A DNA stretch of 64,000 nt from an uncultured Victivallales bacterium (lineage in GTDB: Bacteria; Verrucomicrobiota; Lentisphaeria; Victivallales; UBA1829): contig CALXSJ010000001.1 of NCBI GenBank assembly GCA_944391115.1, forward strand, positions 67,169 to 131,168. The letters run 5' to 3'. Shown here one piece after another: positions 1 to 64,000 of the stretch. Position numbers and translations under genes: made by a program. The first letter of the stretch is position 1; the number at the start of each line of letters is the position of its first letter. The notes under the pieces were generated by a model. The model ran no database searches. It saw nothing but the letters and a program-made list of their open reading frames with translations, and was not told the origin of the DNA.

Positions 1-189
1 CTGTCCAAGGAAGAAAAGCTTGTCCGAATGCGGAAAATGGTGCGGGAAATTTTATGCCGGACGGAAGAATCCGATCTTGAAGGCCCCATTTTCCGCAGGG
101 TCATTTTTGAATTTCTGAGCAAGACCGATCTGCGGATGTCTGGTTCTGCCTTCATGGGCTGGAAAGTTGAAACAGCGGAATCCGCATAG
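1..189 (+). CDS. C-terminal end of an unidentified protein (partial)
   Basis: An open frame runs in from the left edge and stops at TAG (187-189), giving 62 residues. It is rich in charged residues (LSKEEKLVRMRKMVREILCR near the visible start) and ends KVETAESA. I recognise no family. It lies convergent to the oxidoreductase pair that follows on the minus strand, with 57 bases between the stops. The frame being open to the edge and its helix-like composition are the only support for it being a gene. Confidence 0.5.
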   Translation: MSKEEKLVRMRKMVREILCRTEESDLEGPIFRRVIFEFLSKTDLRMSGSAFMGWKVETAESA

Positions 190-246
190 GTTTCTCCTTG
201 AAACGGGACGGGAAAAGCATCATGCCTTTCCGGAATAGCAGATGCA

Positions 247-1200
247 TTACAGACTGTTGATTGCCTGTTCCGCGATTTCCAGTGAGTCCAGGGCCTGTCT
301 TCCGTTCACCATAACCGGTGTGCCCGAATGGATCGCCCGAATGATATTTTCATGTTCGGCCATGAATAGTGCATTCCTTTCGCAGGGAAAGGAATGCACT
401 TCCGGTTCCGGACGGGTTCGGTCAAAAACGGTTACCGTATTGGCTTGCAGATCATAGACCAGCGTCTGCCGGTCTCCGTAGATCTCCATGATCCGCCGCT
501 GCGGATGCTGGACATAATCAAAATGAACCGAAACAATTGCGCCGGAATGATATTCCAGCAGCATTGCGGCAAGAGACGGAGCGGGACGAATGTCTCTTGC
601 CAGAGAATTGGCTTTGCAGACAACATCTGCCGTCCGGCCGAATATCGCATGAAGCATATCCAGTTCATGCGTGTAATCAATGAGCAGGACGCCGAAGGAA
701 TGGTCGCGGAAGTTGCTTTTCGCACATAACAGGGTGTTGTAAGTTCCGACCATGGCTCTGCCTCCGATCAGGGTTCCCATCCCGCCGGAAGCCGTTTTCT
801 TCAGAATGTACTGAAATGCCGGGCGGAACCTTTCCGTATAGCCTACAGCGAGAACACGATTCAGGCGTTCCGCCGCTTCCATGATCCGCTTTCCGGATTC
901 AAGATTATGGGCAATGGGTTTTTCACAAAGAACATGAGCGCCGTTTTCAAACGCTTCGATGGAAAAACGTTCATGCAGCTCATTGGGGGTGCAGACAATC
1001 ACCAGTTCCGGATTGGCAGCCAGCGCTTTCCGGTAATCGGAAAAACAGGGAATTTCCGGATGAATTTTTTTTACGCGTTCCTCCGCTCCGGGATCCGAAT
1101 CGCATGCCATGCACCGGCAGTCATCCCTTGCCAGCAGACATTGCAGATGACGCAAACCGATGGAACCGCATCCCACGACAAGAATTTTCATTTTTTCCAT
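247..1200 (-). CDS. Gfo/Idh/MocA family NAD(P)-dependent oxidoreductase
   Basis: A 317-residue protein with an N-terminal Rossmann fold (ILVVGCGSIGLRHLQCLL, residues about 5-22) and the EKP motif (VLCEKPIAHN, about 93-102) that marks the Gfo/Idh/MocA family, followed by the usual alpha/beta C-terminal domain. Such enzymes oxidise or reduce sugars, inositols or sugar nucleotides in the cytoplasm. I start it at ATG 1200, six bases after an AGGTG Shine-Dalgarno; a GTG at 1209 is possible but lacks a spaced ribosome site. It directly follows the SDR gene (stop 1206-1208) and is surely co-transcribed, so the pair probably acts on one sugar or polyol substrate. Substrate cannot be read from sequence. 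Confidence 0.9.
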   Translation of the reverse strand: MEKMKILVVGCGSIGLRHLQCLLARDDCRCMACDSDPGAEERVKKIHPEIPCFSDYRKALAANPELVIVCTPNELHERFSIEAFENGAHVLCEKPIAHNLESGKRIMEAAERLNRVLAVGYTERFRPAFQYILKKTASGGMGTLIGGRAMVGTYNTLLCAKSNFRDHSFGVLLIDYTHELDMLHAIFGRTADVVCKANSLARDIRPAPSLAAMLLEYHSGAIVSVHFDYVQHPQRRIMEIYGDRQTLVYDLQANTVTVFDRTRPEPEVHSFPCERNALFMAEHENIIRAIHSGTPVMVNGRQALDSLEIAEQAINSL

Positions 1201-1205
1201 ATCTT

Positions 1206-2015
1206 TCACCTGAAATGGCTGAATCCGCCGTCAACATATAAGTTATGGCCGGTGATGTAACCCGCCGCATCGGAACACAAAAATGCAACCGCTCCTTTCA
1301 AGTCGAGTCCGTCGCATCCCATTCGTCCCAGCATGGTCCTTTCCGAATAGGCCTGGATGAACGGTTCCGGCTGAGCCCGTTCAAATCCTCCCGGGGATAC
1401 CGCATTGACCCTGATTCCATGTTTTCCCAGTATGGCCGCAGCATCATATGTCAGACCGATTACACCGGCTTTGGCTGCGGAATAGGGAAGCGGGTTGGGG
1501 ATCATTGGCAGATCCTGGTAAACCCGGCGGTCGCGTCCGAAGAGCGCCGAGACGGAAGCGATATTTACGACTGCGCCGTGACGATGGGGGATCATGATTC
1601 TGGCATATTCCCGAAGGCAGAGAAATGTGCCGGTCAAATTTGCTTTCAGATATCCCTCCCATGCGGTCAGCGGTTCATCCGTCAGTGTTCCGGTTGTTCC
1701 CGTGCCGTGTCCTCCTGCGTTGTTGATGAGAGCGTCAATGCTGCCGAATTCGGCGGCGGCAGTCTGGAAACCCTTCTGCACGGACAATTCGTCTGTAATA
1801 TCCATGCTTATTCCGATGGTCCGGATCTCATATTGACGCGCCAGTTCCTCCGCGCGCCGCTGCGCTTTTTCCTCATTGCGCGAAGTGATGACCAGATTGG
1901 CTCCCAGTTCGGCGAAGCCGGAGGAAATTTCCTTGCCGAAATTCTGACAGCCGCCGGTAACCATGACACATTTTCCATGAAAATGCAATAACCTGGATAA
2001 ATTCTTTTCTTCCAT
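1206..2015 (-). CDS. Short-chain dehydrogenase/reductase (SDR, classical)
   Basis: A 269-residue classical SDR. Visible motifs in order: the nucleotide-binding VTGGCQNFGKEI (about residues 19-30), NNAGG (about 97-101), the catalytic Ser region (NIASVSALFG), and the catalytic YSAAKAG (about 177-183), with the C-terminal GHNLYVDGGF typical of the FabG-like group. It would use NAD(P)H to interconvert a ketone and alcohol in the cytoplasm. The start at 2015 has a good ribosome site (GAGGTG, five bases before ATG). It is the first gene of a two-gene minus-strand operon with the Gfo/Idh/MocA enzyme. The true substrate is unknown; a sugar or polyol is inferred from the partner. Confidence 0.92.
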   Translation of the reverse strand: MEEKNLSRLLHFHGKCVMVTGGCQNFGKEISSGFAELGANLVITSRNEEKAQRRAEELARQYEIRTIGISMDITDELSVQKGFQTAAAEFGSIDALINNAGGHGTGTTGTLTDEPLTAWEGYLKANLTGTFLCLREYARIMIPHRHGAVVNIASVSALFGRDRRVYQDLPMIPNPLPYSAAKAGVIGLTYDAAAILGKHGIRVNAVSPGGFERAQPEPFIQAYSERTMLGRMGCDGLDLKGAVAFLCSDAAGYITGHNLYVDGGFSHFR

Positions 2016-2423
2016 GAAATCACCTCATAGCATCTTATTTCTGATGAAAAAACCGAAGATTTTCATAATTGCGGAAAAAACCGGAAGTCATAGGTTGATC
2101 GGGAGCGTAAGATTTTCTTTTCATTGTAAAAGATGAATCCTTTTTTTCCTGTCTGTGCGGGAAACGCCGGATGCTGTTTTCAATTTTATTCTTTTATAGA
2201 TTATATCCTTTTTTTTGTCTTTGTAAATCGCAATTTGGAGAAAAAACTTGACACTTTGGATAATTTTCATTTCAATCGAAGAAGAGCTGCACATTTGAAT
2301 TTTCTGTTCTTCTGTTCAGAAGCCTTCAAGTGAACTGACGGACCGGAGGATGATGCACAATGCAGTAAAAGTCATTTTTTAGGAGGCATTTCAGCTTTTT
2401 CTCAAAAATAATCAAAGGATATC

Positions 2424-2451
2424 TTGTCCTTTCAGAAAGAGCGTGTATAAT
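2424..2451 (+). promoter_or_regulatory. Sigma-70-type promoter for the tRNA gene
   Basis: TTGTCC (2424-2429), a 16-base spacer and TATAAT (2446-2451). The predicted start near 2458 lies about 40 bases upstream of the mature tRNA 5' end, as is normal for a tRNA transcript. Confidence 0.6.
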
Positions 2452-2497
2452 ATACGAGTCTGGGAAAATATTGCTTCATGCAGGAATATTTTGAATA

Positions 2498-2574
2498 GGA
2501 ACCATAGCTCAGTCGGTCAGAGCAGGTGACTCATAATCACCGGGTCGCAGGTTCGAGCCCTGCTGGTTCCACCA
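2498..2574 (+). tRNA. tRNA with CAU anticodon (tRNA-Ile2 or elongator tRNA-Met)
   Basis: A full cloverleaf can be folded: acceptor GGAACCA/TGGTTCC, D-arm AGCTC..GAGC, anticodon stem GGTGA/TCACC with loop CTCATAA (anticodon CAU), T-arm with GGTTCGAGCC, discriminator A and encoded CCA (2572-2574). The anticodon fits elongator Met or the minor Ile tRNA whose C34 is changed to lysidine. The D-loop and variable-to-T region (GGTCGC then GGTTCGAG) look more like the Ile2 type. It is not an initiator, because the stem lacks the three G-C pairs next to the anticodon loop. It stands alone in the spacer. Confidence 0.95.
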
Positions 2575-2830
2575 GTTCTGATGCTTTGTAAATACTTCCA
2601 AATTAATTACTTGAAAAATATTTTGCTTTGGTTTCCGTCTGAGCTCCTTTTCAATTCTTTTCCTCTTTTTCCGCTGTTTTTCGAGGGGAAAAAGGAAACA
2701 TTCGTCCCACATTCGGAGCGCACTTTTTGAATCTGCCTCCAAGGGGCGTTCTTTCAAGGAGTGCTTTCCTGCCGGCATCGGATCCCATGGTTCTGTCCAT
2801 TGTTTTATCAAAAAATCGGTTTAATGCCAT

Positions 2831-2918
2831 GATGCTTTGCATCGCCAAAATAGCTCTGCACCTTCCTTTCAGTCCTGCCGCGGTCCAGCTGCGCAAGCTG
2901 GTTGCCGCAGGCGAAATC
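2831..2918 (+). repeat. Multi-hairpin interspersed repeat, class A, copy 1
   Basis: A chain of short inverted repeats: GATGC-TTT-GCATC (2831-2843), then CTTTCAGTCCTGCCGCGGTC, then CCAGCT-GCGCA-AGCTGG (2885-2901), then GCC-GCA-GGC followed by GAAATC. The same string of blocks in the same order occurs at 13176, 61048 and, degraded, at 61206. No open frame of convincing coding quality covers it. Confidence 0.85.
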
Positions 2919-3690
2919 GCCAGCTTGCAGCGTAATGGATTATTTCCTTTTGACATGGGATAAATCCTCATGGCGGAAGGTGCCTATTGCCTCCCATTTC
3001 ATCCATTTCCAAGCGAAACAGGGGATCGATACCGCATGGGGCTGTATCGAAGTATTTTGTCTCGTCTCATGGGCTTCCTTTATCCCGGACTAACGCTTGA
3101 ATCTTATTTTCTGAAGGCTGATAAAAACCTGCATCCCGTCAGATATTTGGAAAGGACGGTTTTCTGGCAAGAAAAAACTCCTTATCTATTTGCATTCTCT
3201 CTGTTTCCAGTTTATATTATTTCCAGATTGTGATTTTTCTGTTTCACTTTCACAGTTGAAGCTCATTGAAACCGTTATATTTCAGCAAATCAGTCTGTAA
3301 ACCCGCCAAGTGAAAAGTCGGTTTGCTATACACATCGGTGAAATGTATCCGGTTGGATTGTGTACTTCACATCTTGCCGGACGCTTGCATGCATTGTGTA
3401 TAGCGGCTCTTGGCGGGGCCTACAGACTGAGTGTTTGGAAGCGTTCGGCATTCTATTTATGAATGCTTTCCAGACAAGCTGGATTTCACAGCGAAGAGTT
3501 GATGGAATCTTCCGGCGGCAGATTTCCAGATCCCGCCATCCAAACTGCAAGAGCTTGTTTTTCTTCTTTTTTCATATTTGTCCGACTTGTTTCTTCTGCT
3601 ATCATAAGTCTGTTTTTTTGTTTGAATAAGATTCCTCATTTTATCCGGCCATCTGTGCTTTCGTCCCATTCTCAATGTTTCCTGTTCCCG
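2919..3690. other. Gene-free stretch
   Basis: About 770 bases in which I find no credible gene. The open frames present are short, overlap on both strands, lack ribosome sites and give low-complexity translations rich in F, S and R. AT content is higher than in the neighbouring genes and T-runs are common. It may be decayed sequence next to the hairpin repeat. Confidence 0.5.
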
Positions 3691-3694
3691 GAAG

Positions 3695-3780
3695 TATAAT
3701 ACTTCATATGATCGGGGAAATGTGACATGTCTCTTCAGAGAGACCGCCGTGGAATCCCGTAACGGATACACGGCTTTTTT
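3695..3780 (+). terminator. Leader with terminator-like hairpin upstream of the polysaccharide operon
   Basis: A TATAAT (3695-3700) could start transcription near 3707. The leader then folds a small hairpin (GTCTCT..AGAGAC, 3730-3745) and immediately after it a stronger one (GCCGTG 3746-3751 with CACGGC 3769-3774, inner ATCC/GGAT) followed by seven T residues from 3775. That is a textbook intrinsic terminator, placed 40 bases before the first glycosyltransferase start. It could be an attenuator for the operon or end a short upstream RNA. No clear -35 box is seen. Confidence 0.65.
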
Positions 3781-3821
3781 TATTGCTTTCCGGAGAAACA
3801 AAGAAGGAAATGAGTTGAGAT

Positions 3822-4913
3822 ATGAAAAACATCTGCTTTTTTTGCGGAGATATCACCCGATGCGGCGGGACGGAAAGAATTTCCATTCTCCTTGCGAATG
3901 AATGGGCGAAACAAGCCGGAGTGAAAGTTGTTTTTTGCTCTTTGACGGAATCCAATTCCGAACCGTATTTTGATCTGGACAGTCGTGTCCGGCGTTTTCG
4001 CATGTTTGAACGGAATATTCCGTTCAAGCTGATTCTTCTGCCTGTTATTTTCAAACTTTTTTTCTTTCTTCGCCGGGAAAAAATTTCCTTTCTGATTGAT
4101 GTTGATGTGATTTTATCAATTACATCCATTTTTGCGGCTGTCCCTCTCGGTGTGAAATGGATCTCGTGGGAACATTTCCATTTTCATGAGAATCTGGGAT
4201 GCCGTCTTCGTGATTATGCCAGAAAACTGGCAAAACGTTTTGCCTCGGCAATCGTCGTTCTTACGGAAAGCGACCGTCTCCAATATCTGGAGACTCCGTC
4301 CAAAGCAAGGGTCGTTCAGATTGCAAATGCGGTTCCCCCGCCGATGAAAGATGCCTGCAATGAAACCTGCCGTGAAATTCCTGCAGCACCATTCCTTCTC
4401 AGTGTCGGACGCCTGGATTACCAGAAAGGATTTGAAAGAATTCCGGCTCTTGCCGCCAGGGTTTTGAAACGCCATCCCGGATGGAAGTGGATAATTGTCG
4501 GGGATGGAATTTTCCGGAAGAGGATTCAGTCGGAGATTGAGTCCCTGGGGCTGAAAGATTCTCTCCTGCTGGCCGGACGTGACAATCCCTTTCCCTATTA
4601 CCGGAAAGCTTCTCTGCTCGTGATGACTTCCCGGTATGAAGGGTTCGGTCTGGTGCTTCTGGAGGCTCTTTCGGAAAAATGTCCGGTTATCGCGTTCAAT
4701 TGCAGATTCGGGCCGTCGGATATCATTGCAGAGGGAGAAAACGGTTTGCTGATTCCAGCCGAGGATTTTTCCGCTCTGGAGACCGGAATCCACAAACTGA
4801 TTGAGGATGAGCCCCTGCGCGCACGTCTTGCCTCCGGTGCAAAGGAGAGTGTCCGCAATTTTTCACTGGAATCATTTATCTCCCGCTGGAACCGGCTTCT
4901 GGAGGAGATCTGA
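3822..4913 (+). CDS. GT4-family glycosyltransferase
   Basis: A 363-residue GT-B enzyme of family GT4. The N-terminal acceptor domain carries the CGGTERISILLANEW motif (about 15-29). The C-terminal donor domain begins at SVGRLDYQKGFERI (about 191-204) and has the E-x7-E donor motif in SRYEGFGLVLLEAL (about 268-281) and later CRFGPSDII. It would transfer a sugar from a nucleotide donor onto a growing cell-surface glycan at the inner face of the membrane. It is the first gene of a run of seven plus-strand genes for surface polysaccharide, with only five bases to the next gene. Donor and acceptor are not readable. Confidence 0.92.
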   Translation: MKNICFFCGDITRCGGTERISILLANEWAKQAGVKVVFCSLTESNSEPYFDLDSRVRRFRMFERNIPFKLILLPVIFKLFFFLRREKISFLIDVDVILSITSIFAAVPLGVKWISWEHFHFHENLGCRLRDYARKLAKRFASAIVVLTESDRLQYLETPSKARVVQIANAVPPPMKDACNETCREIPAAPFLLSVGRLDYQKGFERIPALAARVLKRHPGWKWIIVGDGIFRKRIQSEIESLGLKDSLLLAGRDNPFPYYRKASLLVMTSRYEGFGLVLLEALSEKCPVIAFNCRFGPSDIIAEGENGLLIPAEDFSALETGIHKLIEDEPLRARLASGAKESVRNFSLESFISRWNRLLEEI

Positions 4914-4918
4914 AACTC

Positions 4919-6097
4919 ATGAAAATCTTTTTTGAAACATCCGCACTGTGCAGAAAATACGGTGGAATCTCCGTCTATGTTTCCTCTTTATTGCGGACAT
5001 TGATGGAGCAATTTCCGGAATGTGAATATCATACCGGATTCAAAAGCGCCCGCCGCAGTGCATGGGAGGAATACCTGCAGAATGCCGGGGACATCATGCA
5101 TTCCGGACTGTGCATTCACAGAAAACGGCTGCCCGGACGCCTGGATCTTTCATCCCTTCCTCTATTGCGGAATCTCACCTCATTTTCAACTAATGAATAT
5201 GATATTGTCCATATTACCAACAACTTATGCTTTCCGTACTCCATGGTTTCCTCATGGGGCAATGTCATCCTTACGGTGCATGACCTGCTGTGTTTCCAGA
5301 CGGACTTTCCAATTCTTGAGACCCCCGATTATGAATACAGCCGCCGGAACCTTCCCGTGCAGGCGCGGGCGGCTGCCGGAATCATCACGGTCAGCCAGTT
5401 CAGCAGGAAGGAGATCTGCCGTATTTTAAATCTGCCGGAGGAGAAAGTCATGGTAGTATACAACGCGCCTCAGAAGCTTCCGGAAAATTTCTCTCATGCA
5501 GAGGCGCTGGATACCCTTGCGAAATATGGCTTGAACAGCTGCGGATATTTCCTTTCCGTCGGCTCATTTTATCCGCACAAGAATTATCCGATGCTGATCC
5601 GGACATTCCTTGAATATGCGGCCTCTTCATCATACCGCGGGGAAAAACTGGTAATCGCAGGACCGCGGGACGGATTAAGTGCTCCGGAGGATTTTCATCG
5701 TCTGACCGGAGGTGATCCGCGCATTATGCTGCTCCATAATGTCACCGCCCTTGATCTGGCCGGACTTTATGCCTGTGCGGACGGATATTTCCAGCTTTCC
5801 TTTTACGAGGGATTCGGGATTCCGGTTATTGAGGCAATGCGGGCGGGATGCCCGGTATGCTGCACGAAAAACAGCGCCATGACAGAGATTGCAGGAGAAG
5901 CCGCGTTTCCAGTGGATCCGGCATCTCCGGAAGAAATAGTACCCGTTTTCAGGCTTTTTTCCGAACGCCCGGAAGAGGTGAAAAAACGCAGGGAGGCCGG
6001 TCTCCGGCGTTCCTCCCTTTTCTCATGGGAACGTGCGGCCGGGGAGACGATGGAATGCTACCGAACCATCGCGGAGAAAAAAGGAAAAACACAGTGA
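4919..6097 (+). CDS. GT4-family glycosyltransferase (mannosyltransferase-like)
   Basis: A 392-residue GT4 enzyme of the subgroup that starts with the GGISVYVSSLLRTL motif (about 15-28). Other markers are TVHDLLCFQ (about 119-127), VSQFSRKEI (about 158-166), the donor-domain start LSVGSFYPHKNYPMLI (about 212-227) and the E-x7-E motif in FYEGFGIPVIEAMRAG (about 293-308). Relatives add mannose or rhamnose to O-antigen or capsule chains. It sits five bases after the previous stop, and its own stop overlaps the GTG start of the next gene, so translation of the three is probably coupled. Confidence 0.9.
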   Translation: MKIFFETSALCRKYGGISVYVSSLLRTLMEQFPECEYHTGFKSARRSAWEEYLQNAGDIMHSGLCIHRKRLPGRLDLSSLPLLRNLTSFSTNEYDIVHITNNLCFPYSMVSSWGNVILTVHDLLCFQTDFPILETPDYEYSRRNLPVQARAAAGIITVSQFSRKEICRILNLPEEKVMVVYNAPQKLPENFSHAEALDTLAKYGLNSCGYFLSVGSFYPHKNYPMLIRTFLEYAASSSYRGEKLVIAGPRDGLSAPEDFHRLTGGDPRIMLLHNVTALDLAGLYACADGYFQLSFYEGFGIPVIEAMRAGCPVCCTKNSAMTEIAGEAAFPVDPASPEEIVPVFRLFSERPEEVKKRREAGLRRSSLFSWERAAGETMECYRTIAEKKGKTQ

Positions 6098-7152
6098 GGC
6101 GGCAGAAACATATTCTGGTTTATCATGTGGGAAGCATCGGTGACACCATCGTCGCGCTGCCGGCATTCCGGACTTTGCGCTCTCATTTCCCGGACAGCAA
6201 AATCACTCTAGTGAATCTTTCTGTTCGTCATGATCCGGCTCATGCGACACTGTATGAACATACGGAGCTGTTCGACCGGAAACATATTCTGCTTCCGCCG
6301 CGGAGTCTGCCGGGACAGCTTCTTCTCCGTCTGAAATTCCTCCGGATTTCCCTGTTCGGACGGTACAGCGCGCTGTATTGCTTTTCGCCGGATCTCCCGC
6401 GGATTCTGGTCCGGTGTTTCCGTTTTTTTCAACGTGCTCCGGTCCGGCACTGCTTTCTGCTTCCGGAAATGCAGGTGGAACCTCTGCACCAGGCGTATCT
6501 GGAATGTTTGAAACGTGATGGCATGGAAGTTCCTCCGGAAGCGTTTGATTTTTCTTCCACCCCGATGGAAAATGCGGCGGCAAAACGTCTGCATGCACGG
6601 ATTGCGCCGGATCTGGCGCTGCCATTAATAGCCTTCGGAATCGGAAGTGGACAACAGTGCTCAAAATGGCCGCTGGAACATTATGCCGCCCTGATTTCCA
6701 TCCTGCGCTCCCGGATGGCTTTCATTCCGTTTTATCCGGGAGGGGAAGGTGAACGAAAGGATGCGGAACAGCTGATTGCCCGCTGCGGAGGCGTTTTTGC
6801 CGGTGATACGGATTGCCGTTCCCTGCGCCGGACAATCGCGTTTCTGCGGCGTTGCGGCTGTTATATCGGAAATGACACAGGAGTTGCCCATCTGGCGGCG
6901 GCGGCCGGAATTCCCTGTGCGGTGATCTATTCCGCGCACGATCTGCCTCCGGAAAAGTGGCATCCTTTCGGAGAATGCAATCTCTTTCTCCGTTCCGATC
7001 CTTCCTGCGCCGGATGCGGATGCAGGACTTGTCCGAAAGGCGATCCCGCGCCGTGTCTTGCACAAATTTCCGTGGAAGAAGCCGCGGTAAAAATTCAAAA
7101 ATGGCTGGAAGAAAAGGTAAACATCCGGAAACAAGGAGTGCTTGTCCGCTGA
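6094..7152 (+). CDS. Glycosyltransferase family 9 (heptosyltransferase-like)
   Basis: A 352-residue protein with the GT9 start HILVYHVGSIGDTIVALPA (about 6-24) and the late YIGNDTGVAHLAAAAG motif (about 253-268). The C-terminal Cys cluster SCAGCGCRTCPKGDPAPC (about 308-325) is the common GT9 tail of Planctomycetota, Verrucomicrobiota and Lentisphaerota members. It would add heptose or another sugar to lipopolysaccharide core. The start is GTG 6094, overlapping the preceding TGA as GTGA, with AAGGA eight bases upstream; a longer in-frame extension exists but only covers the previous gene. Co-transcribed with the GT4 genes. Confidence 0.9.
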   Translation: MRRQKHILVYHVGSIGDTIVALPAFRTLRSHFPDSKITLVNLSVRHDPAHATLYEHTELFDRKHILLPPRSLPGQLLLRLKFLRISLFGRYSALYCFSPDLPRILVRCFRFFQRAPVRHCFLLPEMQVEPLHQAYLECLKRDGMEVPPEAFDFSSTPMENAAAKRLHARIAPDLALPLIAFGIGSGQQCSKWPLEHYAALISILRSRMAFIPFYPGGEGERKDAEQLIARCGGVFAGDTDCRSLRRTIAFLRRCGCYIGNDTGVAHLAAAAGIPCAVIYSAHDLPPEKWHPFGECNLFLRSDPSCAGCGCRTCPKGDPAPCLAQISVEEAAVKIQKWLEEKVNIRKQGVLVR

Positions 7153-7206
7153 AACATTGATTTGTTAATCAGTCGAACACTTTTTTCAAAATAAGATAGG
7201 AAAAAC

Positions 7207-8280
7207 ATGAAAAAACTGCTTCTCATAATCAACAGTTTGGAAACAGGCGGAGCCGAGCGCGTATGTGTCAATCTGGCGAATTATTTTGCAGAACGTGGAT
7301 ATCAGGTTTCGATTGCCGTTCTTTTTCATAAGAAGGAAACGATTTACTCCCTGCATCCGTCAATTCAGATTATCAATGTCCCTCCGCTGAGATTCGGGCG
7401 TTTCCCCGCCGTGAAAATATTTCTGCTTCAGCTGTTTCTCATGCACAGGATTCCCAATGCTGTGATTGCATTCATGTGGCATGCCAATGTCTTTGCCTCC
7501 ATTCTGGCGAAAGTCAGCGGCATCCGCTGCATTCTTTCGGAACGTTCCAATCCGGAAATCGCAAAGCATGATCCGATCCTGATTCGTCTTGCCTCCAGGT
7601 ATTTCCGATATGCTGACAGGATGGTGGTGCTGAACAAAGGTGCATTCCGTTTCATGTGCCAGGAAATGGGGTTGCCGCCGGAACGGATTGTCACAATACC
7701 GAATGCCTGCGAAAAAGCCGTTCCATGCAGGACGGAACGACTCCTGGAACAGCCCTATCTCCTGGCAGTCGGACGTCTGGTTCCGGTAAAAGGATTCGAC
7801 CGTCTGATCCGGATGTTCGCGGAAATCGCAAAACTTCATCCGGAAGAACATCTGGTGATCTGCGGTGCCGGAAGTGAACTGGAAAATCTGAAAGCACTTG
7901 CCGCTTCGCTCAGACTGTCTGACAAGATTCATTTTCAGGGGGAATGCCGGAATCTTGCGCCATGGTATCAGCATGCAGATGCACTGTGCTTCACCTCGCA
8001 TTATGAAGGATGGCCGAATGTCATTATGGAGGCAATGATGCAGGGACTTCCTGTAATTTCCTTCAACTGCCACTATGGACCCTCCGAAATGATCTCCAGT
8101 CATCGGAACGGGATTCTGATTCCGCAGGATGATGAAACATGTTATATCCGTGAGACGGCTGCATATCTTGATCGTCTTCCGGAAAGCCGCGCCCGGTATT
8201 CCGTTGAAGCTGTCCGTTCCATCGGTGCCTTTACCACAGAAAAAATCTATCCCCGCTGGGAGGCAATTCTCGAAAGGTAA
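7207..8280 (+). CDS. GT4-family glycosyltransferase, tandem copy 1
   Basis: A 357-residue GT4 enzyme: TGGAERVCVNLANYFAERGY (about 14-33), donor-domain start LAVGRLVPVKGFDRLI (about 185-200), and E-x7-E in SHYEGWPNVIMEAM (about 261-274), then CHYGPSEMI. The next gene encodes a near copy across its whole length, including identical stretches such as FMWHANVFASILAKV and KIHFQGECRNLAPWY, so the two arose by recent tandem duplication. Seven bases separate them. The 54-base gap before this gene may hold a separate promoter. Confidence 0.92.
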   Translation: MKKLLLIINSLETGGAERVCVNLANYFAERGYQVSIAVLFHKKETIYSLHPSIQIINVPPLRFGRFPAVKIFLLQLFLMHRIPNAVIAFMWHANVFASILAKVSGIRCILSERSNPEIAKHDPILIRLASRYFRYADRMVVLNKGAFRFMCQEMGLPPERIVTIPNACEKAVPCRTERLLEQPYLLAVGRLVPVKGFDRLIRMFAEIAKLHPEEHLVICGAGSELENLKALAASLRLSDKIHFQGECRNLAPWYQHADALCFTSHYEGWPNVIMEAMMQGLPVISFNCHYGPSEMISSHRNGILIPQDDETCYIRETAAYLDRLPESRARYSVEAVRSIGAFTTEKIYPRWEAILER

Positions 8281-8287
8281 AAGAAAC

Positions 8288-9373
8288 ATGAAAAAACTGC
8301 TTTTCATCATTCCAAGTTTGCAGACAGGCGGAGCCGAGCGAGTATGTGCCAATCTGGCGAATTATTTTGCCGAACATGGATATCAGGTTTCGATTGCCCT
8401 CCTCTATCATGATAAAAAGACGATTTATTCCCTTCATTCTTCCATCCGGTTCATCCATGTGCCGCCGTTAAGGTTCGGCCTTGCTCCGGCTGCACTGGCA
8501 TTTCTGCTGGAGCTGTTTTTCACGCGCCGGATTCCCGATGTTATGGTTGCCTTCATGTGGCATGCCAATGTCTTCGCCTCCATTTTGGCAAAGGTCTGTG
8601 GCCTCCGTTGCATTCTCTCAGAACATTGCAACCCGGAACTCGAAAAACACGTTCCGAACCTGATCCGTCTTGCGACCAGGTATTTCCATTATGCCGACAA
8701 GATGGTGGTGCTGAACATAGGGGCATTCCGCTTTATGAGCCAGAAAATAGGAATGCCGTCGGAACGGATTGTCACGATTCCAAATGCTTACGAGAAAAAC
8801 GTTCCATGTTATACGGAACGACTTATGAAACACCCCTATCTGCTGGCAGTCGGACGTCTGGATCCGGTGAAAGGATTTGACCGCCTGATTCGGATGTTTG
8901 CGGAAATCGCAAAACTTCACCCGGAAGAACATCTGGTAATCTGCGGTGACGGAAGGGAACGGGAAAATCTGAAAACACTTGCCGCTTCGCTCAGACTGTC
9001 TGACAAGATTCATTTTCAGGGAGAATGCCGGAATCTTGCGCCATGGTACCGCCATGCGGACACTCTGTGCTTCACCTCGCATTCAGAAGGATGGCCCAAT
9101 GTCATCATGGAGGCAATGGAACAGGGACTTCCCGTAATTGCTTTCGACTGCCACTACGGGCCCGCGGAAATGATCTCCAGTCATCGGAACGGGATTCTGG
9201 TTCCGCAGGATGATGAAGCATGCTATATCCGCGAGATGACGGCATATCTTGACCGTCTCCCGGAAAGCCGCGCCCGCTATTCCGCCGAAGCAATCCGTTC
9301 CATCAGGGCCTTTACCATAGACAAAATATATCCCCGCTGGGAAGCAATTGTCGAAGAAGAAACAAAGAGGTAA
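8288..9373 (+). CDS. GT4-family glycosyltransferase, tandem copy 2
   Basis: A 361-residue paralogue of the preceding gene with the same motifs (TGGAERVCANLANYFAEHGY, LAVGRLDPVKGFDRLI, SHSEGWPNVIMEAM with E-x7-E). I start it at ATG 8288, where the protein aligns residue for residue with copy 1; an upstream in-frame extension lies wholly inside copy 1. Most of the differences lie in the N-terminal acceptor domain and around residues 65-80 and 115-130, while the donor domain is almost unchanged, which would suit two transfers from the same nucleotide sugar to different acceptors. This last point is inference. Confidence 0.92.
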   Translation: MKKLLFIIPSLQTGGAERVCANLANYFAEHGYQVSIALLYHDKKTIYSLHSSIRFIHVPPLRFGLAPAALAFLLELFFTRRIPDVMVAFMWHANVFASILAKVCGLRCILSEHCNPELEKHVPNLIRLATRYFHYADKMVVLNIGAFRFMSQKIGMPSERIVTIPNAYEKNVPCYTERLMKHPYLLAVGRLDPVKGFDRLIRMFAEIAKLHPEEHLVICGDGRERENLKTLAASLRLSDKIHFQGECRNLAPWYRHADTLCFTSHSEGWPNVIMEAMEQGLPVIAFDCHYGPAEMISSHRNGILVPQDDEACYIREMTAYLDRLPESRARYSAEAIRSIRAFTIDKIYPRWEAIVEEETKR

Positions 9374-9379
9374 CATAAG

Positions 9380-10345
9380 ATGAAGCTTTTATCACAAATC
9401 ACCAGAAAACTTCCATTTCTTCGTAAACTGTATGCATTATATGATCAGGTGCAACGTCTGGAAACTCACGTTCATGAACTTCAGGCGCTTATGAATGAAT
9501 GCACAATTTCAAAAGATCCCCGCCGATCCGTTTTGGCATATGATTACCTGCGGAAAACCGGCAGGATTCTTGATCTGAACCATCCGCGTACCTTCAATGA
9601 GAAACTGCAGTGGCTGAAATTATACGACAATTCAGAATCTAAGGCGGTGTTTGTTGACAAATACAGGGTTCGCGATTGGATCAGAGATCAATTCGGAGAA
9701 CAGTATCTGATTCCCTTGCTGGGGGTTTGGAATCATTTTGAAGAGATTGATTTTTCACTGCTTCCGGATCGTTTTGTCATCAAACCCAACAACGGATCTG
9801 GAGACGGAGTTATTGTCCGGGACAGGAAAACACTTGATATTCCTTCATTGAAACAGCATTTTGCCCGATGCCTCTCCTCTGATTATGCAAGAAAAGCAAT
9901 GGAGTTGTGTTATCATGGAATTCAGCCGAAGATCCTGGTGGAAAAGCTGATGGAAGACAACGGAAAGCCTCTTTATGACTACAAATTTATCTGCATTCAT
10001 GGAAAAGCCGTGTACTGTTGGATTGATATTGACCGTTTCACGGATCATCGGCGTAATATTTATAATATGAACTGGGAACGTCAGCCTTTCACGATTCAAT
10101 ATCCATCCTCGGAACTTACTTTCAGCAAACCGGAAAATTTTGAAAAAATGATTGAAATTGCGGAACGCTGCTCCGCCCCCTTTATTCATGTACGTGTCGA
10201 TTTATACAATATTGGCGGAAAAATCTTTTTTTCGGAGATGACTTTTTTTTCCGGAGGCGGATATGAAAAATTCACTCCTGAAAAATATGACAGGCAGCTT
10301 GGAGAGCTGATCCATCTTCCTGATATGACACTCTTAGAGCAATGA
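9380..10345 (+). CDS. TupA-like ATP-grasp protein
   Basis: A 321-residue protein matching the ATPgrasp_TupA family: the family block FNEKLQWLKLYD (about 73-84), the nucleotide-loop region FVIKPNNGSGDGVIV (about 133-147), DYKFICIHGK (about 199-208) and the metal-binding end RVDLYNIGGK..EMTFFSGGG (about 272-294). A coiled coil is likely in residues 15-45. TupA takes part in teichuronopeptide synthesis in Bacillus, and relatives are common in capsule and O-antigen clusters, where they are thought to form amide or ester links on glycans. Six bases after the GT4 pair, so part of the same operon. The reaction here is unknown. Confidence 0.85.
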   Translation: MKLLSQITRKLPFLRKLYALYDQVQRLETHVHELQALMNECTISKDPRRSVLAYDYLRKTGRILDLNHPRTFNEKLQWLKLYDNSESKAVFVDKYRVRDWIRDQFGEQYLIPLLGVWNHFEEIDFSLLPDRFVIKPNNGSGDGVIVRDRKTLDIPSLKQHFARCLSSDYARKAMELCYHGIQPKILVEKLMEDNGKPLYDYKFICIHGKAVYCWIDIDRFTDHRRNIYNMNWERQPFTIQYPSSELTFSKPENFEKMIEIAERCSAPFIHVRVDLYNIGGKIFFSEMTFFSGGGYEKFTPEKYDRQLGELIHLPDMTLLEQ

Positions 10346-10364
10346 CCTGCGAAATCTATAACAA

Positions 10365-10378
10365 TCCCACAGGTGGGA
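10365..10378 (+). promoter_or_regulatory. Perfect inverted repeat covering the ribosome site of the next gene
   Basis: TCCCAC-AG-GTGGGA. The right arm includes most of GGGAG (10375-10379), the probable Shine-Dalgarno for ATG 10388, so a short hairpin could mask ribosome binding. A two-base loop is tight for RNA, so a protein-binding site is as likely. Confidence 0.3.
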
Positions 10379-10387
10379 GTCCCAGAC

Positions 10388-12439
10388 ATGTCTGACAGAA
10401 AAAACATTCTGAAAAAGCTTACTTCATTTTGGGCCGTTCCGGTTACAATACCCTCTCTCCGGGAAACCCGGAAGCAGACTTGCGTTTTCTGGATGCTGAT
10501 TGTCGCGGGTGCTATTCCCCTGTTTGTTTCCGGTATTTATAACGAACTGTATTTTAATTACATCTGCTGCTTTTACTGTTTGTTTTGCGCAATTGGATGC
10601 CTCCACAAGCTTCTCAAAAAACATGTATGGCTGGATCGCATTCTTTCTTTTCTTATTCTCAGCGCATGGGACATTCTGTTTTTGATTTTCTTCATTTTTA
10701 AAATGGCAAATTTCGGTGGTCTGAATCTGGAAAATGTATATCATCTGGTCTGTTTTCAGGGGTGGCTGGATTTCATGTATATGGATCCTCTTCTTGCCGC
10801 AGGAGGAATATTGGTGCTGATCCTGTTGATTTGCTTCACCTTTTTTCTTACCTATCTGTTATCCTGGTGCGTCGGAGATTACAATGGACGGGGCACGAAA
10901 GCGGCGTTTTCCGGTCTTCTCATATTTTTTACCGCACTCTTCTTCTATAATAACGTCGTGTTCCTGCAATTGAGCGATATTATGAAAGATTTTGCCTTTT
11001 CACAGAAATATGTAACGCTTAAACAGGAAGACTATGATGCTCACGGGATAAAACTGTGTCCCCTGCCATGGCATAAAGTGCAGGCTTCTCCCGGTAAAAA
11101 TCTTGTTTATATCATCCTGGAGAGCACGGAGCTGACTTTTCTGGACCAGAAACTGTTTCCCGGACTTCTGCCGAATCTGCTTCATTTCAGGGAATCCGCC
11201 CAGTCCTTTGACAACATGTCCATGGCTCAGAATGCAAAAACAACATTCGGAGCAATGTATTCCGCCATGACGGGGAGTTATCTGACGCCGGCCCATGCAA
11301 ACGGATGGTGGAATCCCAATATCTCCTCCTCGTTTTCCTCTTTGTCGAAAATCCTGCATAATGCAGGATATGAACAGCATTTTCTTGTCGGTCATTCCGG
11401 GAATTTTGCGGGAACGGAAAATTTCATTAAAGATCAGCAGTATGATTTTTTCTGGAGCGCGATAGACCGCAAGACACGAATCGCAAAATGGGAATACTCT
11501 GCCAGAGATTCTGTGGTATTCAAACAGGCCTGGCAGACTTTCCAGAAACTGGCGGGGAAAAATACACCTTTCAATATCACTTTATTGACAATTGATGCTC
11601 ACGGCCCAAACGGATTCTATTCTCCGGAAGAACCCGCCTACCCGTATCCGTCACCCTATTCCAGGCTCTTCAACGCCATGTATGCCAGCGATCACGCATT
11701 GGGAGATTTTATAAAAAAAATAAAAAATCATCCGAAATACAAGGATACCTGCATTGTCATCACCTGCGATCATCTTGCCCATTACTATACAGCATGTACA
11801 GAAGTCTTGCAGCAGTCACCCCGGCGTCGGCTTCTTTTCCTGATTGATAATTCCAGTGTGAAATCCTGGAAAGCTGATGTTCCCGCCTTGACATTTGATA
11901 TTGCTCCGACCATTCTTGACGCCATGGGGGTCAAGCATAATTACCGCTTCCCGCTGGGAGAAAGCCTTTATCAGAATCCGGATCCCCGACGTCTCAACTA
12001 CACCAAAGAACAGGAACGGGTTTTATACTTCTATGTGCTTCTGAAAAATGAAAACCGGAACTTGAACTTCCCCCTGGAAGTTTCCGTGCATATCAATCCA
12101 TTTCCGCTTCTGCAGATCAACTCCCACAGACTGCCGCTGCTTATTGGAGATGCGAATGATACTCCCCGGGATGGAGAAATCCTCGTAGTGCGCTTGTCTC
12201 GTAAAAATGAACCAATAAGGTGGAGAACGCATTATTTCAAATCTTTCAGTTCCTTCCATTTTTTTCTGAATTCCAAGCCGGGAGATATTATCTTTCTGGG
12301 AAAAACCGGAACCGAAAGACTGGCGGGTATGGAACTGCAGTCTGAGCCACAGACTTATTTCCTGGGCAGCATAATTCATGGAAAGAAGCAGATGGTTTCC
12401 GACAAAACAATTTCAAATCTCAAACTTTATTGCCGGTAG
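10388..12439 (+). CDS. LTA-synthase-like membrane phosphotransferase (alkaline-phosphatase/sulfatase fold)
   Basis: A 683-residue membrane protein. Five hydrophobic segments lie in roughly the first 190 residues, followed by an extracytoplasmic sulfatase-fold domain. It begins NLVYIILESTELTFL (about 238-252, metal-binding E), then the nucleophile region AKTTFGAMYSAMTG (about 281-294, Thr nucleophile), DAHGPNGFY (about 403-411) and ITCDHLAHY (about 457-465, metal ligands). Relatives move phosphoglycerol or phosphoethanolamine from a phospholipid to a glycan. A further beta-rich region of about 150 residues follows. I prefer ATG 10388 (GGGAG eight bases upstream) over GTG 10373. It closes the polysaccharide operon, so it probably decorates that glycan. 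Confidence 0.88.
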   Translation: MSDRKNILKKLTSFWAVPVTIPSLRETRKQTCVFWMLIVAGAIPLFVSGIYNELYFNYICCFYCLFCAIGCLHKLLKKHVWLDRILSFLILSAWDILFLIFFIFKMANFGGLNLENVYHLVCFQGWLDFMYMDPLLAAGGILVLILLICFTFFLTYLLSWCVGDYNGRGTKAAFSGLLIFFTALFFYNNVVFLQLSDIMKDFAFSQKYVTLKQEDYDAHGIKLCPLPWHKVQASPGKNLVYIILESTELTFLDQKLFPGLLPNLLHFRESAQSFDNMSMAQNAKTTFGAMYSAMTGSYLTPAHANGWWNPNISSSFSSLSKILHNAGYEQHFLVGHSGNFAGTENFIKDQQYDFFWSAIDRKTRIAKWEYSARDSVVFKQAWQTFQKLAGKNTPFNITLLTIDAHGPNGFYSPEEPAYPYPSPYSRLFNAMYASDHALGDFIKKIKNHPKYKDTCIVITCDHLAHYYTACTEVLQQSPRRRLLFLIDNSSVKSWKADVPALTFDIAPTILDAMGVKHNYRFPLGESLYQNPDPRRLNYTKEQERVLYFYVLLKNENRNLNFPLEVSVHINPFPLLQINSHRLPLLIGDANDTPRDGEILVVRLSRKNEPIRWRTHYFKSFSSFHFFLNSKPGDIIFLGKTGTERLAGMELQSEPQTYFLGSIIHGKKQMVSDKTISNLKLYCR

Positions 12440-12650
12440 ATGATTGTAGTGCCACCCGTTTTTCAAGGGCGGCATTACGTAGAAGCAGTCAAAAGATGTG
12501 GTTTCATTTTTGGGGAGTCCTTTATGGCACTTGCCGTTAAATACAACCGGGAGCACCCGTTTTCCCGCGAGTGCCTCATGAATTTTCTGATAGCCTTCCG
12601 GCGGATGCGCAACGACTGCCAGCCGTCCGGCCGGTGTGTCGAGAGAAGGT

Positions 12651-12693
12651 AAAACAGAAAGCCCCCGGTCCAGCAGGATCCGGGGGCTGTTTT
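12651..12693. terminator. Bidirectional intrinsic terminator
   Basis: A GC-rich hairpin (GCCCCCGG with CCGGGGGC, 12661-12687) flanked by AAAACAG on the left and CTGTTTT on the right, so each strand shows a U-tract after the stem. It lies between the convergent polysaccharide operon (+) and tail module (-). Confidence 0.85.
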
Positions 12694-12697
12694 GTCT

Positions 12698-13129
12698 TCA
12701 TTCCGCGTGGGTGTTGCCACCTGTTTGAATTTCTGAACTTTCCGCCGTTGCGCCATCCAGGCCGATGGCGAGATCCGACTTTGTCGCCTGAATGATCTTG
12801 GCGATTCCGGGAAGTCCGCTCTGGTTCGGAAGAAGGCTGACTGCTCCCTTGTTGATCTTGCCGGCAAAGATTCTGCCGTGCGGGGTCGGATCGTCGAGCG
12901 TGCCGGAAGATACACTGATGTATCCTGCCCAGCCGTCCTCCCAGATGATGACGCTCTTGTTCTGTGTCGATTTCGTCACGGAGGAGATGACGCTTTCCGA
13001 TGTTTCCGTTTTCCTGAGGATGTTCCCGGACGCGTCATACTCCGTGATTGTGCTCCGGGTCGCCGCGCATCCGGTCAGCACGAACAGGGCGACTGCCGAC
13101 AGAAGCAGGGTGAAAAGTTTGGTTTCCAT
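12698..13129 (-). CDS. Small lipoprotein at the end of the phage tail module
   Basis: A 143-residue protein with a lipoprotein signal (METKLFTLLLSAVALFVLTGC, cleavage before Cys21, lipobox LTGC). The mature part has no family I recognise; it contains VIIWEDGWAGYISVSSGT and ends in a polar tail. The start has AAAGGA seven bases upstream. It is the last minus-strand gene of the tail module, separated from the holin-like gene by 450 bases of hairpin repeats, and is followed by a strong terminator. A role like a phage Rz1-type spanin lipoprotein is possible from position, but it is long and not Pro-rich, so this is weak. Confidence 0.75.
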   Translation of the reverse strand: METKLFTLLLSAVALFVLTGCAATRSTITEYDASGNILRKTETSESVISSVTKSTQNKSVIIWEDGWAGYISVSSGTLDDPTPHGRIFAGKINKGAVSLLPNQSGLPGIAKIIQATKSDLAIGLDGATAESSEIQTGGNTHAE

Positions 13130-13175
13130 AATGTTTTCCTTTCCGGCGCACTGCGCCTTTAAAAATTAAATAAAA

Positions 13176-13260
13176 AATTGCGGAGCAATTTTGTGATCGT
13201 GCAGGACTCTCAGTCCTGCCGCGGTCCAGCTGCGCAAGCTGGTCGCCGCAGGCGAAATCT
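13176..13260 (+). repeat. Multi-hairpin interspersed repeat, class A, copy 2
   Basis: Four inverted repeats in a row: AAAATTGC-GGA-GCAATTTT (about 13174-13192), GCAGGACT-CTC-AGTCCTGC (13201-13219), CCAGCT-GCGCA-AGCTGG (13226-13242) and TCGCC-GCA-GGCGA (13243-13255), then AATC. The second to fourth units match the copy at 61048 almost base for base. Another perfect small palindrome, GGCGCA-C-TGCGCC, lies just to the left (13145-13157). Confidence 0.9.
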
Positions 13261-13421
13261 CCTCCGGCGGCGGTTCCAACCGCTAAAGGACGAGAAGCGA
13301 AGCTTCGAGAGCCGCCGGGACAGTCTGCAACCTCGTGAAAATGTCCGGCGCTCTCGCTGTTAAAAACATATTGAAAGAATGTCCGTGAAGAAAAAATGAT
13401 ATGGGGACGCCCGGAGCTCTC

Positions 13422-13572
13422 GAACTTTTCCTGACGAAAAGTTCTCGTCACTGAGCGGTCTGAACCGCTCCGGGCGGGGGATTTCGTGCTCCGCACGACC
13501 GGCGTTTCGCCGCCGGACCGCGACAAGGGCCGGAGGGCCCTTGACCCCGGGAAGAATGCCCGCGCATTCTTC
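13422..13572 (-). repeat. Multi-hairpin interspersed repeat, class B, copy 1
   Basis: Six hairpins in about 150 bases, given on the plus strand: GAACTTTTC..GAAAAGTTC (13422-13444), GAGCGGT-CTGA-ACCGCTC (13453-13470), TCGTGC-TCC-GCACGA (13484-13498), CCGGCG-TTTCGC-CGCCGG (13499-13516), CAAGGGCC-GGAG-GGCCCTTG (13524-13543), GAAGAATGC-CCGC-GCATTCTTC (13551-13572). Read on the minus strand, the last four are the same units in the same order as the class B copy at 25493. A GCGGTT..AACCGC and a GAAGC-GAA-GCTTC hairpin also lie between this and copy A2. Confidence 0.9.
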
Positions 13573-13580
13573 CGTTTTTT

Positions 13581-13841
13581 TTATTTTTTCAGAATCGGGA
13601 CGTTGATCATCGTGTGATACTGCTCGATCGCGGCGAGCTTTTCGCTGTTCTCGCTTACCTTGTCTTCCAGCTTCTCCAGGCGGTCGCAGTGTGCGCTCAT
13701 ATCGCTTGCGCAGTCGTCGCGGTGGACGTATTGCATCAGGCTTTTGTGCAGAAGCCGGATTTCCGTTGCCACCCAGCCGAGGACCGCGGTCATCACGGTA
13801 AGCGCGCCCGTGAGCATCGCGATTGCCCATCCTTCCGTCAT
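13581..13841 (-). CDS. Holin-like small membrane protein
   Basis: An 86-residue protein with one N-terminal transmembrane segment (MLTGALTVMTAVLGWVATEI, about residues 9-28) and a C-terminal coiled coil (CDRLEKLEDKVSENSEKLAA, about 52-71). Single-span plus coiled-coil proteins of this size at the end of phage tail modules are often holins or spanin-like helpers. Its start overlaps the upstream gene stop by four bases. Directly after its stop, the transcript would run into the class B hairpin chain. No endolysin gene accompanies it, so a lysis role is inference. Confidence 0.7.
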   Translation of the reverse strand: MTEGWAIAMLTGALTVMTAVLGWVATEIRLLHKSLMQYVHRDDCASDMSAHCDRLEKLEDKVSENSEKLAAIEQYHTMINVPILKK

Positions 13842-14245
13842 ATTGCCGCGCCCTCCTTTTCTTCGGTTTTCTTCCAGCCCTCCCAGCCGAAGAGTTCACA
13901 GTAGTTGCTCCAGCGGCGGGCCTTATTCATCCAGAGATAGCGCCGGATGTCATACCACCCGTAACGGTCCTTGACCAGCGTATAACAGTTCCGGCAGAAC
14001 CGGTCGTTTGCCGCGGTGAACTGTTCGCGCGTGCCGCCTTCGTAATATTCGACATCGTGGATCACGGCGGCGGGTTCGAAGATTCCCGCGCTTTCGGTGA
14101 CGAGCTTCCGGAGCCAGTCGGGGAATCTGTCCGGGCCGATCCCGTTGTAGATGCTTTCGATCTGCGTGATGCTGTATTTGTCCAGAATGTGGACGCCTTC
14201 CAGATCGAGGCCGTATGCCTTCCGGACAAGTTCAGGCGTTTTCAT
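13838..14245 (-). CDS. Tail-module protein with an HD-x3-Y motif (phospholipase-like or unknown)
   Basis: A 135-residue soluble protein. Its most conserved-looking stretch is FEPAAVIHDVEYYEGGTR (about 56-73), followed by AANDRFCRNCY (about 78-88). The order of an HD dyad, a Tyr and a later D/N-R-F with Cys residues resembles small phage phospholipase-A2-like or DUF1353-like proteins, but I cannot assign it firmly. It overlaps the holin-like gene by four bases and follows the LamG gene by two bases, so the three are translationally coupled. Residues 100-125 are Trp- and Arg-rich. Confidence 0.65.
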   Translation of the reverse strand: MKTPELVRKAYGLDLEGVHILDKYSITQIESIYNGIGPDRFPDWLRKLVTESAGIFEPAAVIHDVEYYEGGTREQFTAANDRFCRNCYTLVKDRYGWYDIRRYLWMNKARRWSNYCELFGWEGWKKTEEKEGAAI

Positions 14246-14247
14246 GG

Positions 14248-15207
14248 TTATGCCTCCTGTGTCGGCGTGAATTCATTTGCCAGAGCTGCTATCTCTGCGT
14301 TGTCAAGTACTCTGTTGTATACTCTTACACTTGAAAGACAGCACTCAGCTCCTTCATATGCTCTGTTTTTGAAAAAGTGATAAGGCGTATTGCCCATCAT
14401 GAAATACGTCGAGGATGATGGCAGGTCTCTATTTGTTGCAAATCTTGAAGTGAAAGAGCCATTAACATATGCCGAACAAACTTTTCCAGAGTAAGTTATG
14501 CAAAGATGATACCACTCATTGGTCGTTATTGTCGTGTTAAACGAGCCATCATCACCATACCCGGTTAGACGTAACTGTGAATTGTCAATGAAGAAGTAAT
14601 ACCAGTTTCCTGTAGAATAGGAACTATTGCTCAGCCCCATAAAGTATGCCGCACTGTCAAGCGAATTGAATTTTATATAGAAGCTCCATGTTCTGCTTTT
14701 ACTTCCGGATGGAATGTCAGCCGTATCTGTCGTATAGACAGCCGCTTCTTTCGCCATTTCAACGCAGGGCATGTTTCCATACATCGAATAGGTTATATCA
14801 CCACTCTTAGTTAAACTTTGTCCCGTTTCCGCTGTTGCCTTGTCTTCCGCAAGAGGCGCGTAGAAGACAAGTCCGTCCGTGGGGATTACAGCTGTAAATA
14901 ACTCAGCATAAACAAGCGCATCCGCGCTGTATACGCTTCCGGCCTGCGGCGTTACGGAAGTATAGGAAAGCCCCGTTGTCACGGTGTCTTCGAACGTGTA
15001 GACTCCGTCATTCAGGACGGCCCTGTAACCGGTCCATGTTTTTGCGGACGTGTCGACGGAGGCGCACTTGTAGTATTCCGCCGATCCGCCTCCTCCGGCG
15101 AGAGGCAGGAAATACTTGTTGTCAAGCAGCAGCCCTTTCTGTCCGACTTTCGGCTTTGAGGAGCTGAGGAAAAGACCGTCGAATAAAAAACCGGTTCCAT
15201 CTGACAT
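14248..15207 (-). CDS. LamG/concanavalin-fold domain protein (tail fibre or receptor-binding candidate)
   Basis: A 319-residue protein. The first 110 residues hold a small domain with TLNG-like carbohydrate-tower character; the rest is a LamG-type jelly roll starting at GLVFYAPLAEDKATAETGQS (about 119-138), continuing through WSFYIKFNSLDSAAYFMG and ending with the typical SSVRVYNRVLDNAEIAALAN (about 293-312). These domains bind glycans or proteins; in tail modules they decorate fibres. I start at ATG 15207, behind a near-perfect AGGAGGTG six bases away, rather than further upstream. Only one base separates it from the stop of the preceding gene. Confidence 0.85.
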   Translation of the reverse strand: MSDGTGFLFDGLFLSSSKPKVGQKGLLLDNKYFLPLAGGGGSAEYYKCASVDTSAKTWTGYRAVLNDGVYTFEDTVTTGLSYTSVTPQAGSVYSADALVYAELFTAVIPTDGLVFYAPLAEDKATAETGQSLTKSGDITYSMYGNMPCVEMAKEAAVYTTDTADIPSGSKSRTWSFYIKFNSLDSAAYFMGLSNSSYSTGNWYYFFIDNSQLRLTGYGDDGSFNTTITTNEWYHLCITYSGKVCSAYVNGSFTSRFATNRDLPSSSTYFMMGNTPYHFFKNRAYEGAECCLSSVRVYNRVLDNAEIAALANEFTPTQEA

Positions 15208-15208
15208 G

Positions 15209-15550
15209 TTACACCTCCTGTTCCTGTTCAGTTTCGGTTGACTGAACGGGCAGCTCGAAGTTCCAAAGAACCGTGATAGGCTGCCCGTCATTTGTAGAGA
15301 TGGAACCGTCCGAAGAAGGCGTAAGCGCCTGTGCTGTCATAGTATTTCCGACTGGTTCCGAAGTGGCATATGCAGGTTTCACGCTTGACCCGCCAGACGC
15401 GCTTCCGGAAATGGTTCCGAAACTTCCGCTGCTGTCCTTGTAACGAGTTACAACCTGTCCGTTGACAAGAGCGTTGAAAATCAAAATTGCCCCCTCCGGG
15501 ACAACGGCAGAGGAAAAGTCCGCGTCTTCGTATATTTTTTTAACGTCCAT
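15209..15550 (-). CDS. Small tail-module protein of unknown function
   Basis: A 113-residue acidic, Gly/Ser-rich protein (GTISGSASGGSSVKPAYA in the middle, acidic tail TETEQEQEV). No transmembrane segment, no recognised domain. Because it lies between the collagen-like fibre and LamG genes, with a one-base gap to the latter, it may be a fibre-tip or assembly accessory. The ribosome site is AAAGGACAAAAACAT-like, acceptable. Confidence 0.65.
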   Translation of the reverse strand: MDVKKIYEDADFSSAVVPEGAILIFNALVNGQVVTRYKDSSGSFGTISGSASGGSSVKPAYATSEPVGNTMTAQALTPSSDGSISTNDGQPITVLWNFELPVQSTETEQEQEV

Positions 15551-15579
15551 ATGTTTTTGTCCTTTCCTATTCTGATGGG

Positions 15580-15963
15580 TTATACCGAATCATAAAATTC
15601 CTGGACGATGATTGAAACAGAAAAATCAATGAAAAAAGGACCCAGCCATGCACGAATAACCGGGGTGACAGAACATTCCACCACCGGAGTCCCTGAAAAA
15701 TATCCGTTTTCTCCAAGTTCGACCCCAAAAGGGAGTTCTCCTGAATGAACAGCATACCTTTCTGCAGGTGTTTCTAAGCCAGGTCCTCTGACATCCAGAT
15801 GCTTGTTATAAATAGGCCTATTGAGTGGAAGCTTAAAATATGTGCTTCCTAAAACATAAAGAGAAATTCTTTCCCATATTATATTGTTTTGAAAATAGAC
15901 ACGTTTTATACTATGCCCCTGATAGAACAGCATACCTGCTTCATGTCCATTCGCGCATATCAT
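15580..15963 (-). CDS. Small tail-module protein of unknown function
   Basis: A 127-residue protein starting MICANGHEAGMLFYQGHSIK. It contains Ig-fold-like beta segments (VHSGELPFGVELGENGYFSG, about 73-92), reminiscent of cadherin-like putative-Ig repeats in which ligand-binding proteins state 'more X than Y gives Z', but a single repeat is too little to be sure. I choose ATG 15963 because GGAGG lies seven bases upstream; the ATG at 15969 is too close to it. The upstream fibre gene ends at 15966. Confidence 0.6.
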   Translation of the reverse strand: MICANGHEAGMLFYQGHSIKRVYFQNNIIWERISLYVLGSTYFKLPLNRPIYNKHLDVRGPGLETPAERYAVHSGELPFGVELGENGYFSGTPVVECSVTPVIRAWLGPFFIDFSVSIIVQEFYDSV

Positions 15964-15965
15964 AC

Positions 15966-17692
<1,727 letters not shown>

Positions 17693-17702
<10 letters not shown>

Positions 17703-18187
17703 ATGTTTTTCTCCTTTTTTATCCGGCATGCTTCTCTGGTCAGGGATTCCTTGATTTTCTCCCAGTCCGGCCCGAGTCCCTCGTAGCGGTAATTGCGCTC
17801 TGTCTGAATCAGCAAATCGTTGAGTTCCGTGAAGTCTTCGGATTCCTCGATCGCGCATCCGAGATGTCCGAGAATTTTCAGATGGTTTTTCATGACGGAG
17901 ACGGACGCCGTCCCGTCGGACGCGCCGGAATCCTTTGCGGTCATGAGCTCCTCGTGATAGACCATCGCCCGCGCGACGTGCTTTTCCACGCACAGAATGC
18001 AGGAATCCATTTTGACGAAGCGGTTTTCGTGCAGGAAGCGCCCGATTTCATCCTCGAATCTCCGCATGGAGTTTTCCCGGAATCTTCTTGCGCCGCACGC
18101 CGGACATTTTTCCGATGCTTCGCGCTCCCGCTTCTGCTGTTTGAGTTTCGCTTCCAGATCTTCTTTCGTAATATTCGAGTATGGCAT
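17693..18187 (-). CDS. Tail-module zinc-ribbon-like protein
   Basis: A 164-residue mostly helical protein starting [20 protein letters not shown], with one CPAC motif (about 25-28) and a CILC motif (about 56-59), together a plausible four-Cys zinc site. The remainder is helical ([20 protein letters not shown]). I start at ATG 18187 because GGAGG lies five bases upstream; a longer frame would overlap the preceding gene. The stop overlaps the fibre start by ten bases. No named family is recognised; a fibre-assembly chaperone would fit the position, as inference only. Confidence 0.65.
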
Positions 18188-18201
18188 GGTTTCCTCCGTT
18201 T

Positions 18202-19695
18202 TCAGCATGATTCCGTTCCTTCCTGCGTTCTTTTTTCGCACCGGTATCCGGCAAGACAGTTATGACTGTCATGGATTCCGCATTCATATTCATATTCGTG
18301 GAATTCCCCGTTTTCATCTGGGATTGCAGACGCTGATGCAGAAACGGAATACGTGCACCTGAAATATGCCGCATTGTTCAAAAAACCGTATGCATAAGAG
18401 CTGCATGAAGAATCTTCCGGCGCTTTTGCTGTTTCCGCCACTGCGTCACAGTCATAAAAAACGCTTCCATTTGCACCATAAAAACCATATACATCACCTG
18501 ATGTCGAATTTGCCAATGCCTTGCAGTTGTAAAAATAAGAACTTTTCCCTCCTGAAAATCCGCGTGTGTCCGTATTGTCTTTTCCTGTGCAGCGGGCGTT
18601 GCAATGATAAAATTTACTTATTTCGCAATCAAAAAAACCATTGGCGTATAATGCATCACTGTTTATGACTGAATTGCAGGAATAGAAATTGCTGTGATCG
18701 CATCCGGCGAAGCCATAACCGTTTATTCCTTCTTCCATTTCTGACGTGCATTTATAAAAACAAGAGGAATCGCATTCATAAAAACCGAATGCATAAACAT
18801 CATACAAACATTTTATTTTTGAATGACAGTCTACAAAGCAACTGGTGGTTCTGCTGTTGCTTGTGCATTGATAAAATCCTGATACAAAATGTTCGTATTT
18901 CCGGCCGGTATATGCTGCAATCTCTGCATTGCATTTATAAAAATGAGAACCAGAGCAATTTGCAAATCCCGCCGAGCAATGATCGCCGTGCGAATAATAA
19001 GTTTCGAATTCAACATGGCAATTATAAAAAACTCCACCAGTGCAACCCAGAAAACCTCCTGTCAATCTAGAATTTGCAGTCCTTCCATCATCTCTTAATT
19101 TCACGCTGCAGGAATTAAAATAACATTGATAAAGATCATAATAACCAACGCATTGCGTTCTTGAAACATCTATGTCTGCTCCTTCCAGAATGAATTTTTT
19201 GGGCGCGTAAATCGTTGGTTTTCTCAAGCTGTAATGTGCTGTCCCTGAACAAAGTATACGGATATAAGAACAGCACTGATTATTAAGGACGCATGCAATC
19301 TGCTCCAGTGCCCATGTAAGGTTTTTCCATGGATTTTCCTTTGATCCGTCACCGCCTTTGTTCCGTGCGTCAAGACAGGCTTTAATTTCTTCATCGGTAT
19401 GGTTTTCTCCGTCCCAGAAAATGCTGTCGTCCCAGTCGGCGTCCGCGTCAAGATCGCAGTAATAGGTATATGCCATGACTTTTTTCTCCATGACTTCCAC
19501 GAGCTCTTTTCCGTAATCCTCCGGAATGTTGTCAATGTCTTCCGGTTCCGGGATTTCATTGATCTTGAAATCATAGAGCGTGACTTCCTCAAGCGGCGGA
19601 TTGCCGGGAAGCATCAGAAAGGGCGGATTTCTGTATTGCCCCGGCTGCCCCAGGATCGCGCCTTTTTCGTTCATCGGTATGACTGCCGTTTCCAT
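18202..19695 (-). CDS. Cys-rich repeat protein, probable beta-helix tail protein
   Basis: A 497-residue protein. After an N-terminal region of about 150 residues it consists of about eleven imperfect repeats of 25-30 residues of the form GF-x2-C-x2-S-x-FY-x-C-x(n), for example GFLGCTGGVFYNCHV, GFYECDSSCFYKCT and GFAGCDHSNFYSCNS. Such regular G/F/C spacing suggests a right-handed beta-helix with two Cys stacks along the solenoid. Cytoplasmic phage proteins seldom carry this many Cys. I start at ATG 19695 (GGGGAG eight bases upstream). It lies four bases after the upstream stop within the tail operon. Confidence 0.8.
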   Translation of the reverse strand: METAVIPMNEKGAILGQPGQYRNPPFLMLPGNPPLEEVTLYDFKINEIPEPEDIDNIPEDYGKELVEVMEKKVMAYTYYCDLDADADWDDSIFWDGENHTDEEIKACLDARNKGGDGSKENPWKNLTWALEQIACVLNNQCCSYIRILCSGTAHYSLRKPTIYAPKKFILEGADIDVSRTQCVGYYDLYQCYFNSCSVKLRDDGRTANSRLTGGFLGCTGGVFYNCHVEFETYYSHGDHCSAGFANCSGSHFYKCNAEIAAYTGRKYEHFVSGFYQCTSNSRTTSCFVDCHSKIKCLYDVYAFGFYECDSSCFYKCTSEMEEGINGYGFAGCDHSNFYSCNSVINSDALYANGFFDCEISKFYHCNARCTGKDNTDTRGFSGGKSSYFYNCKALANSTSGDVYGFYGANGSVFYDCDAVAETAKAPEDSSCSSYAYGFLNNAAYFRCTYSVSASASAIPDENGEFHEYEYECGIHDSHNCLAGYRCEKRTQEGTESC

Positions 19696-19699
19696 GATG

Positions 19700-20395
19700 T
19701 CACTCCCCGCAAAGGGCATAGCGGAAAATCTGCGGGATTCCGTTGGATGCCGTAGAGTTATGATCCTGCTGAATCGTCACGCGCATGGTTCCTTCCGTGT
19801 CTGTGGTGACGATTGCGCGCCCGAGCTGATAGTAACAGATTCTGGAGGTGTCGGACGGGAGGCAGGAATAGCCTTCCTCCGTGAGATTGACGATTTCGAC
19901 TTTTCCCGCCTGCGCTTCGGTTCCGGCGCTTTCGCTCGACTCGACAGGTGCGGTGTAACGGAGCGCGAAAACGCTTGTTTCGGTGATTTCCCCGGACTGA
20001 TACGGTTCCAGGGAAAACGTGACGTTGTTGACCTTGCAGACGCTGTTTCCGCTGAGTGGCGTCTGATCTGGATCATAGGTTGCGCCGTCCACGATGGCGA
20101 CGGAATATTTTCTGACCGGTTCCCCGTCTTCCCCCGTTTCGTCAGTCTCGATAAGCACGAGCTTGAAGTATCCGGTGTATCTGCCTGCGCCAGATGCGAT
20201 TCCGGCGGCTGTTCCGGGATGGTTCCGCGCGATTGCGCTGATGGTGATTCCGGAAGCGTTCCGATTGATCCGGACGGTCCGGTTGTCGCCCCGGAGCTCA
20301 TGGGTGCGGCAGTATTCGATGAGGGCGTTGATTTTCTCGAAGACTCCGTTCTTGAAACTGTCGCCGCTCCTGAGTTTTTCTGGGAGTCCGGTCAT
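19700..20395 (-). CDS. Tail-module structural protein of unknown function
   Basis: A 231-residue protein starting MTGLPEKLRSGDSFKNGVFE, with a central beta-rich part (YFKLVLIETDETGEDGEP, AIVDGATYDPDQTPLSG) and a C-terminal half ending GIPQIFRYALCGE. ATG 20395 has GGAGGAGG six bases upstream and overlaps the preceding stop by four bases (ATGA). The INALIEYCR near the N-terminus is like the first helix of several phage baseplate-hub proteins in Lentisphaerota and Bacteroidota prophages, but I cannot name a family. Confidence 0.65.
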   Translation of the reverse strand: MTGLPEKLRSGDSFKNGVFEKINALIEYCRTHELRGDNRTVRINRNASGITISAIARNHPGTAAGIASGAGRYTGYFKLVLIETDETGEDGEPVRKYSVAIVDGATYDPDQTPLSGNSVCKVNNVTFSLEPYQSGEITETSVFALRYTAPVESSESAGTEAQAGKVEIVNLTEEGYSCLPSDTSRICYYQLGRAIVTTDTEGTMRVTIQQDHNSTASNGIPQIFRYALCGE

Positions 20396-21171
20396 GATTT
20401 TCCTCCTCCGTAGAGATCGCCGTCCCATCCTTTGGCATCGCCGGAACGGGTGTAGGAGAGTGTGGCGATCCAGTATTTGCCGTTCCAGGAGACGCTTGCG
20501 GAGTCGCACTTCCAGTTCCCGCCGGTGATGCCGAACGTCTGATCCGGACTTGAGATTCTGTTGAGTTTTCCGCAGATCATTTTTCCGGCGCGCGCGGGGG
20601 AGGGGAATTTTGCGGATTCGGTCACCTGATAGGTTGCCACGTCATAGGATTCCATGCTGGGCTTCTGCGGTTCCGCCATGATTCTCCACGTTCTGCCGTC
20701 GGCGTCTTTTCCGGGCGGCAGTTCGCCGGCGGATTTGATCCATTTGAATTTTTCCGCGTCATCCCCTTCCAGGAGCAGATTTTTTGCATCTTTCCACCAT
20801 GCCGGGATCTGGAGGACGTCATTCCGTGCGCCGAGATAGTAATTCCAGTTCGCGCGGTAATCCGGATGGGATTCCAGGGGCATGGAGAGCATGCCGCAGG
20901 AGAGCTGTGCGGATTTTTTTCCGTAGCTGTCGTCCGGCGCGGCGACATTCAGGTTGCCGAGCGTGTTCTGATATCTGATTTCGCACTGCCAGAGATCGCC
21001 GTCGCTCTGGGATACCGCCGCGGAGACCACTTTTCTTCCGGAGGATGCCGGACTGATCTGCTGCTCCTCCATCAGCGCGGTCATTTCCTCGCGCGTTCCG
21101 TAATAGGTGACCGTGTCGCTCCGCCCGCTTTCGCTGCGTTCCCCCTGAATGGACTGATACTTGATGTTCAT
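20392..21171 (-). CDS. Tail-module protein of unknown function
   Basis: A 259-residue, Trp-rich soluble protein (NWNYYLGARNDVLQIPAWWK about 108-127; TGGNWKCDSASVSWNGKYWI about 220-239). It follows the tape-measure gene by two bases and overlaps the next gene by four, so it is probably a distal-tail or baseplate component. No signal peptide, no named domain. Confidence 0.65.
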   Translation of the reverse strand: MNIKYQSIQGERSESGRSDTVTYYGTREEMTALMEEQQISPASSGRKVVSAAVSQSDGDLWQCEIRYQNTLGNLNVAAPDDSYGKKSAQLSCGMLSMPLESHPDYRANWNYYLGARNDVLQIPAWWKDAKNLLLEGDDAEKFKWIKSAGELPPGKDADGRTWRIMAEPQKPSMESYDVATYQVTESAKFPSPARAGKMICGKLNRISSPDQTFGITGGNWKCDSASVSWNGKYWIATLSYTRSGDAKGWDGDLYGGGKS

Positions 21172-21173
21172 GA

Positions 21174-22925
21174 TTAAAACTTCCCTATGTCAGCGATTGT
21201 TTTTGTGATCTTCTCAAGAAGCTCATTGGTCTTCTTATGATATTCCGCGATCTGCCACCCGACCGTGTCCCTGTCCGGTGTGGCGGCTCCCGTTGCAAAT
21301 CCGCCGCGTGACGTCAGCGAGCCGGTCCGGATGGAGAGGTCTCCGGGGGCGGGGGCGTTCCTGCTGTCCCGTTCCCATGTCAGATCGGCAAGCCCCGTCA
21401 CTCTGGCCTTTTCCTGTCTGGTCAGGGCGCTTCCTTTGATTGATTCCGCTTCGCAGACGGCTTTTTCCCGTTCCGTCCGCCCGCCCTGTTCTGTTCGCCG
21501 CGGCGTCGCCTGCCGGATGCTTTTGCGCTCCGCCAGGACCGCATCGACTTTTTCCTTGGAAAGGCGGATGCCCTGCTGTTCCAGTTCGTTGATGAATTTC
21601 AGACGTTCGGCCTCTTCGGTCAAGCCGCGATTGAGCAGATCCTGATATTGATTGTTGAAACGTTCCCGTTTCAGAAAAGCGTTTGCTTTTTCCTCCTCGC
21701 GCGCGGTTTTTCTGGAGACCTGGTCGGCGCTGCCCTGAAAAGTTTTTTCCTTTTCTCCTGTTCGTGCCATGGCGCCGAGTCCGGCATCCGTCATTGCCCG
21801 GTCCAGATTCCGGTAGGCGGCTTCGGCTTCCGGGGTGGAGGCGGCGTGCTTTCCCGTATAGGCAGCCGCGTTTCGTTTCATTTCCGCAATTTCCGGGTCC
21901 GAGTAATTTCCCGACGCTTCGGCTTTTGCGATGGCGTCTTCCACCCCGTGTGCACGATCGTAATTGCGCGCATGAAACGCTTTTTTCTCCATTTGGCGTT
22001 TCCGGTTGTCGAACTCCGTTTCGGGATCTTTTTTCCGCAATTCGTTCCGTTTTTTCTGGAGCGCCATCATTTGTTTCACCAATGCGGTCTGCATCTCTGC
22101 GGCTTTCATTGCGTTTTCGCTTGTGCGTCCGCCGCTCAGCACATTGTTCCAGTAAGAATCCGCATCGATGATTTTGTTATAGGCATCACGCTGTGCACGC
22201 ATCTCCTTGAGCTGCCTGTCGATGTCGGCAAGTTCTTCCTTGTGCTGTTTTTTTCCGACTTCCCGCATCGCATCATCCAGACCCGTGATCCGCCCCGTCG
22301 TTTCGTCGATGCTGACGCCGAGCCCGGCATAGGATTTCTTCAGCTGCTCGATCAGTTTCAACGCTTCGGATTTCTGTTCACAGGAGAGCATCTCTTCCGA
22401 CGAAAGCGCCTGAAGCTGTTTCAGCGCGTCGCTTTCTGACTGTCTCTGCCGGTCGTTTGCCGCCGCAAGCTTTTCTGTCTCCTGCACATTCGCGCCATAA
22501 AGATCCACCTGATCCTGCAGTGGCTTGCTGGTTTTTGCATCCACCATTGCATTTGCTGTTCTTTTGACCCCTTCGATGCCTAATTCCGTCAATACGTTGA
22601 GCCCGACTCCTTTTGCATAATCCGGGAGATTTCCGGCAGCGCCTTTCACTTTCCCTGCGACTTCCTTTATCCCGGTTCCGACATTTTTCGCCATTTCCGG
22701 GAATCCCTGAATCCCCTTGCGGATTCCCTTTCCGAGGCTTTTGAGTGTGTTGTCCGCCATTCCCGGCAGCGCAGTGATTTTTTTCGAGATCAGGTTTCCG
22801 GCTTTTGTTCCGAATGTCTGGAGAAAACCGGAAAACCTTTGACTGGCTTTTTCCGTGGCATCCGCAAATTTTCCCAATGCTTGGCGGGTGCGGAGAAGGA
22901 TGCTTTCCAAATCTTCTTTTGCCAT
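21174..22925 (-). CDS. Tape-measure-like tail protein
   Basis: A 583-residue, almost wholly helical protein. The N-terminal 120 residues contain an amphipathic Gly/Ala-rich stretch (GIKEVAGKVKGAAGNLPDYA, about 86-105), then long Lys/Glu/Gln-rich coiled coils (ADIDRQLKEMRAQRDAYNKI, KQMMALQKKRNELRKKDPE), and a C-terminal part ending EYHKKTNELLEKITKTIADI. This is the make-up of phage tape-measure proteins, which set tail length. It is short for the class; if 1.5 angstrom per residue holds, the tail would be under about 90 nm. It is the first gene of the block after the inverted cassette. Confidence 0.75.
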   Translation of the reverse strand: MAKEDLESILLRTRQALGKFADATEKASQRFSGFLQTFGTKAGNLISKKITALPGMADNTLKSLGKGIRKGIQGFPEMAKNVGTGIKEVAGKVKGAAGNLPDYAKGVGLNVLTELGIEGVKRTANAMVDAKTSKPLQDQVDLYGANVQETEKLAAANDRQRQSESDALKQLQALSSEEMLSCEQKSEALKLIEQLKKSYAGLGVSIDETTGRITGLDDAMREVGKKQHKEELADIDRQLKEMRAQRDAYNKIIDADSYWNNVLSGGRTSENAMKAAEMQTALVKQMMALQKKRNELRKKDPETEFDNRKRQMEKKAFHARNYDRAHGVEDAIAKAEASGNYSDPEIAEMKRNAAAYTGKHAASTPEAEAAYRNLDRAMTDAGLGAMARTGEKEKTFQGSADQVSRKTAREEEKANAFLKRERFNNQYQDLLNRGLTEEAERLKFINELEQQGIRLSKEKVDAVLAERKSIRQATPRRTEQGGRTEREKAVCEAESIKGSALTRQEKARVTGLADLTWERDSRNAPAPGDLSIRTGSLTSRGGFATGAATPDRDTVGWQIAEYHKKTNELLEKITKTIADIGKF

Positions 22926-23066
22926 TTCAGTTCTTCCTGTTTTTTTACTTTTATAATTGTTTCCTTAATCGGCTTTTCTTCTGTTTTCTGCTTGTATCCC
23001 AATGGAAATCCTGTTATAGTAACTGAGGATGAAGTTCTGAATGAAAAAATCCTGAAGGAGTGTATG

Positions 23067-23573
23067 ATGGAATTGCGATGGTATCAGCGCCAGCCGTGGA
23101 AATTCATAGTGATTGTTGTTCTTCTCTGTGCCGCTCCGGCCAGCGGCTTTGTGATATTCGGTCTATTGATGTTCATGTACTGGCAGGATTTTTTTCCGCC
23201 TCCGATTCCGGCGGAGTATCTCACGTTCGATGGTTACGAGAACCCCGATCTTTACCGTCTCAAGCGCCGAATCCGCCGGCGTCTTTTTCTTGCCGATGTG
23301 TGGGGATGGATGGCTGTATTTGCATTTGGAGGGGCGATTCCTGCCGCTTATCGTTTTGGTGAAGGTGACGGAGCACTTGTAATATTGTTCGGTGGCTGGT
23401 TTCTGGCCACCGTGTTTGTGATGCTGCTTGTTTCCATGAGAGGCCTGATCCCGTATCTGATAGCAGAATACGAGTATCGCATGAGCGAATCGCCATACAC
23501 GGTGGCAGACAATATTCCGCCAAGTCTGACGATTTCCGGCAATGACAGCCCCCCGGACAGTCCGGAGAAATGA
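23067..23573 (+). CDS. Multi-span membrane protein, duplicated copy 1 (inverted cassette)
   Basis: A 168-residue protein with hydrophobic segments at about residues 11-36 (IVIVVLLCAAPASGFVIFGL), 82-97 and 106-128 (VILFGGWFLATVFVMLLVSM), a basic stretch LKRRIRRRLF between, and a polar Pro-rich tail ending DSPPDSPEK. AAGGAG lies six bases before ATG 23067; the ATG at 23064 is a near alternative, but copy 2 keeps only the equivalent of 23067. It is read on the plus strand, opposite to the tail genes on both sides. No family is recognised. Position suggests cargo (a moron) such as an immunity or exclusion factor, which is inference. Confidence 0.75.
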   Translation: MELRWYQRQPWKFIVIVVLLCAAPASGFVIFGLLMFMYWQDFFPPPIPAEYLTFDGYENPDLYRLKRRIRRRLFLADVWGWMAVFAFGGAIPAAYRFGEGDGALVILFGGWFLATVFVMLLVSMRGLIPYLIAEYEYRMSESPYTVADNIPPSLTISGNDSPPDSPEK

Positions 23574-23641
23574 TCCGCCTCTTACCGCCAGCGGTTTTCT
23601 TTTGCGGAAATTTTGAATGCAAAATCCTGAAGGAGTGTGCG

Positions 23642-24160
23642 ATGGAATTGCGATGGTATCAGCGCCAGCCGTGGAAATTCATAGTGATTGTTGTTCTTCT
23701 CTGTGCCGCTCCGGCCAGCGGCTTTGTGATATTCGGTCTATTGATGATCTTGTACTGGCAGGATTTTTTTCCGCCCCCGATTCCGGCGGAGTATCTCACG
23801 TTCAATGGTCGCGAGAACCCCGATCTTTACCGTCTCAAGCGCCGAATCCGCCGACGTCTTTTTCTTGGCGATGTGTGGGGATGGATGGCGATATTTGCGT
23901 TTGGGGGGGCGATTCCTGCCGCTTTTTGCATCGGGAAACAACATCCGGGAACCGATGTGGGAATTGCAATACTGTTTGGTGGCTGGTTTCTGGCCACCGT
24001 GTTTGTGATGCTGCTTGTTTCCATGAGAGGCCTGATCCCGTATCTGATAGCAGAATACGAGTATCGCATGAGCGAATCGCCATACACGGTGGCGGATAAT
24101 ATTCCGCCAAGTCTGACGATTTCCGGCAATGACAGCCCCCCGGACAGTCCGGAAAAGTGA
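23642..24160 (+). CDS. Multi-span membrane protein, duplicated copy 2 (inverted cassette)
   Basis: A 172-residue near copy of the preceding gene. The first 65 residues and the last 50 are almost identical, also at the DNA level including the ribosome site (AAGGAGTGT). The difference is concentrated in one loop: copy 1 has YRFGEGDGAL where copy 2 has FCIGKQHPGTDVG. This means a recent tandem duplication of a unit of about 575 bases, with divergence limited to one loop between membrane segments 2 and 3. That is what one expects if the loop is the specificity part. Confidence 0.75.
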   Translation: MELRWYQRQPWKFIVIVVLLCAAPASGFVIFGLLMILYWQDFFPPPIPAEYLTFNGRENPDLYRLKRRIRRRLFLGDVWGWMAIFAFGGAIPAAFCIGKQHPGTDVGIAILFGGWFLATVFVMLLVSMRGLIPYLIAEYEYRMSESPYTVADNIPPSLTISGNDSPPDSPEK

Positions 24161-24198
24161 TCTTTCTCTTTTTTTTGATGATTTTTGATTTTTATTAT

Positions 24199-24227
24199 TT
24201 GACATTGTTTGATGTTTCTTTTATATT
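24199..24227 (+). promoter_or_regulatory. Near-consensus sigma-70 promoter
   Basis: TTGACA (24199-24204), a 17-base spacer and TATATT (24222-24227). The predicted start near 24234 leaves a leader of about 27 bases before the proposed AUA start at 24261, and includes the GAGGG ribosome site. Confidence 0.75.
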
Positions 24228-24260
24228 AGCATATCGAAAACAAACAAAAAGAGGGTAGTC

Positions 24261-24689
24261 ATACACACAACATGTCCGCATTGCAAACAGGTCTACGAAG
24301 TTGAACCGCAGTATCTCGGGCGCCGGATCGAATGCCAGAAATGCAAACAGGAATTTACAATTGAAAACTCTCCCGTTCCTTCTGTGCCGCCTGTGCCCCT
24401 CCAGGCAAAACCCGTCAATGCGGAGGAAAAGTTCAAAGCTCCGCTCCTTTCCATAATTTTCAATATCCTCGGATATGTCTCTCTGGCTTTGTTTCTTTTC
24501 TGTCTTGCCGGCTCGGTGATCCTGATTGTTCAACGGGATTTTGCCGGGGCCGGAACAACTCTGTACGCGGTCGGCATCGTTCTTCTGAACGCATTGCTCA
24601 TGTTCGGATTGTCGCAGGTGGTCCGCGCCATTTCCGAAACGGCGTTCAATACGCGCCAGCTCCTGAAACTCCAGCGCGAAAAGTCCTGA
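24261..24689 (+). CDS. Zinc-ribbon membrane protein, probable AUA start
   Basis: The frame codes an MJ0042-type zinc ribbon near its N-terminus (TCPHCKQVYEVEP, then LGRRIECQKCKQEF, Cys pairs about residues 5/8 and 24/27), a Pro-rich linker, two transmembrane segments (IIFNILGYVSLALFLFCLAG about 59-78; TTLYAVGIVLLNALLMFGL about 95-113) and an amphipathic C-terminal helix. No ATG, GTG or TTG lies in frame before the zinc ribbon and after the upstream stop at 24210. The only codon with a properly spaced ribosome site (GAGGG, five bases) is ATA 24261. A shorter start at GTG 24384 would delete the ribbon. It is the third gene of the inverted cassette and has its own promoter. Confidence 0.7.
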   Translation: MHTTCPHCKQVYEVEPQYLGRRIECQKCKQEFTIENSPVPSVPPVPLQAKPVNAEEKFKAPLLSIIFNILGYVSLALFLFCLAGSVILIVQRDFAGAGTTLYAVGIVLLNALLMFGLSQVVRAISETAFNTRQLLKLQREKS

Positions 24690-24694
24690 CGGAA

Positions 24695-25408
24695 TCACCT
24701 GCCGCCGGCACGGAGATACTCCTCCGCCAGATGCATCGTGTATTCGTAAATTTCCCGGCGGAGTTCCGCATTGCTCCGTCTGCGGATGTCCGCCCCGGGG
24801 TTTTTCCGCCGCATCGCCTGTATGAAATAGAAACAGCATGCGGCCAGACTCATTTCGAACATCACGCGGGAGGCGCTCTCGTTGCTTTCCCGCGCGACCG
24901 TCGAACAGAGTCTCGTGAGCCAGTCGATGTCAAAGGCCGGCGGCGCGGACCCCTTCTCCGCGGCATGTTCCGGCAGCATCCGCAGCGGACGGAAGGCCCG
25001 GGAGATCAGTTCGCAGATCAGGTTTCCCGCTTCCCCGTAGTCGATCCCGTTTTTTCCGCAGAAGCCGATAGCCGCGGCGGCAATCTCCGCCGGCGGGCGT
25101 TGCAGTTCCTCCCATTTGCGTGAAAGCAGGAAGACGGCGATGTCCGTATCCAGATCGTCCGCATGTTCGAAGTCTGAAGCATAGGCGTTGCCTGTCGCCC
25201 AGAGATACGCCCAGAGGGCCGGGGTCGGCGGATGGAGTTCCAGCGGCCCGAGGCTGAAGGAAAAACGGAGAGCGTTTCTCAGTCCGAGATACTCATCCCG
25301 TCTGTCATATTGCGAGTCTTCCAGTTCCCGCAGATGCGGGTCTTCCGCAAGAAGCCTCTGGAATTCCGCCGATGCGGCAAGGGTTCTGAGCTGGTTTACC
25401 GTAAACAT
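24695..25408 (-). CDS. Tail-module protein of unknown function (position of a tail assembly chaperone)
   Basis: A 237-residue, mostly helical soluble protein starting MFTVNQLRTLAASAEFQRLL, with FSLGPLELHPPTPALWAYLW (about 51-70) and ACCFYFIQAMRRKNPGADI (about 190-208). The L-x-P-x-TPA-x-W type region and the general size recall phage proteins that lie between the tail tube and tape measure and act as assembly chaperones. No frameshift signal is evident. The gene ends five bases from the stop of the convergent zinc-ribbon gene. Confidence 0.6.
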   Translation of the reverse strand: MFTVNQLRTLAASAEFQRLLAEDPHLRELEDSQYDRRDEYLGLRNALRFSFSLGPLELHPPTPALWAYLWATGNAYASDFEHADDLDTDIAVFLLSRKWEELQRPPAEIAAAAIGFCGKNGIDYGEAGNLICELISRAFRPLRMLPEHAAEKGSAPPAFDIDWLTRLCSTVARESNESASRVMFEMSLAACCFYFIQAMRRKNPGADIRRRSNAELRREIYEYTMHLAEEYLRAGGR

Positions 25409-25492
25409 GAGAAACGCCTCCGTGTTTGTTTATTTCCACTGTTCCGTTTATGTTTTCATTTGCATTTTCCGCATTTCCCTTACAGAAAAGAC

Positions 25493-25585
25493 GGAAAAAT
25501 GCGGGCGCATTTTTCCCGGGGTCAAGGGGCTTTGACCCTTGTCGCGGTCCGGCGGCGAACCGCCGGTCGCGCGCGGCGCGAAATC
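25493..25585 (+). repeat. Multi-hairpin interspersed repeat, class B, copy 2
   Basis: Four hairpins in a row on the plus strand: GGAAAAATGC-GGGC-GCATTTTTCC (25493-25516), CAAGGG..CCCTTG (25523-25541, with an alternative GGTCAA..TTGACC pairing), CCGGCGG-CGAA-CCGCCGG (25549-25566) and TCGCGC-GCG-GCGCGA (25567-25581), ending AAATC. It corresponds unit by unit to the minus strand of 13484-13572. It sits between two tail genes, antisense to their transcription. Confidence 0.9.
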
Positions 25586-25616
25586 TTCCTTTCCGTAACA
25601 AGGGAGCCGGACCGCA

Positions 25617-25964
25617 TTACACCGTTTCCGCCGCGTAGGGATCAATTTCGGCGGAATCCGCGGTGCGTGCCGAGAGTGTCACTTCGGCATAGCCGGTATT
25701 GGTTTCGTTCTGGTCGACGCTTTCGATGATGTAGTCCTTTTCGCCGAGCGTGAGCTTGGAACCTGGCTCAATCGTGATCGCTTCCGCGTCAAGGAGCCCG
25801 GTCACGCTGATGGTTTCCCCGGTGGAATAGGCCTTGAGATCGGTCACCTGTCCCTTTTCATTGCGCGCCTCGGCGATTTCCGCGGTGCGGTTTCTGGTGA
25901 GGGAGTTGACGACGATCCCCGAGATTCCCGTGGTTGTAGTGATGATGCCGAACTGTTTTGCCAT
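25617..25964 (-). CDS. Small phage tail/connector-like protein
   Basis: A 115-residue beta-rich protein starting MAKQFGIITTTTGISGIVV, with TVTGLLDAEAITIEPGSK-like content (GETISVTGLLDAEAITIEPG) and ending IDPYAAETV. The size and fold pattern (short strands around GEKDYIIESVDQNETNTGY) suit a tail-tube or head-tail connector subunit. It is the most upstream gene of the minus-strand tail block: beyond it lie 320 bases without a phage gene and then housekeeping genes. I start at 25964 with AAAGGA ten bases upstream. Confidence 0.65.
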   Translation of the reverse strand: MAKQFGIITTTTGISGIVVNSLTRNRTAEIAEARNEKGQVTDLKAYSTGETISVTGLLDAEAITIEPGSKLTLGEKDYIIESVDQNETNTGYAEVTLSARTADSAEIDPYAAETV

Positions 25965-26287
25965 GTCAGGCCGTCCTTTCCTTTTCCGCATCGGGTCCGA
26001 TGCGTTTTTCCTGTTTCCGCCGTCCGCCCCGTGCGTTGCGGCGTCCGCTTCCGCGCTGTTTCCGTTCCGGAATCTTTTGCGCTGCGGTTTTCATTCTGCG
26101 ACAAGCGTCAAACAGATTTGCCCGGAAAAGTGGTGTTTCCCTTCCGGAACCGGTGGAAAAAACCGTCAAAGACGGGGATGCTCCTGTGCGCTTTTTTTCG
26201 CGATTCGTCCGGTGCGGCGTTTGTTTCCGCGGCGTTTGCGGTTATATTATCGGCGTGAAATAATTTTGCCGCGAAAGGATTGAGTGT
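25965..26287. other. Spacer upstream of the tail module
   Basis: About 320 bases between the first tail gene (-) and the lipoprotein gene (+). A basic, low-complexity minus-strand frame (25966-26169, TTG start) ends against the tail gene, but its Arg/Lys/Gly-rich translation and lack of a ribosome site make it doubtful. A TATATT at about 26243 could serve the plus-strand operon. No integrase, repressor or attachment-site repeat is visible here. Confidence 0.4.
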
Positions 26288-27133
26288 ATGCTGAAACACA
26301 GAATTGCAATGACGGCGCTTGCGTTCGCCCTGCTGGCCGCCTGCGGAGCATGCCGTACCGACGATACCGATCATGCCGTGAAAAAAGCGCGCGCCTATGC
26401 GCTCGAACGCACCAGGGATCTGACCGAGCCTCAGCGCAATTTCATCCGGTATGCGACGCCTGAAATATGGGAGGATGAAATCTTTCCGTATGAACCGATG
26501 AAATTCGAGGAATACGCGCATCTTCCGCGCAATCTGGAGGACGACAAGCCGCCCAAGGCGCCGTATCACGATTACATGGCCTCCAGTTTCGTCTGGAATC
26601 CGCCGGGACTCGGCTATTCCGTGGTGGTCATCGGTTCCGGGGAGCGTTCAATGCGGTTCTGGCAGCCGCTGAAGCTGGTGTACAAAACCCTCCGCCCGGC
26701 CGACAAGGCCTATGAAAGCGCCCGGACCGCCGCCGTGATGTATGTGATGAACAATATGCTTTATCTCACGAGAACCGAACGGAACCGTGTGCGTTTTTCC
26801 GAAGCCGAGGTCCTGCGGACCGATTTCAATCTGAAATATATGCGGAACCAGGAGGAGGCCGACGATTCCGCCTGGGAATCCTATCTCAAGAGCCTTTCCG
26901 GGAAGAAGGAGCAGGTGCAGTACTCGCTGGTCTGGAAGGCGGATGACGCGAACCATGTCATTGTCATTACGGGGTTCGCCGGGGATACGCTTGCGGGCTG
27001 GTCGCCTGCCAGCGGCATGTATCTGGAGAAGTCGAGGCTGGAACGCTTTACGGTGAAAGCGGAGCCCGCTCCGGCGGAGAAACTGGGCGCACCCGAGGCT
27101 GTTGCCCAGAAGCAGAAAGCGGAGAAACCATGA
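26288..27133 (+). CDS. Predicted lipoprotein of unknown function
   Basis: A 281-residue protein with a lipoprotein signal (MLKHRIAMTALAFALLAACG, lipobox LAAC, Cys19). The mature part includes FVWNPPGLGYSVVVIGSG (about 97-114), a charged helical middle and HVIVITGFAGDTLAGWSP (about 218-235), with a Glu/Ala/Lys tail. I recognise no family. Its last four bases overlap the yicC start (ATGA), so it is probably the first gene of the yicC operon. It may be an outer-membrane protein peculiar to this phylum. Confidence 0.75.
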   Translation: MLKHRIAMTALAFALLAACGACRTDDTDHAVKKARAYALERTRDLTEPQRNFIRYATPEIWEDEIFPYEPMKFEEYAHLPRNLEDDKPPKAPYHDYMASSFVWNPPGLGYSVVVIGSGERSMRFWQPLKLVYKTLRPADKAYESARTAAVMYVMNNMLYLTRTERNRVRFSEAEVLRTDFNLKYMRNQEEADDSAWESYLKSLSGKKEQVQYSLVWKADDANHVIVITGFAGDTLAGWSPASGMYLEKSRLERFTVKAEPAPAEKLGAPEAVAQKQKAEKP

Positions 27134-28020
27134 GAAGCATGACCGGTTTCGGACGCGGAGAAGCGTCCGGCGCGGACGGGACACTTGCGTTCCGTGTTGA
27201 AATCTCTTCCGTGAACCGGAAGCAGTTCGAACTGAAGTTCAACCTGCCGCGCGACATGGCGTCCTGCGAAGGTCTGCTCCGTCAGGCTGTCGCGGCGCGG
27301 ATCAGCCGCGGCGCGCTGACGCTCCGGGTGGAATTCGTTCCCGCGAAGAACTCTCCGGCGGGCGCAACCGTGAGCATCAACCGCGCAAATGTCCGCGCGC
27401 TGGTCGATCAGGCGCTGGACCTCAACGCGGAATTCGATCTCGGCGGGGGGCTGAGTCTTTCCGAAATGCTGCTTGTTCCCGGCGTCGTGGACCAGGCGTC
27501 GATCGATTTCTCCCTGCCGGAAAATACGGAGATTCTGCTTCGCGCCTGTTCGATCGCACTGGACAATCTGGTGAAAATGCGCGAGACCGAGGGGGAGAAC
27601 CTCCGGCAGGCGCTGATCGCGAAAATCGGGGAGCTTTCCGGAATCGTGGATCAAATCGAGCCGCTTGCAAAGGATCTGCCTTTGAAACAGCGCGACAGGC
27701 TCCTTCAGAAACTCAAGGACGCCGGACTTGATCTTGATCTCAACGATGAACGCGTGCTCCGCGAACTGGTCATTTTCGCCGACAAGTGCGATGTCACGGA
27801 GGAGATCACGCGTCTGCGCAGCCATTTCAGCCATTATCTGGCGTTTTTGAACGACAAGCTCGATTCGCGCGGCAGGAACATGGATTTTCTGACGCAGGAG
27901 ATTTTCCGCGAAATCAACACGCTCGGCAACAAGGCCGCCTCCGTGGAGATTTCCCCTTTGATTGTCCAGCTGAAAACCGCGACGGAACAGATCCGCGAGC
28001 AGATACAGAATATAGAATAG
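27130..28020 (+). CDS. yicC: YicC family endoribonuclease
   Basis: A 296-residue protein with the family start MRSMTGFGRGEA and the blocks SSVNRKQFELKFNLP (about 26-40) and LRVEFVPAK (N-terminal YicC domain), and a C-terminal DUF1732 domain ending NTLGNKAASVEISPLIVQLK (about 265-284) and EQIREQIQNIE. YicC in E. coli is an RNase linked to small-RNA turnover and sporulation homologues exist elsewhere. Length and both domains match the family fully. It overlaps the lipoprotein gene by four bases; the next gene begins nine bases on. In many bacteria gmk follows yicC; here it does not. Confidence 0.93.
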   Translation: MRSMTGFGRGEASGADGTLAFRVEISSVNRKQFELKFNLPRDMASCEGLLRQAVAARISRGALTLRVEFVPAKNSPAGATVSINRANVRALVDQALDLNAEFDLGGGLSLSEMLLVPGVVDQASIDFSLPENTEILLRACSIALDNLVKMRETEGENLRQALIAKIGELSGIVDQIEPLAKDLPLKQRDRLLQKLKDAGLDLDLNDERVLRELVIFADKCDVTEEITRLRSHFSHYLAFLNDKLDSRGRNMDFLTQEIFREINTLGNKAASVEISPLIVQLKTATEQIREQIQNIE

Positions 28021-28029
28021 GAGCTTTTC

Positions 28030-29973
28030 ATGACAGAGTGCAGCAGAGGAAAATCCCTGTCCGGAACGGGCATCACGACGGAATATATTGATGATCTGGT
28101 GGAAAAAATCTGCCGGACCTATGCCGACGGCAACGGAGTCAATCACAGCGAAGGCAGCAATCTGCCCCGCGAGTCCGAGATCCTGGCCATTCTGCATGAT
28201 CTTTTCGAGATCGTCTTTCCGGGATTCGGCGGGCGCGAGCCGCAGTCGCTGGACAACCTGCGCTATTCTGTCGGGGAGATCGTTTCGCGCTGTTTTCACG
28301 AGCTCCGGGATGTGATTTTCCGTTCGCTCCGATACAACTGCGAACTCCTGAACACTCCTGGATGCGACTGTCTGCGCGACGCCGAGGACGCGGCGCTCTT
28401 TCTCCTCTCCTCCCTGCCCGAGATCCGCGTGCGGATGAAACTGGACATTCAGGCCGCGTTCGACGGCGATCCGGCGGCGAAGACGCTGGATGAAATCGTC
28501 CTGAGCTATCCGGGCATCAAGGCGATCACGATTCAGCGCATCGCGCACCGGCTGTATGAAAAGAAAGTCCCCCTGATTCCGCGGATGCTCGGCGAATACG
28601 CCCACCGGATCACCGGAATCGACATCCATCCGGGCGCGAAGCTCGGGCGCGGCATCTTCATCGACCACGGCACTGGCGTTGTGATCGGGGAGACCGCCGA
28701 GATCGGCTCCGGCGTGAAAATCTATCAGGGGGTCACGCTCGGGGCGCTCTCCTTCCCGAAGGACGCCTGCGGCAAGATCATCAAGGGCAGCAAGCGCCAT
28801 CCGACCATCGAGGACAATGTGACGATCTATGCCGGGGCGACAATTCTCGGCGCCGTGACGATCGGGCATGACGCGATCATCGGCGGCAATGTCTGGATCA
28901 CCGACAACGTCGAGCCGGGAACCAAAATCTCCATTTCCCCGCCGCAGCTCACAATCTCGAAGCCGAATCCGAAAAATGCCGTTTCCTCCTGGGATCTTCT
29001 TCCGGAAACGATGAAACATGAAATGCTCGCCGCGGCAAAGGCGGTTCTGACGAAATCCGTGCAGGTCAAAAAGGACGAGACCGTGCTGCTGATCTACGAC
29101 CGGACGACGCGGAACGTGGCGCATGCCTTTATCGACGCCTCCTGCTCGCTCGGACTGCTTCTGACGCCGCGCATGATCGAAGTCACCGCGCGCAACGGCG
29201 CGGATCCCGATCCGGAAACCAGGGAAATGATGACGCATCATAATATTGTGATTGCGCCGACATGCAATTCCCTGACACATTGTCCCGCGATGACCGCCGC
29301 ACGATCCGGCGGCGTCCGCGGCTGCACGCTTCCCGGCATCACGGATGAGATCTTTGCGCGCGCCATGAAAGTCGAGCCGGAACAGCTCCGCGCGGATGGA
29401 GAAAAGTGGGTCTCCTGTTTTCCCGGAAAGCACCACAAGGTCCGGGTCGTGACGAAACTCGGAACCGATATTTCGTTCGAGTTCGGGCTCGTGCCTTGTC
29501 TGAACGACGACGCAATCTACGCCGAAGCCGGAAATGTCGGCAATATCCCCGCGGGCGAGGCTTACGGCGTCCCGAACCCGGGAACTGCGAACGGCCGGAT
29601 CGTGGCGGATGCCTCCATCGGCAGTTTCCCCTGGAAGGAGGGGGATGCGCCCTGCTCCGTTACGGTCCGGAACGGTTCCGCCTGCGGATTTGAGGGAGAG
29701 CGCGCAAAACTGCTGGAAAAGGCGCTCGGTTCCGTCGGGGAAAAAGGGTTTGTCCTCGCCGAATTCGGGATCGGAACGAATCCCTTCCTGAAAATCGGCG
29801 GAAATCTGCTGGAGGATGAAAAAGTCAAAGGCACCATTCATCTCGCTTTCGGCAACAGCCGTGGAATGGGCGGAGACAACGATGTGCCGGTTCACATCGA
29901 CTGCGTCATCCGCAAGCCGTCGGTCTGCATTGACGGGCGTCTTGTAATCGAAGAAGGGGAATGGAGGATCTGA
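28030..29973 (+). CDS. Serine O-acetyltransferase (EpsC type) fused to M29-like aminopeptidase domain
   Basis: One unbroken frame of 647 residues holds two complete enzymes. Residues 1-325 are an EpsC/CysE serine acetyltransferase: helical start, then left-handed beta-helix hexapeptides ([50 protein letters not shown]). It would acetylate L-serine for cysteine synthesis. From Met328 a second domain ([18 protein letters not shown]) continues to the end with [20 protein letters not shown] and [20 protein letters not shown], matching the leucyl-aminopeptidase-T/NicX-like metalloprotein group (COG2309), whose His, Glu and Asp ligands appear there. A weak GGAAACG stands before Met328, so independent initiation is conceivable. 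Confidence 0.85.
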
Positions 29974-29975
29974 AC

Positions 29976-30659
29976 ATGTCTGCAATTGCGCGCAATCTTT
30001 CTGAAGTCCGGGAAGCCGTTGCAGACGAGGCGCGGAAGGCATCGCGTGCCGCAGATTCCGTCCGGCTTCTGGCGGTCTCGAAAACCTTTCCCGCGGAAGA
30101 CGTGAAAGAAGCCTATGATGCGGGCCAGCGCATGTTCGGGGAAAACCGTGTGCAGGAGCTCGAAGCCAAGGCTCCGCTTCTTCCCGCGGATATCGAATGG
30201 CATCTGATCGGGCATCTTCAGTCCAACAAGGCGGCAAAAGCCGTCGAATATGCATCGTGGATCCACTCCGTCGATTCCGGGAAGCTTCTTGAACGGATTG
30301 CGAAAGCGGCGGAGCAATGCGGAAAAACCGTGAATGTTCTTCTGGAGGTGAACATTTCCGGCGAAGCGTCGAAATTCGGCCTCCGCGATTACGGGGAAAT
30401 CCGGGAAATTGCTGCCGGTGCGCTGAAAATGCGGAATCTTCGGCTCCGGGGACTGATGACAATGGCGGAATTCGACGCATCCGAAGCGCGCCTGCATGAA
30501 ACCTTTGCGGGACTTCGCGCCATGCGGGACCGTCTGGAGCGCGATCTCTCCGTGCAGCTTCCGGAGCTTTCGATGGGAATGAGTTCGGATTATCCGGCGG
30601 CAATTGCCGAAGGCGCGACGATCGTCCGAATCGGCACTGCGATTTTCGGTCGCCGCTGA
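29976..30659 (+). CDS. YggS/PROSC family PLP-binding protein
   Basis: A 227-residue PLP-homeostasis protein: LLAVSKTFPAEDVKEAYDAG (about 34-53, with the PLP Lys in VSKT), FGENRVQELEAK (about 57-68), WHLIGHLQSNKA (about 78-89), LLEVNISGEASKFG (about 125-138), and the C-terminal LSMGMSSDYPAAIAEGATIVRIGTAIFG. It binds pyridoxal phosphate but is not an enzyme; it buffers the cofactor and affects amino-acid metabolism. I start at ATG 29976 (GGAGG eight bases upstream) rather than 29961, which lies within the preceding coding end. It follows the fusion gene by two bases. Confidence 0.95.
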   Translation: MSAIARNLSEVREAVADEARKASRAADSVRLLAVSKTFPAEDVKEAYDAGQRMFGENRVQELEAKAPLLPADIEWHLIGHLQSNKAAKAVEYASWIHSVDSGKLLERIAKAAEQCGKTVNVLLEVNISGEASKFGLRDYGEIREIAAGALKMRNLRLRGLMTMAEFDASEARLHETFAGLRAMRDRLERDLSVQLPELSMGMSSDYPAAIAEGATIVRIGTAIFGRR

Positions 30660-30672
30660 AAAAGAAAAAAGC

Positions 30673-30748
30673 TGGTACCCCGAACAGGATTTGAACCTGC
30701 GACCAACAGTTTAGGAAACTGCTGCTCTATCCCCTGAGCTATCGGGGC
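30673..30748 (-). tRNA. tRNA-Arg (CCU anticodon)
   Basis: On the minus strand a full cloverleaf folds: acceptor GCCCCGA with TCGGGGT (one G-U), D-arm AGCTC..GAGC, anticodon stem GCAGT/ACTGT with loop TTCCTAA (anticodon CCU), T-arm with GGTTCAAATCC, and encoded CCA (30673-30675). It reads the AGG codon. The gene lies between yggS and trpB. Confidence 0.96.
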
Positions 30749-30774
30749 AGGGAAAGGGTTTTCCCGGAAATCAT

Positions 30775-30802
30775 ACTATATTGCCATCCGGGGAAAATGC
30801 AA
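30775..30802 (-). promoter_or_regulatory. Promoter for tRNA-Arg
   Basis: On the minus strand TTGCAT (30802-30797), 16-base spacer, TATAGT (30780-30775), with the start expected near 30768, about 20 bases before the mature tRNA. Confidence 0.65.
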
Positions 30803-30898
30803 GTTTTTCCCGGATAATTGCGGAAAGAAAAACCTCGTCCGCTCTCCGTGAATGTTCGGACGGAAACATGATTCCCGTTTCCCCGCCGTCTTCCGGAT

Positions 30899-30927
30899 TT
30901 GCAAACACGCTGTTTTCATGCTACATT
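30899..30927 (+). promoter_or_regulatory. Sigma-70-type promoter for trpB
   Basis: TTGCAA (30899-30904), 17-base spacer, TACATT (30922-30927). The start would be near 30934, leaving a 33-base leader with the GGAGAGGA ribosome site before ATG 30967. Confidence 0.65.
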
Positions 30928-30966
30928 ATCCGGAAATATGCGATATTCAAATCTGGAGAGGACCAA

Positions 30967-32193
30967 ATGGATTACAGGAGCTATTTCAAGAACTATCCCG
31001 ACAAAAACGGCCGTTACGGGGAATACGGCGGAGCCATCCTGCCGCCGGAACTGGTTCCCGTGTTCAAGGAAATCACGGAAGCCTACAATGCAATCTGCCA
31101 TTCCGCGCAGTTCATCAACGAACTCCGGCGCATCCGCAAGGAGTTTCAGGGCCGCCCGACTCCGGTTTACCATTGCGACAGACTTTCCCGCAAGCTCAAG
31201 ACCGGATGCCAGATCTATCTGAAGCGCGAGGATCTGAACCATACCGGTGCGCACAAGCTCAACCACTGCATGGGCGAGGGGCTCCTTGCCAAATTCATGG
31301 GCAAGAAGAAGCTCATTGCCGAAACCGGTGCGGGACAGCACGGCGTGGCCCTTGCGACCGCCGCCGCCTATTTCGGTTTGAAATGCGACATTTACATGGG
31401 GGAAGTCGATATCGCCAAGCAGGCCCCGAACGTGACGCGCATGAAAATCCTCGGCGCCAACGTGGTTCCCGTTACCCATGGACTCAAGACTCTGAAGGAG
31501 GCTGTCGATGCGGCGTTCGAGGCGTATCTCCGGGAATACAAGGATGCGATCTACTGCATCGGCTCGGCGCTCGGCCCGCATCCGTTCCCGCAGATGGTGC
31601 GCGATTTCCAGATGTGCGTCGGACTTGAGGCGCGCGAACAGTTCCTGGAAATGACCGGCATTTTCCCGGATGTCGTCTGCGCCTGCGTCGGCGGCGGCAG
31701 CAACTCCGCTGGCATGTTCGCCGCATTCCTGAACGATCCCGTGGAAATCTGCGGCGTCGAACCGCTGGGCAGAGGGCCGAAAACCGGGGATCATGCGGCG
31801 TCGATGGCATATGGAAAACGCGGCATTCTGCACGGGTTCGAGAGCATTCTGCTGCAGGAGGAGGACGGCAGCCCTTCGCCGGTCTATTCCATTGCCAGCG
31901 GCCTGGATTATCCGGGCGTCGGTCCCGAGCACGCCTTCTGGCGCGATCTCGGGCGTGTCAACTATGTCACAGCCAGCGACGAGGAGGCGATTGACGCGTT
32001 CTTCAAGCTTTCGCGTTATGAGGGAATCATTCCGGCTCTGGAGAGTGCGCATGCGGTGGCCTACGCCATGCGCCGTGCAAAGGAAATGAGCAGCGGTGCG
32101 ATTCTTGTCAACTGCAGCGGCCGCGGCGACAAGGATGTGGATTACGTCGTCGAGCACTACGGCTACGGCGAGAATTTCAAGTTCAAGGATTGA
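30967..32193 (+). CDS. trpB: Tryptophan synthase beta chain (TrpB)
   Basis: A 408-residue PLP enzyme that joins indole and L-serine to form tryptophan. It shows [14 protein letters not shown] near the start, the PLP lysine in HTGAHKLNH (Lys97), the substrate-binding [16 protein letters not shown], the phosphate-binding [10 protein letters not shown] and the late [14 protein letters not shown]. The block [21 protein letters not shown] differs from the usual GIETGEHGAPL form. A longer frame reaches upstream, but GGAGAGGA and the promoter fix the start at 30967. No trpA or other trp gene lies nearby, so it is either split from the operon or a stand-alone indole-using enzyme. Confidence 0.93.
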
Positions 32194-32212
32194 ACCCCTT
32201 CCTGTCCTGTTC

Positions 32213-34519
32213 TCATGCATCCCGCGGAATCCGTCCGCGGGATGTTTCGTTGTACAGTCCGTTCAATCCCAGTTTGGGAATGTCTCCGTAAACCTTGAAA
32301 TAGAGGATGCGCGCCTGTTCCGAAGCCGGATCCAGCAGAAATGCGGCGCGGGCATACCGGGCGGCCCGGGATCGTTCCCCGTCCTGCAGGGCGCGCTCTC
32401 CGGCAAAGCAGAGTTTCATCGACGCCATCCGGTCTCCGGGTTTGATGACGCGGAAAACGGAATATACCGAGGAGACGGAAAGAAAACGGCGCGGCGGTTC
32501 AATCTTGTAGAACCAGGAAAGTTTGTTCGCATGGTATTTCATCAGATTGACCGGCGAATCGCCGCGAATAGTTTTGGCCGCGGCGATATAGCGTTCCGAA
32601 TAGATGTGCAGCGGTCCGAGATATCCTTCGTTGAACAGGAAGAAATCCGCATTCAGGTCATTGCAGAATCTGGCAAGCTGCGTTTCGGTCCCGTGGTAAA
32701 TCAGATTCAGGAAAACCTGCGTCGGACGGCGAATCCGCTCCAGTCCGAACTGCGGCTGGAGGGCGATTGCGCTTCCCGCGTAGCATTTCAGCATCGGGCC
32801 TACCGTGAAGTCGGCGATCACACATTTGCCCTCCACATGGGATTGGCGGAACCATTCGATCAGAAGCGCGGTCTCCCGCAGATGCACGTCGCTGGAGTAA
32901 CGGCGGCGTCCGGCGAGCGAGACGAGCGATTCCAGAAGAAAAAGAATCACAAGAAGCGTCCAGACCGCGCATCGTGCCGCGGACAGGAGTGCGCGTCCGG
33001 CAAGGCGTTTTGACCGGAAGGCGATTCCGCGCAGAATGTCATCGCAGAGAAGCATCAGGGAGACCGCCAGGAAAATAATCAGGAATTCATGGTAGCGCAC
33101 GATGTAGATGAAGCCGATCGCGAATACGCCGGTGAAGGCGAAGAAAAAGAGCGAGCGCGGGGAATTCCGCCGGACAAACCCCCAGATAACGGGCGGAAAG
33201 GGCGCCAGAAGGAGCAGAACGCAGAAGAGTGTCAGGGAAAAGGGGAGGAAGGCGATTGCCGTATTGAGAATCTTGAGCGGCGTTTTCAGTCCCGGAAGAA
33301 CGCCGAGCGACGGGAAGTAGGTCACAAGAATGCGCCAGTTTGCGGAGTGCATCGCCGGCGTCCACATGATTCTTGCGTCGTAAGTCAGGAGGTCGGGATC
33401 CCGCGGCTTGACATTTTTGAATTTCAGTTTCGCCTCGGTCAGATCTCCGAAGTGGCTGTAATGGGAGACGTAGCGCGGCGTTTTGACGCAGCAGTTCCAG
33501 AAGACGAGGAGCAGGCACGGCAGCAGCAGGACCGCCGGAAGTCTGCGGGAGAAGCGCAGACGGGGAAGTTTTCCGATCAGGAAAAAGGTGAAGAGCAGCG
33601 ACGGCAGGAGCACGACGATCAGCGGGGACATGATGAGATCGTAGGCGCGGTTGAACGGGATCAGAAGGGAGCTCAGCACCAGTGCCGCCGCAATGACGGT
33701 CCAGCAGTTTCTGCGCGCATGGGATATTTTTCCGCCGATCAGACAGCGGATCAGTTCGAAGATTGCGATTGCGCTGAAGAAGCCGAGGCTGAGGTCCCAC
33801 GAGGAGAAGAGTCCGAACGCGACAATTCCCAGCAGAAGGTATTTCCACTTTTTCGGCCGGATGCATCCGGAGCATAACAGAAGCAGAAACGCGGTCACAA
33901 GCGGCAGCGCAAAGTTTCCGCGGATGATGTCCTGCCCGGTGGAACGGGCGATGGCCGCAATGGCGACGGCATGGAAAAGTCCGCCTGCAAATGCGAGGGA
34001 GCGTCGGCAGCGCAGGGTGAGGAGAAGCAGGAAGAGGAAGCCCGAGGAGAGACTGATCCACGCGCGGAGCTGGAACGCGACCCATTGCGCCAGATAGACA
34101 TTGTCCTGAAAACGCCGTTCCTGCGGTGTCGGTGCGGGGTCCTTGAACAAAAGGGATTTTATCCGGTAGCCCCAACCGAGAAACCATTCCAGCGCCATAA
34201 TCATCTGGCTGTACGGCGGGATGTCTTCCAGCCCGTGGAGATTCGGATCGGAGGCGGGTACGCCCTTGCCCGCGGCGATGTCCTGCGTATAGCCGAACAT
34301 CATGGCGCTTTCAATGGTGAACGGCATGAAATTTTTGTGGGCGGCGGGCAGGAATTTTCCGAAGAATCCCCGGGAAACGGGTTCCGCGTCCCGGATGATG
34401 GCGGCGACGGCTTCCGCCTCGCGGTTGTAGTTGTGCGTCCGCATGGCGAAGGCGGCGAGGCAGCAGAGCAGGAACAGAATCAGATTGCAGATCTTCGGAT
34501 GTGCTTTCAGAAAACGCAT
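32213..34519 (-). CDS. Large multi-span membrane protein, GT-C glycosyltransferase-like
   Basis: A 768-residue protein with about twelve hydrophobic segments (for example LILFLLCCLAAFAM near residue 15, SGFLFLLLLTLRC, LLLLLCSGC, SLFFFAFTGVFAIGFIYIV) and a soluble C-terminal 220 residues. The first extracytoplasmic loop has DPNLHGLEDIPPYSQMIMAL (about 91-110), the type of acidic loop that holds the catalytic Asp in GT-C enzymes such as STT3 or PMT. It would use a polyprenyl-phosphate sugar outside the membrane. Its start is one base after the rpoN stop. The STT3-like assignment rests on topology and the acidic loop only. Confidence 0.6.
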   Translation of the reverse strand: MRFLKAHPKICNLILFLLCCLAAFAMRTHNYNREAEAVAAIIRDAEPVSRGFFGKFLPAAHKNFMPFTIESAMMFGYTQDIAAGKGVPASDPNLHGLEDIPPYSQMIMALEWFLGWGYRIKSLLFKDPAPTPQERRFQDNVYLAQWVAFQLRAWISLSSGFLFLLLLTLRCRRSLAFAGGLFHAVAIAAIARSTGQDIIRGNFALPLVTAFLLLLCSGCIRPKKWKYLLLGIVAFGLFSSWDLSLGFFSAIAIFELIRCLIGGKISHARRNCWTVIAAALVLSSLLIPFNRAYDLIMSPLIVVLLPSLLFTFFLIGKLPRLRFSRRLPAVLLLPCLLLVFWNCCVKTPRYVSHYSHFGDLTEAKLKFKNVKPRDPDLLTYDARIMWTPAMHSANWRILVTYFPSLGVLPGLKTPLKILNTAIAFLPFSLTLFCVLLLLAPFPPVIWGFVRRNSPRSLFFFAFTGVFAIGFIYIVRYHEFLIIFLAVSLMLLCDDILRGIAFRSKRLAGRALLSAARCAVWTLLVILFLLESLVSLAGRRRYSSDVHLRETALLIEWFRQSHVEGKCVIADFTVGPMLKCYAGSAIALQPQFGLERIRRPTQVFLNLIYHGTETQLARFCNDLNADFFLFNEGYLGPLHIYSERYIAAAKTIRGDSPVNLMKYHANKLSWFYKIEPPRRFLSVSSVYSVFRVIKPGDRMASMKLCFAGERALQDGERSRAARYARAAFLLDPASEQARILYFKVYGDIPKLGLNGLYNETSRGRIPRDA
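32218..32244 (+). terminator. Intrinsic terminator of trpB
   Basis: CATCCCGCGGA with TCCGCGGGATG, loop of five bases, then TTTCGTT. The hairpin lies within the last codons of the convergent minus-strand gene, so the two genes share this DNA. Confidence 0.65.
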
Positions 34520-34520
34520 G

Positions 34521-36020
34521 TCAGTATGCCTTCCTCATCTGGGACGACGGGATGGAAAGTTCGTCCCTGTACTTTGCGACGGTCCGGCGTGCGACGTCGA
34601 ATCCGCGTTTTTTCAGCAGGGCGGACAGTCTGCTGTCGGAAAGCGGTTTTGCGGGATCCTCCCCGGCGACCAGCTCCTGGATCATGTCCTTGATGGCATG
34701 GGAGGAGACCTCCTCGCCCTCCTCGGACTGGAATCCGCCGGAAAAGAAGAATTTGAATTCAAACAGTCCGACGGGAGTCTGCATGTACTTGTTCGCGACG
34801 GCCCGGCTGACGGTTGTCTCGTGAAGTCCCAGTTTATCGGCCGCCTGCCGCATTGTCATGGGCTTGAGCGCCTTTGACCCGTATTTCATGAAGTCGTGCT
34901 GGGCGGAGACGATCAGTTCCGCGATGCGGCGGATTGTGTTTTTCCGCTGGTCGATGTTGTGGATCAGCAGCCTGCCGTCCGCAATCTTGGAACGGATGTA
35001 GGCCTTGTCTTCCTGCGAGACGTCCGGCGCCTCCAGCATTTTCAGATAACGTTCGGAAATGGAGAGCCGTCCGCTGAAGGGATCGTTCTGAATGATGCGG
35101 AAGGAGTCTCCGTCCTTTTCGACGGTGACTTCCGGCACAACATAGAGCGGCGCGGACGGGGAAACGGCATTGCCCGGATGGGGATTCAGCTGCCGGAGCT
35201 TTCCGGTCAGCTCGTTGAGCCGGTCCATGGAGATGTTCATTTTCTTCGCAATCAGCGGCAGGCGGTTGTGGGCCAGATCGTCCAGATGGTTCCGGATGAG
35301 CCGGGCAAGTTCGGAATCCTGCGGGGAGGTCTCCTTGAGCTGAAGCAGCAGACATTCCTTGAGATCGCGTGCCGCGATGCCGGGCGGATCGAAGCTCTGC
35401 ACCAGGGCAAGCGCCCGTTCGGCAGTGTCCGTCGGACAGTTGACCGCCTGCGCGATTTCCGCCGGCGGCGTTGTCAGATATCCGGATTCGTCAAGACTTC
35501 CGATGATGTATTCCGCGGCCGCTCTGGTTTCTTCCGGGATGTCGGCGAAACGGAGCTGGTCGAGCAGGTATTCCTGAAGCGAGGTTTCCGCGGCAATGGA
35601 ATTCAGCAGATAATTGCGCCGTTCCTCCTCGTCGGAAGAGTATTCCGTCCGCGCGGGGATGTCTTCGGGATCGTCATGAGAGAAAGCCTCCCAGGCTTCG
35701 GGGGTTTCGGCAATTCTGTTAAGATGTTCCTCGAAGTCTTCCCGGTTGGAATCCAGCGCCGGCGGAGCCTCCGCTTCGGCAGGTTCGCCGGAAGTCCGGA
35801 CGGCGGAAGGAAACTCCGGATCGGATTCCTCTCCGTCGGTGACGTCCCCGTGTCCTTCGTCCAGTTCGAGAACAGGATTCGAGGCAAGCTCCAGTCCCAC
35901 TTTTTCCTCCAGCTCCATCACGGGCGTCATGAGGAACTCCAGGGAGAGAATCTGCTGCGGCGCGAGAGTCTGTTCCTGTCTCAGGACCGTATTCTGTGAA
36001 AAGCTGTTCGCCTGTTCCAT
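34521..36020 (-). CDS. rpoN: RNA polymerase sigma-54 factor (RpoN)
   Basis: A 499-residue sigma-54. Region I is LAPQQILSLEFLMTPVMELE (about 20-39), then an acidic linker, the core-binding domain (FDPPGIAARDLKECLLLQLK), the helix-turn-helix AADKLGLHETTVSRAVANKY followed by MQTPVGLFEFKFFFSGGF, and the RpoN box ARRTVAKYRDEL near the C-terminus. It directs polymerase to -24/-12 promoters and needs an enhancer-binding ATPase, none of which is coded in this window. It is co-transcribed with the GT-C-like gene (one-base gap), an unusual partner. Confidence 0.96.
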   Translation of the reverse strand: MEQANSFSQNTVLRQEQTLAPQQILSLEFLMTPVMELEEKVGLELASNPVLELDEGHGDVTDGEESDPEFPSAVRTSGEPAEAEAPPALDSNREDFEEHLNRIAETPEAWEAFSHDDPEDIPARTEYSSDEEERRNYLLNSIAAETSLQEYLLDQLRFADIPEETRAAAEYIIGSLDESGYLTTPPAEIAQAVNCPTDTAERALALVQSFDPPGIAARDLKECLLLQLKETSPQDSELARLIRNHLDDLAHNRLPLIAKKMNISMDRLNELTGKLRQLNPHPGNAVSPSAPLYVVPEVTVEKDGDSFRIIQNDPFSGRLSISERYLKMLEAPDVSQEDKAYIRSKIADGRLLIHNIDQRKNTIRRIAELIVSAQHDFMKYGSKALKPMTMRQAADKLGLHETTVSRAVANKYMQTPVGLFEFKFFFSGGFQSEEGEEVSSHAIKDMIQELVAGEDPAKPLSDSRLSALLKKRGFDVARRTVAKYRDELSIPSSQMRKAY

Positions 36021-36144
36021 AACTGCCAGTAAAAATTTTGCGATAAAAATTCAAATTCCATTTTACAATACAGCGGGAAGAATTATAATAAAACCGCGAA
36101 AGAAAAAAAACAGGCAATTTTTTCCGGAAGGAGCAAGGTCATTC

Positions 36145-36936
36145 GTGGAGATTCAGGGAAAATTCGGGATCACTGTGCTGGGAAGCGGAAGCAAGGGCAA
36201 TGCCAGTGTCATCCACGGTCCGGCAGGACTGCTGCTTCTTGACGCCGGTTTTTCCGCGAGGGAGCTTGAGAACCGCATGGCTTCCCGCGGGATCCGCGCC
36301 TCCGACATCCGGGCGGTTCTCGTGACGCATGAACACTCCGACCATATGAAGGGCTGCCGCACCTTCTCCAACAAATACGGAATCAAGACTTACATGACCT
36401 CCCCGACCTGCAGCGGCGGACTGCGCGCGAATCTGCTGCCGGAACGCAAGACGCTTTTTTCCACCGGGAGCGCCTTCGAGCTCTGCGGCATGAAGATCGA
36501 GGCGTTTACCGTTCCGCACGATGTGGACACGGTCGGTTTTGTCTTCCGGGTCGGAGACGTGAAGCTCGGCGTGGCGACGGATCTCGGGCATCTGAACATG
36601 CTGGCCCGGCAGAAACTTCGCGGATGCGCCGCGCTGGTGCTGGAATCCAATCATGACAGGACGCTTCTGATGAATTCGGCGCGTCCGATCCAGCTCAAGC
36701 GCCGGATCATCGGACGACACGGGCATCTGAGCAATGACGATGCGCTGGATGCCCTGCCGGAACTTCTCACGGAATGCACAGGAACTCTGATCCTCGCCCA
36801 TCTGAGCGGGGAGTGCAATAATCCGGAACTTCTTCAGAAACTTGCACTTGACAGACTGGCGAATCTTGAAAGACGGGATATATTACTGGAGATTGCAAGA
36901 CAGGAAATGCCGCTTGCAACCCGCTGGCTGCTGTAG
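36145..36936 (+). CDS. MBL-fold hydrolase of the YycJ/WalJ type
   Basis: A 263-residue metallo-beta-lactamase-fold protein: VLGSGSKGNASVIHG at the start (about 9-23), the zinc motif THEHSDHMKGC (about 57-67) and later LAHLSGECNNPELLQ (about 226-240) as in YycJ-like phosphodiesterase or nuclease. YycJ is linked to cell-wall signalling in Firmicutes. GTG 36145 has AAGG six bases upstream; a longer frame to the left only covers the antisense of rpoN. It begins 125 bases from the divergent rpoN start and 34 bases before the kinase gene, so it probably heads the signalling operon. Confidence 0.88.
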   Translation: MEIQGKFGITVLGSGSKGNASVIHGPAGLLLLDAGFSARELENRMASRGIRASDIRAVLVTHEHSDHMKGCRTFSNKYGIKTYMTSPTCSGGLRANLLPERKTLFSTGSAFELCGMKIEAFTVPHDVDTVGFVFRVGDVKLGVATDLGHLNMLARQKLRGCAALVLESNHDRTLLMNSARPIQLKRRIIGRHGHLSNDDALDALPELLTECTGTLILAHLSGECNNPELLQKLALDRLANLERRDILLEIARQEMPLATRWLL

Positions 36937-36970
36937 CGGATGCGGGAATCAGGTCGGAGAGGGAGCGGAA

Positions 36971-38299
36971 ATGGCGGACGAAGCGGATACGGGGAAAAAC
37001 AATGCGGACAACCAGACCGTATGTCTGGGTGCGCCGCTGGCGCCGGATTCGGAACGCCGTTCCGTCAAGATTTTCTGTCATCACTGTCAACAGAAACTGG
37101 ATGTGACCAGCCTTCAGGCGTTTTCCCGTTTCACCTGCCCCATGTGCCGGACCGAGCTGATTGTTCCCGCCTGGTTTGACAACTATCTGCTGGAAGAGCC
37201 CGTCGGAAGCGGCGGAATGGCGACTGTTTACCGTGCACTGGACATCGCGCTTGACCGCGAAGTGGCGATCAAGATCCTGAAGGAGGACGTGCTGCCGGGA
37301 AGCGAGTTGTCCGATCTTTTTCTGAATGAGGCAAGAACGGCGGCGACAATCAATCATTATGCTGTGATCCCCATTTACACCTGCGGGATTTATGACAATA
37401 AGACCTATATTGTCATGCAGTTCATGAACGGCGGTTCTCTGGAACAGCGGCAGCAGAGATATAAGAATCTGTGCGTTCCGGTCAACGATGCCGTGAAATG
37501 GATTCACGACATCGCGGAGGGCCTGGAAAATGCCTGCCGGCATGGCGTCGTTCATCACGATGTCAAGCCTGCCAATATCATGCTGGACACCGATGACAAC
37601 GTGAAGATCGGCGATTTCGGGCTTGCGCAGGTCGTGAAAGCCGAAGCGCTCGGCACGCAGAAGCCCGTGACCGCATGGGTCAGTCCGAATTACGTCAGTC
37701 CGGAACGGATCTCCACCGGCACCGAATCGTTCCCCGGCGACATTTACAGTCTCGGCGCCACCTTCTATCATCTTGTCACGGGGATCACTCCTTTTTCCAA
37801 TCCGAATATCGAGGAGCTGATCTGGATGCGCACAAAGCACAATCCGGTCGCGCCGAACCAGATCCGCCCCGATCTTGCACCGGAGCTTTCGATGCTGATT
37901 ATGAAGATGATGAACCGTGCTCCCGATATGAGGCCCTCCTACCGGGAAGTCATCACTTCGCTGGAAGTCTATATGAAGCATTCCGTCCGCGGGGCTTCGA
38001 GCATGCGGAGATTCGCCAGCGGGATCCGGAAATCGGTGCCTCCCGCATCCCCCGGCGTTCAGAGGACTTCCGTTTCCATTCAGACGGAATTGCCGGCGCC
38101 GGGAAGTCCGGACGCGCAGGAGCCTCTGAAAACAAGCGCCTTTCAGCGTTTTCTGTATCATCCGCTGGTGATCCTCACTGTTTCGGTTCTGCTGCTGCTT
38201 GTGATTCTGATCGTGGCGTTTCTCCTTTTTGCGGGTGAAGCCGGAAAGGAAAATGCCATGATCCGGGCGGAAGGAATCCGGATTGAGGTGCATTCATGA
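36971..38299 (+). CDS. Membrane Ser/Thr protein kinase with N-terminal zinc ribbon
   Basis: A 442-residue PknB-type kinase. Residues about 36-60 form a zinc ribbon (FCHHCQQ..CPMCRTE). The kinase domain follows: Gly loop GSGGMATVYRA (about 77-87), ATP Lys in VAIKILKED, catalytic loop HHDVKPANIM (about 197-206), DFGLA (about 217-221), SPERI as the APE equivalent. A Ser/Thr/Pro-rich linker leads to one transmembrane helix near 405-428 and a short outer tail. The catalytic set is complete (K, HxD, DFG). It overlaps the following sensor gene by four bases, so the two should act together. Confidence 0.93.
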   Translation: MADEADTGKNNADNQTVCLGAPLAPDSERRSVKIFCHHCQQKLDVTSLQAFSRFTCPMCRTELIVPAWFDNYLLEEPVGSGGMATVYRALDIALDREVAIKILKEDVLPGSELSDLFLNEARTAATINHYAVIPIYTCGIYDNKTYIVMQFMNGGSLEQRQQRYKNLCVPVNDAVKWIHDIAEGLENACRHGVVHHDVKPANIMLDTDDNVKIGDFGLAQVVKAEALGTQKPVTAWVSPNYVSPERISTGTESFPGDIYSLGATFYHLVTGITPFSNPNIEELIWMRTKHNPVAPNQIRPDLAPELSMLIMKMMNRAPDMRPSYREVITSLEVYMKHSVRGASSMRRFASGIRKSVPPASPGVQRTSVSIQTELPAPGSPDAQEPLKTSAFQRFLYHPLVILTVSVLLLLVILIVAFLLFAGEAGKENAMIRAEGIRIEVHS

Positions 38300-40680
38300 T
38301 GCGGATTCAGTCCAAGCTGTTTCTTTTCATCGGATTGACCGCGACGCTTGCGACCGCCGCCGCGCTCTGCATCGCCTTTCTTGCCATGAACCAGTTCCTG
38401 GCCCGCTTCCAGATTCAGGAATCCGCGTATTCCTCGCAGATCATGGCGGATACGGGGAAGTCCGCCATTATCTATGAGGCGAAACTGATCGACGAGCAGG
38501 CGAACCTGCTTTTTGTCCAGCTTGAAAATCTTTTGAAGAACATCCGCATTCATGCGGGATGGGAAAAAGAGAAAGCCATGGAGCTGATCCGGGAGACGCC
38601 GCTGGTGGATCAGTATGTCCGCTGCAAGATCCGGGAGAGCGATCCCGATCGTTTCCTGCTGCTTCGTTCGTGGCCGGATCGTATTCCGCCTTTCACCTGG
38701 CAGTCCTGTCCGGAACTGATTGATTTCATGCTTGCCCGGAAAGACAGGCGCGAGAGCCGTTCTCTTGTGTATTCCCCGGGCAACGGATACGCTCCGGCCT
38801 CGCTGTGGCTGGTGCTCTGCTACAGGACGGATCAGGATGTTGCCGAAGGCGTTCTTTCCGCCGCGATGGTGCGCTTCCGTGATTCCTTTATTCCGCTGGC
38901 CCTGGCAAAAGACCCGGCGGACCGGCGGCGGTATCTGCTGTATGACGGAGAGAACATTCTCAGCAAATCGCCGGAATTGCTCGTGCAGCGGCATCCGATT
39001 GACTTGTATGAACTCTGCCTGCGGGTCGATCAGCATATTTCCGGGGAGGCGGGGACGCATCTGCTCGCCCAGAGAGACGGCTGTCTGCTCGGGACTGCCG
39101 CGGCGGGCATCCAGACGCCCATTTACGGCGCCAAGCAGCCGCGTCTGATCTGTTTCTTCAACTGCGAGGAGAATCTTCCCAATTTCTTTGCTTATATCGA
39201 TTCCCGTTTCCGCCTGGCGTTTTTCATCGCGGTCGGGATGGCTTTTGCGGGGCTGCTTCTCCTGCTGCCGGTGATGCGGATTACCGCAAGAAGCATTGCG
39301 AATCCGATTGCGCGGGCGACGGGGTTCGCCAACGCGCTTGCCCGGAATGAATTTCCATCCGAACCGCTGAAAATGTCCGGCGCCATGGAGCTTGTGGTTC
39401 TCGGCAAGTCTCTGAATTTCATGCGCGACCGTCTCAGCAGCACGATTTCCAAGCTGAAGCGGAGTCATGAACGCGAATATGCGGCGCGGCGGGATGCCGA
39501 GGATGCCAATGCCTTGAAGTCGGAACTGCTTTCCCGGCTTTCCATCGAACTGCGGAATCCCCTGAATTCCATCAAAGGCTTTTCCGCCCTGATTCTCAAG
39601 GACATTGAAAAACGGAAAGCGGCCTATCCTTCGGAGCTCAAGCCGATTGCCGTCACCATTCACGAATGCGCGGAGAATCTCAACGACACCATCAGCGCTC
39701 TGATTGAACTGGCGAAGCTCGATCAGAACTCCCGTTCTCCGCATCTCGAAGAGGTCGATACGACAGCCCTGCTGAAAAATGTCATGGAGCAGAATGCCGC
39801 TCATGCGGCGCGGCGTTCCGTCAGTCTGGAAGGCCGTTACCTGCCGTCTACGCTTCCGGTGATTCTCACGGATCCGCAGATTCTGCATCATGCGCTCTGT
39901 CTTGCCGAGGCCAGTCTGATCCGTCTGCTTCCTCCCGGAGGCAAGGTTCTGATCTCATCCGGCGGAGACGGAGAGAAATTCCAGCTCTCCGTGGAGGATC
40001 TGCATCCGGCGGACGGGCATCCGCATCGATCCCTGGCCGCCGCATATCAGTATTACAAGAATGTCAATAAGGAAAATGTCTCTTCGGGAGAGATTTCCTC
40101 GATTCTGAACGTGCTGCTGATGGAGGAGAATGCGGAACTGCTTGGCGCGGAGCTGTCCGTTTCCGAGACGGAATCCGGCAACACCCGGATTGTTTTCTCC
40201 TTCCACCGGAGCGATCTTCTGAACGGCCTTTCCGCCGATTCACGCAGCCGCGGGCCGCTTTCGGATATCCGGACCGATTCCGTGCCGGAGCTTCCGCACG
40301 GGCATTCCGGCAGGCGCCGGAACTCCGCGGCACGTGTTCTGGTCGTCGATGAGAATGATTTGAACCGGCGCCTGATTTCCATGATTCTTTCGGATACGGA
40401 TGTCCGTCTGGAGTTTGCGGCGTCCGCCGCCGAATGCATGGAGAGCCTGTCCCGGAAAAAGTTCGACATTCTGATCCTTGACCTGGATTCCGGCAATATG
40501 AAGGGCGAGGAAATTCTGGCGAAACTCCGGGAGGACAGGCATCATGAAACGACGGTCATCATTCTTTCGTCCTATCTGGAAGAGGAGCTTCGGAGCCGCT
40601 ATCTTTCGCTTGGCGCGCGTTACTGCCTGCTGAAACCGATCAGCATAGACATCCTTCATGACGCGGTGCGGTGCGGTTAA
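38296..40680 (+). CDS. Pseudo-histidine kinase with intact receiver domain
   Basis: A 794-residue membrane protein: TM1 (about 8-31), a periplasmic domain of about 275 residues, TM2 (FFIAVGMAFAGLLLLLPVM, about 311-329), a HAMP-like linker, then a dimerisation region in which the H-box reads LSIELRNPLNSI: the phospho-accepting His is Ile417. The ATPase part is degraded, with no N-box Asn and no DxGxG loop. The C-terminal receiver is complete (DEN acidic pair, phospho-acceptor Asp729, SS, Lys of LKPI). It cannot autophosphorylate in the normal way, so it may relay signals by binding, or be fed by another kinase or by the Ser/Thr kinase upstream. Confidence 0.88.
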   Translation: MMRIQSKLFLFIGLTATLATAAALCIAFLAMNQFLARFQIQESAYSSQIMADTGKSAIIYEAKLIDEQANLLFVQLENLLKNIRIHAGWEKEKAMELIRETPLVDQYVRCKIRESDPDRFLLLRSWPDRIPPFTWQSCPELIDFMLARKDRRESRSLVYSPGNGYAPASLWLVLCYRTDQDVAEGVLSAAMVRFRDSFIPLALAKDPADRRRYLLYDGENILSKSPELLVQRHPIDLYELCLRVDQHISGEAGTHLLAQRDGCLLGTAAAGIQTPIYGAKQPRLICFFNCEENLPNFFAYIDSRFRLAFFIAVGMAFAGLLLLLPVMRITARSIANPIARATGFANALARNEFPSEPLKMSGAMELVVLGKSLNFMRDRLSSTISKLKRSHEREYAARRDAEDANALKSELLSRLSIELRNPLNSIKGFSALILKDIEKRKAAYPSELKPIAVTIHECAENLNDTISALIELAKLDQNSRSPHLEEVDTTALLKNVMEQNAAHAARRSVSLEGRYLPSTLPVILTDPQILHHALCLAEASLIRLLPPGGKVLISSGGDGEKFQLSVEDLHPADGHPHRSLAAAYQYYKNVNKENVSSGEISSILNVLLMEENAELLGAELSVSETESGNTRIVFSFHRSDLLNGLSADSRSRGPLSDIRTDSVPELPHGHSGRRRNSAARVLVVDENDLNRRLISMILSDTDVRLEFAASAAECMESLSRKKFDILILDLDSGNMKGEEILAKLREDRHHETTVIILSSYLEEELRSRYLSLGARYCLLKPISIDILHDAVRCG

Positions 40681-40741
40681 GCCGGAAGCGGCATTCTCCG
40701 TCTGCATGGCATGGTATTTCCCGTATTTTCGCTTCATCCGT

Positions 40742-40770
40742 TTGGAGAAACGCGGAATCCGCAGTATATT
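40742..40770 (+). promoter_or_regulatory. Promoter for queC
   Basis: TTGGAG (40742-40747), 17-base spacer, TATATT (40765-40770). The leader to ATG 40801 is about 24 bases and contains GGAGTGAG. Confidence 0.6.
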
Positions 40771-40800
40771 ACCGTTTCCCGAACAGATATGGAGTGAGTT

Positions 40801-41484
40801 ATGAGTGCATCGAAAAAAGCCGTGGTCCTGCTCAGCGGGGGCCTGGATTCCGTCACCTGTCTCGCTGTGGCAAAGCAGGAGAATTTTGAACTTCACACGC
40901 TGTCCTTCGATTATGGGCAGCGTCATAAGATTGAACTGGAATGCGCGAAACGGAGCGCCGAGGCCGCCGGCGTGAAACATTTCCATCTGCTGAAGTTCGA
41001 TCTGCGGATGTGGGGCGCTTCCGCCCTGACCTCCGATCAGCTGGATGTGCCGGACTACAATCCCGGTGCGACCTCCATTCCGGTCACCTATGTTCCCGCC
41101 CGGAACCTGATTTTTCTTTCCTTTGCCGCCGCATTGGCCGAAGGCCTCGGTGCAAGGGACATCTTCATCGGGGTCAATTCCCTGGATTATTCCGGCTATC
41201 CGGACTGCCGTCCGGCCTTCATCGACGCATTCCGGAACTGCGCGCGTCTCGGGACGAAGGCGGTTGACGAGGGCTGGGAATACAGCATTCATGCTCCGCT
41301 GCAGCATCTGCGCAAGACGGAGATCATCCGGCTCGGCCTTTCCCTCGGCGTCGATTATTCCCTGACGCACAGCTGCTACAATCCGGATTCCTCCGGCAGA
41401 CCCTGCGGACGATGTGACAGTTGCGGACTGCGGCGCGATGCGTTCCGGGAACTCGGTCTGGAGGATCCCGCACTCGCCCGGTAA
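40801..41484 (+). CDS. queC: 7-cyano-7-deazaguanine synthase (QueC)
   Basis: A 227-residue enzyme that converts 7-carboxy-7-deazaguanine to preQ0 with ATP and ammonia for queuosine. The PP-loop SGGLDSVTCLA (about 12-22) comes first, then LSFDYGQRHKIELECA (about 34-49), TYVPARNLIFLSFAAALAEG (about 97-116) and four Cys of the zinc site near the end (HSCYNPD..CGRCDSCGLR). Full family length. GGAGTGAG lies just before ATG 40801. No other queuosine gene lies nearby; it stands alone between the signalling operon and gltA with its own promoter. Confidence 0.97.
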   Translation: MSASKKAVVLLSGGLDSVTCLAVAKQENFELHTLSFDYGQRHKIELECAKRSAEAAGVKHFHLLKFDLRMWGASALTSDQLDVPDYNPGATSIPVTYVPARNLIFLSFAAALAEGLGARDIFIGVNSLDYSGYPDCRPAFIDAFRNCARLGTKAVDEGWEYSIHAPLQHLRKTEIIRLGLSLGVDYSLTHSCYNPDSSGRPCGRCDSCGLRRDAFRELGLEDPALAR

Positions 41485-41531
41485 TCGGACGGCCTCCGGC
41501 GGATTGGATTTGTTTTTCCGTTTTCCGGCTC

Positions 41532-41560
41532 TTGAAAGTTCCCGCCTGAAGCGGTACAGT
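41532..41560 (+). promoter_or_regulatory. Promoter for citrate synthase
   Basis: TTGAAA (41532-41537), 17-base spacer, TACAGT (41555-41560). The leader to ATG 41667 would be about 100 bases, long enough for a further control signal, but I see no strong fold. Confidence 0.55.
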
Positions 41561-41666
41561 TCGGCATGAGTGTTCCGGTCCGTGTTTCACGCCTCCGGAA
41601 CCGGGATGTTTTTTCAGAGGAAGACAGATATCTAACGATTGGTTTAACATTGTCAGGAGATTCAGA

Positions 41667-42944
41667 ATGGACAGCAATGCAGAATCCGAATTTGCCGTTC
41701 TAAAAATCGGCGGCAGGGAGATCCGTCTTCCCGTCGTGGTCGGAACGGAAGGGGAAAAGGCTTTCGACATCGGCGCGCTCCGGAAGGAGACCGGATATGT
41801 GTCTCTGGACCGGAGTCTTACCAATACCGCCGTCTGTTACAGCAGGATCACCTTCATCGACGGGGAAAAGGGGATTCTGCGCTACCGCGGCATTCCGATC
41901 GAGGAACTGGTCAAGACGGAGGCGTTCGTGAAGGTCGCTTATCTGCTGGTGCACGGGACGCTCCCGGATGAGGAGCAGAGCAGGCTTTTCTCCCGTCTCC
42001 TGAACAAGAATTCCCTGCTTCACGAGGACATGCGCCATTTCTTCGACCATTTTCCGCGCGGCGCCCATCCGATGCACATTCTTTCCACCATGATCAACGC
42101 GCTCGCCGCCTTCTATCCGAATGTGGATCTGCTCTCCATGGAGGAGGATATTGAGCTGTCCACCGCCCGGCTCATTTCCATGGTCCGCACCATGGCGGCG
42201 ATGGCCTACAAGAAAAGCATCGGCGAACCGGTGGTCTATCCGCGGCACGATCTTTCCTACTGTGCGAATTTCCTGAACATGATGTTCGACTCTCCGGTCG
42301 CTCCCTACACGATCTCTCCGGAGGCCGTCCGGATTCTGAACATCCTTCTGATTCTCCACGCCGACCACGAGCAGAACTGCTCGACGACCACCGTCCGCAC
42401 GATCGGCAGCGCGCAGGTCAATCTCTACGCCACGATTTCCGCCGGCATTTCGGCGCTTTCCGGACCGCTGCACGGCGGTGCGAATCAGGAGGTTGTGGAG
42501 ATGCTCCGCCATATCCGGGAGATCGGGGATGTGAAGAAATACATCGATCAGGTCAAGGACAAAAAGAACACCCGGCGCCTGATGGGGTTCGGCCACAGAG
42601 TCTACAAGACTTTCGACCCGCGCGCGAAGATCATCAAGAAGGAATGCCATGACTTTCTGGAGAAAATGCACGTCAGCGATCCGCTTCTGGACACCGCGCT
42701 CGAAGTCGAGGACGCCGCGCTTCATGACGAATATTTCATTTCCCGCCATCTTTATCCGAACGTGGACTTCTATTCCGGGATTGTCTACCGCGCCCTCGGA
42801 ATTCCGGAGAATATGTTTACCGTCATGTTCGCCCTGGCGCGCCTCCCCGGCTGGATCGCCCACTGGAAGGAGATGATCGGAGCCGATACGAAGATCGTGC
42901 GCCCGCGCCAGATATATGTCGGCAAGCGTCTCGGGGAAAAATGA
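41667..42944 (+). CDS. gltA: Citrate synthase
   Basis: A 425-residue type I/II citrate synthase, which condenses acetyl-CoA and oxaloacetate in the first TCA step. Visible are the N-terminal small beta domain, then DRSLTNTAVCYSRITFIDGE, LRYRGIPIEELV, the active-site HADHEQNCSTTTVR (about 231-244, catalytic His), SGPLHGGANQEV (about 265-276, second His) and GFGHRVYKTFDPRAK (about 311-325, His and Arg, with the catalytic Asp). Full length. It is monocistronic, with an upstream promoter and AGGAG before the start. Confidence 0.97.
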   Translation: MDSNAESEFAVLKIGGREIRLPVVVGTEGEKAFDIGALRKETGYVSLDRSLTNTAVCYSRITFIDGEKGILRYRGIPIEELVKTEAFVKVAYLLVHGTLPDEEQSRLFSRLLNKNSLLHEDMRHFFDHFPRGAHPMHILSTMINALAAFYPNVDLLSMEEDIELSTARLISMVRTMAAMAYKKSIGEPVVYPRHDLSYCANFLNMMFDSPVAPYTISPEAVRILNILLILHADHEQNCSTTTVRTIGSAQVNLYATISAGISALSGPLHGGANQEVVEMLRHIREIGDVKKYIDQVKDKKNTRRLMGFGHRVYKTFDPRAKIIKKECHDFLEKMHVSDPLLDTALEVEDAALHDEYFISRHLYPNVDFYSGIVYRALGIPENMFTVMFALARLPGWIAHWKEMIGADTKIVRPRQIYVGKRLGEK

Positions 42945-43042
42945 AGATCCGCACGGGCGTTTCGGAATGCCGGCGGCCTTGCGGCGCTATCCGGCGGCGA
43001 ACCGGAAACTGTTGGAAACAGGAAAATTTTTCAGAACTTTTC

Positions 43043-43070
43043 TTGAAAAAACATGTCGGAAGATTATCGT
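43043..43070 (+). promoter_or_regulatory. Possible promoter for the thioredoxin-like gene
   Basis: TTGAAA (43043-43048), 16-base spacer, TATCGT (43065-43070), about 39 bases before the start codon. Confidence 0.45.
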
Positions 43071-43108
43071 AGCTTCAACCAACAACATGAAAAAAGGAGA
43101 CCCGTGTA

Positions 43109-43594
43109 ATGAAAAGACTCTTGCAGGCAACCCTTTGTTCCGCCGGACTTTTCGTGCTTCCCCTGTTTTCGGAACTTCATGCGCAGACTCCTGCCGCACA
43201 GACCGCGAAACAGGAATCCGGAAAAGTCTGGATGACCGATTTCGCCGCCGCGCAGAAGCTGGCCGGAAAAACGAAAAAACCGATGCTGGTGGATTTCACC
43301 GGTTCCGACTGGTGTCCGTGGTGTGTCCGTCTGGACAAGGAGGTTTTCGCACAGAAGGCGTTTCAGGATTTTGCCGCCGCGAATCTGATTCTTGTGAAGA
43401 TTGATTTTCCGAGAAATGTCAAGCAGAGCAACACGGAAAAACAGCAGAACCGTGCGCTTGCGGCCAAATACAAGGTGAGCGGTTTCCCGACCGTCCTTCT
43501 GATGGACGGTTCCGGAAAGGTTATCGGAAAAACCGGTTACCGCCCCGGCGGTGCGGAAGCTTATGTGACGCATTTGAAGAGTCTTCTGAAATAA
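43109..43594 (+). CDS. Exported thioredoxin-like protein
   Basis: A 161-residue protein with a signal peptide (KRLLQATLCSAGLFVLPLFS, cleaved near LHAQ about residue 26) and a thioredoxin-7 type fold: MLVDFTGSDWCPWCVRLDKE with the active site WCPWC (about 68-72), VKIDFPRN, and the cis-Pro region KVSGFPTVLLMDGSGKVIG. It would reduce or isomerise disulfides in the periplasm. Monocistronic, with a promoter upstream and a strong terminator 16 bases after the stop. Confidence 0.92.
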   Translation: MKRLLQATLCSAGLFVLPLFSELHAQTPAAQTAKQESGKVWMTDFAAAQKLAGKTKKPMLVDFTGSDWCPWCVRLDKEVFAQKAFQDFAAANLILVKIDFPRNVKQSNTEKQQNRALAAKYKVSGFPTVLLMDGSGKVIGKTGYRPGGAEAYVTHLKSLLK

Positions 43595-43609
43595 TCGCCA
43601 GCTGCGGAC

Positions 43610-43645
43610 AGCCGGAAGAGCCATGTGCCCTTCCGGCTTTTTTTT
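43610..43645 (+). terminator. Intrinsic terminator of the thioredoxin-like gene
   Basis: AGCCGGAAG (43610-43618) with CTTCCGGCT (43630-43638), followed by a run of T to 43645. Confidence 0.95.
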
Positions 43646-43790
43646 GCTGACTGCGTCCTTGCGGGAAGTCTGCCGCGCTCTCCTGTCCGAGGGCATGTTC
43701 CACCCCTTGAGTCCAGACTGTTTCCCGGCATTCTTTCCGGCGGCGGAATCCTTCCGCTGCGAAAAAAAGGCAAATCCCCCCTTCGCGCTA

Positions 43791-43819
43791 TTGCCATCCT
43801 TGCATTCCGGATGTATATT
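43791..43819 (+). promoter_or_regulatory. Promoter for the LysM/L,D-transpeptidase-like gene
   Basis: TTGCCA (43791-43796), 17-base spacer, TATATT (43814-43819). The start near 43826 leaves 27 bases with AGGAG before ATG 43853 and argues against any start further upstream. Confidence 0.65.
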
Positions 43820-43852
43820 GTCCTGTTGAAAGGGAGTGCGCAGGAGATTTTT

Positions 43853-44896
43853 ATGCCGAAACAGGGAATCACCTATAAAGGGAAACCGATCGGGGCGTCG
43901 AAAGGCGGCTCGAAAAAAAAGACTGACGAGGCATCCGGGAGCCGTAAATGGCTCTGGATTCCGGCAGTCATTCTGATTGTCTGCGCGGTCGGCCTCGGAA
44001 TTGTCTGGTTCATGCGCAATCATGGCGGGATGCTGCCTGCCGCCGGCGGAGTTTCCGACGCGGTCCGCCGTCTGACGGGCACTTTTGAGGGGGAAAATGA
44101 TGCCGCCTCTCCGGGACGCGCGCTGCCCAGCAGCATTCCGGCGGATCAGGACGGCCGCTCCGGGATTGCAATCAAGGCGCTGGCGGATGGAGAGCGCCTC
44201 TTTTCCATGAAGCGTTATTCCGCGGCGCGTGACAAGGCGCGGATTGCAATCGGGAAGTTCAAATATCCTGATCCGGACTGGCAGAGAAGCGTTGATCTTC
44301 TCAACAAGGCCAGCACGGAGATCCTTTCGGGCAACGGCAATTCGCCGGAAACTTTTCTGTATTCGGTGCGCAGCGGCGACACCTTCACGAAGATCGGCAG
44401 AAAATTCGGCACGACTGCCGACGCCGTTCGGCGGATCAACAAGATTTCCCTTGCGAGGAGCGATCTGAAAATCGGTCAGGAGCTTACCATTTACAGCGGG
44501 AAATGGCGCATCAAGGTCAGCAATGCCCGCAAGAAGCTTTATCTGTATGACGGAGCGAATCTGTTCAAAGTCTATCCGATCGGCGTTGCCATGGAATTCA
44601 ATTCCCCGCAGGGGCTTTACACGCTGGAATCCAAACAGGAAAACCCGGTCTGGCAATACAAAGGAAACAGTTACCGCCCGGGCGATCCCCTGAACATTCT
44701 CGGAACACGGTCCCTCGGCTGCACGGACGCGGCGGAATACAAGGTCAAGCCGCCGTTCCTGATTCACGGCACCAACCGGGCGGAGAATGTGGGACGGACA
44801 ATTGCCGGCCCCGGCTTTGTCAGTATGAAAAATGAGGATATCAACGAGTTGTTTTCGATCGTCCCCGACGGGATTGAGGTCGAAGTAATCAGATAA
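43853..44896 (+). CDS. Membrane-anchored LysM + YkuD (L,D-transpeptidase-fold) protein lacking the usual Cys
   Basis: A 347-residue protein with a basic N-terminus, one membrane anchor (LWIPAVILIVCAVGLGIVWF, about 34-53), a linker, a LysM domain (YSVRSGDTFTKIGRKFGTTA, about 169-188) and a C-terminal YkuD domain. In YkuD enzymes HGT is followed by SxGCIRM, whose Cys attacks peptidoglycan stems. Here HGT (His305) is present but the later motif reads IAGPGFVSMKNEDI (about 317-330): no Cys. The only Cys in the domain is Cys290 in GTRSLGCTD, on a neighbouring strand. Either the active site has moved or this is an inactive peptidoglycan-binding paralogue. Confidence 0.88.
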   Translation: MPKQGITYKGKPIGASKGGSKKKTDEASGSRKWLWIPAVILIVCAVGLGIVWFMRNHGGMLPAAGGVSDAVRRLTGTFEGENDAASPGRALPSSIPADQDGRSGIAIKALADGERLFSMKRYSAARDKARIAIGKFKYPDPDWQRSVDLLNKASTEILSGNGNSPETFLYSVRSGDTFTKIGRKFGTTADAVRRINKISLARSDLKIGQELTIYSGKWRIKVSNARKKLYLYDGANLFKVYPIGVAMEFNSPQGLYTLESKQENPVWQYKGNSYRPGDPLNILGTRSLGCTDAAEYKVKPPFLIHGTNRAENVGRTIAGPGFVSMKNEDINELFSIVPDGIEVEVIR

Positions 44897-44945
44897 CGGC
44901 CCATGCGGGATGGGCGCTCAAAGAACAACACCGGAGAAAAAAGCA

Positions 44946-45917
44946 ATGGCTGAAATTGTGCTTGAGTTTGAAAAACCGATTGCCGAACTGGAGGCGAAAC
45001 TTGCCGAGTGGGAGTCCCTCAGTTCTTCCAGCAACATGAGGGTGGATGATGAATTGAATGCCCTGAAGCGGAAAATTGAGGAGACGAAGAAGAATATTTA
45101 CGATTCTCTGACCCCCTGGCAGCGCGTTCAGCTCGCCCGCCATCCGAACCGCCCCTACACGCTGGATTACATCGACCGTATTTTTACCGATTTCCTGGAA
45201 TTCCACGGCGACCGCCGCTTTGCGGATGATCCCGCGATCGTCGGCGGGTTTGCCAAGCTTGACGGCCGCCCCGTGATGGTGATCGGAACCCAGAAGGGAA
45301 GAAATACCAAGGAGAACGTCTTCCGCAATTTCGGCTGTCCGCATCCAGAGGGATACCGGAAGGCCCTCCGTCTTATGAAAATGGCGGATCTCGCCGGGGT
45401 TCCGGTGATTACATTCATTGATACGCCAGGAGCCTTTCCCGGCGTCGCTTCGGAGGAGCGGCACATCGGCGAGGCGATTGCGGTCAACCTGCGCGACATG
45501 TTTGCGCTGACGGTTCCGGTGGTCGCGGTCGTGATCGGGGAAGGCGGCAGCGGCGGCGCGCTCGGAATCGGCGTCGGGAACACCGTGCTCATTATGGAGA
45601 ACGCCTACTATTCCGTCATCACGCCCGAAGGCTGTGCGGCAATTCTCTGGAAGGACCGCGCCTACTCGGAAAAGGCCGCGGAAGCGCTTCATCTGACCGC
45701 GGGCGATCTGGTGAAGCTCGGTCTGGTGGACGGCATCGTGAAGGAGCCGCTCGGCGGCGCGCACAAGGATTTCGATGCGGCGGCGGCGCTCCTGAAGAAG
45801 TCCGTTGTCTCCGCGCTTGGCGGATTGGAAAAGATGTCCGGCGAGGAGCTCAAGGAAGCGCGTTACGAGCGCTTCCGCGACATCGCGTTTTATCATGATC
45901 CCGCGGCTGCGAAATAA
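44946..45917 (+). CDS. accA: Acetyl-CoA carboxylase carboxyltransferase subunit alpha
   Basis: A 323-residue AccA. Together with AccD it moves the carboxyl group from biotin to acetyl-CoA for fatty-acid synthesis. The N-terminus (MAEIVLEFEKPIAELEAKLA) is the family helical lead; then LTPWQRVQLARHPNRPYTLD, FLEFHGDRRFADDPAIVGGF, TFIDTPGAFPGVASEERHIG and VVIGEGGSGGALGIGVGN, PEGCAAILWKD. Full length. It starts 49 bases after the preceding gene and leads into an acetyltransferase gene 18 bases on. accD is not in the window. Confidence 0.97.
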   Translation: MAEIVLEFEKPIAELEAKLAEWESLSSSSNMRVDDELNALKRKIEETKKNIYDSLTPWQRVQLARHPNRPYTLDYIDRIFTDFLEFHGDRRFADDPAIVGGFAKLDGRPVMVIGTQKGRNTKENVFRNFGCPHPEGYRKALRLMKMADLAGVPVITFIDTPGAFPGVASEERHIGEAIAVNLRDMFALTVPVVAVVIGEGGSGGALGIGVGNTVLIMENAYYSVITPEGCAAILWKDRAYSEKAAEALHLTAGDLVKLGLVDGIVKEPLGGAHKDFDAAAALLKKSVVSALGGLEKMSGEELKEARYERFRDIAFYHDPAAAK

Positions 45918-45935
45918 GAAGCGGCGGTTGGAATC

Positions 45936-46403
45936 ATGGAACATTTCAAAGTCCGCCCCGCCGAACCGGGAGATGTGGAAAACATCTGGAAACTGCTGGC
46001 CGGATACGCGCACGAGCGTCTGCTTCTCGCCCGCCCGCAGGAAGATATTCTCGAGAAACTCAAAAACTTCCGGGTCGGCGAACTCGCCGGAGAGTTTGTC
46101 TGCTGTCTTGCGCTGCGGAACTTCGGCGACGGACTGTATGAGGTGCGCTCCCTTGCCGTCCGCCGCGAATTCAACAACCGGGGCATCGGATCGGAGCTCG
46201 TGCAGGGCGCAATCGACCATTTGAAGGCCCAGGGAGGAAAGTGCCGCGTTTTCGCGCTCACCTACCGGGCGCATTTTTTTCACCGTCTCGGGTTCAGGAC
46301 CGTGGAAAAGGAACTGTTTCCGCAGAAAATCTGGAGTGACTGCTCAAAATGTCCGAAGAAAGACCATTGCGACGAGACGGCGGTGCTGCTGGAACTGAAC
46401 TGA
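45936..46403 (+). CDS. GNAT N-acetyltransferase, short ArgA-like (N-acetylglutamate synthase type)
   Basis: A 155-residue GNAT protein: VRPAEPGDVENIWKLLAGYA start, the acetyl-CoA loop VRREFNNRGIGSELVQGA (about 76-93), and the C-terminal signature LFPQKIWSDCSKCPKKDHCD (about 128-147), which has the Cys cluster typical of the short ArgA-like N-acetylglutamate synthases. Its likely job is to acetylate glutamate as the first step of arginine synthesis. Its end overlaps the next gene by 55 bases. A general GNAT role is possible, but the Cys-rich tail speaks for the ArgA group. Confidence 0.82.
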   Translation: MEHFKVRPAEPGDVENIWKLLAGYAHERLLLARPQEDILEKLKNFRVGELAGEFVCCLALRNFGDGLYEVRSLAVRREFNNRGIGSELVQGAIDHLKAQGGKCRVFALTYRAHFFHRLGFRTVEKELFPQKIWSDCSKCPKKDHCDETAVLLELN

Positions 46404-48310
46404 TTCATCTTACCGCGCATCATGACGATCCGGAGGAGGCCGCGCAGATCCGCGACTCCTTCAAGGCCGTGCGCAGTGAGAAGGTCGATCTCTTTGTCTA
46501 CGGGACGATGATGAATGACCATCATGTCCGGCTCCTGTTCAACCGGAAGGTCGAGAGCGAGCCTGCCGTTCTGCACAACTACATGCGCGTGGTCCCGCCG
46601 GGAGCTTTCTTTTTCATCGTGAAACAGCACGGGGCAGTGACGCAGGGACGGCTTCTCAAGGACCTGACGCGAGAGGAGCTTGCACGCATCGACGCATTCG
46701 AGGACGAGGGCAATCTCTATTACCGCAAGGTGGTGGTGGTCCGCACGCAGGAGAACCGTCGGCGGCGCTGTATGACCTATGTCGGCAACATTTCCGCGCT
46801 TCAGAAATCCTTCGGAAAAGAGATTCTGTTCGAGGATCGCTACAGCCTCTATCTGGAACGCAAAATCGACCAGATTCTGGAGAAGATCGAACCGGACCGT
46901 CATGAAATCACGCGCCGCGCGCTGCGCGAGCTCATGGGTTCTGCGGTGGACAGCCTGATCGAATCGCATTTCGACGGCAACTACATCTGCAACTACATCA
47001 TGATTCAGGCGTTCAATGACGCGCGGCCTCCGCTTCTGGCAAATGTCATGGCGATTGAGGAACTGCGCCCCTATGCGGACAATTACATCCGTTTCGCGTG
47101 CAAGCATATTATTTTCAACCAGCTTGTCGAAATGATCCGCCATCATTTCCCGGACGCCGTGCGTCTTTCCAAGAAATATTTCCGGCACGGGGTTGCGATT
47201 CTGCTGGCGTTTCTCTATTACAACGGCCGCTATGAGCGCATCCGCAGAATGATGAAGGAGAAGTCGCTCGACCGCATCGTGCCGGGACGGCTCTACCGCG
47301 ACTATGCCGTGCTCTGCATCAATCTTGTCGAGGAGATTTACAACCGCGGCGAGATGGAGGAACTCTGCAATTACGTGGACCACAACTGGTACTCCACGCC
47401 GACGCCGCTGGGGGCGGAACTGGAGTTCAGCCATCTCGGGGCGCGGGCGGTCGTCGCCGAGCCGGGCGAAGACCCTTATTTCGACGGATTCTACTGGTTC
47501 AACGATTTCGACCTCCAGAGACGGACGTGGCGCATGGGGGGGCATGTGGACTCCCACCGGACGGTCATCGCGGGCAATGAGCGCCACCGGGGCTTTCTGG
47601 AATACGCCTTCGGACGTTTCAACATCGTCGGCGATCTCTCGCGTCCCCTTTTCGACTGTCCATGGGCGATGTCCAAGCTGATTAACGAGGCGGTGCGTTT
47701 TCTGGACATTCCTCCGCACAGCCTGCATATTTCCATGGAGCTTTCCGGAGAGAAGCACTCCCGCATCTCCGCCGTTCCGCACAAGCCGAGCGATCTGGTC
47801 TGCCTGATGATGCTCGGCGGCGACCTGCGGCGCGACGACGAGGGGAAACTGCGCGAGTGGCGCATTTTCAACAAGGAGCTCGACACCAACATGCGCGATT
47901 CGCTGAACTTTTCCGACCGCAAATACCATTACAGCCGGCCCGACCAGAGCGAGGACGAGGCCTCCGATGTGATGGAATACAAGTTCCTGCGGTTACGTCA
48001 GGAGGAGACCGACTACTCCAACATCATCATTGCGCTAAAGGGCTATCAGTTCGGCACTCACGCGAGACCGGTCTCCATTCCGAAGCAGGGGCAGAAAGAG
48101 CTTCCCGAGCAGATTTTCCTGCGCGAATGGGCGGCCTCCCCGCAGGCGCTTTCGATTCCGGAAATCCAGTCGTTTGTCGATACCGTCGAGCGCGGGCTCT
48201 GCGAGGAGCACAATGTGACGAGCGTCAACAAGCGCGGGCAGACCTATCTGGAAAACATCTATTTCACGCTGCTGGAAAGGAATGCGTATGTCGCAAAAAA
48301 TTCCAGATGA
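46349..48310 (+). CDS. AIG2-like gamma-glutamylcyclotransferase domain fused to a large unknown domain
   Basis: A 653-residue protein. Residues about 45-140 are an AIG2/GGCT-like fold: VDLFVYGTMMNDHHVR with the YGT substrate loop and the catalytic Glu in DAFEDEGNLYYRKVVVV. After a helical joint of about 160 residues comes a C-terminal domain with GAELEFSHLGARAV (about 351-364), FDGFYWFNDFDLQRRTWRMG, HISMELSGEKHSRI (about 466-479) and SIPKQGQKELPEQI. An E-L-E triplet early and an H-x-S/H-type strand later recall GCS-like amidoligases, but I cannot confirm that. It overlaps argA-like upstream and murI downstream, which joins three glutamate-related genes. Confidence 0.75.
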   Translation: MSEERPLRRDGGAAGTELIHLTAHHDDPEEAAQIRDSFKAVRSEKVDLFVYGTMMNDHHVRLLFNRKVESEPAVLHNYMRVVPPGAFFFIVKQHGAVTQGRLLKDLTREELARIDAFEDEGNLYYRKVVVVRTQENRRRRCMTYVGNISALQKSFGKEILFEDRYSLYLERKIDQILEKIEPDRHEITRRALRELMGSAVDSLIESHFDGNYICNYIMIQAFNDARPPLLANVMAIEELRPYADNYIRFACKHIIFNQLVEMIRHHFPDAVRLSKKYFRHGVAILLAFLYYNGRYERIRRMMKEKSLDRIVPGRLYRDYAVLCINLVEEIYNRGEMEELCNYVDHNWYSTPTPLGAELEFSHLGARAVVAEPGEDPYFDGFYWFNDFDLQRRTWRMGGHVDSHRTVIAGNERHRGFLEYAFGRFNIVGDLSRPLFDCPWAMSKLINEAVRFLDIPPHSLHISMELSGEKHSRISAVPHKPSDLVCLMMLGGDLRRDDEGKLREWRIFNKELDTNMRDSLNFSDRKYHYSRPDQSEDEASDVMEYKFLRLRQEETDYSNIIIALKGYQFGTHARPVSIPKQGQKELPEQIFLREWAASPQALSIPEIQSFVDTVERGLCEEHNVTSVNKRGQTYLENIYFTLLERNAYVAKNSR

Positions 48311-49118
48311 AACGCCTTTTGACAATCGTCCGGTCGGCGTGTTCGACTCCGGAATCGGAGGATTGACCGTTGTGCGCGCGCTGCGCGAAGCTCTTCCGAA
48401 CGAGGACATCTGCTATCTCGGGGACACCGCGCGCGTTCCCTACGGCAACAAATCCGTCGACTCGATCATCCGTTTCGCGAAGCAGGATGCGGCGTTTCTC
48501 GCGGGCAAGGGCGTCAAGGCGCTGATCGTCGCCTGCAACACCGCTTCCTCCGTCGCGATGGAGCCGCTGCGCGGGTATTTCCCGGAGCTTCCGGTCATGG
48601 GAGTCATCGAAGCGGGGATTGATGCCGTTCTGCGCACGGATGCCAGGCGCATCACTGTGATTGGAACGCGCGCGACGATCAACAGCGACGCCTACCGGCG
48701 CGGGCTGCATGCGCGCAGCCGTTCGCTCCTGATCGAGAGCATTCCCTGCCCGTTGTTCGTGCCGTTTGCCGAAGAGGGCGTGTGCGAAGGGCGTCTGGCA
48801 GAGGAGGTGTTCGATCTCTATCTCGCGCGGCAGCGGAGCGCGCCGCCTGACGTGCTGCTGCTCGGATGCACCCATTATCCGCTGTTCCGGAGCGCGCTGG
48901 ACGAATATTTCGGCGGAACGGTGCGGATCATCGACAGTGCGGAGGCATGCGCGGAGTCCGCGCGGGCCTTTCTGGCGGCCCGCGGGCTTTCCGCGAATCC
49001 CGCGAAAACAGGCGATGTGCGCTATTATTTTACGGACCTGCCGACCGATTTCAACGGCGGACTGTGGCGTTTTCTTTCCGGTGCGCCGTCTTATCTGGAA
49101 AAGGCGGTTCTGGAATAG
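48288..49118 (+). CDS. murI: Glutamate racemase (MurI)
   Basis: A 276-residue enzyme that makes D-glutamate for peptidoglycan. Motifs: VGVFDSGIGGLTVVRAL (about 16-32, with the Asp and Ser of the site), YLGDTARVPYGNKS (about 43-56), ALIVACNTASSVA (about 79-91, first catalytic Cys), MGVIEAGIDAV (about 104-114) and LLGCTHYPLFRSAL (about 190-203, second catalytic Cys). I use ATG 48288 (AAAGG seven bases upstream) instead of 48282. The start lies within the end of the preceding gene, so the two are translationally coupled. Confidence 0.95.
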   Translation: MSQKIPDETPFDNRPVGVFDSGIGGLTVVRALREALPNEDICYLGDTARVPYGNKSVDSIIRFAKQDAAFLAGKGVKALIVACNTASSVAMEPLRGYFPELPVMGVIEAGIDAVLRTDARRITVIGTRATINSDAYRRGLHARSRSLLIESIPCPLFVPFAEEGVCEGRLAEEVFDLYLARQRSAPPDVLLLGCTHYPLFRSALDEYFGGTVRIIDSAEACAESARAFLAARGLSANPAKTGDVRYYFTDLPTDFNGGLWRFLSGAPSYLEKAVLE

Positions 49119-49193
49119 GGGAAAAGAAACGGCGCTCCGCGGGGCGCCCGCTGAATGATACAGAAAAACATAATTTTATTCTGGAGAAAAACG

Positions 49194-50798
49194 ATGAGCG
49201 AAAAACGGGAGCACTGGTCGGGAAACTGGGGATTCCTGATGGCCCTGGCCGGATCGGCGATCGGCCTGGGGAACATCTGGAAGTTTCCTTATGTGACGGG
49301 AAAATACGGAGGCGGGGCGTTCGTCCTTGTTTATCTCTGCTGCATCATGGTGATCGGGCTTCCGATCCTGATCGGGGAGCTGACGATCGGACGCGCGACC
49401 GGGCAGAATCCCATCGGAGCATTCGCGGCCCTCTGCCCGAAGCGTTCGAAACTGGCCGATTTTCTCGGCGGGCTCGTGCTGCTTTCCGGGATTGCGCTCA
49501 TCACCTTCTCCCAGATCGGATACGGGATTCTGGTGATGATTCTCGGCGCGGTCATTCTTTACGGCGGCTGGAAGGCGATCGGCCTGATCAGCGGCGTCAT
49601 CACGCCGTTCCTGATTCTCGGTTACTACGGCGTGGTCGGCGGCTGGACGCTGATTTACGCGGTCAGGGCGGTCACCGGCAATCTCGCCTTCAAGACTGCC
49701 GCCGAGGCGCAGGCGGCGTTTCTTCCGATTCAGGAGGCCGCGCCGGGCACATGGTGGTATGTGATCGGCGGACAGCTTGCGTTCATGACGCTGTGCGGCA
49801 TCATTCTCTGGTTCGGCGTCAAGAAGGGCATCGAGCGTTGCTCCAAGGTGCTGATGCCTTCGCTTTTCGTGCTTCTGATCGTGCTGATCCTGCGGAGCAT
49901 TTCGCTGCCGGGCGCGAGCGCGGGGCTCAAATTCTTCCTTTCCCCCGACTTTTCCAAACTTTCCGCAGAGGCGGTTCTGGTCGCGCTCGGGCAGGCATTT
50001 TACACGCTGAGTCTCGGCATGGGGATTTCCATTGTCTACGGCAGTTACGTCAAGAAGGGGACCAATCTGCCCAAGAGCGTTCTCCAGCTGATCGGTCTTG
50101 ACACGATGGTGGCGATGATGGCGGGTCTGGCGATTTTTCCCGCCGTGTTCGCGATGGGATTCGAACCCGCCGCCGGCGAGGGGCTTGTCTTCCAGATTCT
50201 GCCGACCGCGTTCAATATGATTCCCGGCGGGCTGGGTTCGGTCTGGAGCACCGTATTTTTCATCGCGGTTTCCATTGCCGCGCTGACGAGCGGAATCAGC
50301 CTGATGGAGGTGATTGTTTCCGTCCTGATCGACTACTTCGGCATGAAGCGTCCCGTCGCGGTGCTGCTTTCCTGGAGTTCGGTTTCCGTTCTCGGCGTGC
50401 TCTGCTCGATCAGCATGAGCTCCTGGGAGAACATCCCCTGGATGGAAAAGACCCTGACCACGCTGTTCGGCGCGCCGCCGGAAAGCCTTTTCCTCACGCT
50501 TGACAATCTGACCGCGAACTGGTTCCTGCCCGCCGCGGGAATGGCGATTTCCATCTTCCTCGGATGGGTCTGGGGCGTGCGCAATGCGATGAATGAAATC
50601 CGCCAGGGCGCCGGGCGCGAACTGGATACGAACTTTTTCATTCTGCTTTCGGGCATGCGCGGCGAATCGGGGTATGGCGATTCCTACAAGCATATCTTCA
50701 CGCCTGCCTCGATCTGGGGATTCTTCATCCGCTTCATCACGCCGATCAGCGTCATGTTCGTATTTCTGAACATGACGGGAGCCATCAAATTCAACTGA
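49194..50798 (+). CDS. Neurotransmitter:sodium symporter family transporter
   Basis: A 534-residue LeuT-fold transporter with eleven or twelve membrane helices. The first helix carries the family signature GSAIGLGNIWKFPYVTGKYG (about 20-39), whose unwound middle binds substrate and sodium; TM6 corresponds to AEAVLVALGQAFYTLSLGMG (about 259-278). It would import an amino acid with Na+. I start at ATG 49194 (GGAG eight bases upstream); the in-frame ATG at 49155 lacks a site. It stands between murI and the pot operon; the substrate cannot be told, although glutamate-related neighbours upstream are suggestive. Confidence 0.94.
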   Translation: MSEKREHWSGNWGFLMALAGSAIGLGNIWKFPYVTGKYGGGAFVLVYLCCIMVIGLPILIGELTIGRATGQNPIGAFAALCPKRSKLADFLGGLVLLSGIALITFSQIGYGILVMILGAVILYGGWKAIGLISGVITPFLILGYYGVVGGWTLIYAVRAVTGNLAFKTAAEAQAAFLPIQEAAPGTWWYVIGGQLAFMTLCGIILWFGVKKGIERCSKVLMPSLFVLLIVLILRSISLPGASAGLKFFLSPDFSKLSAEAVLVALGQAFYTLSLGMGISIVYGSYVKKGTNLPKSVLQLIGLDTMVAMMAGLAIFPAVFAMGFEPAAGEGLVFQILPTAFNMIPGGLGSVWSTVFFIAVSIAALTSGISLMEVIVSVLIDYFGMKRPVAVLLSWSSVSVLGVLCSISMSSWENIPWMEKTLTTLFGAPPESLFLTLDNLTANWFLPAAGMAISIFLGWVWGVRNAMNEIRQGAGRELDTNFFILLSGMRGESGYGDSYKHIFTPASIWGFFIRFITPISVMFVFLNMTGAIKFN

Positions 50799-50812
50799 AA
50801 CGCGTTTTCTCC

Positions 50813-50833
50813 GCCGGGAGCGCCGCTCCCGGC
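50813..50833 (+). terminator. Hairpin after the symporter gene
   Basis: GCCGGGAGC-GCC-GCTCCCGGC is a perfect, strong stem 15 bases after the stop. No T-run follows directly, so it may act as a factor-dependent terminator or 3' end stabiliser. Confidence 0.5.
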
Positions 50834-50949
50834 ATCGATGCGCGCCCTGAAAAAAATTGAAAAAATCCTCTTTTTCTTCTGAAAAAAACCTTTTTTTGAA
50901 ACAATCCTGTGATAGATTAAAAGGCCATTGGAAATAATCAGGAAAACAT

Positions 50950-52089
50950 ATGGCTGAAATTCTCAGAATCGAAAACATCAGTAAAAGCTTCGGCTCCCAG
51001 AAAGTCCTCGATCAAGTCTCCCTTTCCATCAGCGCGGGGGAGATTTTTTCCATTCTCGGACCGAGCGGCTGCGGCAAAAGCACCCTGCTGCGGATCTGCG
51101 GCGGCTTCGAGGAACCCGATGAGGGGCGCATCATTCTGGACGGCGAGGACATTACCCGTATGCCGCCGCACAAGCGCGGCATCCATACCGTCTTCCAGAA
51201 CTATGCGCTTTTTCCGAACATGACCGTATGGGAGAACATTGCTTTCCCGCTCCGCATTGCGAAGGCGGAGAAGAGTCATATCCGCCGGGAAGTGGAACGC
51301 TATCTGGAGCTCATTCAGATGTCCGAGCACGCGGGCAAGAAGCCGCGCGAGCTCAGCGGCGGGCAGAAGCAGCGTGTCGCCATCGCCCGCGCCCTGGTGA
51401 ACCGTCCGAAAGTCCTGCTGCTGGACGAGCCGCTTGCCGCGCTGGATCTGAAGCTGCGCCAGCGGATGCTGGTCGAGCTGGATTCAATCCATGAGGATGT
51501 CGGCATTACATTCGTCTATGTGACGCATGACCAGCAGGAGGCGATGAGCATCAGCAATCATATTGCCGTTCTGCATCAGGGAATCGTTGAACAGGAGGGC
51601 ACGCCGACCGAGGTTTACGAGGCCCCGAAAAACAGTTTCGTGGCGGCCTTCATCGGAGATACCAACTTTTTTGAAGGCACGATCCGCGATGTCCACGGGG
51701 ATTACTGCATACTGAAAATTGACGGATTTCCCTCTCTGGAAGTGTTCAATGACAAAAAGATGCCTGAAGGAGAGCGCGCACATTTGAGCATCCGTCCTGA
51801 AAAGTTTTCTGTTTCGCTGGAGAAGCCGGAGAATCTTCCTGCGCGGACCAATCTCTTTCAGGGACGGGTCGAGGACGTGATTTATCTCGGTGCTCAGACA
51901 CGGCTCTGGATCCGGGTCGGAGAGCGCCTCGTCTCGGTCGTGAAGCAGCATGCGTCGTTCGCGCTGGAGCGCAAGATCCGCTACCGGGACGATGTCTGGC
52001 TCACCTGGCACGCGGACAACGCCTACATGCTGGAGGACTACCGTCCTTCGGATGAATCGCTCGTCATGCATCCGGACATCGGAAAATGA
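50950..52089 (+). CDS. potA: Polyamine ABC importer, ATP-binding protein (PotA)
   Basis: A 379-residue ABC ATPase: Walker A GPSGCGKST (about 38-46), Q-loop FQNYALFPNMTV, signature LSGGQKQRVAIARALV (about 136-151), Walker B KVLLLDEPLAALD, H-loop YVTHDQQEAM, and a C-terminal TOBE-like domain of about 130 residues as in PotA. It energises spermidine/putrescine uptake. First gene of the potABCD operon, each gene overlapping the next by four bases. The A/T-rich DNA just upstream should hold the promoter, but I cannot fix its boxes. Confidence 0.95.
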   Translation: MAEILRIENISKSFGSQKVLDQVSLSISAGEIFSILGPSGCGKSTLLRICGGFEEPDEGRIILDGEDITRMPPHKRGIHTVFQNYALFPNMTVWENIAFPLRIAKAEKSHIRREVERYLELIQMSEHAGKKPRELSGGQKQRVAIARALVNRPKVLLLDEPLAALDLKLRQRMLVELDSIHEDVGITFVYVTHDQQEAMSISNHIAVLHQGIVEQEGTPTEVYEAPKNSFVAAFIGDTNFFEGTIRDVHGDYCILKIDGFPSLEVFNDKKMPEGERAHLSIRPEKFSVSLEKPENLPARTNLFQGRVEDVIYLGAQTRLWIRVGERLVSVVKQHASFALERKIRYRDDVWLTWHADNAYMLEDYRPSDESLVMHPDIGK

Positions 52090-52976
52090 AAAACTCCACC
52101 GGAAAAAAGCTGAATGAACTCTGCCTGACCGCGCCGTCGATGATCTGGCTGATCCTCTGGTTCGTCATTCCGACTGTTCTCGTGTTCCTGATGGCATTCA
52201 AGCCTGTGGATCCCTGGGGCGGCATCGGATCCGGATGGACGCTGCAGACTCTCCGCGACCTCTCGAATCCCAATTATCCGGAGATCGTCGTCCGGACGCT
52301 TCTGCTCGGCGTCGGTTCGACCGCAATATCCATCCTGATCGCGCTTCCGCTCGGGTATTATCTGGCGCGGGTCTCGAAGAAACTGCGCGATCTGCTTCTG
52401 CTGCTTATCATCATTCCCTTCTGGACCAACTTCCTGATCCGCATTTTCGCCTGGAAGGTGCTTCTTCACGCCGAAGGGCCTCTGGCGCACTTTCTCACAT
52501 TCATCGGGCTTCTGAAGCCGGATGCCACGCTTCTTTACAATCCGTGGGCAGTGCTTGCCGTGATGGTGTACTCCTATCTGCCGTTCGCGATCCTTCCCGT
52601 TTACGCGTCTGCGGAGAAGTTCGATTTTTCGCTGATCGACGCGGCGCAGGATCTCGGCGCGACCCGGCTTCAGGCTTTTTTCCGCGTGTTTCTTCCGGGG
52701 ATCAGCCGCGGCATCTGGACCGCCGTGATCGTCGTGCTGATCCCGGCCCTCGGCGCCTATCTGATTCCGGATCTCGTCGGGGGGACGGCAAGTGAACTCA
52801 TCGGCGACAAGATTGCGCAGCGGACATTCATCGACCGCAATCTGCCGCATGCGAGCGCTCTTTCCGCGCTTCTGATGTTCGTGGTCATGATTCCGATTTT
52901 CTTCGTCGTCTTTTTCACCGGTTCCCGGAAATCCATCACGGGGACGCGCCATTCCCGGGGAGTGAAGCAGAAATGA
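52086..52976 (+). CDS. potB: Polyamine ABC importer, permease (PotB)
   Basis: A 296-residue inner-membrane permease with six membrane helices (MIWLILWFVIPTVLVFLMAF first). The EAA loop that docks on PotA is EKFDFSLIDAAQDLGATRLQ (about 177-196) with the following Gly-rich turn FLPGISRG. Start overlaps potA stop (ATGA). Forms the membrane channel with PotC. Confidence 0.94.
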   Translation: MKNSTGKKLNELCLTAPSMIWLILWFVIPTVLVFLMAFKPVDPWGGIGSGWTLQTLRDLSNPNYPEIVVRTLLLGVGSTAISILIALPLGYYLARVSKKLRDLLLLLIIIPFWTNFLIRIFAWKVLLHAEGPLAHFLTFIGLLKPDATLLYNPWAVLAVMVYSYLPFAILPVYASAEKFDFSLIDAAQDLGATRLQAFFRVFLPGISRGIWTAVIVVLIPALGAYLIPDLVGGTASELIGDKIAQRTFIDRNLPHASALSALLMFVVMIPIFFVVFFTGSRKSITGTRHSRGVKQK

Positions 52977-53803
52977 AGGATCATTACCTGACAAAGCGCA
53001 GTTTCTTCCCGAAATTCGTCACGTGGGCGACGATTGTTTTCTTTTATATCCCGCTTCTGGTGGTCGCGGTCAACTCCTTCAACCGGAGCAAGGGCGGCGG
53101 CGTCTGGAAGGGATTCACGTTTCAGTGGTACCGGCAGCTCTTTTCCGATTCGCGGATCTGGGAGGCGCTGCGCAACACGCTTGTCATCGCCTCGATCGCG
53201 ACTGTTGCGGCGACCGTGCTCGGAACGCTCTGCGCCTTCGCGCTGCACCGCTACCGCAACCGCCTCCAGAAGACCCACTACATGCTGGTCTATCTGCCGC
53301 TGATCGTGCCGGACATTCTGCGCGGAATCAGCATGCTTCTGCTGTTTGTGCTGCTGTTCGCCTGGGTCAATCCCTTGCTGCGCCAGACGCTCGGCATCCG
53401 GATGAACCTCGGGATCACGACGATCATCATTGCGCACATTACCTTCTGCCTGAGCTATGTGGCGATGGTTGTGCTCGGGCGTCTTCAGGATTTCGATTTC
53501 TCGCTTTACGAGGCGGCGCTCGACCTCGGCGCCAACAAGTTCCAGGCCTTTCTCAAGGTCGTGGTGCCGGCGATCATGCCCGGCATCCTCGCGGGCGCGC
53601 TGCTTTCGTTCACGCTTTCTCTGGACGATTATGTCATCACGTTTTTTGTTGCGGGAAAGGGGTCCCTGACACTTCCCATTTACATTTACGGATCGATGAA
53701 GCACGGCAATCCGGCGGTCATCAACGCGCTTTCCGTGATTCTGCTGATCGTCACGTTCCTTACGGTGTATGTCGTGCAGAAACTTCTGGAGGATAAGAAA
53801 TGA
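52973..53803 (+). CDS. potC: Polyamine ABC importer, permease (PotC)
   Basis: A 276-residue permease with six membrane helices; the EAA loop is DFDFSLYEAALDLGANKFQA (about 174-193), followed by VVVPAIMPGILAG. An LDDYVITFF motif close after (about 217-225) is standard for PotC. Overlaps potB and potD by four bases each. Confidence 0.94.
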   Translation: MKDHYLTKRSFFPKFVTWATIVFFYIPLLVVAVNSFNRSKGGGVWKGFTFQWYRQLFSDSRIWEALRNTLVIASIATVAATVLGTLCAFALHRYRNRLQKTHYMLVYLPLIVPDILRGISMLLLFVLLFAWVNPLLRQTLGIRMNLGITTIIIAHITFCLSYVAMVVLGRLQDFDFSLYEAALDLGANKFQAFLKVVVPAIMPGILAGALLSFTLSLDDYVITFFVAGKGSLTLPIYIYGSMKHGNPAVINALSVILLIVTFLTVYVVQKLLEDKK

Positions 53804-54831
53804 GGAAAGTTTTCCTGTTTGCGCTGTTCTGTCTGGCCGGTCTTCTCGCTTCCTGCGGAGGCAGGAATGTGCTGTACATCTACAACTGGGGCGATTATAT
53901 TTCGCCCGAGGTCGTAAAAAAGTTCGAGAAGGAGTTCAACTGCCGCGTCGCTCTGGATTTCTTCGATTCGAACGAGTCGATGTATGCCAAGCTCAAGGCC
54001 GGGGGAGGGGGGTATGATCTGATCGTGCCGTCCACTTATATGACGGACATGATGCACGATCAGAAGATGCTGCGCGAGCTGGATAAAAGCCGTCTTCCAA
54101 ATCTGAAATACATTGATCCGGACTATCTGGCGAAAGTGCGCGATTCGGAGATGAAATACTCCGTGCCGTATCTGGTCAGTTTCACAGGGATCGGCTACAA
54201 CAAAAAGAAGGTACGGAATTTCGAGCCATCCTGGCGCATGTTCGAGCGGGAGGACATCAGGGGCCGCTGCGTGCTCCTGAATGATCCGCGTCAGGCGATC
54301 GGCGCCGCGCTGATTACGCTCGGATTCGATCCGAACACCCGGAACCCGGAGGAGATTTCCAGGGCGGCGGACCTGGTGATCCAGTGGCGGAAGAATATTG
54401 CCAAGTTCGATGTGGACGAAGCGAAGCGGAGTCTGATCTCCGGCGAGTTCTGGCTGATTCAGACTTACAGCGGGGATATGCTGCAGGCGCTGGACGAAAA
54501 CGAGGACATCGAGTTCGTTTTTCCGAAGGAGGGATATATTTTCACGGCGGATACCTTCGTGATTCCCTCCGACGCGTCCAATGTCGATCTGGCGTATGCC
54601 TTCATCAACTTCATGCACCGTCCGGAAATCGCGGCGGAGAATATGAAATTCGTGAAATACCGCTGTCCGAACACGGAAGCGCTCAAGCTTCTTCCGGAAG
54701 ATCTGAAGAACAGATCCAGCATCAGTCCTTCGAAAGCGCAGTGGAACGCCGCGCGCCCGACCCTCGATCTCGGCGCCGATACACGGCTCTACAATGCGGC
54801 GTGGGACAGAATCAAAAGCGGCGGAAACTGA
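53800..54831 (+). CDS. potD: Polyamine-binding lipoprotein (PotD)
   Basis: A 343-residue substrate-binding protein with a lipoprotein signal (VFLFALFCLAGLLASCGG, Cys18). The mature start VLYIYNWGDYISPEVVKKFE is the PotD/PotF hallmark (WGDYI); later come the ligand region YDLIVPSTYMTDM and the Asp/Trp-rich site. It captures spermidine or putrescine in the periplasm and hands it to PotBC. Last gene of the operon, ended by a terminator 59 bases on. Confidence 0.94.
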   Translation: MRKVFLFALFCLAGLLASCGGRNVLYIYNWGDYISPEVVKKFEKEFNCRVALDFFDSNESMYAKLKAGGGGYDLIVPSTYMTDMMHDQKMLRELDKSRLPNLKYIDPDYLAKVRDSEMKYSVPYLVSFTGIGYNKKKVRNFEPSWRMFEREDIRGRCVLLNDPRQAIGAALITLGFDPNTRNPEEISRAADLVIQWRKNIAKFDVDEAKRSLISGEFWLIQTYSGDMLQALDENEDIEFVFPKEGYIFTADTFVIPSDASNVDLAYAFINFMHRPEIAAENMKFVKYRCPNTEALKLLPEDLKNRSSISPSKAQWNAARPTLDLGADTRLYNAAWDRIKSGGN

Positions 54832-54889
54832 ATCCGGCGTCCGGCGCGGCGGCAATTTCCCGCCGATACGGCGGACTGCGGAAAAATAT

Positions 54890-54929
54890 GGAGGATTTCC
54901 AGGACGGTATGAGGTCCCGGAAATCCTCC
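54890..54929. terminator. Terminator between convergent pot operon and deacetylase gene
   Basis: GGAGGATTTCC (54890-54900) with GGAAATCCTCC (54919-54929). Within the 18-base loop, GGAC..GTCC can pair further. It can serve both strands; a short T-rich tract follows on the plus side. Confidence 0.75.
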
Positions 54930-54947
54930 GCAGTATTTTCAGACTGT

Positions 54948-55826
54948 TCAGTCAAGACAGCCGGAGGCTGTCGTGAAGACGGAGCCCGCCGCCTTCAGTT
55001 TTTCAATCAGCAGATCCAGCTGTTCCACGGCATAAGGCCCGCAGTTCTTCACGATGAAGGGATCCGGCAGGACCGCGCCTTCGCCGGAGTGGATCAGGCC
55101 TTCCGGCATGGGCCAGAATTCCCACGGATGCATGTAGAAGCAGAGGAAGGGATCCACCTTTTTCTGTTCGCAGAACTTCACATAGCCGTTGATGTGCTCC
55201 ATGACCGCGTCGGCGGACTCGGTGCGCCAGAGCGGCCACTGGTCCATGTCGCGACCGTACTGATCCTTGGATTCCATGGAGAGGTCCGCGAAGTTCGGCA
55301 GTTCAATGATTTTCATGTCGCCTTCCTTCGTCCAGTCGTCCTTCGATGGATGGTAGGGCGTAAGGCGTTCGCGGTAGAAATACATCGGATAGGTGGCGTC
55401 GGACTTGTAGCCGAGGCGTTCCAGCGCGTTGACGACGGTCGTGGACCCCCAGAGACGCGGGCAGCGCCATGCGGTCGGATGCACGCCAGCGACTTCCTCC
55501 ACCCATTTCGTGGCAAGCTCGATGCGGTGCTCGACCTCTTCGGGAAGCAGCGGCATCATGCCGGGGATTTCAAAGAGCGGATCGCCGATCGTTTCATGGA
55601 ACAGCGTATGGCAGCCGATTTCGTGTCCGGCGTCGCGCACCATGTGAACGATTTCCGGATTCTTTTTGGCCGCATCGCCGGTAAAGAAGAACGTTGCCTT
55701 GATGTCATGTTTTCTGAGCAGATCGAGAATCAGCGGCGTTCCGTGCTTGAAACCTTCATAGAACGAGGTCCAGCTTCCGATGTCGGTTTCCATGTCGAAA
55801 CCGAAGACTGTTTTGATTTTGTTCAT
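54948..55826 (-). CDS. Polysaccharide deacetylase family protein (NodB-like)
   Basis: A 292-residue cytoplasmic CE4-type enzyme. It begins TVFGFDMETDIGSW (the FDxE/D metal and base region, about 7-20), then IKATFFFTGDAAKKNP (about 42-57), and the metal motif GHEIGCHTLFHETIG (about 67-81; HTxxH). The C-terminal region has FYMHPWEFWPMPEG with the second conserved His. No signal peptide, so the substrate is intracellular or the enzyme acts on a small N-acyl compound; PuuE-type allantoinase-like relatives have this form. It overlaps the upstream gene by four bases (ATGA), so the two work in one pathway. Confidence 0.88.
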   Translation of the reverse strand: MNKIKTVFGFDMETDIGSWTSFYEGFKHGTPLILDLLRKHDIKATFFFTGDAAKKNPEIVHMVRDAGHEIGCHTLFHETIGDPLFEIPGMMPLLPEEVEHRIELATKWVEEVAGVHPTAWRCPRLWGSTTVVNALERLGYKSDATYPMYFYRERLTPYHPSKDDWTKEGDMKIIELPNFADLSMESKDQYGRDMDQWPLWRTESADAVMEHINGYVKFCEQKKVDPFLCFYMHPWEFWPMPEGLIHSGEGAVLPDPFIVKNCGPYAVEQLDLLIEKLKAAGSVFTTASGCLD

Positions 55827-56845
55827 TTTATGATCTCCTTGGAATTGATGTTATACTCTTTTTCCAGCAGTTCGGCGAGATTTTCCTTCGGTCCCTTGAA
55901 AATGAAGGTGTCGGAAACAACCGTGGAATGGTCGAATCTGCCGTCTTTTTCAATCATCGGACCGATGGTTTCCAGTTCAAAGAAATTCAGGCTTGCGCCG
56001 TTGAAAATGCTGAAGAGATCCTCGGTCGAGAACGGACCGTTCTTCTGTTCGTTGTCGGCGATGTTGATGTACTTTCCCGCACATGGTTTTGTCTTCCGGA
56101 TGATGAGGATTTCCCGGGCCGGATCATATGCGCCGATCAGCTCCGGGCGGCATTCCCGGCGGATTCCGATCTGAAGCCGGTCCGGGCCGCCGAGACGGAA
56201 AATGAACAGATTTCCGGAAAATGAAATGCGGGAAAGGGGATCGCCGTAGAAATCGTCGTTGATGACTTTTGAAACGTCGTCGTAGTCGAATTTTCCGAAT
56301 GCGACGATTCCTTCCGCTCCGGGAAACTGCTCAAGCGTCCAGGCGTTCAGGAGAACATCCTTTACCGGATAATCGTTCCGCGCGGCAAAGGTGTCTGTCG
56401 TGGTGTAGGAGACCCCTTTCACAAGACAGCTCCGCGCGAGCGCGGAAATGTCGTTTGCGCGGACTTCGCGGCGGTATTCGAGCTCGACATTGATTCCCTT
56501 TGCATTGATGAGCGCGATGTTTTTGACCATGACGGCATCCGTTCCGGAAAGCATGGTCAGTTCGGGGCAGACCTTGTTGATGCCGTCCTGCACCGTCCAC
56601 TCCCCGTGCGGATAATTGAATGCGTATGCGCCGCCCTCGGGAGCGGGCCACAGGGAATTCCCTCCGATATTGTTGAAGTCGTCGGAGGGGTTCGCCGCCA
56701 TTGCGAAATCCAGTTTGTGGATCAGCGTGTCCCCGATCGAGCAGAAGATGCGCCCCTGCAGACCCGGCGAAAGATATACGGTGCCGTCGGCGCTCCTGAG
56801 GCCTTTGACGTTCACATCCACTTTTCTGATTTTTTCCGTAAGCAT
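55823..56845 (-). CDS. Unknown protein, possibly galactose-mutarotase-like fold
   Basis: A 340-residue soluble, beta-rich protein. It has GGNSLWPAPEGGAYAFNYPH (about 61-80), ELEYRREVRANDISALARSC and HSTVVSDTFIFKGPKENLAE near the end. The G-x-WPAPE-x-GG type of block is familiar from DUF6786-like proteins of carbohydrate-active gene sets, whose fold is thought to be mutarotase-like, but I hold this loosely. ATG 56845 has GGGAG seven bases upstream. It is the first gene of a two-gene operon with the deacetylase, so a sugar substrate is likely. Confidence 0.65.
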   Translation of the reverse strand: MLTEKIRKVDVNVKGLRSADGTVYLSPGLQGRIFCSIGDTLIHKLDFAMAANPSDDFNNIGGNSLWPAPEGGAYAFNYPHGEWTVQDGINKVCPELTMLSGTDAVMVKNIALINAKGINVELEYRREVRANDISALARSCLVKGVSYTTTDTFAARNDYPVKDVLLNAWTLEQFPGAEGIVAFGKFDYDDVSKVINDDFYGDPLSRISFSGNLFIFRLGGPDRLQIGIRRECRPELIGAYDPAREILIIRKTKPCAGKYINIADNEQKNGPFSTEDLFSIFNGASLNFFELETIGPMIEKDGRFDHSTVVSDTFIFKGPKENLAELLEKEYNINSKEIIK

Positions 56846-57094
56846 GGTATTTCTCCCTTTTTTGCGTCCGTCATGGGTGAATATATGCCGGGGCAAGAAT
56901 CGAATCAAGCTGTTTTTTCCGAAAAAAAACGAATGATTTTCATCTGCTCCATGGAATATAGCGGGAGCGCTATACCGCTATATTTTCCATGTCTGATGGA
57001 ACAAGATGACAGAATGAAAAGGAAAAACGGGCCGGCCGATCTGTCCGGACGTGTTTCCGCGCGCGGCAAGAAGGCGGCGTACGTGGCAGAAAAA

Positions 57095-58024
57095 TCACCG
57101 CTTTTCCGCAACGGCGGAAAGAAGCGCGTAGCAGGTCTGCATGCAAGGCACTTTGAGGCGATGCTTTTCGGCAAGACGGCAGACATTTCCGAGAATTGCC
57201 TCGACCTCCATGCGCCTCCCCGCTTCAAAATCGACCAGCATGCTGGTTTTGTAAGGCGGGAAATTGCGGGTGAACTCCACATTCCGCTCGACCAGTGATT
57301 CCGGAAGATCGACTCCTTCCGCGGCGGCGACAAGCCGGACCTCCTCCATCAGCGCCCGGGTCAGGGCCTCCAGCGGCCCGCGGTCCGTCATCCGGCTGGT
57401 GTCCAGTCCGCCGCCGAGAACCGAGACCGGATTGTAGGGCAGGTTCCAGAGCAGTTTGCTCCAGCGGAACCAGGCGATATTCTCCACAAACGCGGCCTGG
57501 ACGCCGATGGTTTCGGAAAAGAGCGCTTCGAGACGGCGCCCCGCCGCGGATTCTCCACCCCCGAAGCGGCCGAATTTCAGCTCGGACGCACCTTTCTGCT
57601 GCACTGTTCCCGGTTTCAGGCGGGTTGCTCCGATATAGGCAATTGAACTCAGAATCTCATGATCCGGAAACGCCGCCGCAAGTTTGTCCTCGATCCCGAT
57701 CCCGTTCTGGATCAGCACCAGAACGGCGGCCGGATTTTTCATCGCGCCGCGAAGCATGGACGCCTCGTCGGTTTCAGGGAAAAACTTTGCGGTCAGGAAC
57801 ACGTAATCCGCCAGATCCGGATATTCCTCGGCGGAACGGTAGACGCCATGGGGCTGAAAATGAAAATCGCCTGCCGCGCTGAGGATTTCAAATCCGTTTG
57901 CACGGACCGCTTCATAATCGGAGCGAACGACGACTGAAACTTCCGCTCCCGCCTGGGCGAGGCGGCCTGTGAAATATGCGCCGACCGCTCCGGCGCCGAC
58001 CGTCAGAATCTTCACGTTTTCCAT
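57095..58024 (-). CDS. Ketopantoate reductase-like dehydrogenase (PanE/ApbA family)
   Basis: A 309-residue two-domain enzyme: N-terminal Rossmann fold with LTVGAGAVGAYFTGRLAQAG (about 6-25), the substrate region FLTAKFFPETDEA and VLIQNGIGIEDKLA (about 108-121, catalytic Lys-Asn type), then the helical C-terminal domain KLLWNLPYNPVSVLGGG (about 191-207, with the Lys and Asn of the site) and PPYKTSMLVDFEAGRRMEVE (about 252-271). It would reduce a 2-keto acid with NADPH. PanE of pantothenate synthesis is one family member of many; without panB or panC nearby the substrate is open. ATG 58024 has GAAGGG six bases upstream. Confidence 0.88.
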   Translation of the reverse strand: MENVKILTVGAGAVGAYFTGRLAQAGAEVSVVVRSDYEAVRANGFEILSAAGDFHFQPHGVYRSAEEYPDLADYVFLTAKFFPETDEASMLRGAMKNPAAVLVLIQNGIGIEDKLAAAFPDHEILSSIAYIGATRLKPGTVQQKGASELKFGRFGGGESAAGRRLEALFSETIGVQAAFVENIAWFRWSKLLWNLPYNPVSVLGGGLDTSRMTDRGPLEALTRALMEEVRLVAAAEGVDLPESLVERNVEFTRNFPPYKTSMLVDFEAGRRMEVEAILGNVCRLAEKHRLKVPCMQTCYALLSAVAEKR

Positions 58025-58238
58025 TCTTTTCCCTTCCGTCTTCTTTCCTTCCGTTACAATATCATGATCCGGCGATTTTGCAATGGAAAACAAATGCGGG
58101 AAACGGTTTTTGCGCATGACATGGATTCCCGGAATTCCCCGCCTTCCTCCGCAATTCCCCGGACGGAACGCCAAACGGCATCTTTCATGACTGTGCATTG
58201 GAAACGGAGAAAAGTCAGAGGATTTGCCTGTTTTCCTC

Positions 58239-58267
58239 TTGTATTTGAGACTCTTCCATGGTACAAT
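58239..58267 (+). promoter_or_regulatory. Promoter for the MFS gene
   Basis: TTGTAT (58239-58244), 17-base spacer, TACAAT (58262-58267), about 38 bases of leader before ATG 58312. Confidence 0.65.
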
Positions 58268-58311
58268 TACGCAAATTTTTGCAACCGGCGGAAACAAATT
58301 AAGGTGAAATT

Positions 58312-59547
58312 ATGGCAGGCAGACTCAAATTCGGGCGTTATGACTATGCGGCTTTTCTCTGTTTCATATCTTATGCAATGTGTTCCATCATCATTCCCGT
58401 CTCGCTGGTTCCGATCGCCGGTGATCTGCGGTTTCCGCTGACGGAAGGGGGAATGGGGCTGGGCGGCATTCTGCAGGTCGGGCGCGCCGTTCCGATGGTG
58501 ATCGCGCTGATCTTATGCGGTTTCTTTTCCGGAAGCTGGGGCAAATGCAAATCGCTGGGTTTTGCCATGCTCTGCATGGCGCTCGGCATTCTGCTGGCCG
58601 CGTTTTCGCCGGTCTACGGGATCCTGTTTCTGGCTCTGATGATTGCGGGGTTCGGAGAAGGCATCATTGAAGGGCTTGCGACTCCCTTCGTTCAGGATCT
58701 GCACGAGGACGAGCCGGGGCGTTACATCAATTTCACCCATTCCTTCTGGTCCGTGGGAGTGGTTTCCGTCGTGCTGATTGCGGGCGCCCTTCTTGCAAAC
58801 GGTGTGAACTGGCGCTTTCTCGTGGGCGCCTGCGGAATTCTCGGGCTGCTTCCGGCCCTTCTGCTTCTGTTCCCGAGCCGGAAACATCCTTACCCGGAGT
58901 GCGGCGAAATCAAAAGCTGGGCGGCTGTCTGCGGGGACTTCTGGAAAATTGTCCGGATTCCGCGTTTCTGGCTGTTTTTTGCGGCGATGTTCTTTGCCGG
59001 AGGAGGCGAGTTCTGCCTGACGTTCTGGTGCGCCAGCTTCATTCAGGTCGAATACGCCGCATCCGCCTGGGCCGCCGGAATCGGGACCGCGTGCTTTGCC
59101 GGAGGCATGATTGTCGGGCGCATGGGCGGCGGAATCCTGATCCGCCAGAAAAAACTGAAGGAGTTCCTGGTTTACACCGCTCTGGCGGCGACCGCAATCA
59201 GTCTCTTTTTCCCGTTTCTGGAATCGCTTTCGATGCTGTTTGTTCTCCTCTTTTTCACAGGGATTGCAACCGGGCCGTTCTGGCCGAGCGTCCAGAGTTA
59301 CTGCAGCACGCGGATGACGGTTGACAATACCATGCTTTTCATTCTCCTCTCCGCCGCAGGCATTCCCGGATGCGGATTTTTTACCGCGCTCATGGGGATT
59401 CTCGGCGATTTCTGCGGTCTGCGCCATTCCTTCTTTCTGGTGCCGTTCTGCTTTCTGGTTCTTGCCGCCTTGATCGGCATTGACTGGTACCGGAGCCGGT
59501 CCGAAATTGTAAGGCGCGCCAGGCGAATGAAAGCGGAGAATTCCTGA
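58312..59547 (+). CDS. MFS transporter (fucose-permease-like group)
   Basis: A 411-residue carrier with twelve membrane helices in two six-helix halves: FLCFISYAMCSIIIPVSLVP first, then the loop after TM2 and the middle loop around residues 195-215 (LFPSRKHPYPECGEIKSW). TM4-5 carry GFGEGIIEGLATPFVQDLHE (about 119-138), like the sugar permease subgroup. It probably imports a sugar or sugar acid by proton symport. Single gene with its own promoter, divergent from the PanE-like gene. Confidence 0.9.
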   Translation: MAGRLKFGRYDYAAFLCFISYAMCSIIIPVSLVPIAGDLRFPLTEGGMGLGGILQVGRAVPMVIALILCGFFSGSWGKCKSLGFAMLCMALGILLAAFSPVYGILFLALMIAGFGEGIIEGLATPFVQDLHEDEPGRYINFTHSFWSVGVVSVVLIAGALLANGVNWRFLVGACGILGLLPALLLLFPSRKHPYPECGEIKSWAAVCGDFWKIVRIPRFWLFFAAMFFAGGGEFCLTFWCASFIQVEYAASAWAAGIGTACFAGGMIVGRMGGGILIRQKKLKEFLVYTALAATAISLFFPFLESLSMLFVLLFFTGIATGPFWPSVQSYCSTRMTVDNTMLFILLSAAGIPGCGFFTALMGILGDFCGLRHSFFLVPFCFLVLAALIGIDWYRSRSEIVRRARRMKAENS

Positions 59548-59635
59548 CGGAAACTCCCCCCGCGGGAATGCATGAGCGGGCCGCAAGGCTCTTTCCCGGC
59601 ACGGCTGTCGGCTGCATTTCCCCCGCTTCTCCCGG

Positions 59636-60577
59636 TCAGGGCAGATAATTCGCGCACCATTCCCGGACAAAATGCCGGTTCTGCCGTTCCGTCCGATCTC
59701 CAACCGTTTCCTGGAAGGGATGCGCCGCGGCATGTCCGTCGGCAAACAGATAGTTCGAGGCGTTGATGTGTCTTGCTGCGGCGAGATGGTCCTCCCATTC
59801 CGAAACGGCGCACATGCTGTGGTAGCACTGATGCTCATAGGCGTTTCCTTCCGCATCCTCCCCGCGTTCGGAAAGCAGAATGTAGAATGAAGTCTGTTTC
59901 AGGGTATCGCGTTTGCGTCCGAATGTGAACATGGCGTTGATCAGATAGCTCTGAACCGCATCGTGCATGTGTTCCTCATGGCGGTATCCCTCCCGGAAAG
60001 CGGGATCCGCCCTGCATTTCAGATAGACCGTCCTGTAGTTGTAATTCAGAATCAGCGGTGTGTACCATTGCTGCTCGTCATGGGCATGTCCGGAGGTTTC
60101 ATCTTCCTCCGAATGGGTTTCCGCAGCGGATGCCGTTGCGAAGGATCCCGTGTGAATCTGAGGAAACACGCCGTTATGGTCGTCCGCATAGAAATTGAGC
60201 GCAATAGCCGTTTGTTTGTGATTGTTCAGGCAGGCGATTGCGTGCGCCTTGTCTCTTGCCCGGTTCAAGGCCGGAAGAAGCATTCCCGCCAGAATCGCGA
60301 TGATCGCAATCACGATGAGGAGTTCGATCAGCGTGAATGAATTCCCGTTTCGGAGCGCCTGCCCGGGATGCCGTCCCGGCGGCAGCGGAGACCTGTCCGG
60401 ATTCCGGGATGTTCTTCTGTTTGAGAGACTTGTCTTCGGATAAGCGGGGATGTGTGCATGGAGAAAAAAATCCTGCAATCCCGGAGGGCAGGCAAAAACT
60501 TTCTGGAAATGACAAAAAACAGCGTTCATGAAAATGCTTTCTGAAAAAAACGATGGAAAGAGCGCGGATTTTTCCAT
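59636..60577 (-). CDS. Prepilin-type N-terminal methylation protein (H-x9-DG family)
   Basis: The protein carries [19 protein letters not shown] with Glu at +5 after the prepilin peptidase site, then [20 protein letters not shown] and later [14 protein letters not shown], the H-x9-DG motif. Such secreted pseudopilin-like proteins occur in very high numbers in Lentisphaerota and Planctomycetota; their role is unproven. The residue before the cleavage site is Ser, where Gly is usual. The leader before it is some 80 residues long (start 60577; ATG 60529 is an alternative), whereas 5-10 is normal, and neither start has a good ribosome site. The true start is uncertain. Confidence 0.82.
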
Positions 60578-60646
60578 CCCGGAATTCCAGGAAGGAAAAA
60601 TGCGGAAGAAACGATGCCGTTTCCGGCGGTTTCCGGCCGGTGTGTT

Positions 60647-60958
60647 TCAGCAGGCGGGCGGTGCGCGCGGGGCATGTTCTCCGGGCAGGGCCGTCGTTGC
60701 GCATTGTTCCGGAAGCTCGATTCTTCCGGGAGGCAGGCCGTGCGGCAGTGCGAAATGAAGCGGCGGCATCTCGTCGGATTGCAGCAGCCCTGTGCAGACG
60801 ACGCATGGGATTTGCGTCTGTACCGGCCGGGAGAGTTCCTGGGTGTCATGATGCGTGCATGCATGGTGAAGCAGCGGATGCCAGACGCCGCTGAAGGCAA
60901 GCAGCAGAACCGCCCCGAACAGGGTGCAGAAAGATGTTGTCAGACGTTTTTGCTTCAT
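60647..60958 (-). CDS. Small secreted Cys/His-rich protein
   Basis: A 103-residue protein with a signal peptide (LTTSFCTLFGAVLLLAFSGV) followed by WHPLLHHACTHHDTQ and CVVCTGLLQ, then a Pro-rich tail. The spaced His and Cys would suit binding of copper, zinc or another metal, as in DUF2946-like periplasmic proteins. No ribosome site stands before ATG 60958, but TATAAT lies only three bases upstream, so the mRNA may be nearly leaderless. It lies 69 bases beyond the start of the prepilin-like gene on the same strand. Moderate support. Confidence 0.5.
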   Translation of the reverse strand: MKQKRLTTSFCTLFGAVLLLAFSGVWHPLLHHACTHHDTQELSRPVQTQIPCVVCTGLLQSDEMPPLHFALPHGLPPGRIELPEQCATTALPGEHAPRAPPAC

Positions 60959-61047
60959 GGTATTATAAAGTAATACCGGAAAGCCGGAATGCAATCCCTG
61001 TTTCCGGGAAAAAACGGTTTTTATTCAAAAAAATTTAGGTTAATACC

Positions 61048-61138
61048 GCGATGCTCTGCATCGCCAAAAATTGCTTCGTGCAGGACTCTCAGTCCTGCCG
61101 CGGTCCAGCTGCGTAAGCTGGTCGCCGGAGGCGAAATC
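61048..61138 (+). repeat. Multi-hairpin interspersed repeat, class A, copy 3
   Basis: GCGATGC-TCT-GCATCGC (61048-61064), GCAGGACT-CTC-AGTCCTGC (61080-61098), CCAGCT-GCGTA-AGCTGG (61105-61121) and TCGCC-GGA-GGCGA (61122-61134) then AATC. A further inverted repeat TACCGCG..CGCGGTA (61144-61168) follows at once. This is the fullest class A copy. Confidence 0.92.
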
Positions 61139-61205
61139 CCCAATACCGCGCATGCTTGCATCGCGGTAATTTATTAAAAAAAATCAGGAGAATCGTATGA
61201 AGCCC

Positions 61206-61280
61206 CGCATCGCCAAAACGGCTTCGTGCTCTCCTTTCAGTTCTGCTGCGGTCCAGCTGGCCGCCGGAGGCGGAATTCCC
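61206..61280 (+). repeat. Multi-hairpin interspersed repeat, class A, copy 4 (degraded)
   Basis: Begins GCATCGCCAAAACGGCTTCG, keeps CTTTCAGTTCTGCTGCGGTC, then CCAGCTGG with the loop lost, then CCGCC-GGA-GGCGG. It lies some 70 bases after copy 3 in the same orientation and looks like a decayed tandem neighbour. Confidence 0.8.
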
Positions 61281-61428
61281 GGTCCGCCGTTTACTCCGCA
61301 CCGGGACAGTTCATTCGGGGCAGAATTTCCGGAGTTCCGTCCCGGCTCCGGAAATTCTGTTTTTCTGCGGCTTTGTGCGGAGAGGGGACGGTAATCCGTT
61401 TGCGTTTTGCCCCGGCAGGCGGACCGGA

Positions 61429-62043
61429 TCAGCGGAGATACGGATTGTTCCGCCTTTCAAAGCCGATTGTGCTCGGCGCTCCGTGTCCGGGATAAATTTC
61501 CAGGGAGTCCGGAAGCGCCATCAGTTCGCCGGAGATGGACGCAAGCAGAAGTGCGGAATCGCCGCCCGGAAGATCCGTGCGTCCGACGGAGGCGCGGAAC
61601 AGCGTGTCTCCGGTAAACAATGCGTTGTATTCCGGGAAGTGATAACAGACTCCGCCCGGCGTATGTCCCGGGGTATGGAGAATCTTGAAATCGGAAGTCC
61701 GCGGGGGCCATTCCGAAGGAACCGGCAGGTTTTCCGCGGCAGGCAGGAACGGGGGGAAACAATTTGCCGGGCTGGCGTACATCGCGCTGTCCGCCGGATC
61801 AATGTAGAGTTCCGTGATGCCCAGGCGCGCGGCGATTTCTCCCGCCGCTCCGATGTGGTCCGCATGGCAATGCGTCAGAAGAATCACAGCCTTTTCAAAC
61901 GGGAAGGTGGAAGCTTCCGCAAGGATGTCCTGTGCGTCGCCGCCGGGATCGATGATGTAGAGAGTCTTTTGATCCGGCGATGGAACCAGATAACAGTTCA
62001 CTTCAAATGCTCCGACGACAACTGTGCCAAACGCTTTTTTCAT
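61429..62043 (-). CDS. MBL-fold hydrolase, glyoxalase-II-like
   Basis: A 204-residue metallo-hydrolase of the GloB/YcbL type: NCYLVPSPDQKTLYIIDPGG (about 16-35), zinc motif THCHADHIGAAGEIA (about 57-71), LHTPGHTPGGVCYHFP (about 118-133, third His), FTGDTLFRASVGRTDLPGGD (about 140-159, bridging Asp) and IYPGHGAPSTIGFER near the end. It would split S-acyl thiols such as S-lactoyl adducts. Monocistronic; promoter region lies in the A/T-rich spacer near 62100-62200. Confidence 0.92.
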   Translation of the reverse strand: MKKAFGTVVVGAFEVNCYLVPSPDQKTLYIIDPGGDAQDILAEASTFPFEKAVILLTHCHADHIGAAGEIAARLGITELYIDPADSAMYASPANCFPPFLPAAENLPVPSEWPPRTSDFKILHTPGHTPGGVCYHFPEYNALFTGDTLFRASVGRTDLPGGDSALLLASISGELMALPDSLEIYPGHGAPSTIGFERRNNPYLR

Positions 62044-62190
62044 GGGATCGTCCTTTCTCCGGGATGTTTGCCGGCGTAATATAACGCCGTTCCGCGGAAG
62101 GGAAAAGGGAAAATCGGTTTTTCCGCGTTTTTTTCAAGGGAATTGGTCTCTCCGTTCCGTCAAAAAAATGATGTTTTTTTATTTCAGCGC

Positions 62191-62255
62191 TTGAATTATT
62201 ATATTAATGATGATATCTTTTTATATTCTTGGAACAAATCTTCATTATTAATGAA
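62191..62255 (+). promoter_or_regulatory. Promoter and likely operator of the IclR-family gene
   Basis: TTGAAT (62191-62196), 17-base spacer, TATCTT (62214-62219) give a start near 62226. Just downstream lies a perfect inverted repeat TTCATTA-T-TAATGAA (62241-62255), between the start point and ATG 62282, in the position of an autorepression operator. Confidence 0.55.
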
Positions 62256-62281
62256 ATTTTATATTGAAACAAGGCTGTGAA

Positions 62282-63031
62282 ATGGTTCAGTCTTTTTCCC
62301 GATGCATTGAAATTTTGAAAATCATTGCGGATTTTCCCGACGGGATCCGTCTTGCGGAGATTGCCAGAATTGCAAAACTGAATTATACGACGGTTTACAA
62401 TCTGGCGGGCTCCATGATGAAGAGCGGGCTGATTCTGCGGGGGAAAGACCGTGCCCTGTTTCTGGGACCGCTGGTGACGGAACTGCACCTCCGGCGGGAG
62501 CACGCGGAACTGATCCGTCATGCCCGGGGGCTGATGCGGGAACTGATTGCGGATTATCCGGCGGCGGGCCTAACTTATTCCCGCTTCACCGGGGGGGAGA
62601 TTACCGCTTTCCTGAACCGCCCGCACGGATGGATGGGGGAGATTCGCGAGGCAAAAAGCGTGCTGCCTCCGTATCAGACCGTGGCGGGGCTGGTTTTTCT
62701 CGCCTTTCTTCCGGAAAAGGAGGTGCGGACTCTCCGCGGGAATTTTCCGTTTGATTCGCGCAGTCTTGCCGCATGGGGATCGGAAGCGGCTCTGGATGGC
62801 GCTGTGAAGCTCTGCCGGGAACGGTCGTTTTCCCGTCTGCCGTTCGATTCTCCGGATATCTGCCGGGTCGCCGTCCCGCTGTTCTGCAAAGGCAGGCTCT
62901 CCGGGGCGTTGACATGCGCCTGTCCGAACCTGACGGGAAGCGGCGAACGGGAACTGCTCAAAAAACTGCGCGGGTTTACCGATGTGATTCTGGAGGAGCC
63001 GTCGCTGAACGGTTTTTTCCTTCAAGCGTAA
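62282..63031 (+). CDS. IclR family transcriptional regulator
   Basis: A 249-residue regulator. The N-terminal winged helix-turn-helix is SFSRCIEILKIIADFPDGIR and LAEIARIAKLNYTTVYNLAG (about 4-43), and the C-terminal GAF-like effector domain follows (PYQTVAGLVFLAF, CRVAVPLFCKGRLSGALTCA). Such regulators control sugar or aromatic acid breakdown genes. AAGG lies seven bases before ATG 62282; the in-frame TTG at 62264 lacks one. The next gene starts 27 bases on, so the regulator and the FAD oxidoreductase are probably one unit. Confidence 0.88.
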   Translation: MVQSFSRCIEILKIIADFPDGIRLAEIARIAKLNYTTVYNLAGSMMKSGLILRGKDRALFLGPLVTELHLRREHAELIRHARGLMRELIADYPAAGLTYSRFTGGEITAFLNRPHGWMGEIREAKSVLPPYQTVAGLVFLAFLPEKEVRTLRGNFPFDSRSLAAWGSEAALDGAVKLCRERSFSRLPFDSPDICRVAVPLFCKGRLSGALTCACPNLTGSGERELLKKLRGFTDVILEEPSLNGFFLQA

Positions 63032-63058
63032 AAATACTCAACAAAAAAGGGGTTTGCA

Positions 63059-64000
63059 ATGGATTTTTCTGCTGATTATGATGTGGCTGTCGTCGGAGGC
63101 GGCATTGCCGGAGCGGCCGCCGCGCTTCAGGCCGCAAGGTCCGGGAAGAAAACGGTTCTGATTGAGAAGACTGTTCTGCTCGGGGGACTCGCCACAAGCG
63201 GGCTCGTTTACATTTATCTTCCGCTCTGTGACGGCTGCGGGCATCAGGTGACATGCGGGATCAGCGAGGAACTGCTGCGGAACAGCCTGTCGTATGGTCC
63301 CGGTGAAATCCCCCCGAACTGGCGGCATGAGAAGAATGCCCCCGAGCGCAGACGTCTGATGTGCTGTTTTTCACCGGCTTCCTTCATGCTTTCGCTGGAG
63401 GAGTTTCTCCTGCGCGAAAATGTGGACATCTGGTATGATACGCTGGTCTGCGGCGTGGAATTGTCCGGCCGGCGTGTGAGCGCGCTGATTGTGGAAAACG
63501 AAAGCGGGCGCGGGCGGATTGCCGTAAAATCCGCCGTGGACGCCAGCGGAACGGCGGTCGTATTCCGCCGGGCCGGAATTCCGTGCCTGGATGCGGACAA
63601 TTACCTGACCATGTGGTCGATCCAGTATCAGGCGGATGCGGCGGGCGGCTTTTTCGGCGACAAGGTGTCTCTCAGCACCGTGACGGCCAGTTCCCTGGAT
63701 CTGGAAACGCATCTCACGGCGCCTCCGGAACTGCTGGAGCGCATGTACGGGAAACATGCCGAAGCGGAGTATCATGATCTCATTACCTATCGCGGTGTGA
63801 CGGGAAAATCCGTCTCGCGCTTTATCCTGGAGAGCCACAGGATTCTTCTGGAACTCTACAAGATGAAATATGAACAGGGAAAATACGGGCGCAAGGATTT
63901 CTATCCCCTCAAGCTGCCGCTGATGCCGCAGTTCCGCAAGATCTACTGCGTGGAAGGCGAATATGTGCTGCAGACCGGCGAAAATGCGAAATATTTCGAG
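63059..64000 (+). CDS. FAD-dependent oxidoreductase (partial, runs off the right edge)
   Basis: 314 residues are visible. The N-terminal dinucleotide fold is VAVVGGGIAGAAAALQAARS (about 9-28) with the acidic ribose residue in VLIEK, then LLGGLATSGLVYIYLPLCDG (about 40-59), the FAD_oxidored family block seen in many Planctomycetota and Lentisphaerota proteins. VDASGTAVVFRRAGIP (about 160-175) is the second FAD contact. Ribosome site AAGGGG lies seven bases upstream. These proteins are often linked to polysaccharide or sugar-acid breakdown; the substrate is unknown. The gene continues beyond 64000. Confidence 0.9.
   Translation, partial: MDFSADYDVAVVGGGIAGAAAALQAARSGKKTVLIEKTVLLGGLATSGLVYIYLPLCDGCGHQVTCGISEELLRNSLSYGPGEIPPNWRHEKNAPERRRLMCCFSPASFMLSLEEFLLRENVDIWYDTLVCGVELSGRRVSALIVENESGRGRIAVKSAVDASGTAVVFRRAGIPCLDADNYLTMWSIQYQADAAGGFFGDKVSLSTVTASSLDLETHLTAPPELLERMYGKHAEAEYHDLITYRGVTGKSVSRFILESHRILLELYKMKYEQGKYGRKDFYPLKLPLMPQFRKIYCVEGEYVLQTGENAKYFE

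Follow-up and report, generated by a model that had tools for sequence, protein, structure and literature searches.

The 64-kb window, by which we mean the whole stretch of DNA analysed, carries two copies of a multi-hairpin repeat, termed class B in a preceding sequence-only reading, near 13.5 and 25.5 kb. As that reading had it, the two align as inverted copies (13480-13580 against 25486-25585), with 78% identity over 74 nt and 88% over 43 nt. The same four hairpins are predicted in both, with fold z-scores of -2.9 to -5.2 (-2.9 to -4.7 as RNA, -3.7 to -5.2 as DNA) that are alike for both strands and for RNA and DNA.

The minimal unit of copy 1 spans 13478-13574 on the minus strand (covariance model match G000:C1:80645-80716, 95 bits, where G000 is the window's own genome), and its hairpins follow the order 4-3-2-1 in that sense. 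Folding places hairpin 1 (TCGTGC-GGA-GCACGA) at 13484-13498, hairpin 2 (CCGGCG..CGCCGG) at 13499-13516 and hairpin 3 (CAAGGGCC..GGCCCTTG) at 13524-13543, all on the minus strand, while hairpin 4 (GGAAGAATGC-CCGC-GCATTCTTCC, then GTTTTTTTTA; 13550-13573) is terminator-like on the plus strand. Copy 2 (25492-25588, plus strand; fold and covariance model match G000:C1:92686-92756, 89 bits) begins with hairpin 4 (25493-25516), which is terminator-like on the minus strand, codirectional with the flanking ORFs and kept in G001, G003 and G002, followed on the plus strand by predicted hairpins 3 (25523-25541), 2 (25549-25566) and 1 (TCGCGC-GCG-GCGCGA; 25567-25581). Both double changes previously named are present, in hairpin 4 (GGAAGAATGC/GCATTCTTCC versus GGAAAAATGC/GCATTTTTCC) and in hairpin 1 (TCGTGC/GCACGA versus TCGCGC/GCGCGA). 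Hairpin 3 of the 25.5 kb copy, on the other hand, contains a G.A mismatch that had gone unlisted (CAAGGGGC..GACCCTTG), so that the stem differences between the copies are partly uncompensated.

Both copies had also been described as opposing transcription. This holds for the 25.5 kb copy, which lies between minus-strand ORFs at 24695-25408 and 25617-25991, but is wrong for the 13.5 kb copy, which in the class B sense is on the minus strand like its own flanking ORFs (12698-13129 and 13581-13841).

Beside copy 1 lies an extension (13408-13476, plus strand) in which an outer stem, CGCCCGG/CCGGGCG, encloses two inner hairpins (GAACTTTTC..GAAAAGTTC and GAGCGG..CCGCTC); ribozyme and tRNA-like readings of it were dropped on inspection by eye, the defining cores being absent. 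Facing this copy is a class A-ext copy with a hairpin-rich extension of its own (13161-13400, plus strand; core 13220-13259), and together they form a composite A> <B unit of about 420 bp (13161-13580) that is missing at one paralogous locus, the empty site G001:C6:127087-127472. Elsewhere in the window, a solo class A copy occupies 61025-61174 on the plus strand (TTTAT, then TTCAAAAAAATTTAGG..hairpin..core..hairpin..GGTAATTTAT), followed in tandem by a degenerate second class A unit (61178-61300, plus strand), and a further degenerate class A element lies at 2807-2934 (plus strand; core 2879-2918).

A dispersed repeat family with a shared core

Classes A and B have a common core, which in reverse-complement orientation reads GATTTCG-hairpin 1-CGACC-hairpin 2-GGACCRCG-hairpin 3. 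The frame that the sequence-only reading saw in both classes is therefore borne out, and the common core supports their union in one superfamily. Both classes were aligned with the class B covariance model because MAFFT had misaligned hairpin 1 between them. A covariance model search found at least 144 core copies in the 3.66 Mb genome G000; the family is repeated and dispersed. Its members are arranged as tandem and inverted clusters, including A> <B pairs and arrays of 171-420 nt units.

Several families of the order gave core matches, whereas the rest of our sample of the phylum gave none, and related genomes hold from 0 to >80 copies each, a distribution that is patchy even inside one genus. 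Those pattern-scan matches that were read in genome contigs outside Lentisphaeria/Victivallales were chance-like, with the exception of one MAG (L110) that shares its sample of origin with a Lentisphaeria bin. No carriage of the family was found in viral contigs or in phage or plasmid records, and an Rfam search at gathering and relaxed thresholds returned no relevant family. The literature searched contained no apparent description of these repeats, which occupy a visible share of the space between genes in a lineage that has received little study. The unpaired core bases (GATTTCG, CGACC and GGACCRCG) and the loop of hairpin 1, mostly TNC, are conserved from family to family within the order. 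Such conservation exceeds what mutation alone would leave, so that the core is likely to serve in recognition in some way.

Solo class A elements and class B units

Judged by their sequences, the solo class A copies are non-autonomous elements of about 150 nt of the IS200/IS605 type, the type mobilized by Y1 transposases. Over 25 copies their ends are near-invariant, with TTYAT as left flank and TTTAT as element end, and subterminal hairpins stand after the left end (GCGATGC-TCT-GCATCGC) and just before the right end (ACCGCG..CGCGGT). Insertion is precise, 3' of TTYAT and without target duplication, often at stop codons, and four of the sites are empty in the sister species G001 (91-95% nucleotide identity). 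In relatives, right ends of the form GATACC-hairpin-GGTAGTTCAT directly follow Y1 tnpA ORFs (L333, L339, L340, L349, L341 and L344 were examined), the left end TTTAT|TCTTTTGGGTTTAATACC-hairpin matches between solo A and the tnpA-bearing copies, and the solo A right-end hairpin itself terminates the tnpA remnant L333. The window's own genome, a draft in 44 contigs at 95% completeness in which absence is no proof, yielded no intact Y1 transposase gene. One broken IS200-like Y1 gene is present there, not flanked by solo A ends, and a RAYT/Y1 gene of the own genome was accordingly rejected as the mover.

These elements resemble palindrome-associated transposable elements (PATE), non-autonomous members of the IS200/IS605 family (PMC7290912, PMC3119063), in being short and gene-less with subterminal hairpins at both ends, in their fixed short left-flank target without target duplication, and in ends common to tnpA-bearing copies. 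Unlike PATE, solo A encloses an internal three-hairpin core that is also present outside it, in class B, and no active transposase was found in its host genome. One common core thereby ties an IS200-type mobile unit to older BIME-like arrays.

The class B and composite copies are mostly at orthologous positions and are therefore older. They are high-copy extragenic hairpin units, clustered and alternating in orientation, the arrangement by which BIMEs are recognized. As in REP/BIME systems with RAYT (TnpA-REP) (PMC2817692, PMC3116915, PMC3733652, PMC6006769), there are >100 intergenic copies in inverted and tandem clusters, patchy among related species. However, class B has four hairpins in about 100 nt where REP/BIME has one hairpin of 20-65 nt, no GTAG tag was seen (most class B copies have CCGT after hairpin 4, not a clean CGTC), and among the genes flanked by cores at the distant loci read there was neither a RAYT nor any other transposase. 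Several high-copy genomes (G003, G019 and G026) gave no Y1 match.

Class B boundaries showed no IS200-type ends, the unit spanning GGGGATTTCG to GCATTTTTCCGT, and for this reason we only infer class B mobility; empty-site comparison gave no clean boundary for single class B units. A DNA-level role, namely single-strand transposition, is directly supported for the solo A relatives only, not for class B. At the 25.5 kb site in the sister species G002, hairpins 1 and 2 are lost while the terminator-like hairpin 4 is kept.

Covariation and its source

Genome-wide covariation, proposed earlier as the check on the fold, proved positive. Changes on both sides were found in 17/20 pairs among relatives and 16/20 in the own genome, values as high as which occurred in 0/500 shuffles. 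An R-scape-like test against a tree-based null (own parsimony, 40 simulations) ranked nine predicted pairs at the top of 1711 column pairs, with zero non-pairs at E<0.05. When the 3' partners were slid by 1-3 columns, paired cells fell from 97-98% to ~30-40%, a collapse that places the fold far beyond chance.

Whether such changes indicate selection on the fold, as the sequence-only reading concluded, is nevertheless not established, the copies being paralogues of a mobile or repeated element; the absence of a G-U over A-C preference, the inverted loops and the decay of the 25.5 kb fold in G002 speak against it. Alongside 87 double changes, one-sided changes comprised 34 G-U and 34 A-C events, a balance made more telling by an alignment model that itself favours G-U; the split for hairpin 4 was left out of use, chance hairpins being mixed in. 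A control with 33 tRNAs gave 33 G-U and 0 A-C, in the direction expected, but it is a weak one, since ARAGORN selects for pairing. Inverted loops numbered 9 pairs against 2.4 expected in hairpin 4 (P<2e-4) and 3 against 0.48 in the extension arm (P 0.006), both counted with oriented anchors, as palindromic arms alone match both strands. The loop of hairpin 1 showed no inversion in a count without such anchors, in which palindromic arms match both strands. At one orthologous locus the loop inversion CCACAGG/CCTGTGG was observed.

Together, the equal G-U and A-C counts and the loop inversions fit DNA-level homogenization of arms by template switching, a published one-step route to compensatory changes (PMC8794818, PMC8604942). 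Real as the paired changes are, they resemble products of DNA copying and hairpin jumping and do not prove a working RNA. Double compensatory changes, arm homogenization and inversion of the loop (spacer) are shared with quasipalindrome mutation as studied in a single gene (PMC8794818, PMC8604942), whereas here >180 distinct cores belong to one repeat family, which makes them suitable natural material for quantifying how template switching corrects hairpins. They also carry a warning that covariation able to pass an R-scape-type test can arise from DNA hairpin turnover, and equal G-U and A-C counts and inverted loops offer a way to tell such turnover from selection on RNA.

Interpretation of the class B units

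The class B copies probably belong to an order-specific, BIME/REP-like repeat family made up of intergenic multi-hairpin DNA units, and its core is shared with solo A. A Y1 transposase would have moved the solo A units as single-stranded DNA, and class B units would have arisen from or together with them, inserting, amplifying in tandem and recombining between inverted units as they spread. Compensatory changes would then stem mainly from DNA-level correction by template switching between hairpin arms, and to some extent from selection, in transposing lineages, for DNA able to form hairpins.

A credible but less favoured explanation is that the DNA fold itself is selected, as extruded or single-stranded hairpins to which a transposase or a host protein, for example a nucleoid protein, would bind. 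The strand symmetry of changes (G-U = A-C), the DNA fold z-scores, the conserved unpaired core bases and the subterminal hairpins of solo A, as in IS200/IS605, would all suit it. Yet no protein partner was found, the common core sits between the IS200-type ends and not at them, and one-sided mismatches are as frequent as double changes, indicating that the fold is not strictly kept.

Retention as transcription terminators or 3'-UTR elements beside stop codons is an unlikely explanation. Hairpin 4 is terminator-like by score in both class B copies and is the part kept in 4/4 species at the 25.5 kb site, and a rough ORF-based count puts about three-quarters of 25 solo A copies behind an ORF on their own strand, in many cases directly at its stop codon. 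This stop-codon bias, however, follows from the target motif ATRAA, which itself includes TAA/TGA, and class B copies have no consistent orientation to neighbouring ORFs, the terminator strand being codirectional with the genes at copy 2 and antisense at copy 1. Within the repeat-family reading, hairpin 4 in the window may secondarily act as a terminator between minus-strand genes, as its pattern and retention suggest.

It is quite unlikely that the three-hairpin core constitutes an independent recognition module, as single-stranded DNA or RNA, recruited by IS200-type and BIME-like carriers and acted on by some Victivallales protein. Least probable of all is a structured RNA, cis-regulatory or small, under selection for its fold as first proposed: strong covariation of predicted pairs, core bases conserved across families, the RNA fold z-scores and a terminator-like hairpin closing the reverse-complement orientation would favour it, but G-U and A-C events are equal, z-scores are similar on both strands and as DNA, Rfam gave no match, loop inversions exceed chance, the fold has decayed in G002 at the orthologue of the 25.5 kb site, solo A copies are shown to be insertions, and the repeats stand in tandem and inverted arrays.

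The hairpin core and its distribution

The two class B copies in the window, copy 1 (13478-13574, minus strand) and copy 2 (25492-25588, plus strand), are inverted copies of each other, as the sequence-only reading had aligned them, and the two double stem changes that it named are present. Whichever strand is folded, and whether it is treated as RNA or as DNA, both copies give the same four hairpins (H1 to H4), with one stem difference without compensation, a G.A mismatch in H3 of copy 2. On the reverse complement of the strand originally read, class B runs GGGGATTTCG-H1-CGACC-H2-GGACCRCG-H3-ACCCC-H4, followed by CCGT, over about 100 nt. In many class B copies of the genus, an extension on the GGGG side adds an outer stem enclosing two inner hairpins, and at one locus (L030) these extensions recur every 171-174 bp. 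The H1 loop of all copies is mostly TNC on one strand and GNA on the other, with a C-G closing pair; GNA loops are very stable in DNA. Class A has the same core through H3, and composites of class A and class B units facing each other measure about 411-420 bp, occurring singly (13161-13580 of the window) or in tandem (C5:91103-91577 and C5:132195-132673, on another contig).

Among 103 distinct sequences, 98.5% of cells are paired and both sides have changed in 17/20 pairs; among 130, the values are 97.4% and 16/20. No shuffle is as high. The proposed genome-wide covariation check was positive: against a parsimony-based null on a tree of 187 distinct cores (40 simulations; custom script rather than R-scape), the nine top-ranked of 1,711 column pairs are all predicted pairs. 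These pairing and covariation results show that the structure of the core is real.

A covariance model (R1) built on the class B core aligns classes A and B jointly, and the suggestion that they form one superfamily was right, a single core being shared by both. The model finds 144 matches (E<=0.1) in the 3.66 Mb draft genome that contains the window (G000:C1:67169-131168). Copy number is patchy within the genus (72 in G001, at least 82 in G003 and 4 in G002), falling to zero in some other genera of the same taxonomic family. G001 and G003 are probably the genomes of L087 (uncultured Victivallales) and L123 (uncultured Lentisphaeria), with which they agree in the coordinates and counts of their matches. 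The repeat family is carried by 10 of 241 genomes of the phylum, all ten from the same order, and was not found in viral contigs, phage records or plasmid records. Several contig ends of the draft (C1:1-65, C17:1-40, C34:1-40, C24:80 and C43:80) lie in or beside these elements; arrays are therefore probably collapsed and copy number underestimated. No description of the family turned up in the open-licence papers searched; it combines two known kinds of repeat, IS200-derived short elements and BIME-like arrays, around one shared core.

Mobility of solo class A elements

Solo class A, the element of about 150 nt standing alone, is a mobile element. Its 25 copies have near-exact common ends: in the sense first read (minus at copy 1, plus at copy 2), they begin with TTCAAAAAAATTTAGG directly after TTYAT and finish with GGTAATTTAT, with a hairpin near each end. 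Searching with flanks free of element sequence identified four sites (L018, L021, L022 and L214) that are empty in the congeneric genome G001 at 91-95% identity, the L018 site lying behind what we take, from its C-terminal motif, to be a DAHP-synthase-like gene. Insertion left the original stop codon on the far side, a new TAA coming from the element, and comparison with the empty G001 sites showed no target duplication.

These ends resemble those of Y1 transposase genes in related genomes. At four such loci (L339, L340/L349, L341 and L344), GATACC-hairpin-GGTAGTTCAT follows shortly after the tnpA stop; the left end of L340 is TTTAT, then TCTTTTGGGTTTAATACC and a hairpin; and a tnpA remnant in G024 (L333) leads into GGGCATGCTTGCATCGCGGTAGTTCAT, the right-end hairpin of solo class A. 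The same features have been published for the ends of IS200/IS605 elements (PMC6006769). Short copies that consist of the ends alone go by the name of PATEs (PMC7290912). Solo class A may be moved in trans by a Y1 TnpA of the relatives' type. The window's own genome yielded no intact Y1 gene, only a broken IS200-like copy near a tRNA gene (G000:C35:25416-25862), whose ends differ from those of solo class A. Separately, a degenerate second class A unit (61178-61300) lies directly behind an intact one, the arrangement that repeated insertion at a single TTTAT would give.

Class B and the source of the compensatory changes

Class B is older than solo class A and different from it. Solo class A or IS200-type ends are absent at class B boundaries. 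Of the class B and composite sites examined, most also have the element at the corresponding position in G001, and often in G003 too. Copy 2 is present in both genomes, with a remnant in G002 that has lost H1 and H2 and kept H3 and H4. At locus L227, both the own genome and G001 have a solo class A element that encloses class B and part of a second class A unit; G003 has a plain solo class A there. The window composite is missing at a paralogous G001 locus that has a copy of the sequences flanking it near 13 kb (L351, G001:C6:127087-127472); the phage-like module is present more than once in that sister genome.

Selection on the fold, which had been read from the compensatory changes, is not established, and a DNA mechanism explains more. 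Reconstructed pair events comprise 87 double changes, 34 changes to G-U and 34 to A-C. The equal counts indicate that neither strand is favoured, whereas an RNA fold is expected to accept G-U much more readily than A-C. Loops also occur in both orientations more often than expected, in H4 (9 observed versus 2.4) and in one of the extension hairpins (3 versus 0.48), and at one orthologous locus the loop is inverted, CCACAGG in the own genome (L012) and CCTGTGG in G001 (L389). The decay of copy 2 in G002 would not be expected of a strictly maintained fold. Template switching between arms can produce both one-step compensatory changes and flipped loops (PMC8794818, PMC8604942). On balance, the evidence favours DNA-level turnover as the source of the compensatory changes; in copies that moved, there may in addition have been selection for DNA able to form hairpins. 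In contrast to H4 loops, no inverted H1 loop was seen in a search anchored by TTTCG; given this constancy and the conserved unpaired core bases, both may have a recognition role.

Genes and other repeats around the window copies

The open reading frames flanking both class B copies are on the minus strand, so that the opposition to transcription claimed for both, in the sense first read, applies to copy 2 and fails for copy 1. H4 of both copies is terminator-like. The terminator strand is plus at copy 1; at copy 2 it is minus, and there the predicted terminator would come after the upstream gene. H4 is the part of copy 2 that is retained in all four species. Termination may be a local and secondary use of H4 in the window.

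Family searches left most neighbours of copy 2 unmatched. The phage character of the collagen-type tail fibre at 15966-17993 (minus strand; collagen repeats, PF01391; phage tail tip domain, PF24243) is clear, and the same reading frame contains a 36-nt tandem repeat in five registers (16837-17081). At 23046-24170, a segment of about 0.5 kb is duplicated in tandem at 95% identity, which yields two nearly identical plus-strand reading frames (22839-23573 and 23570-24160) in an otherwise minus-strand module. A further tandem pair at 7193-8799, about 80% identical at a spacing of 1,081 nt, looks like duplicated genes.
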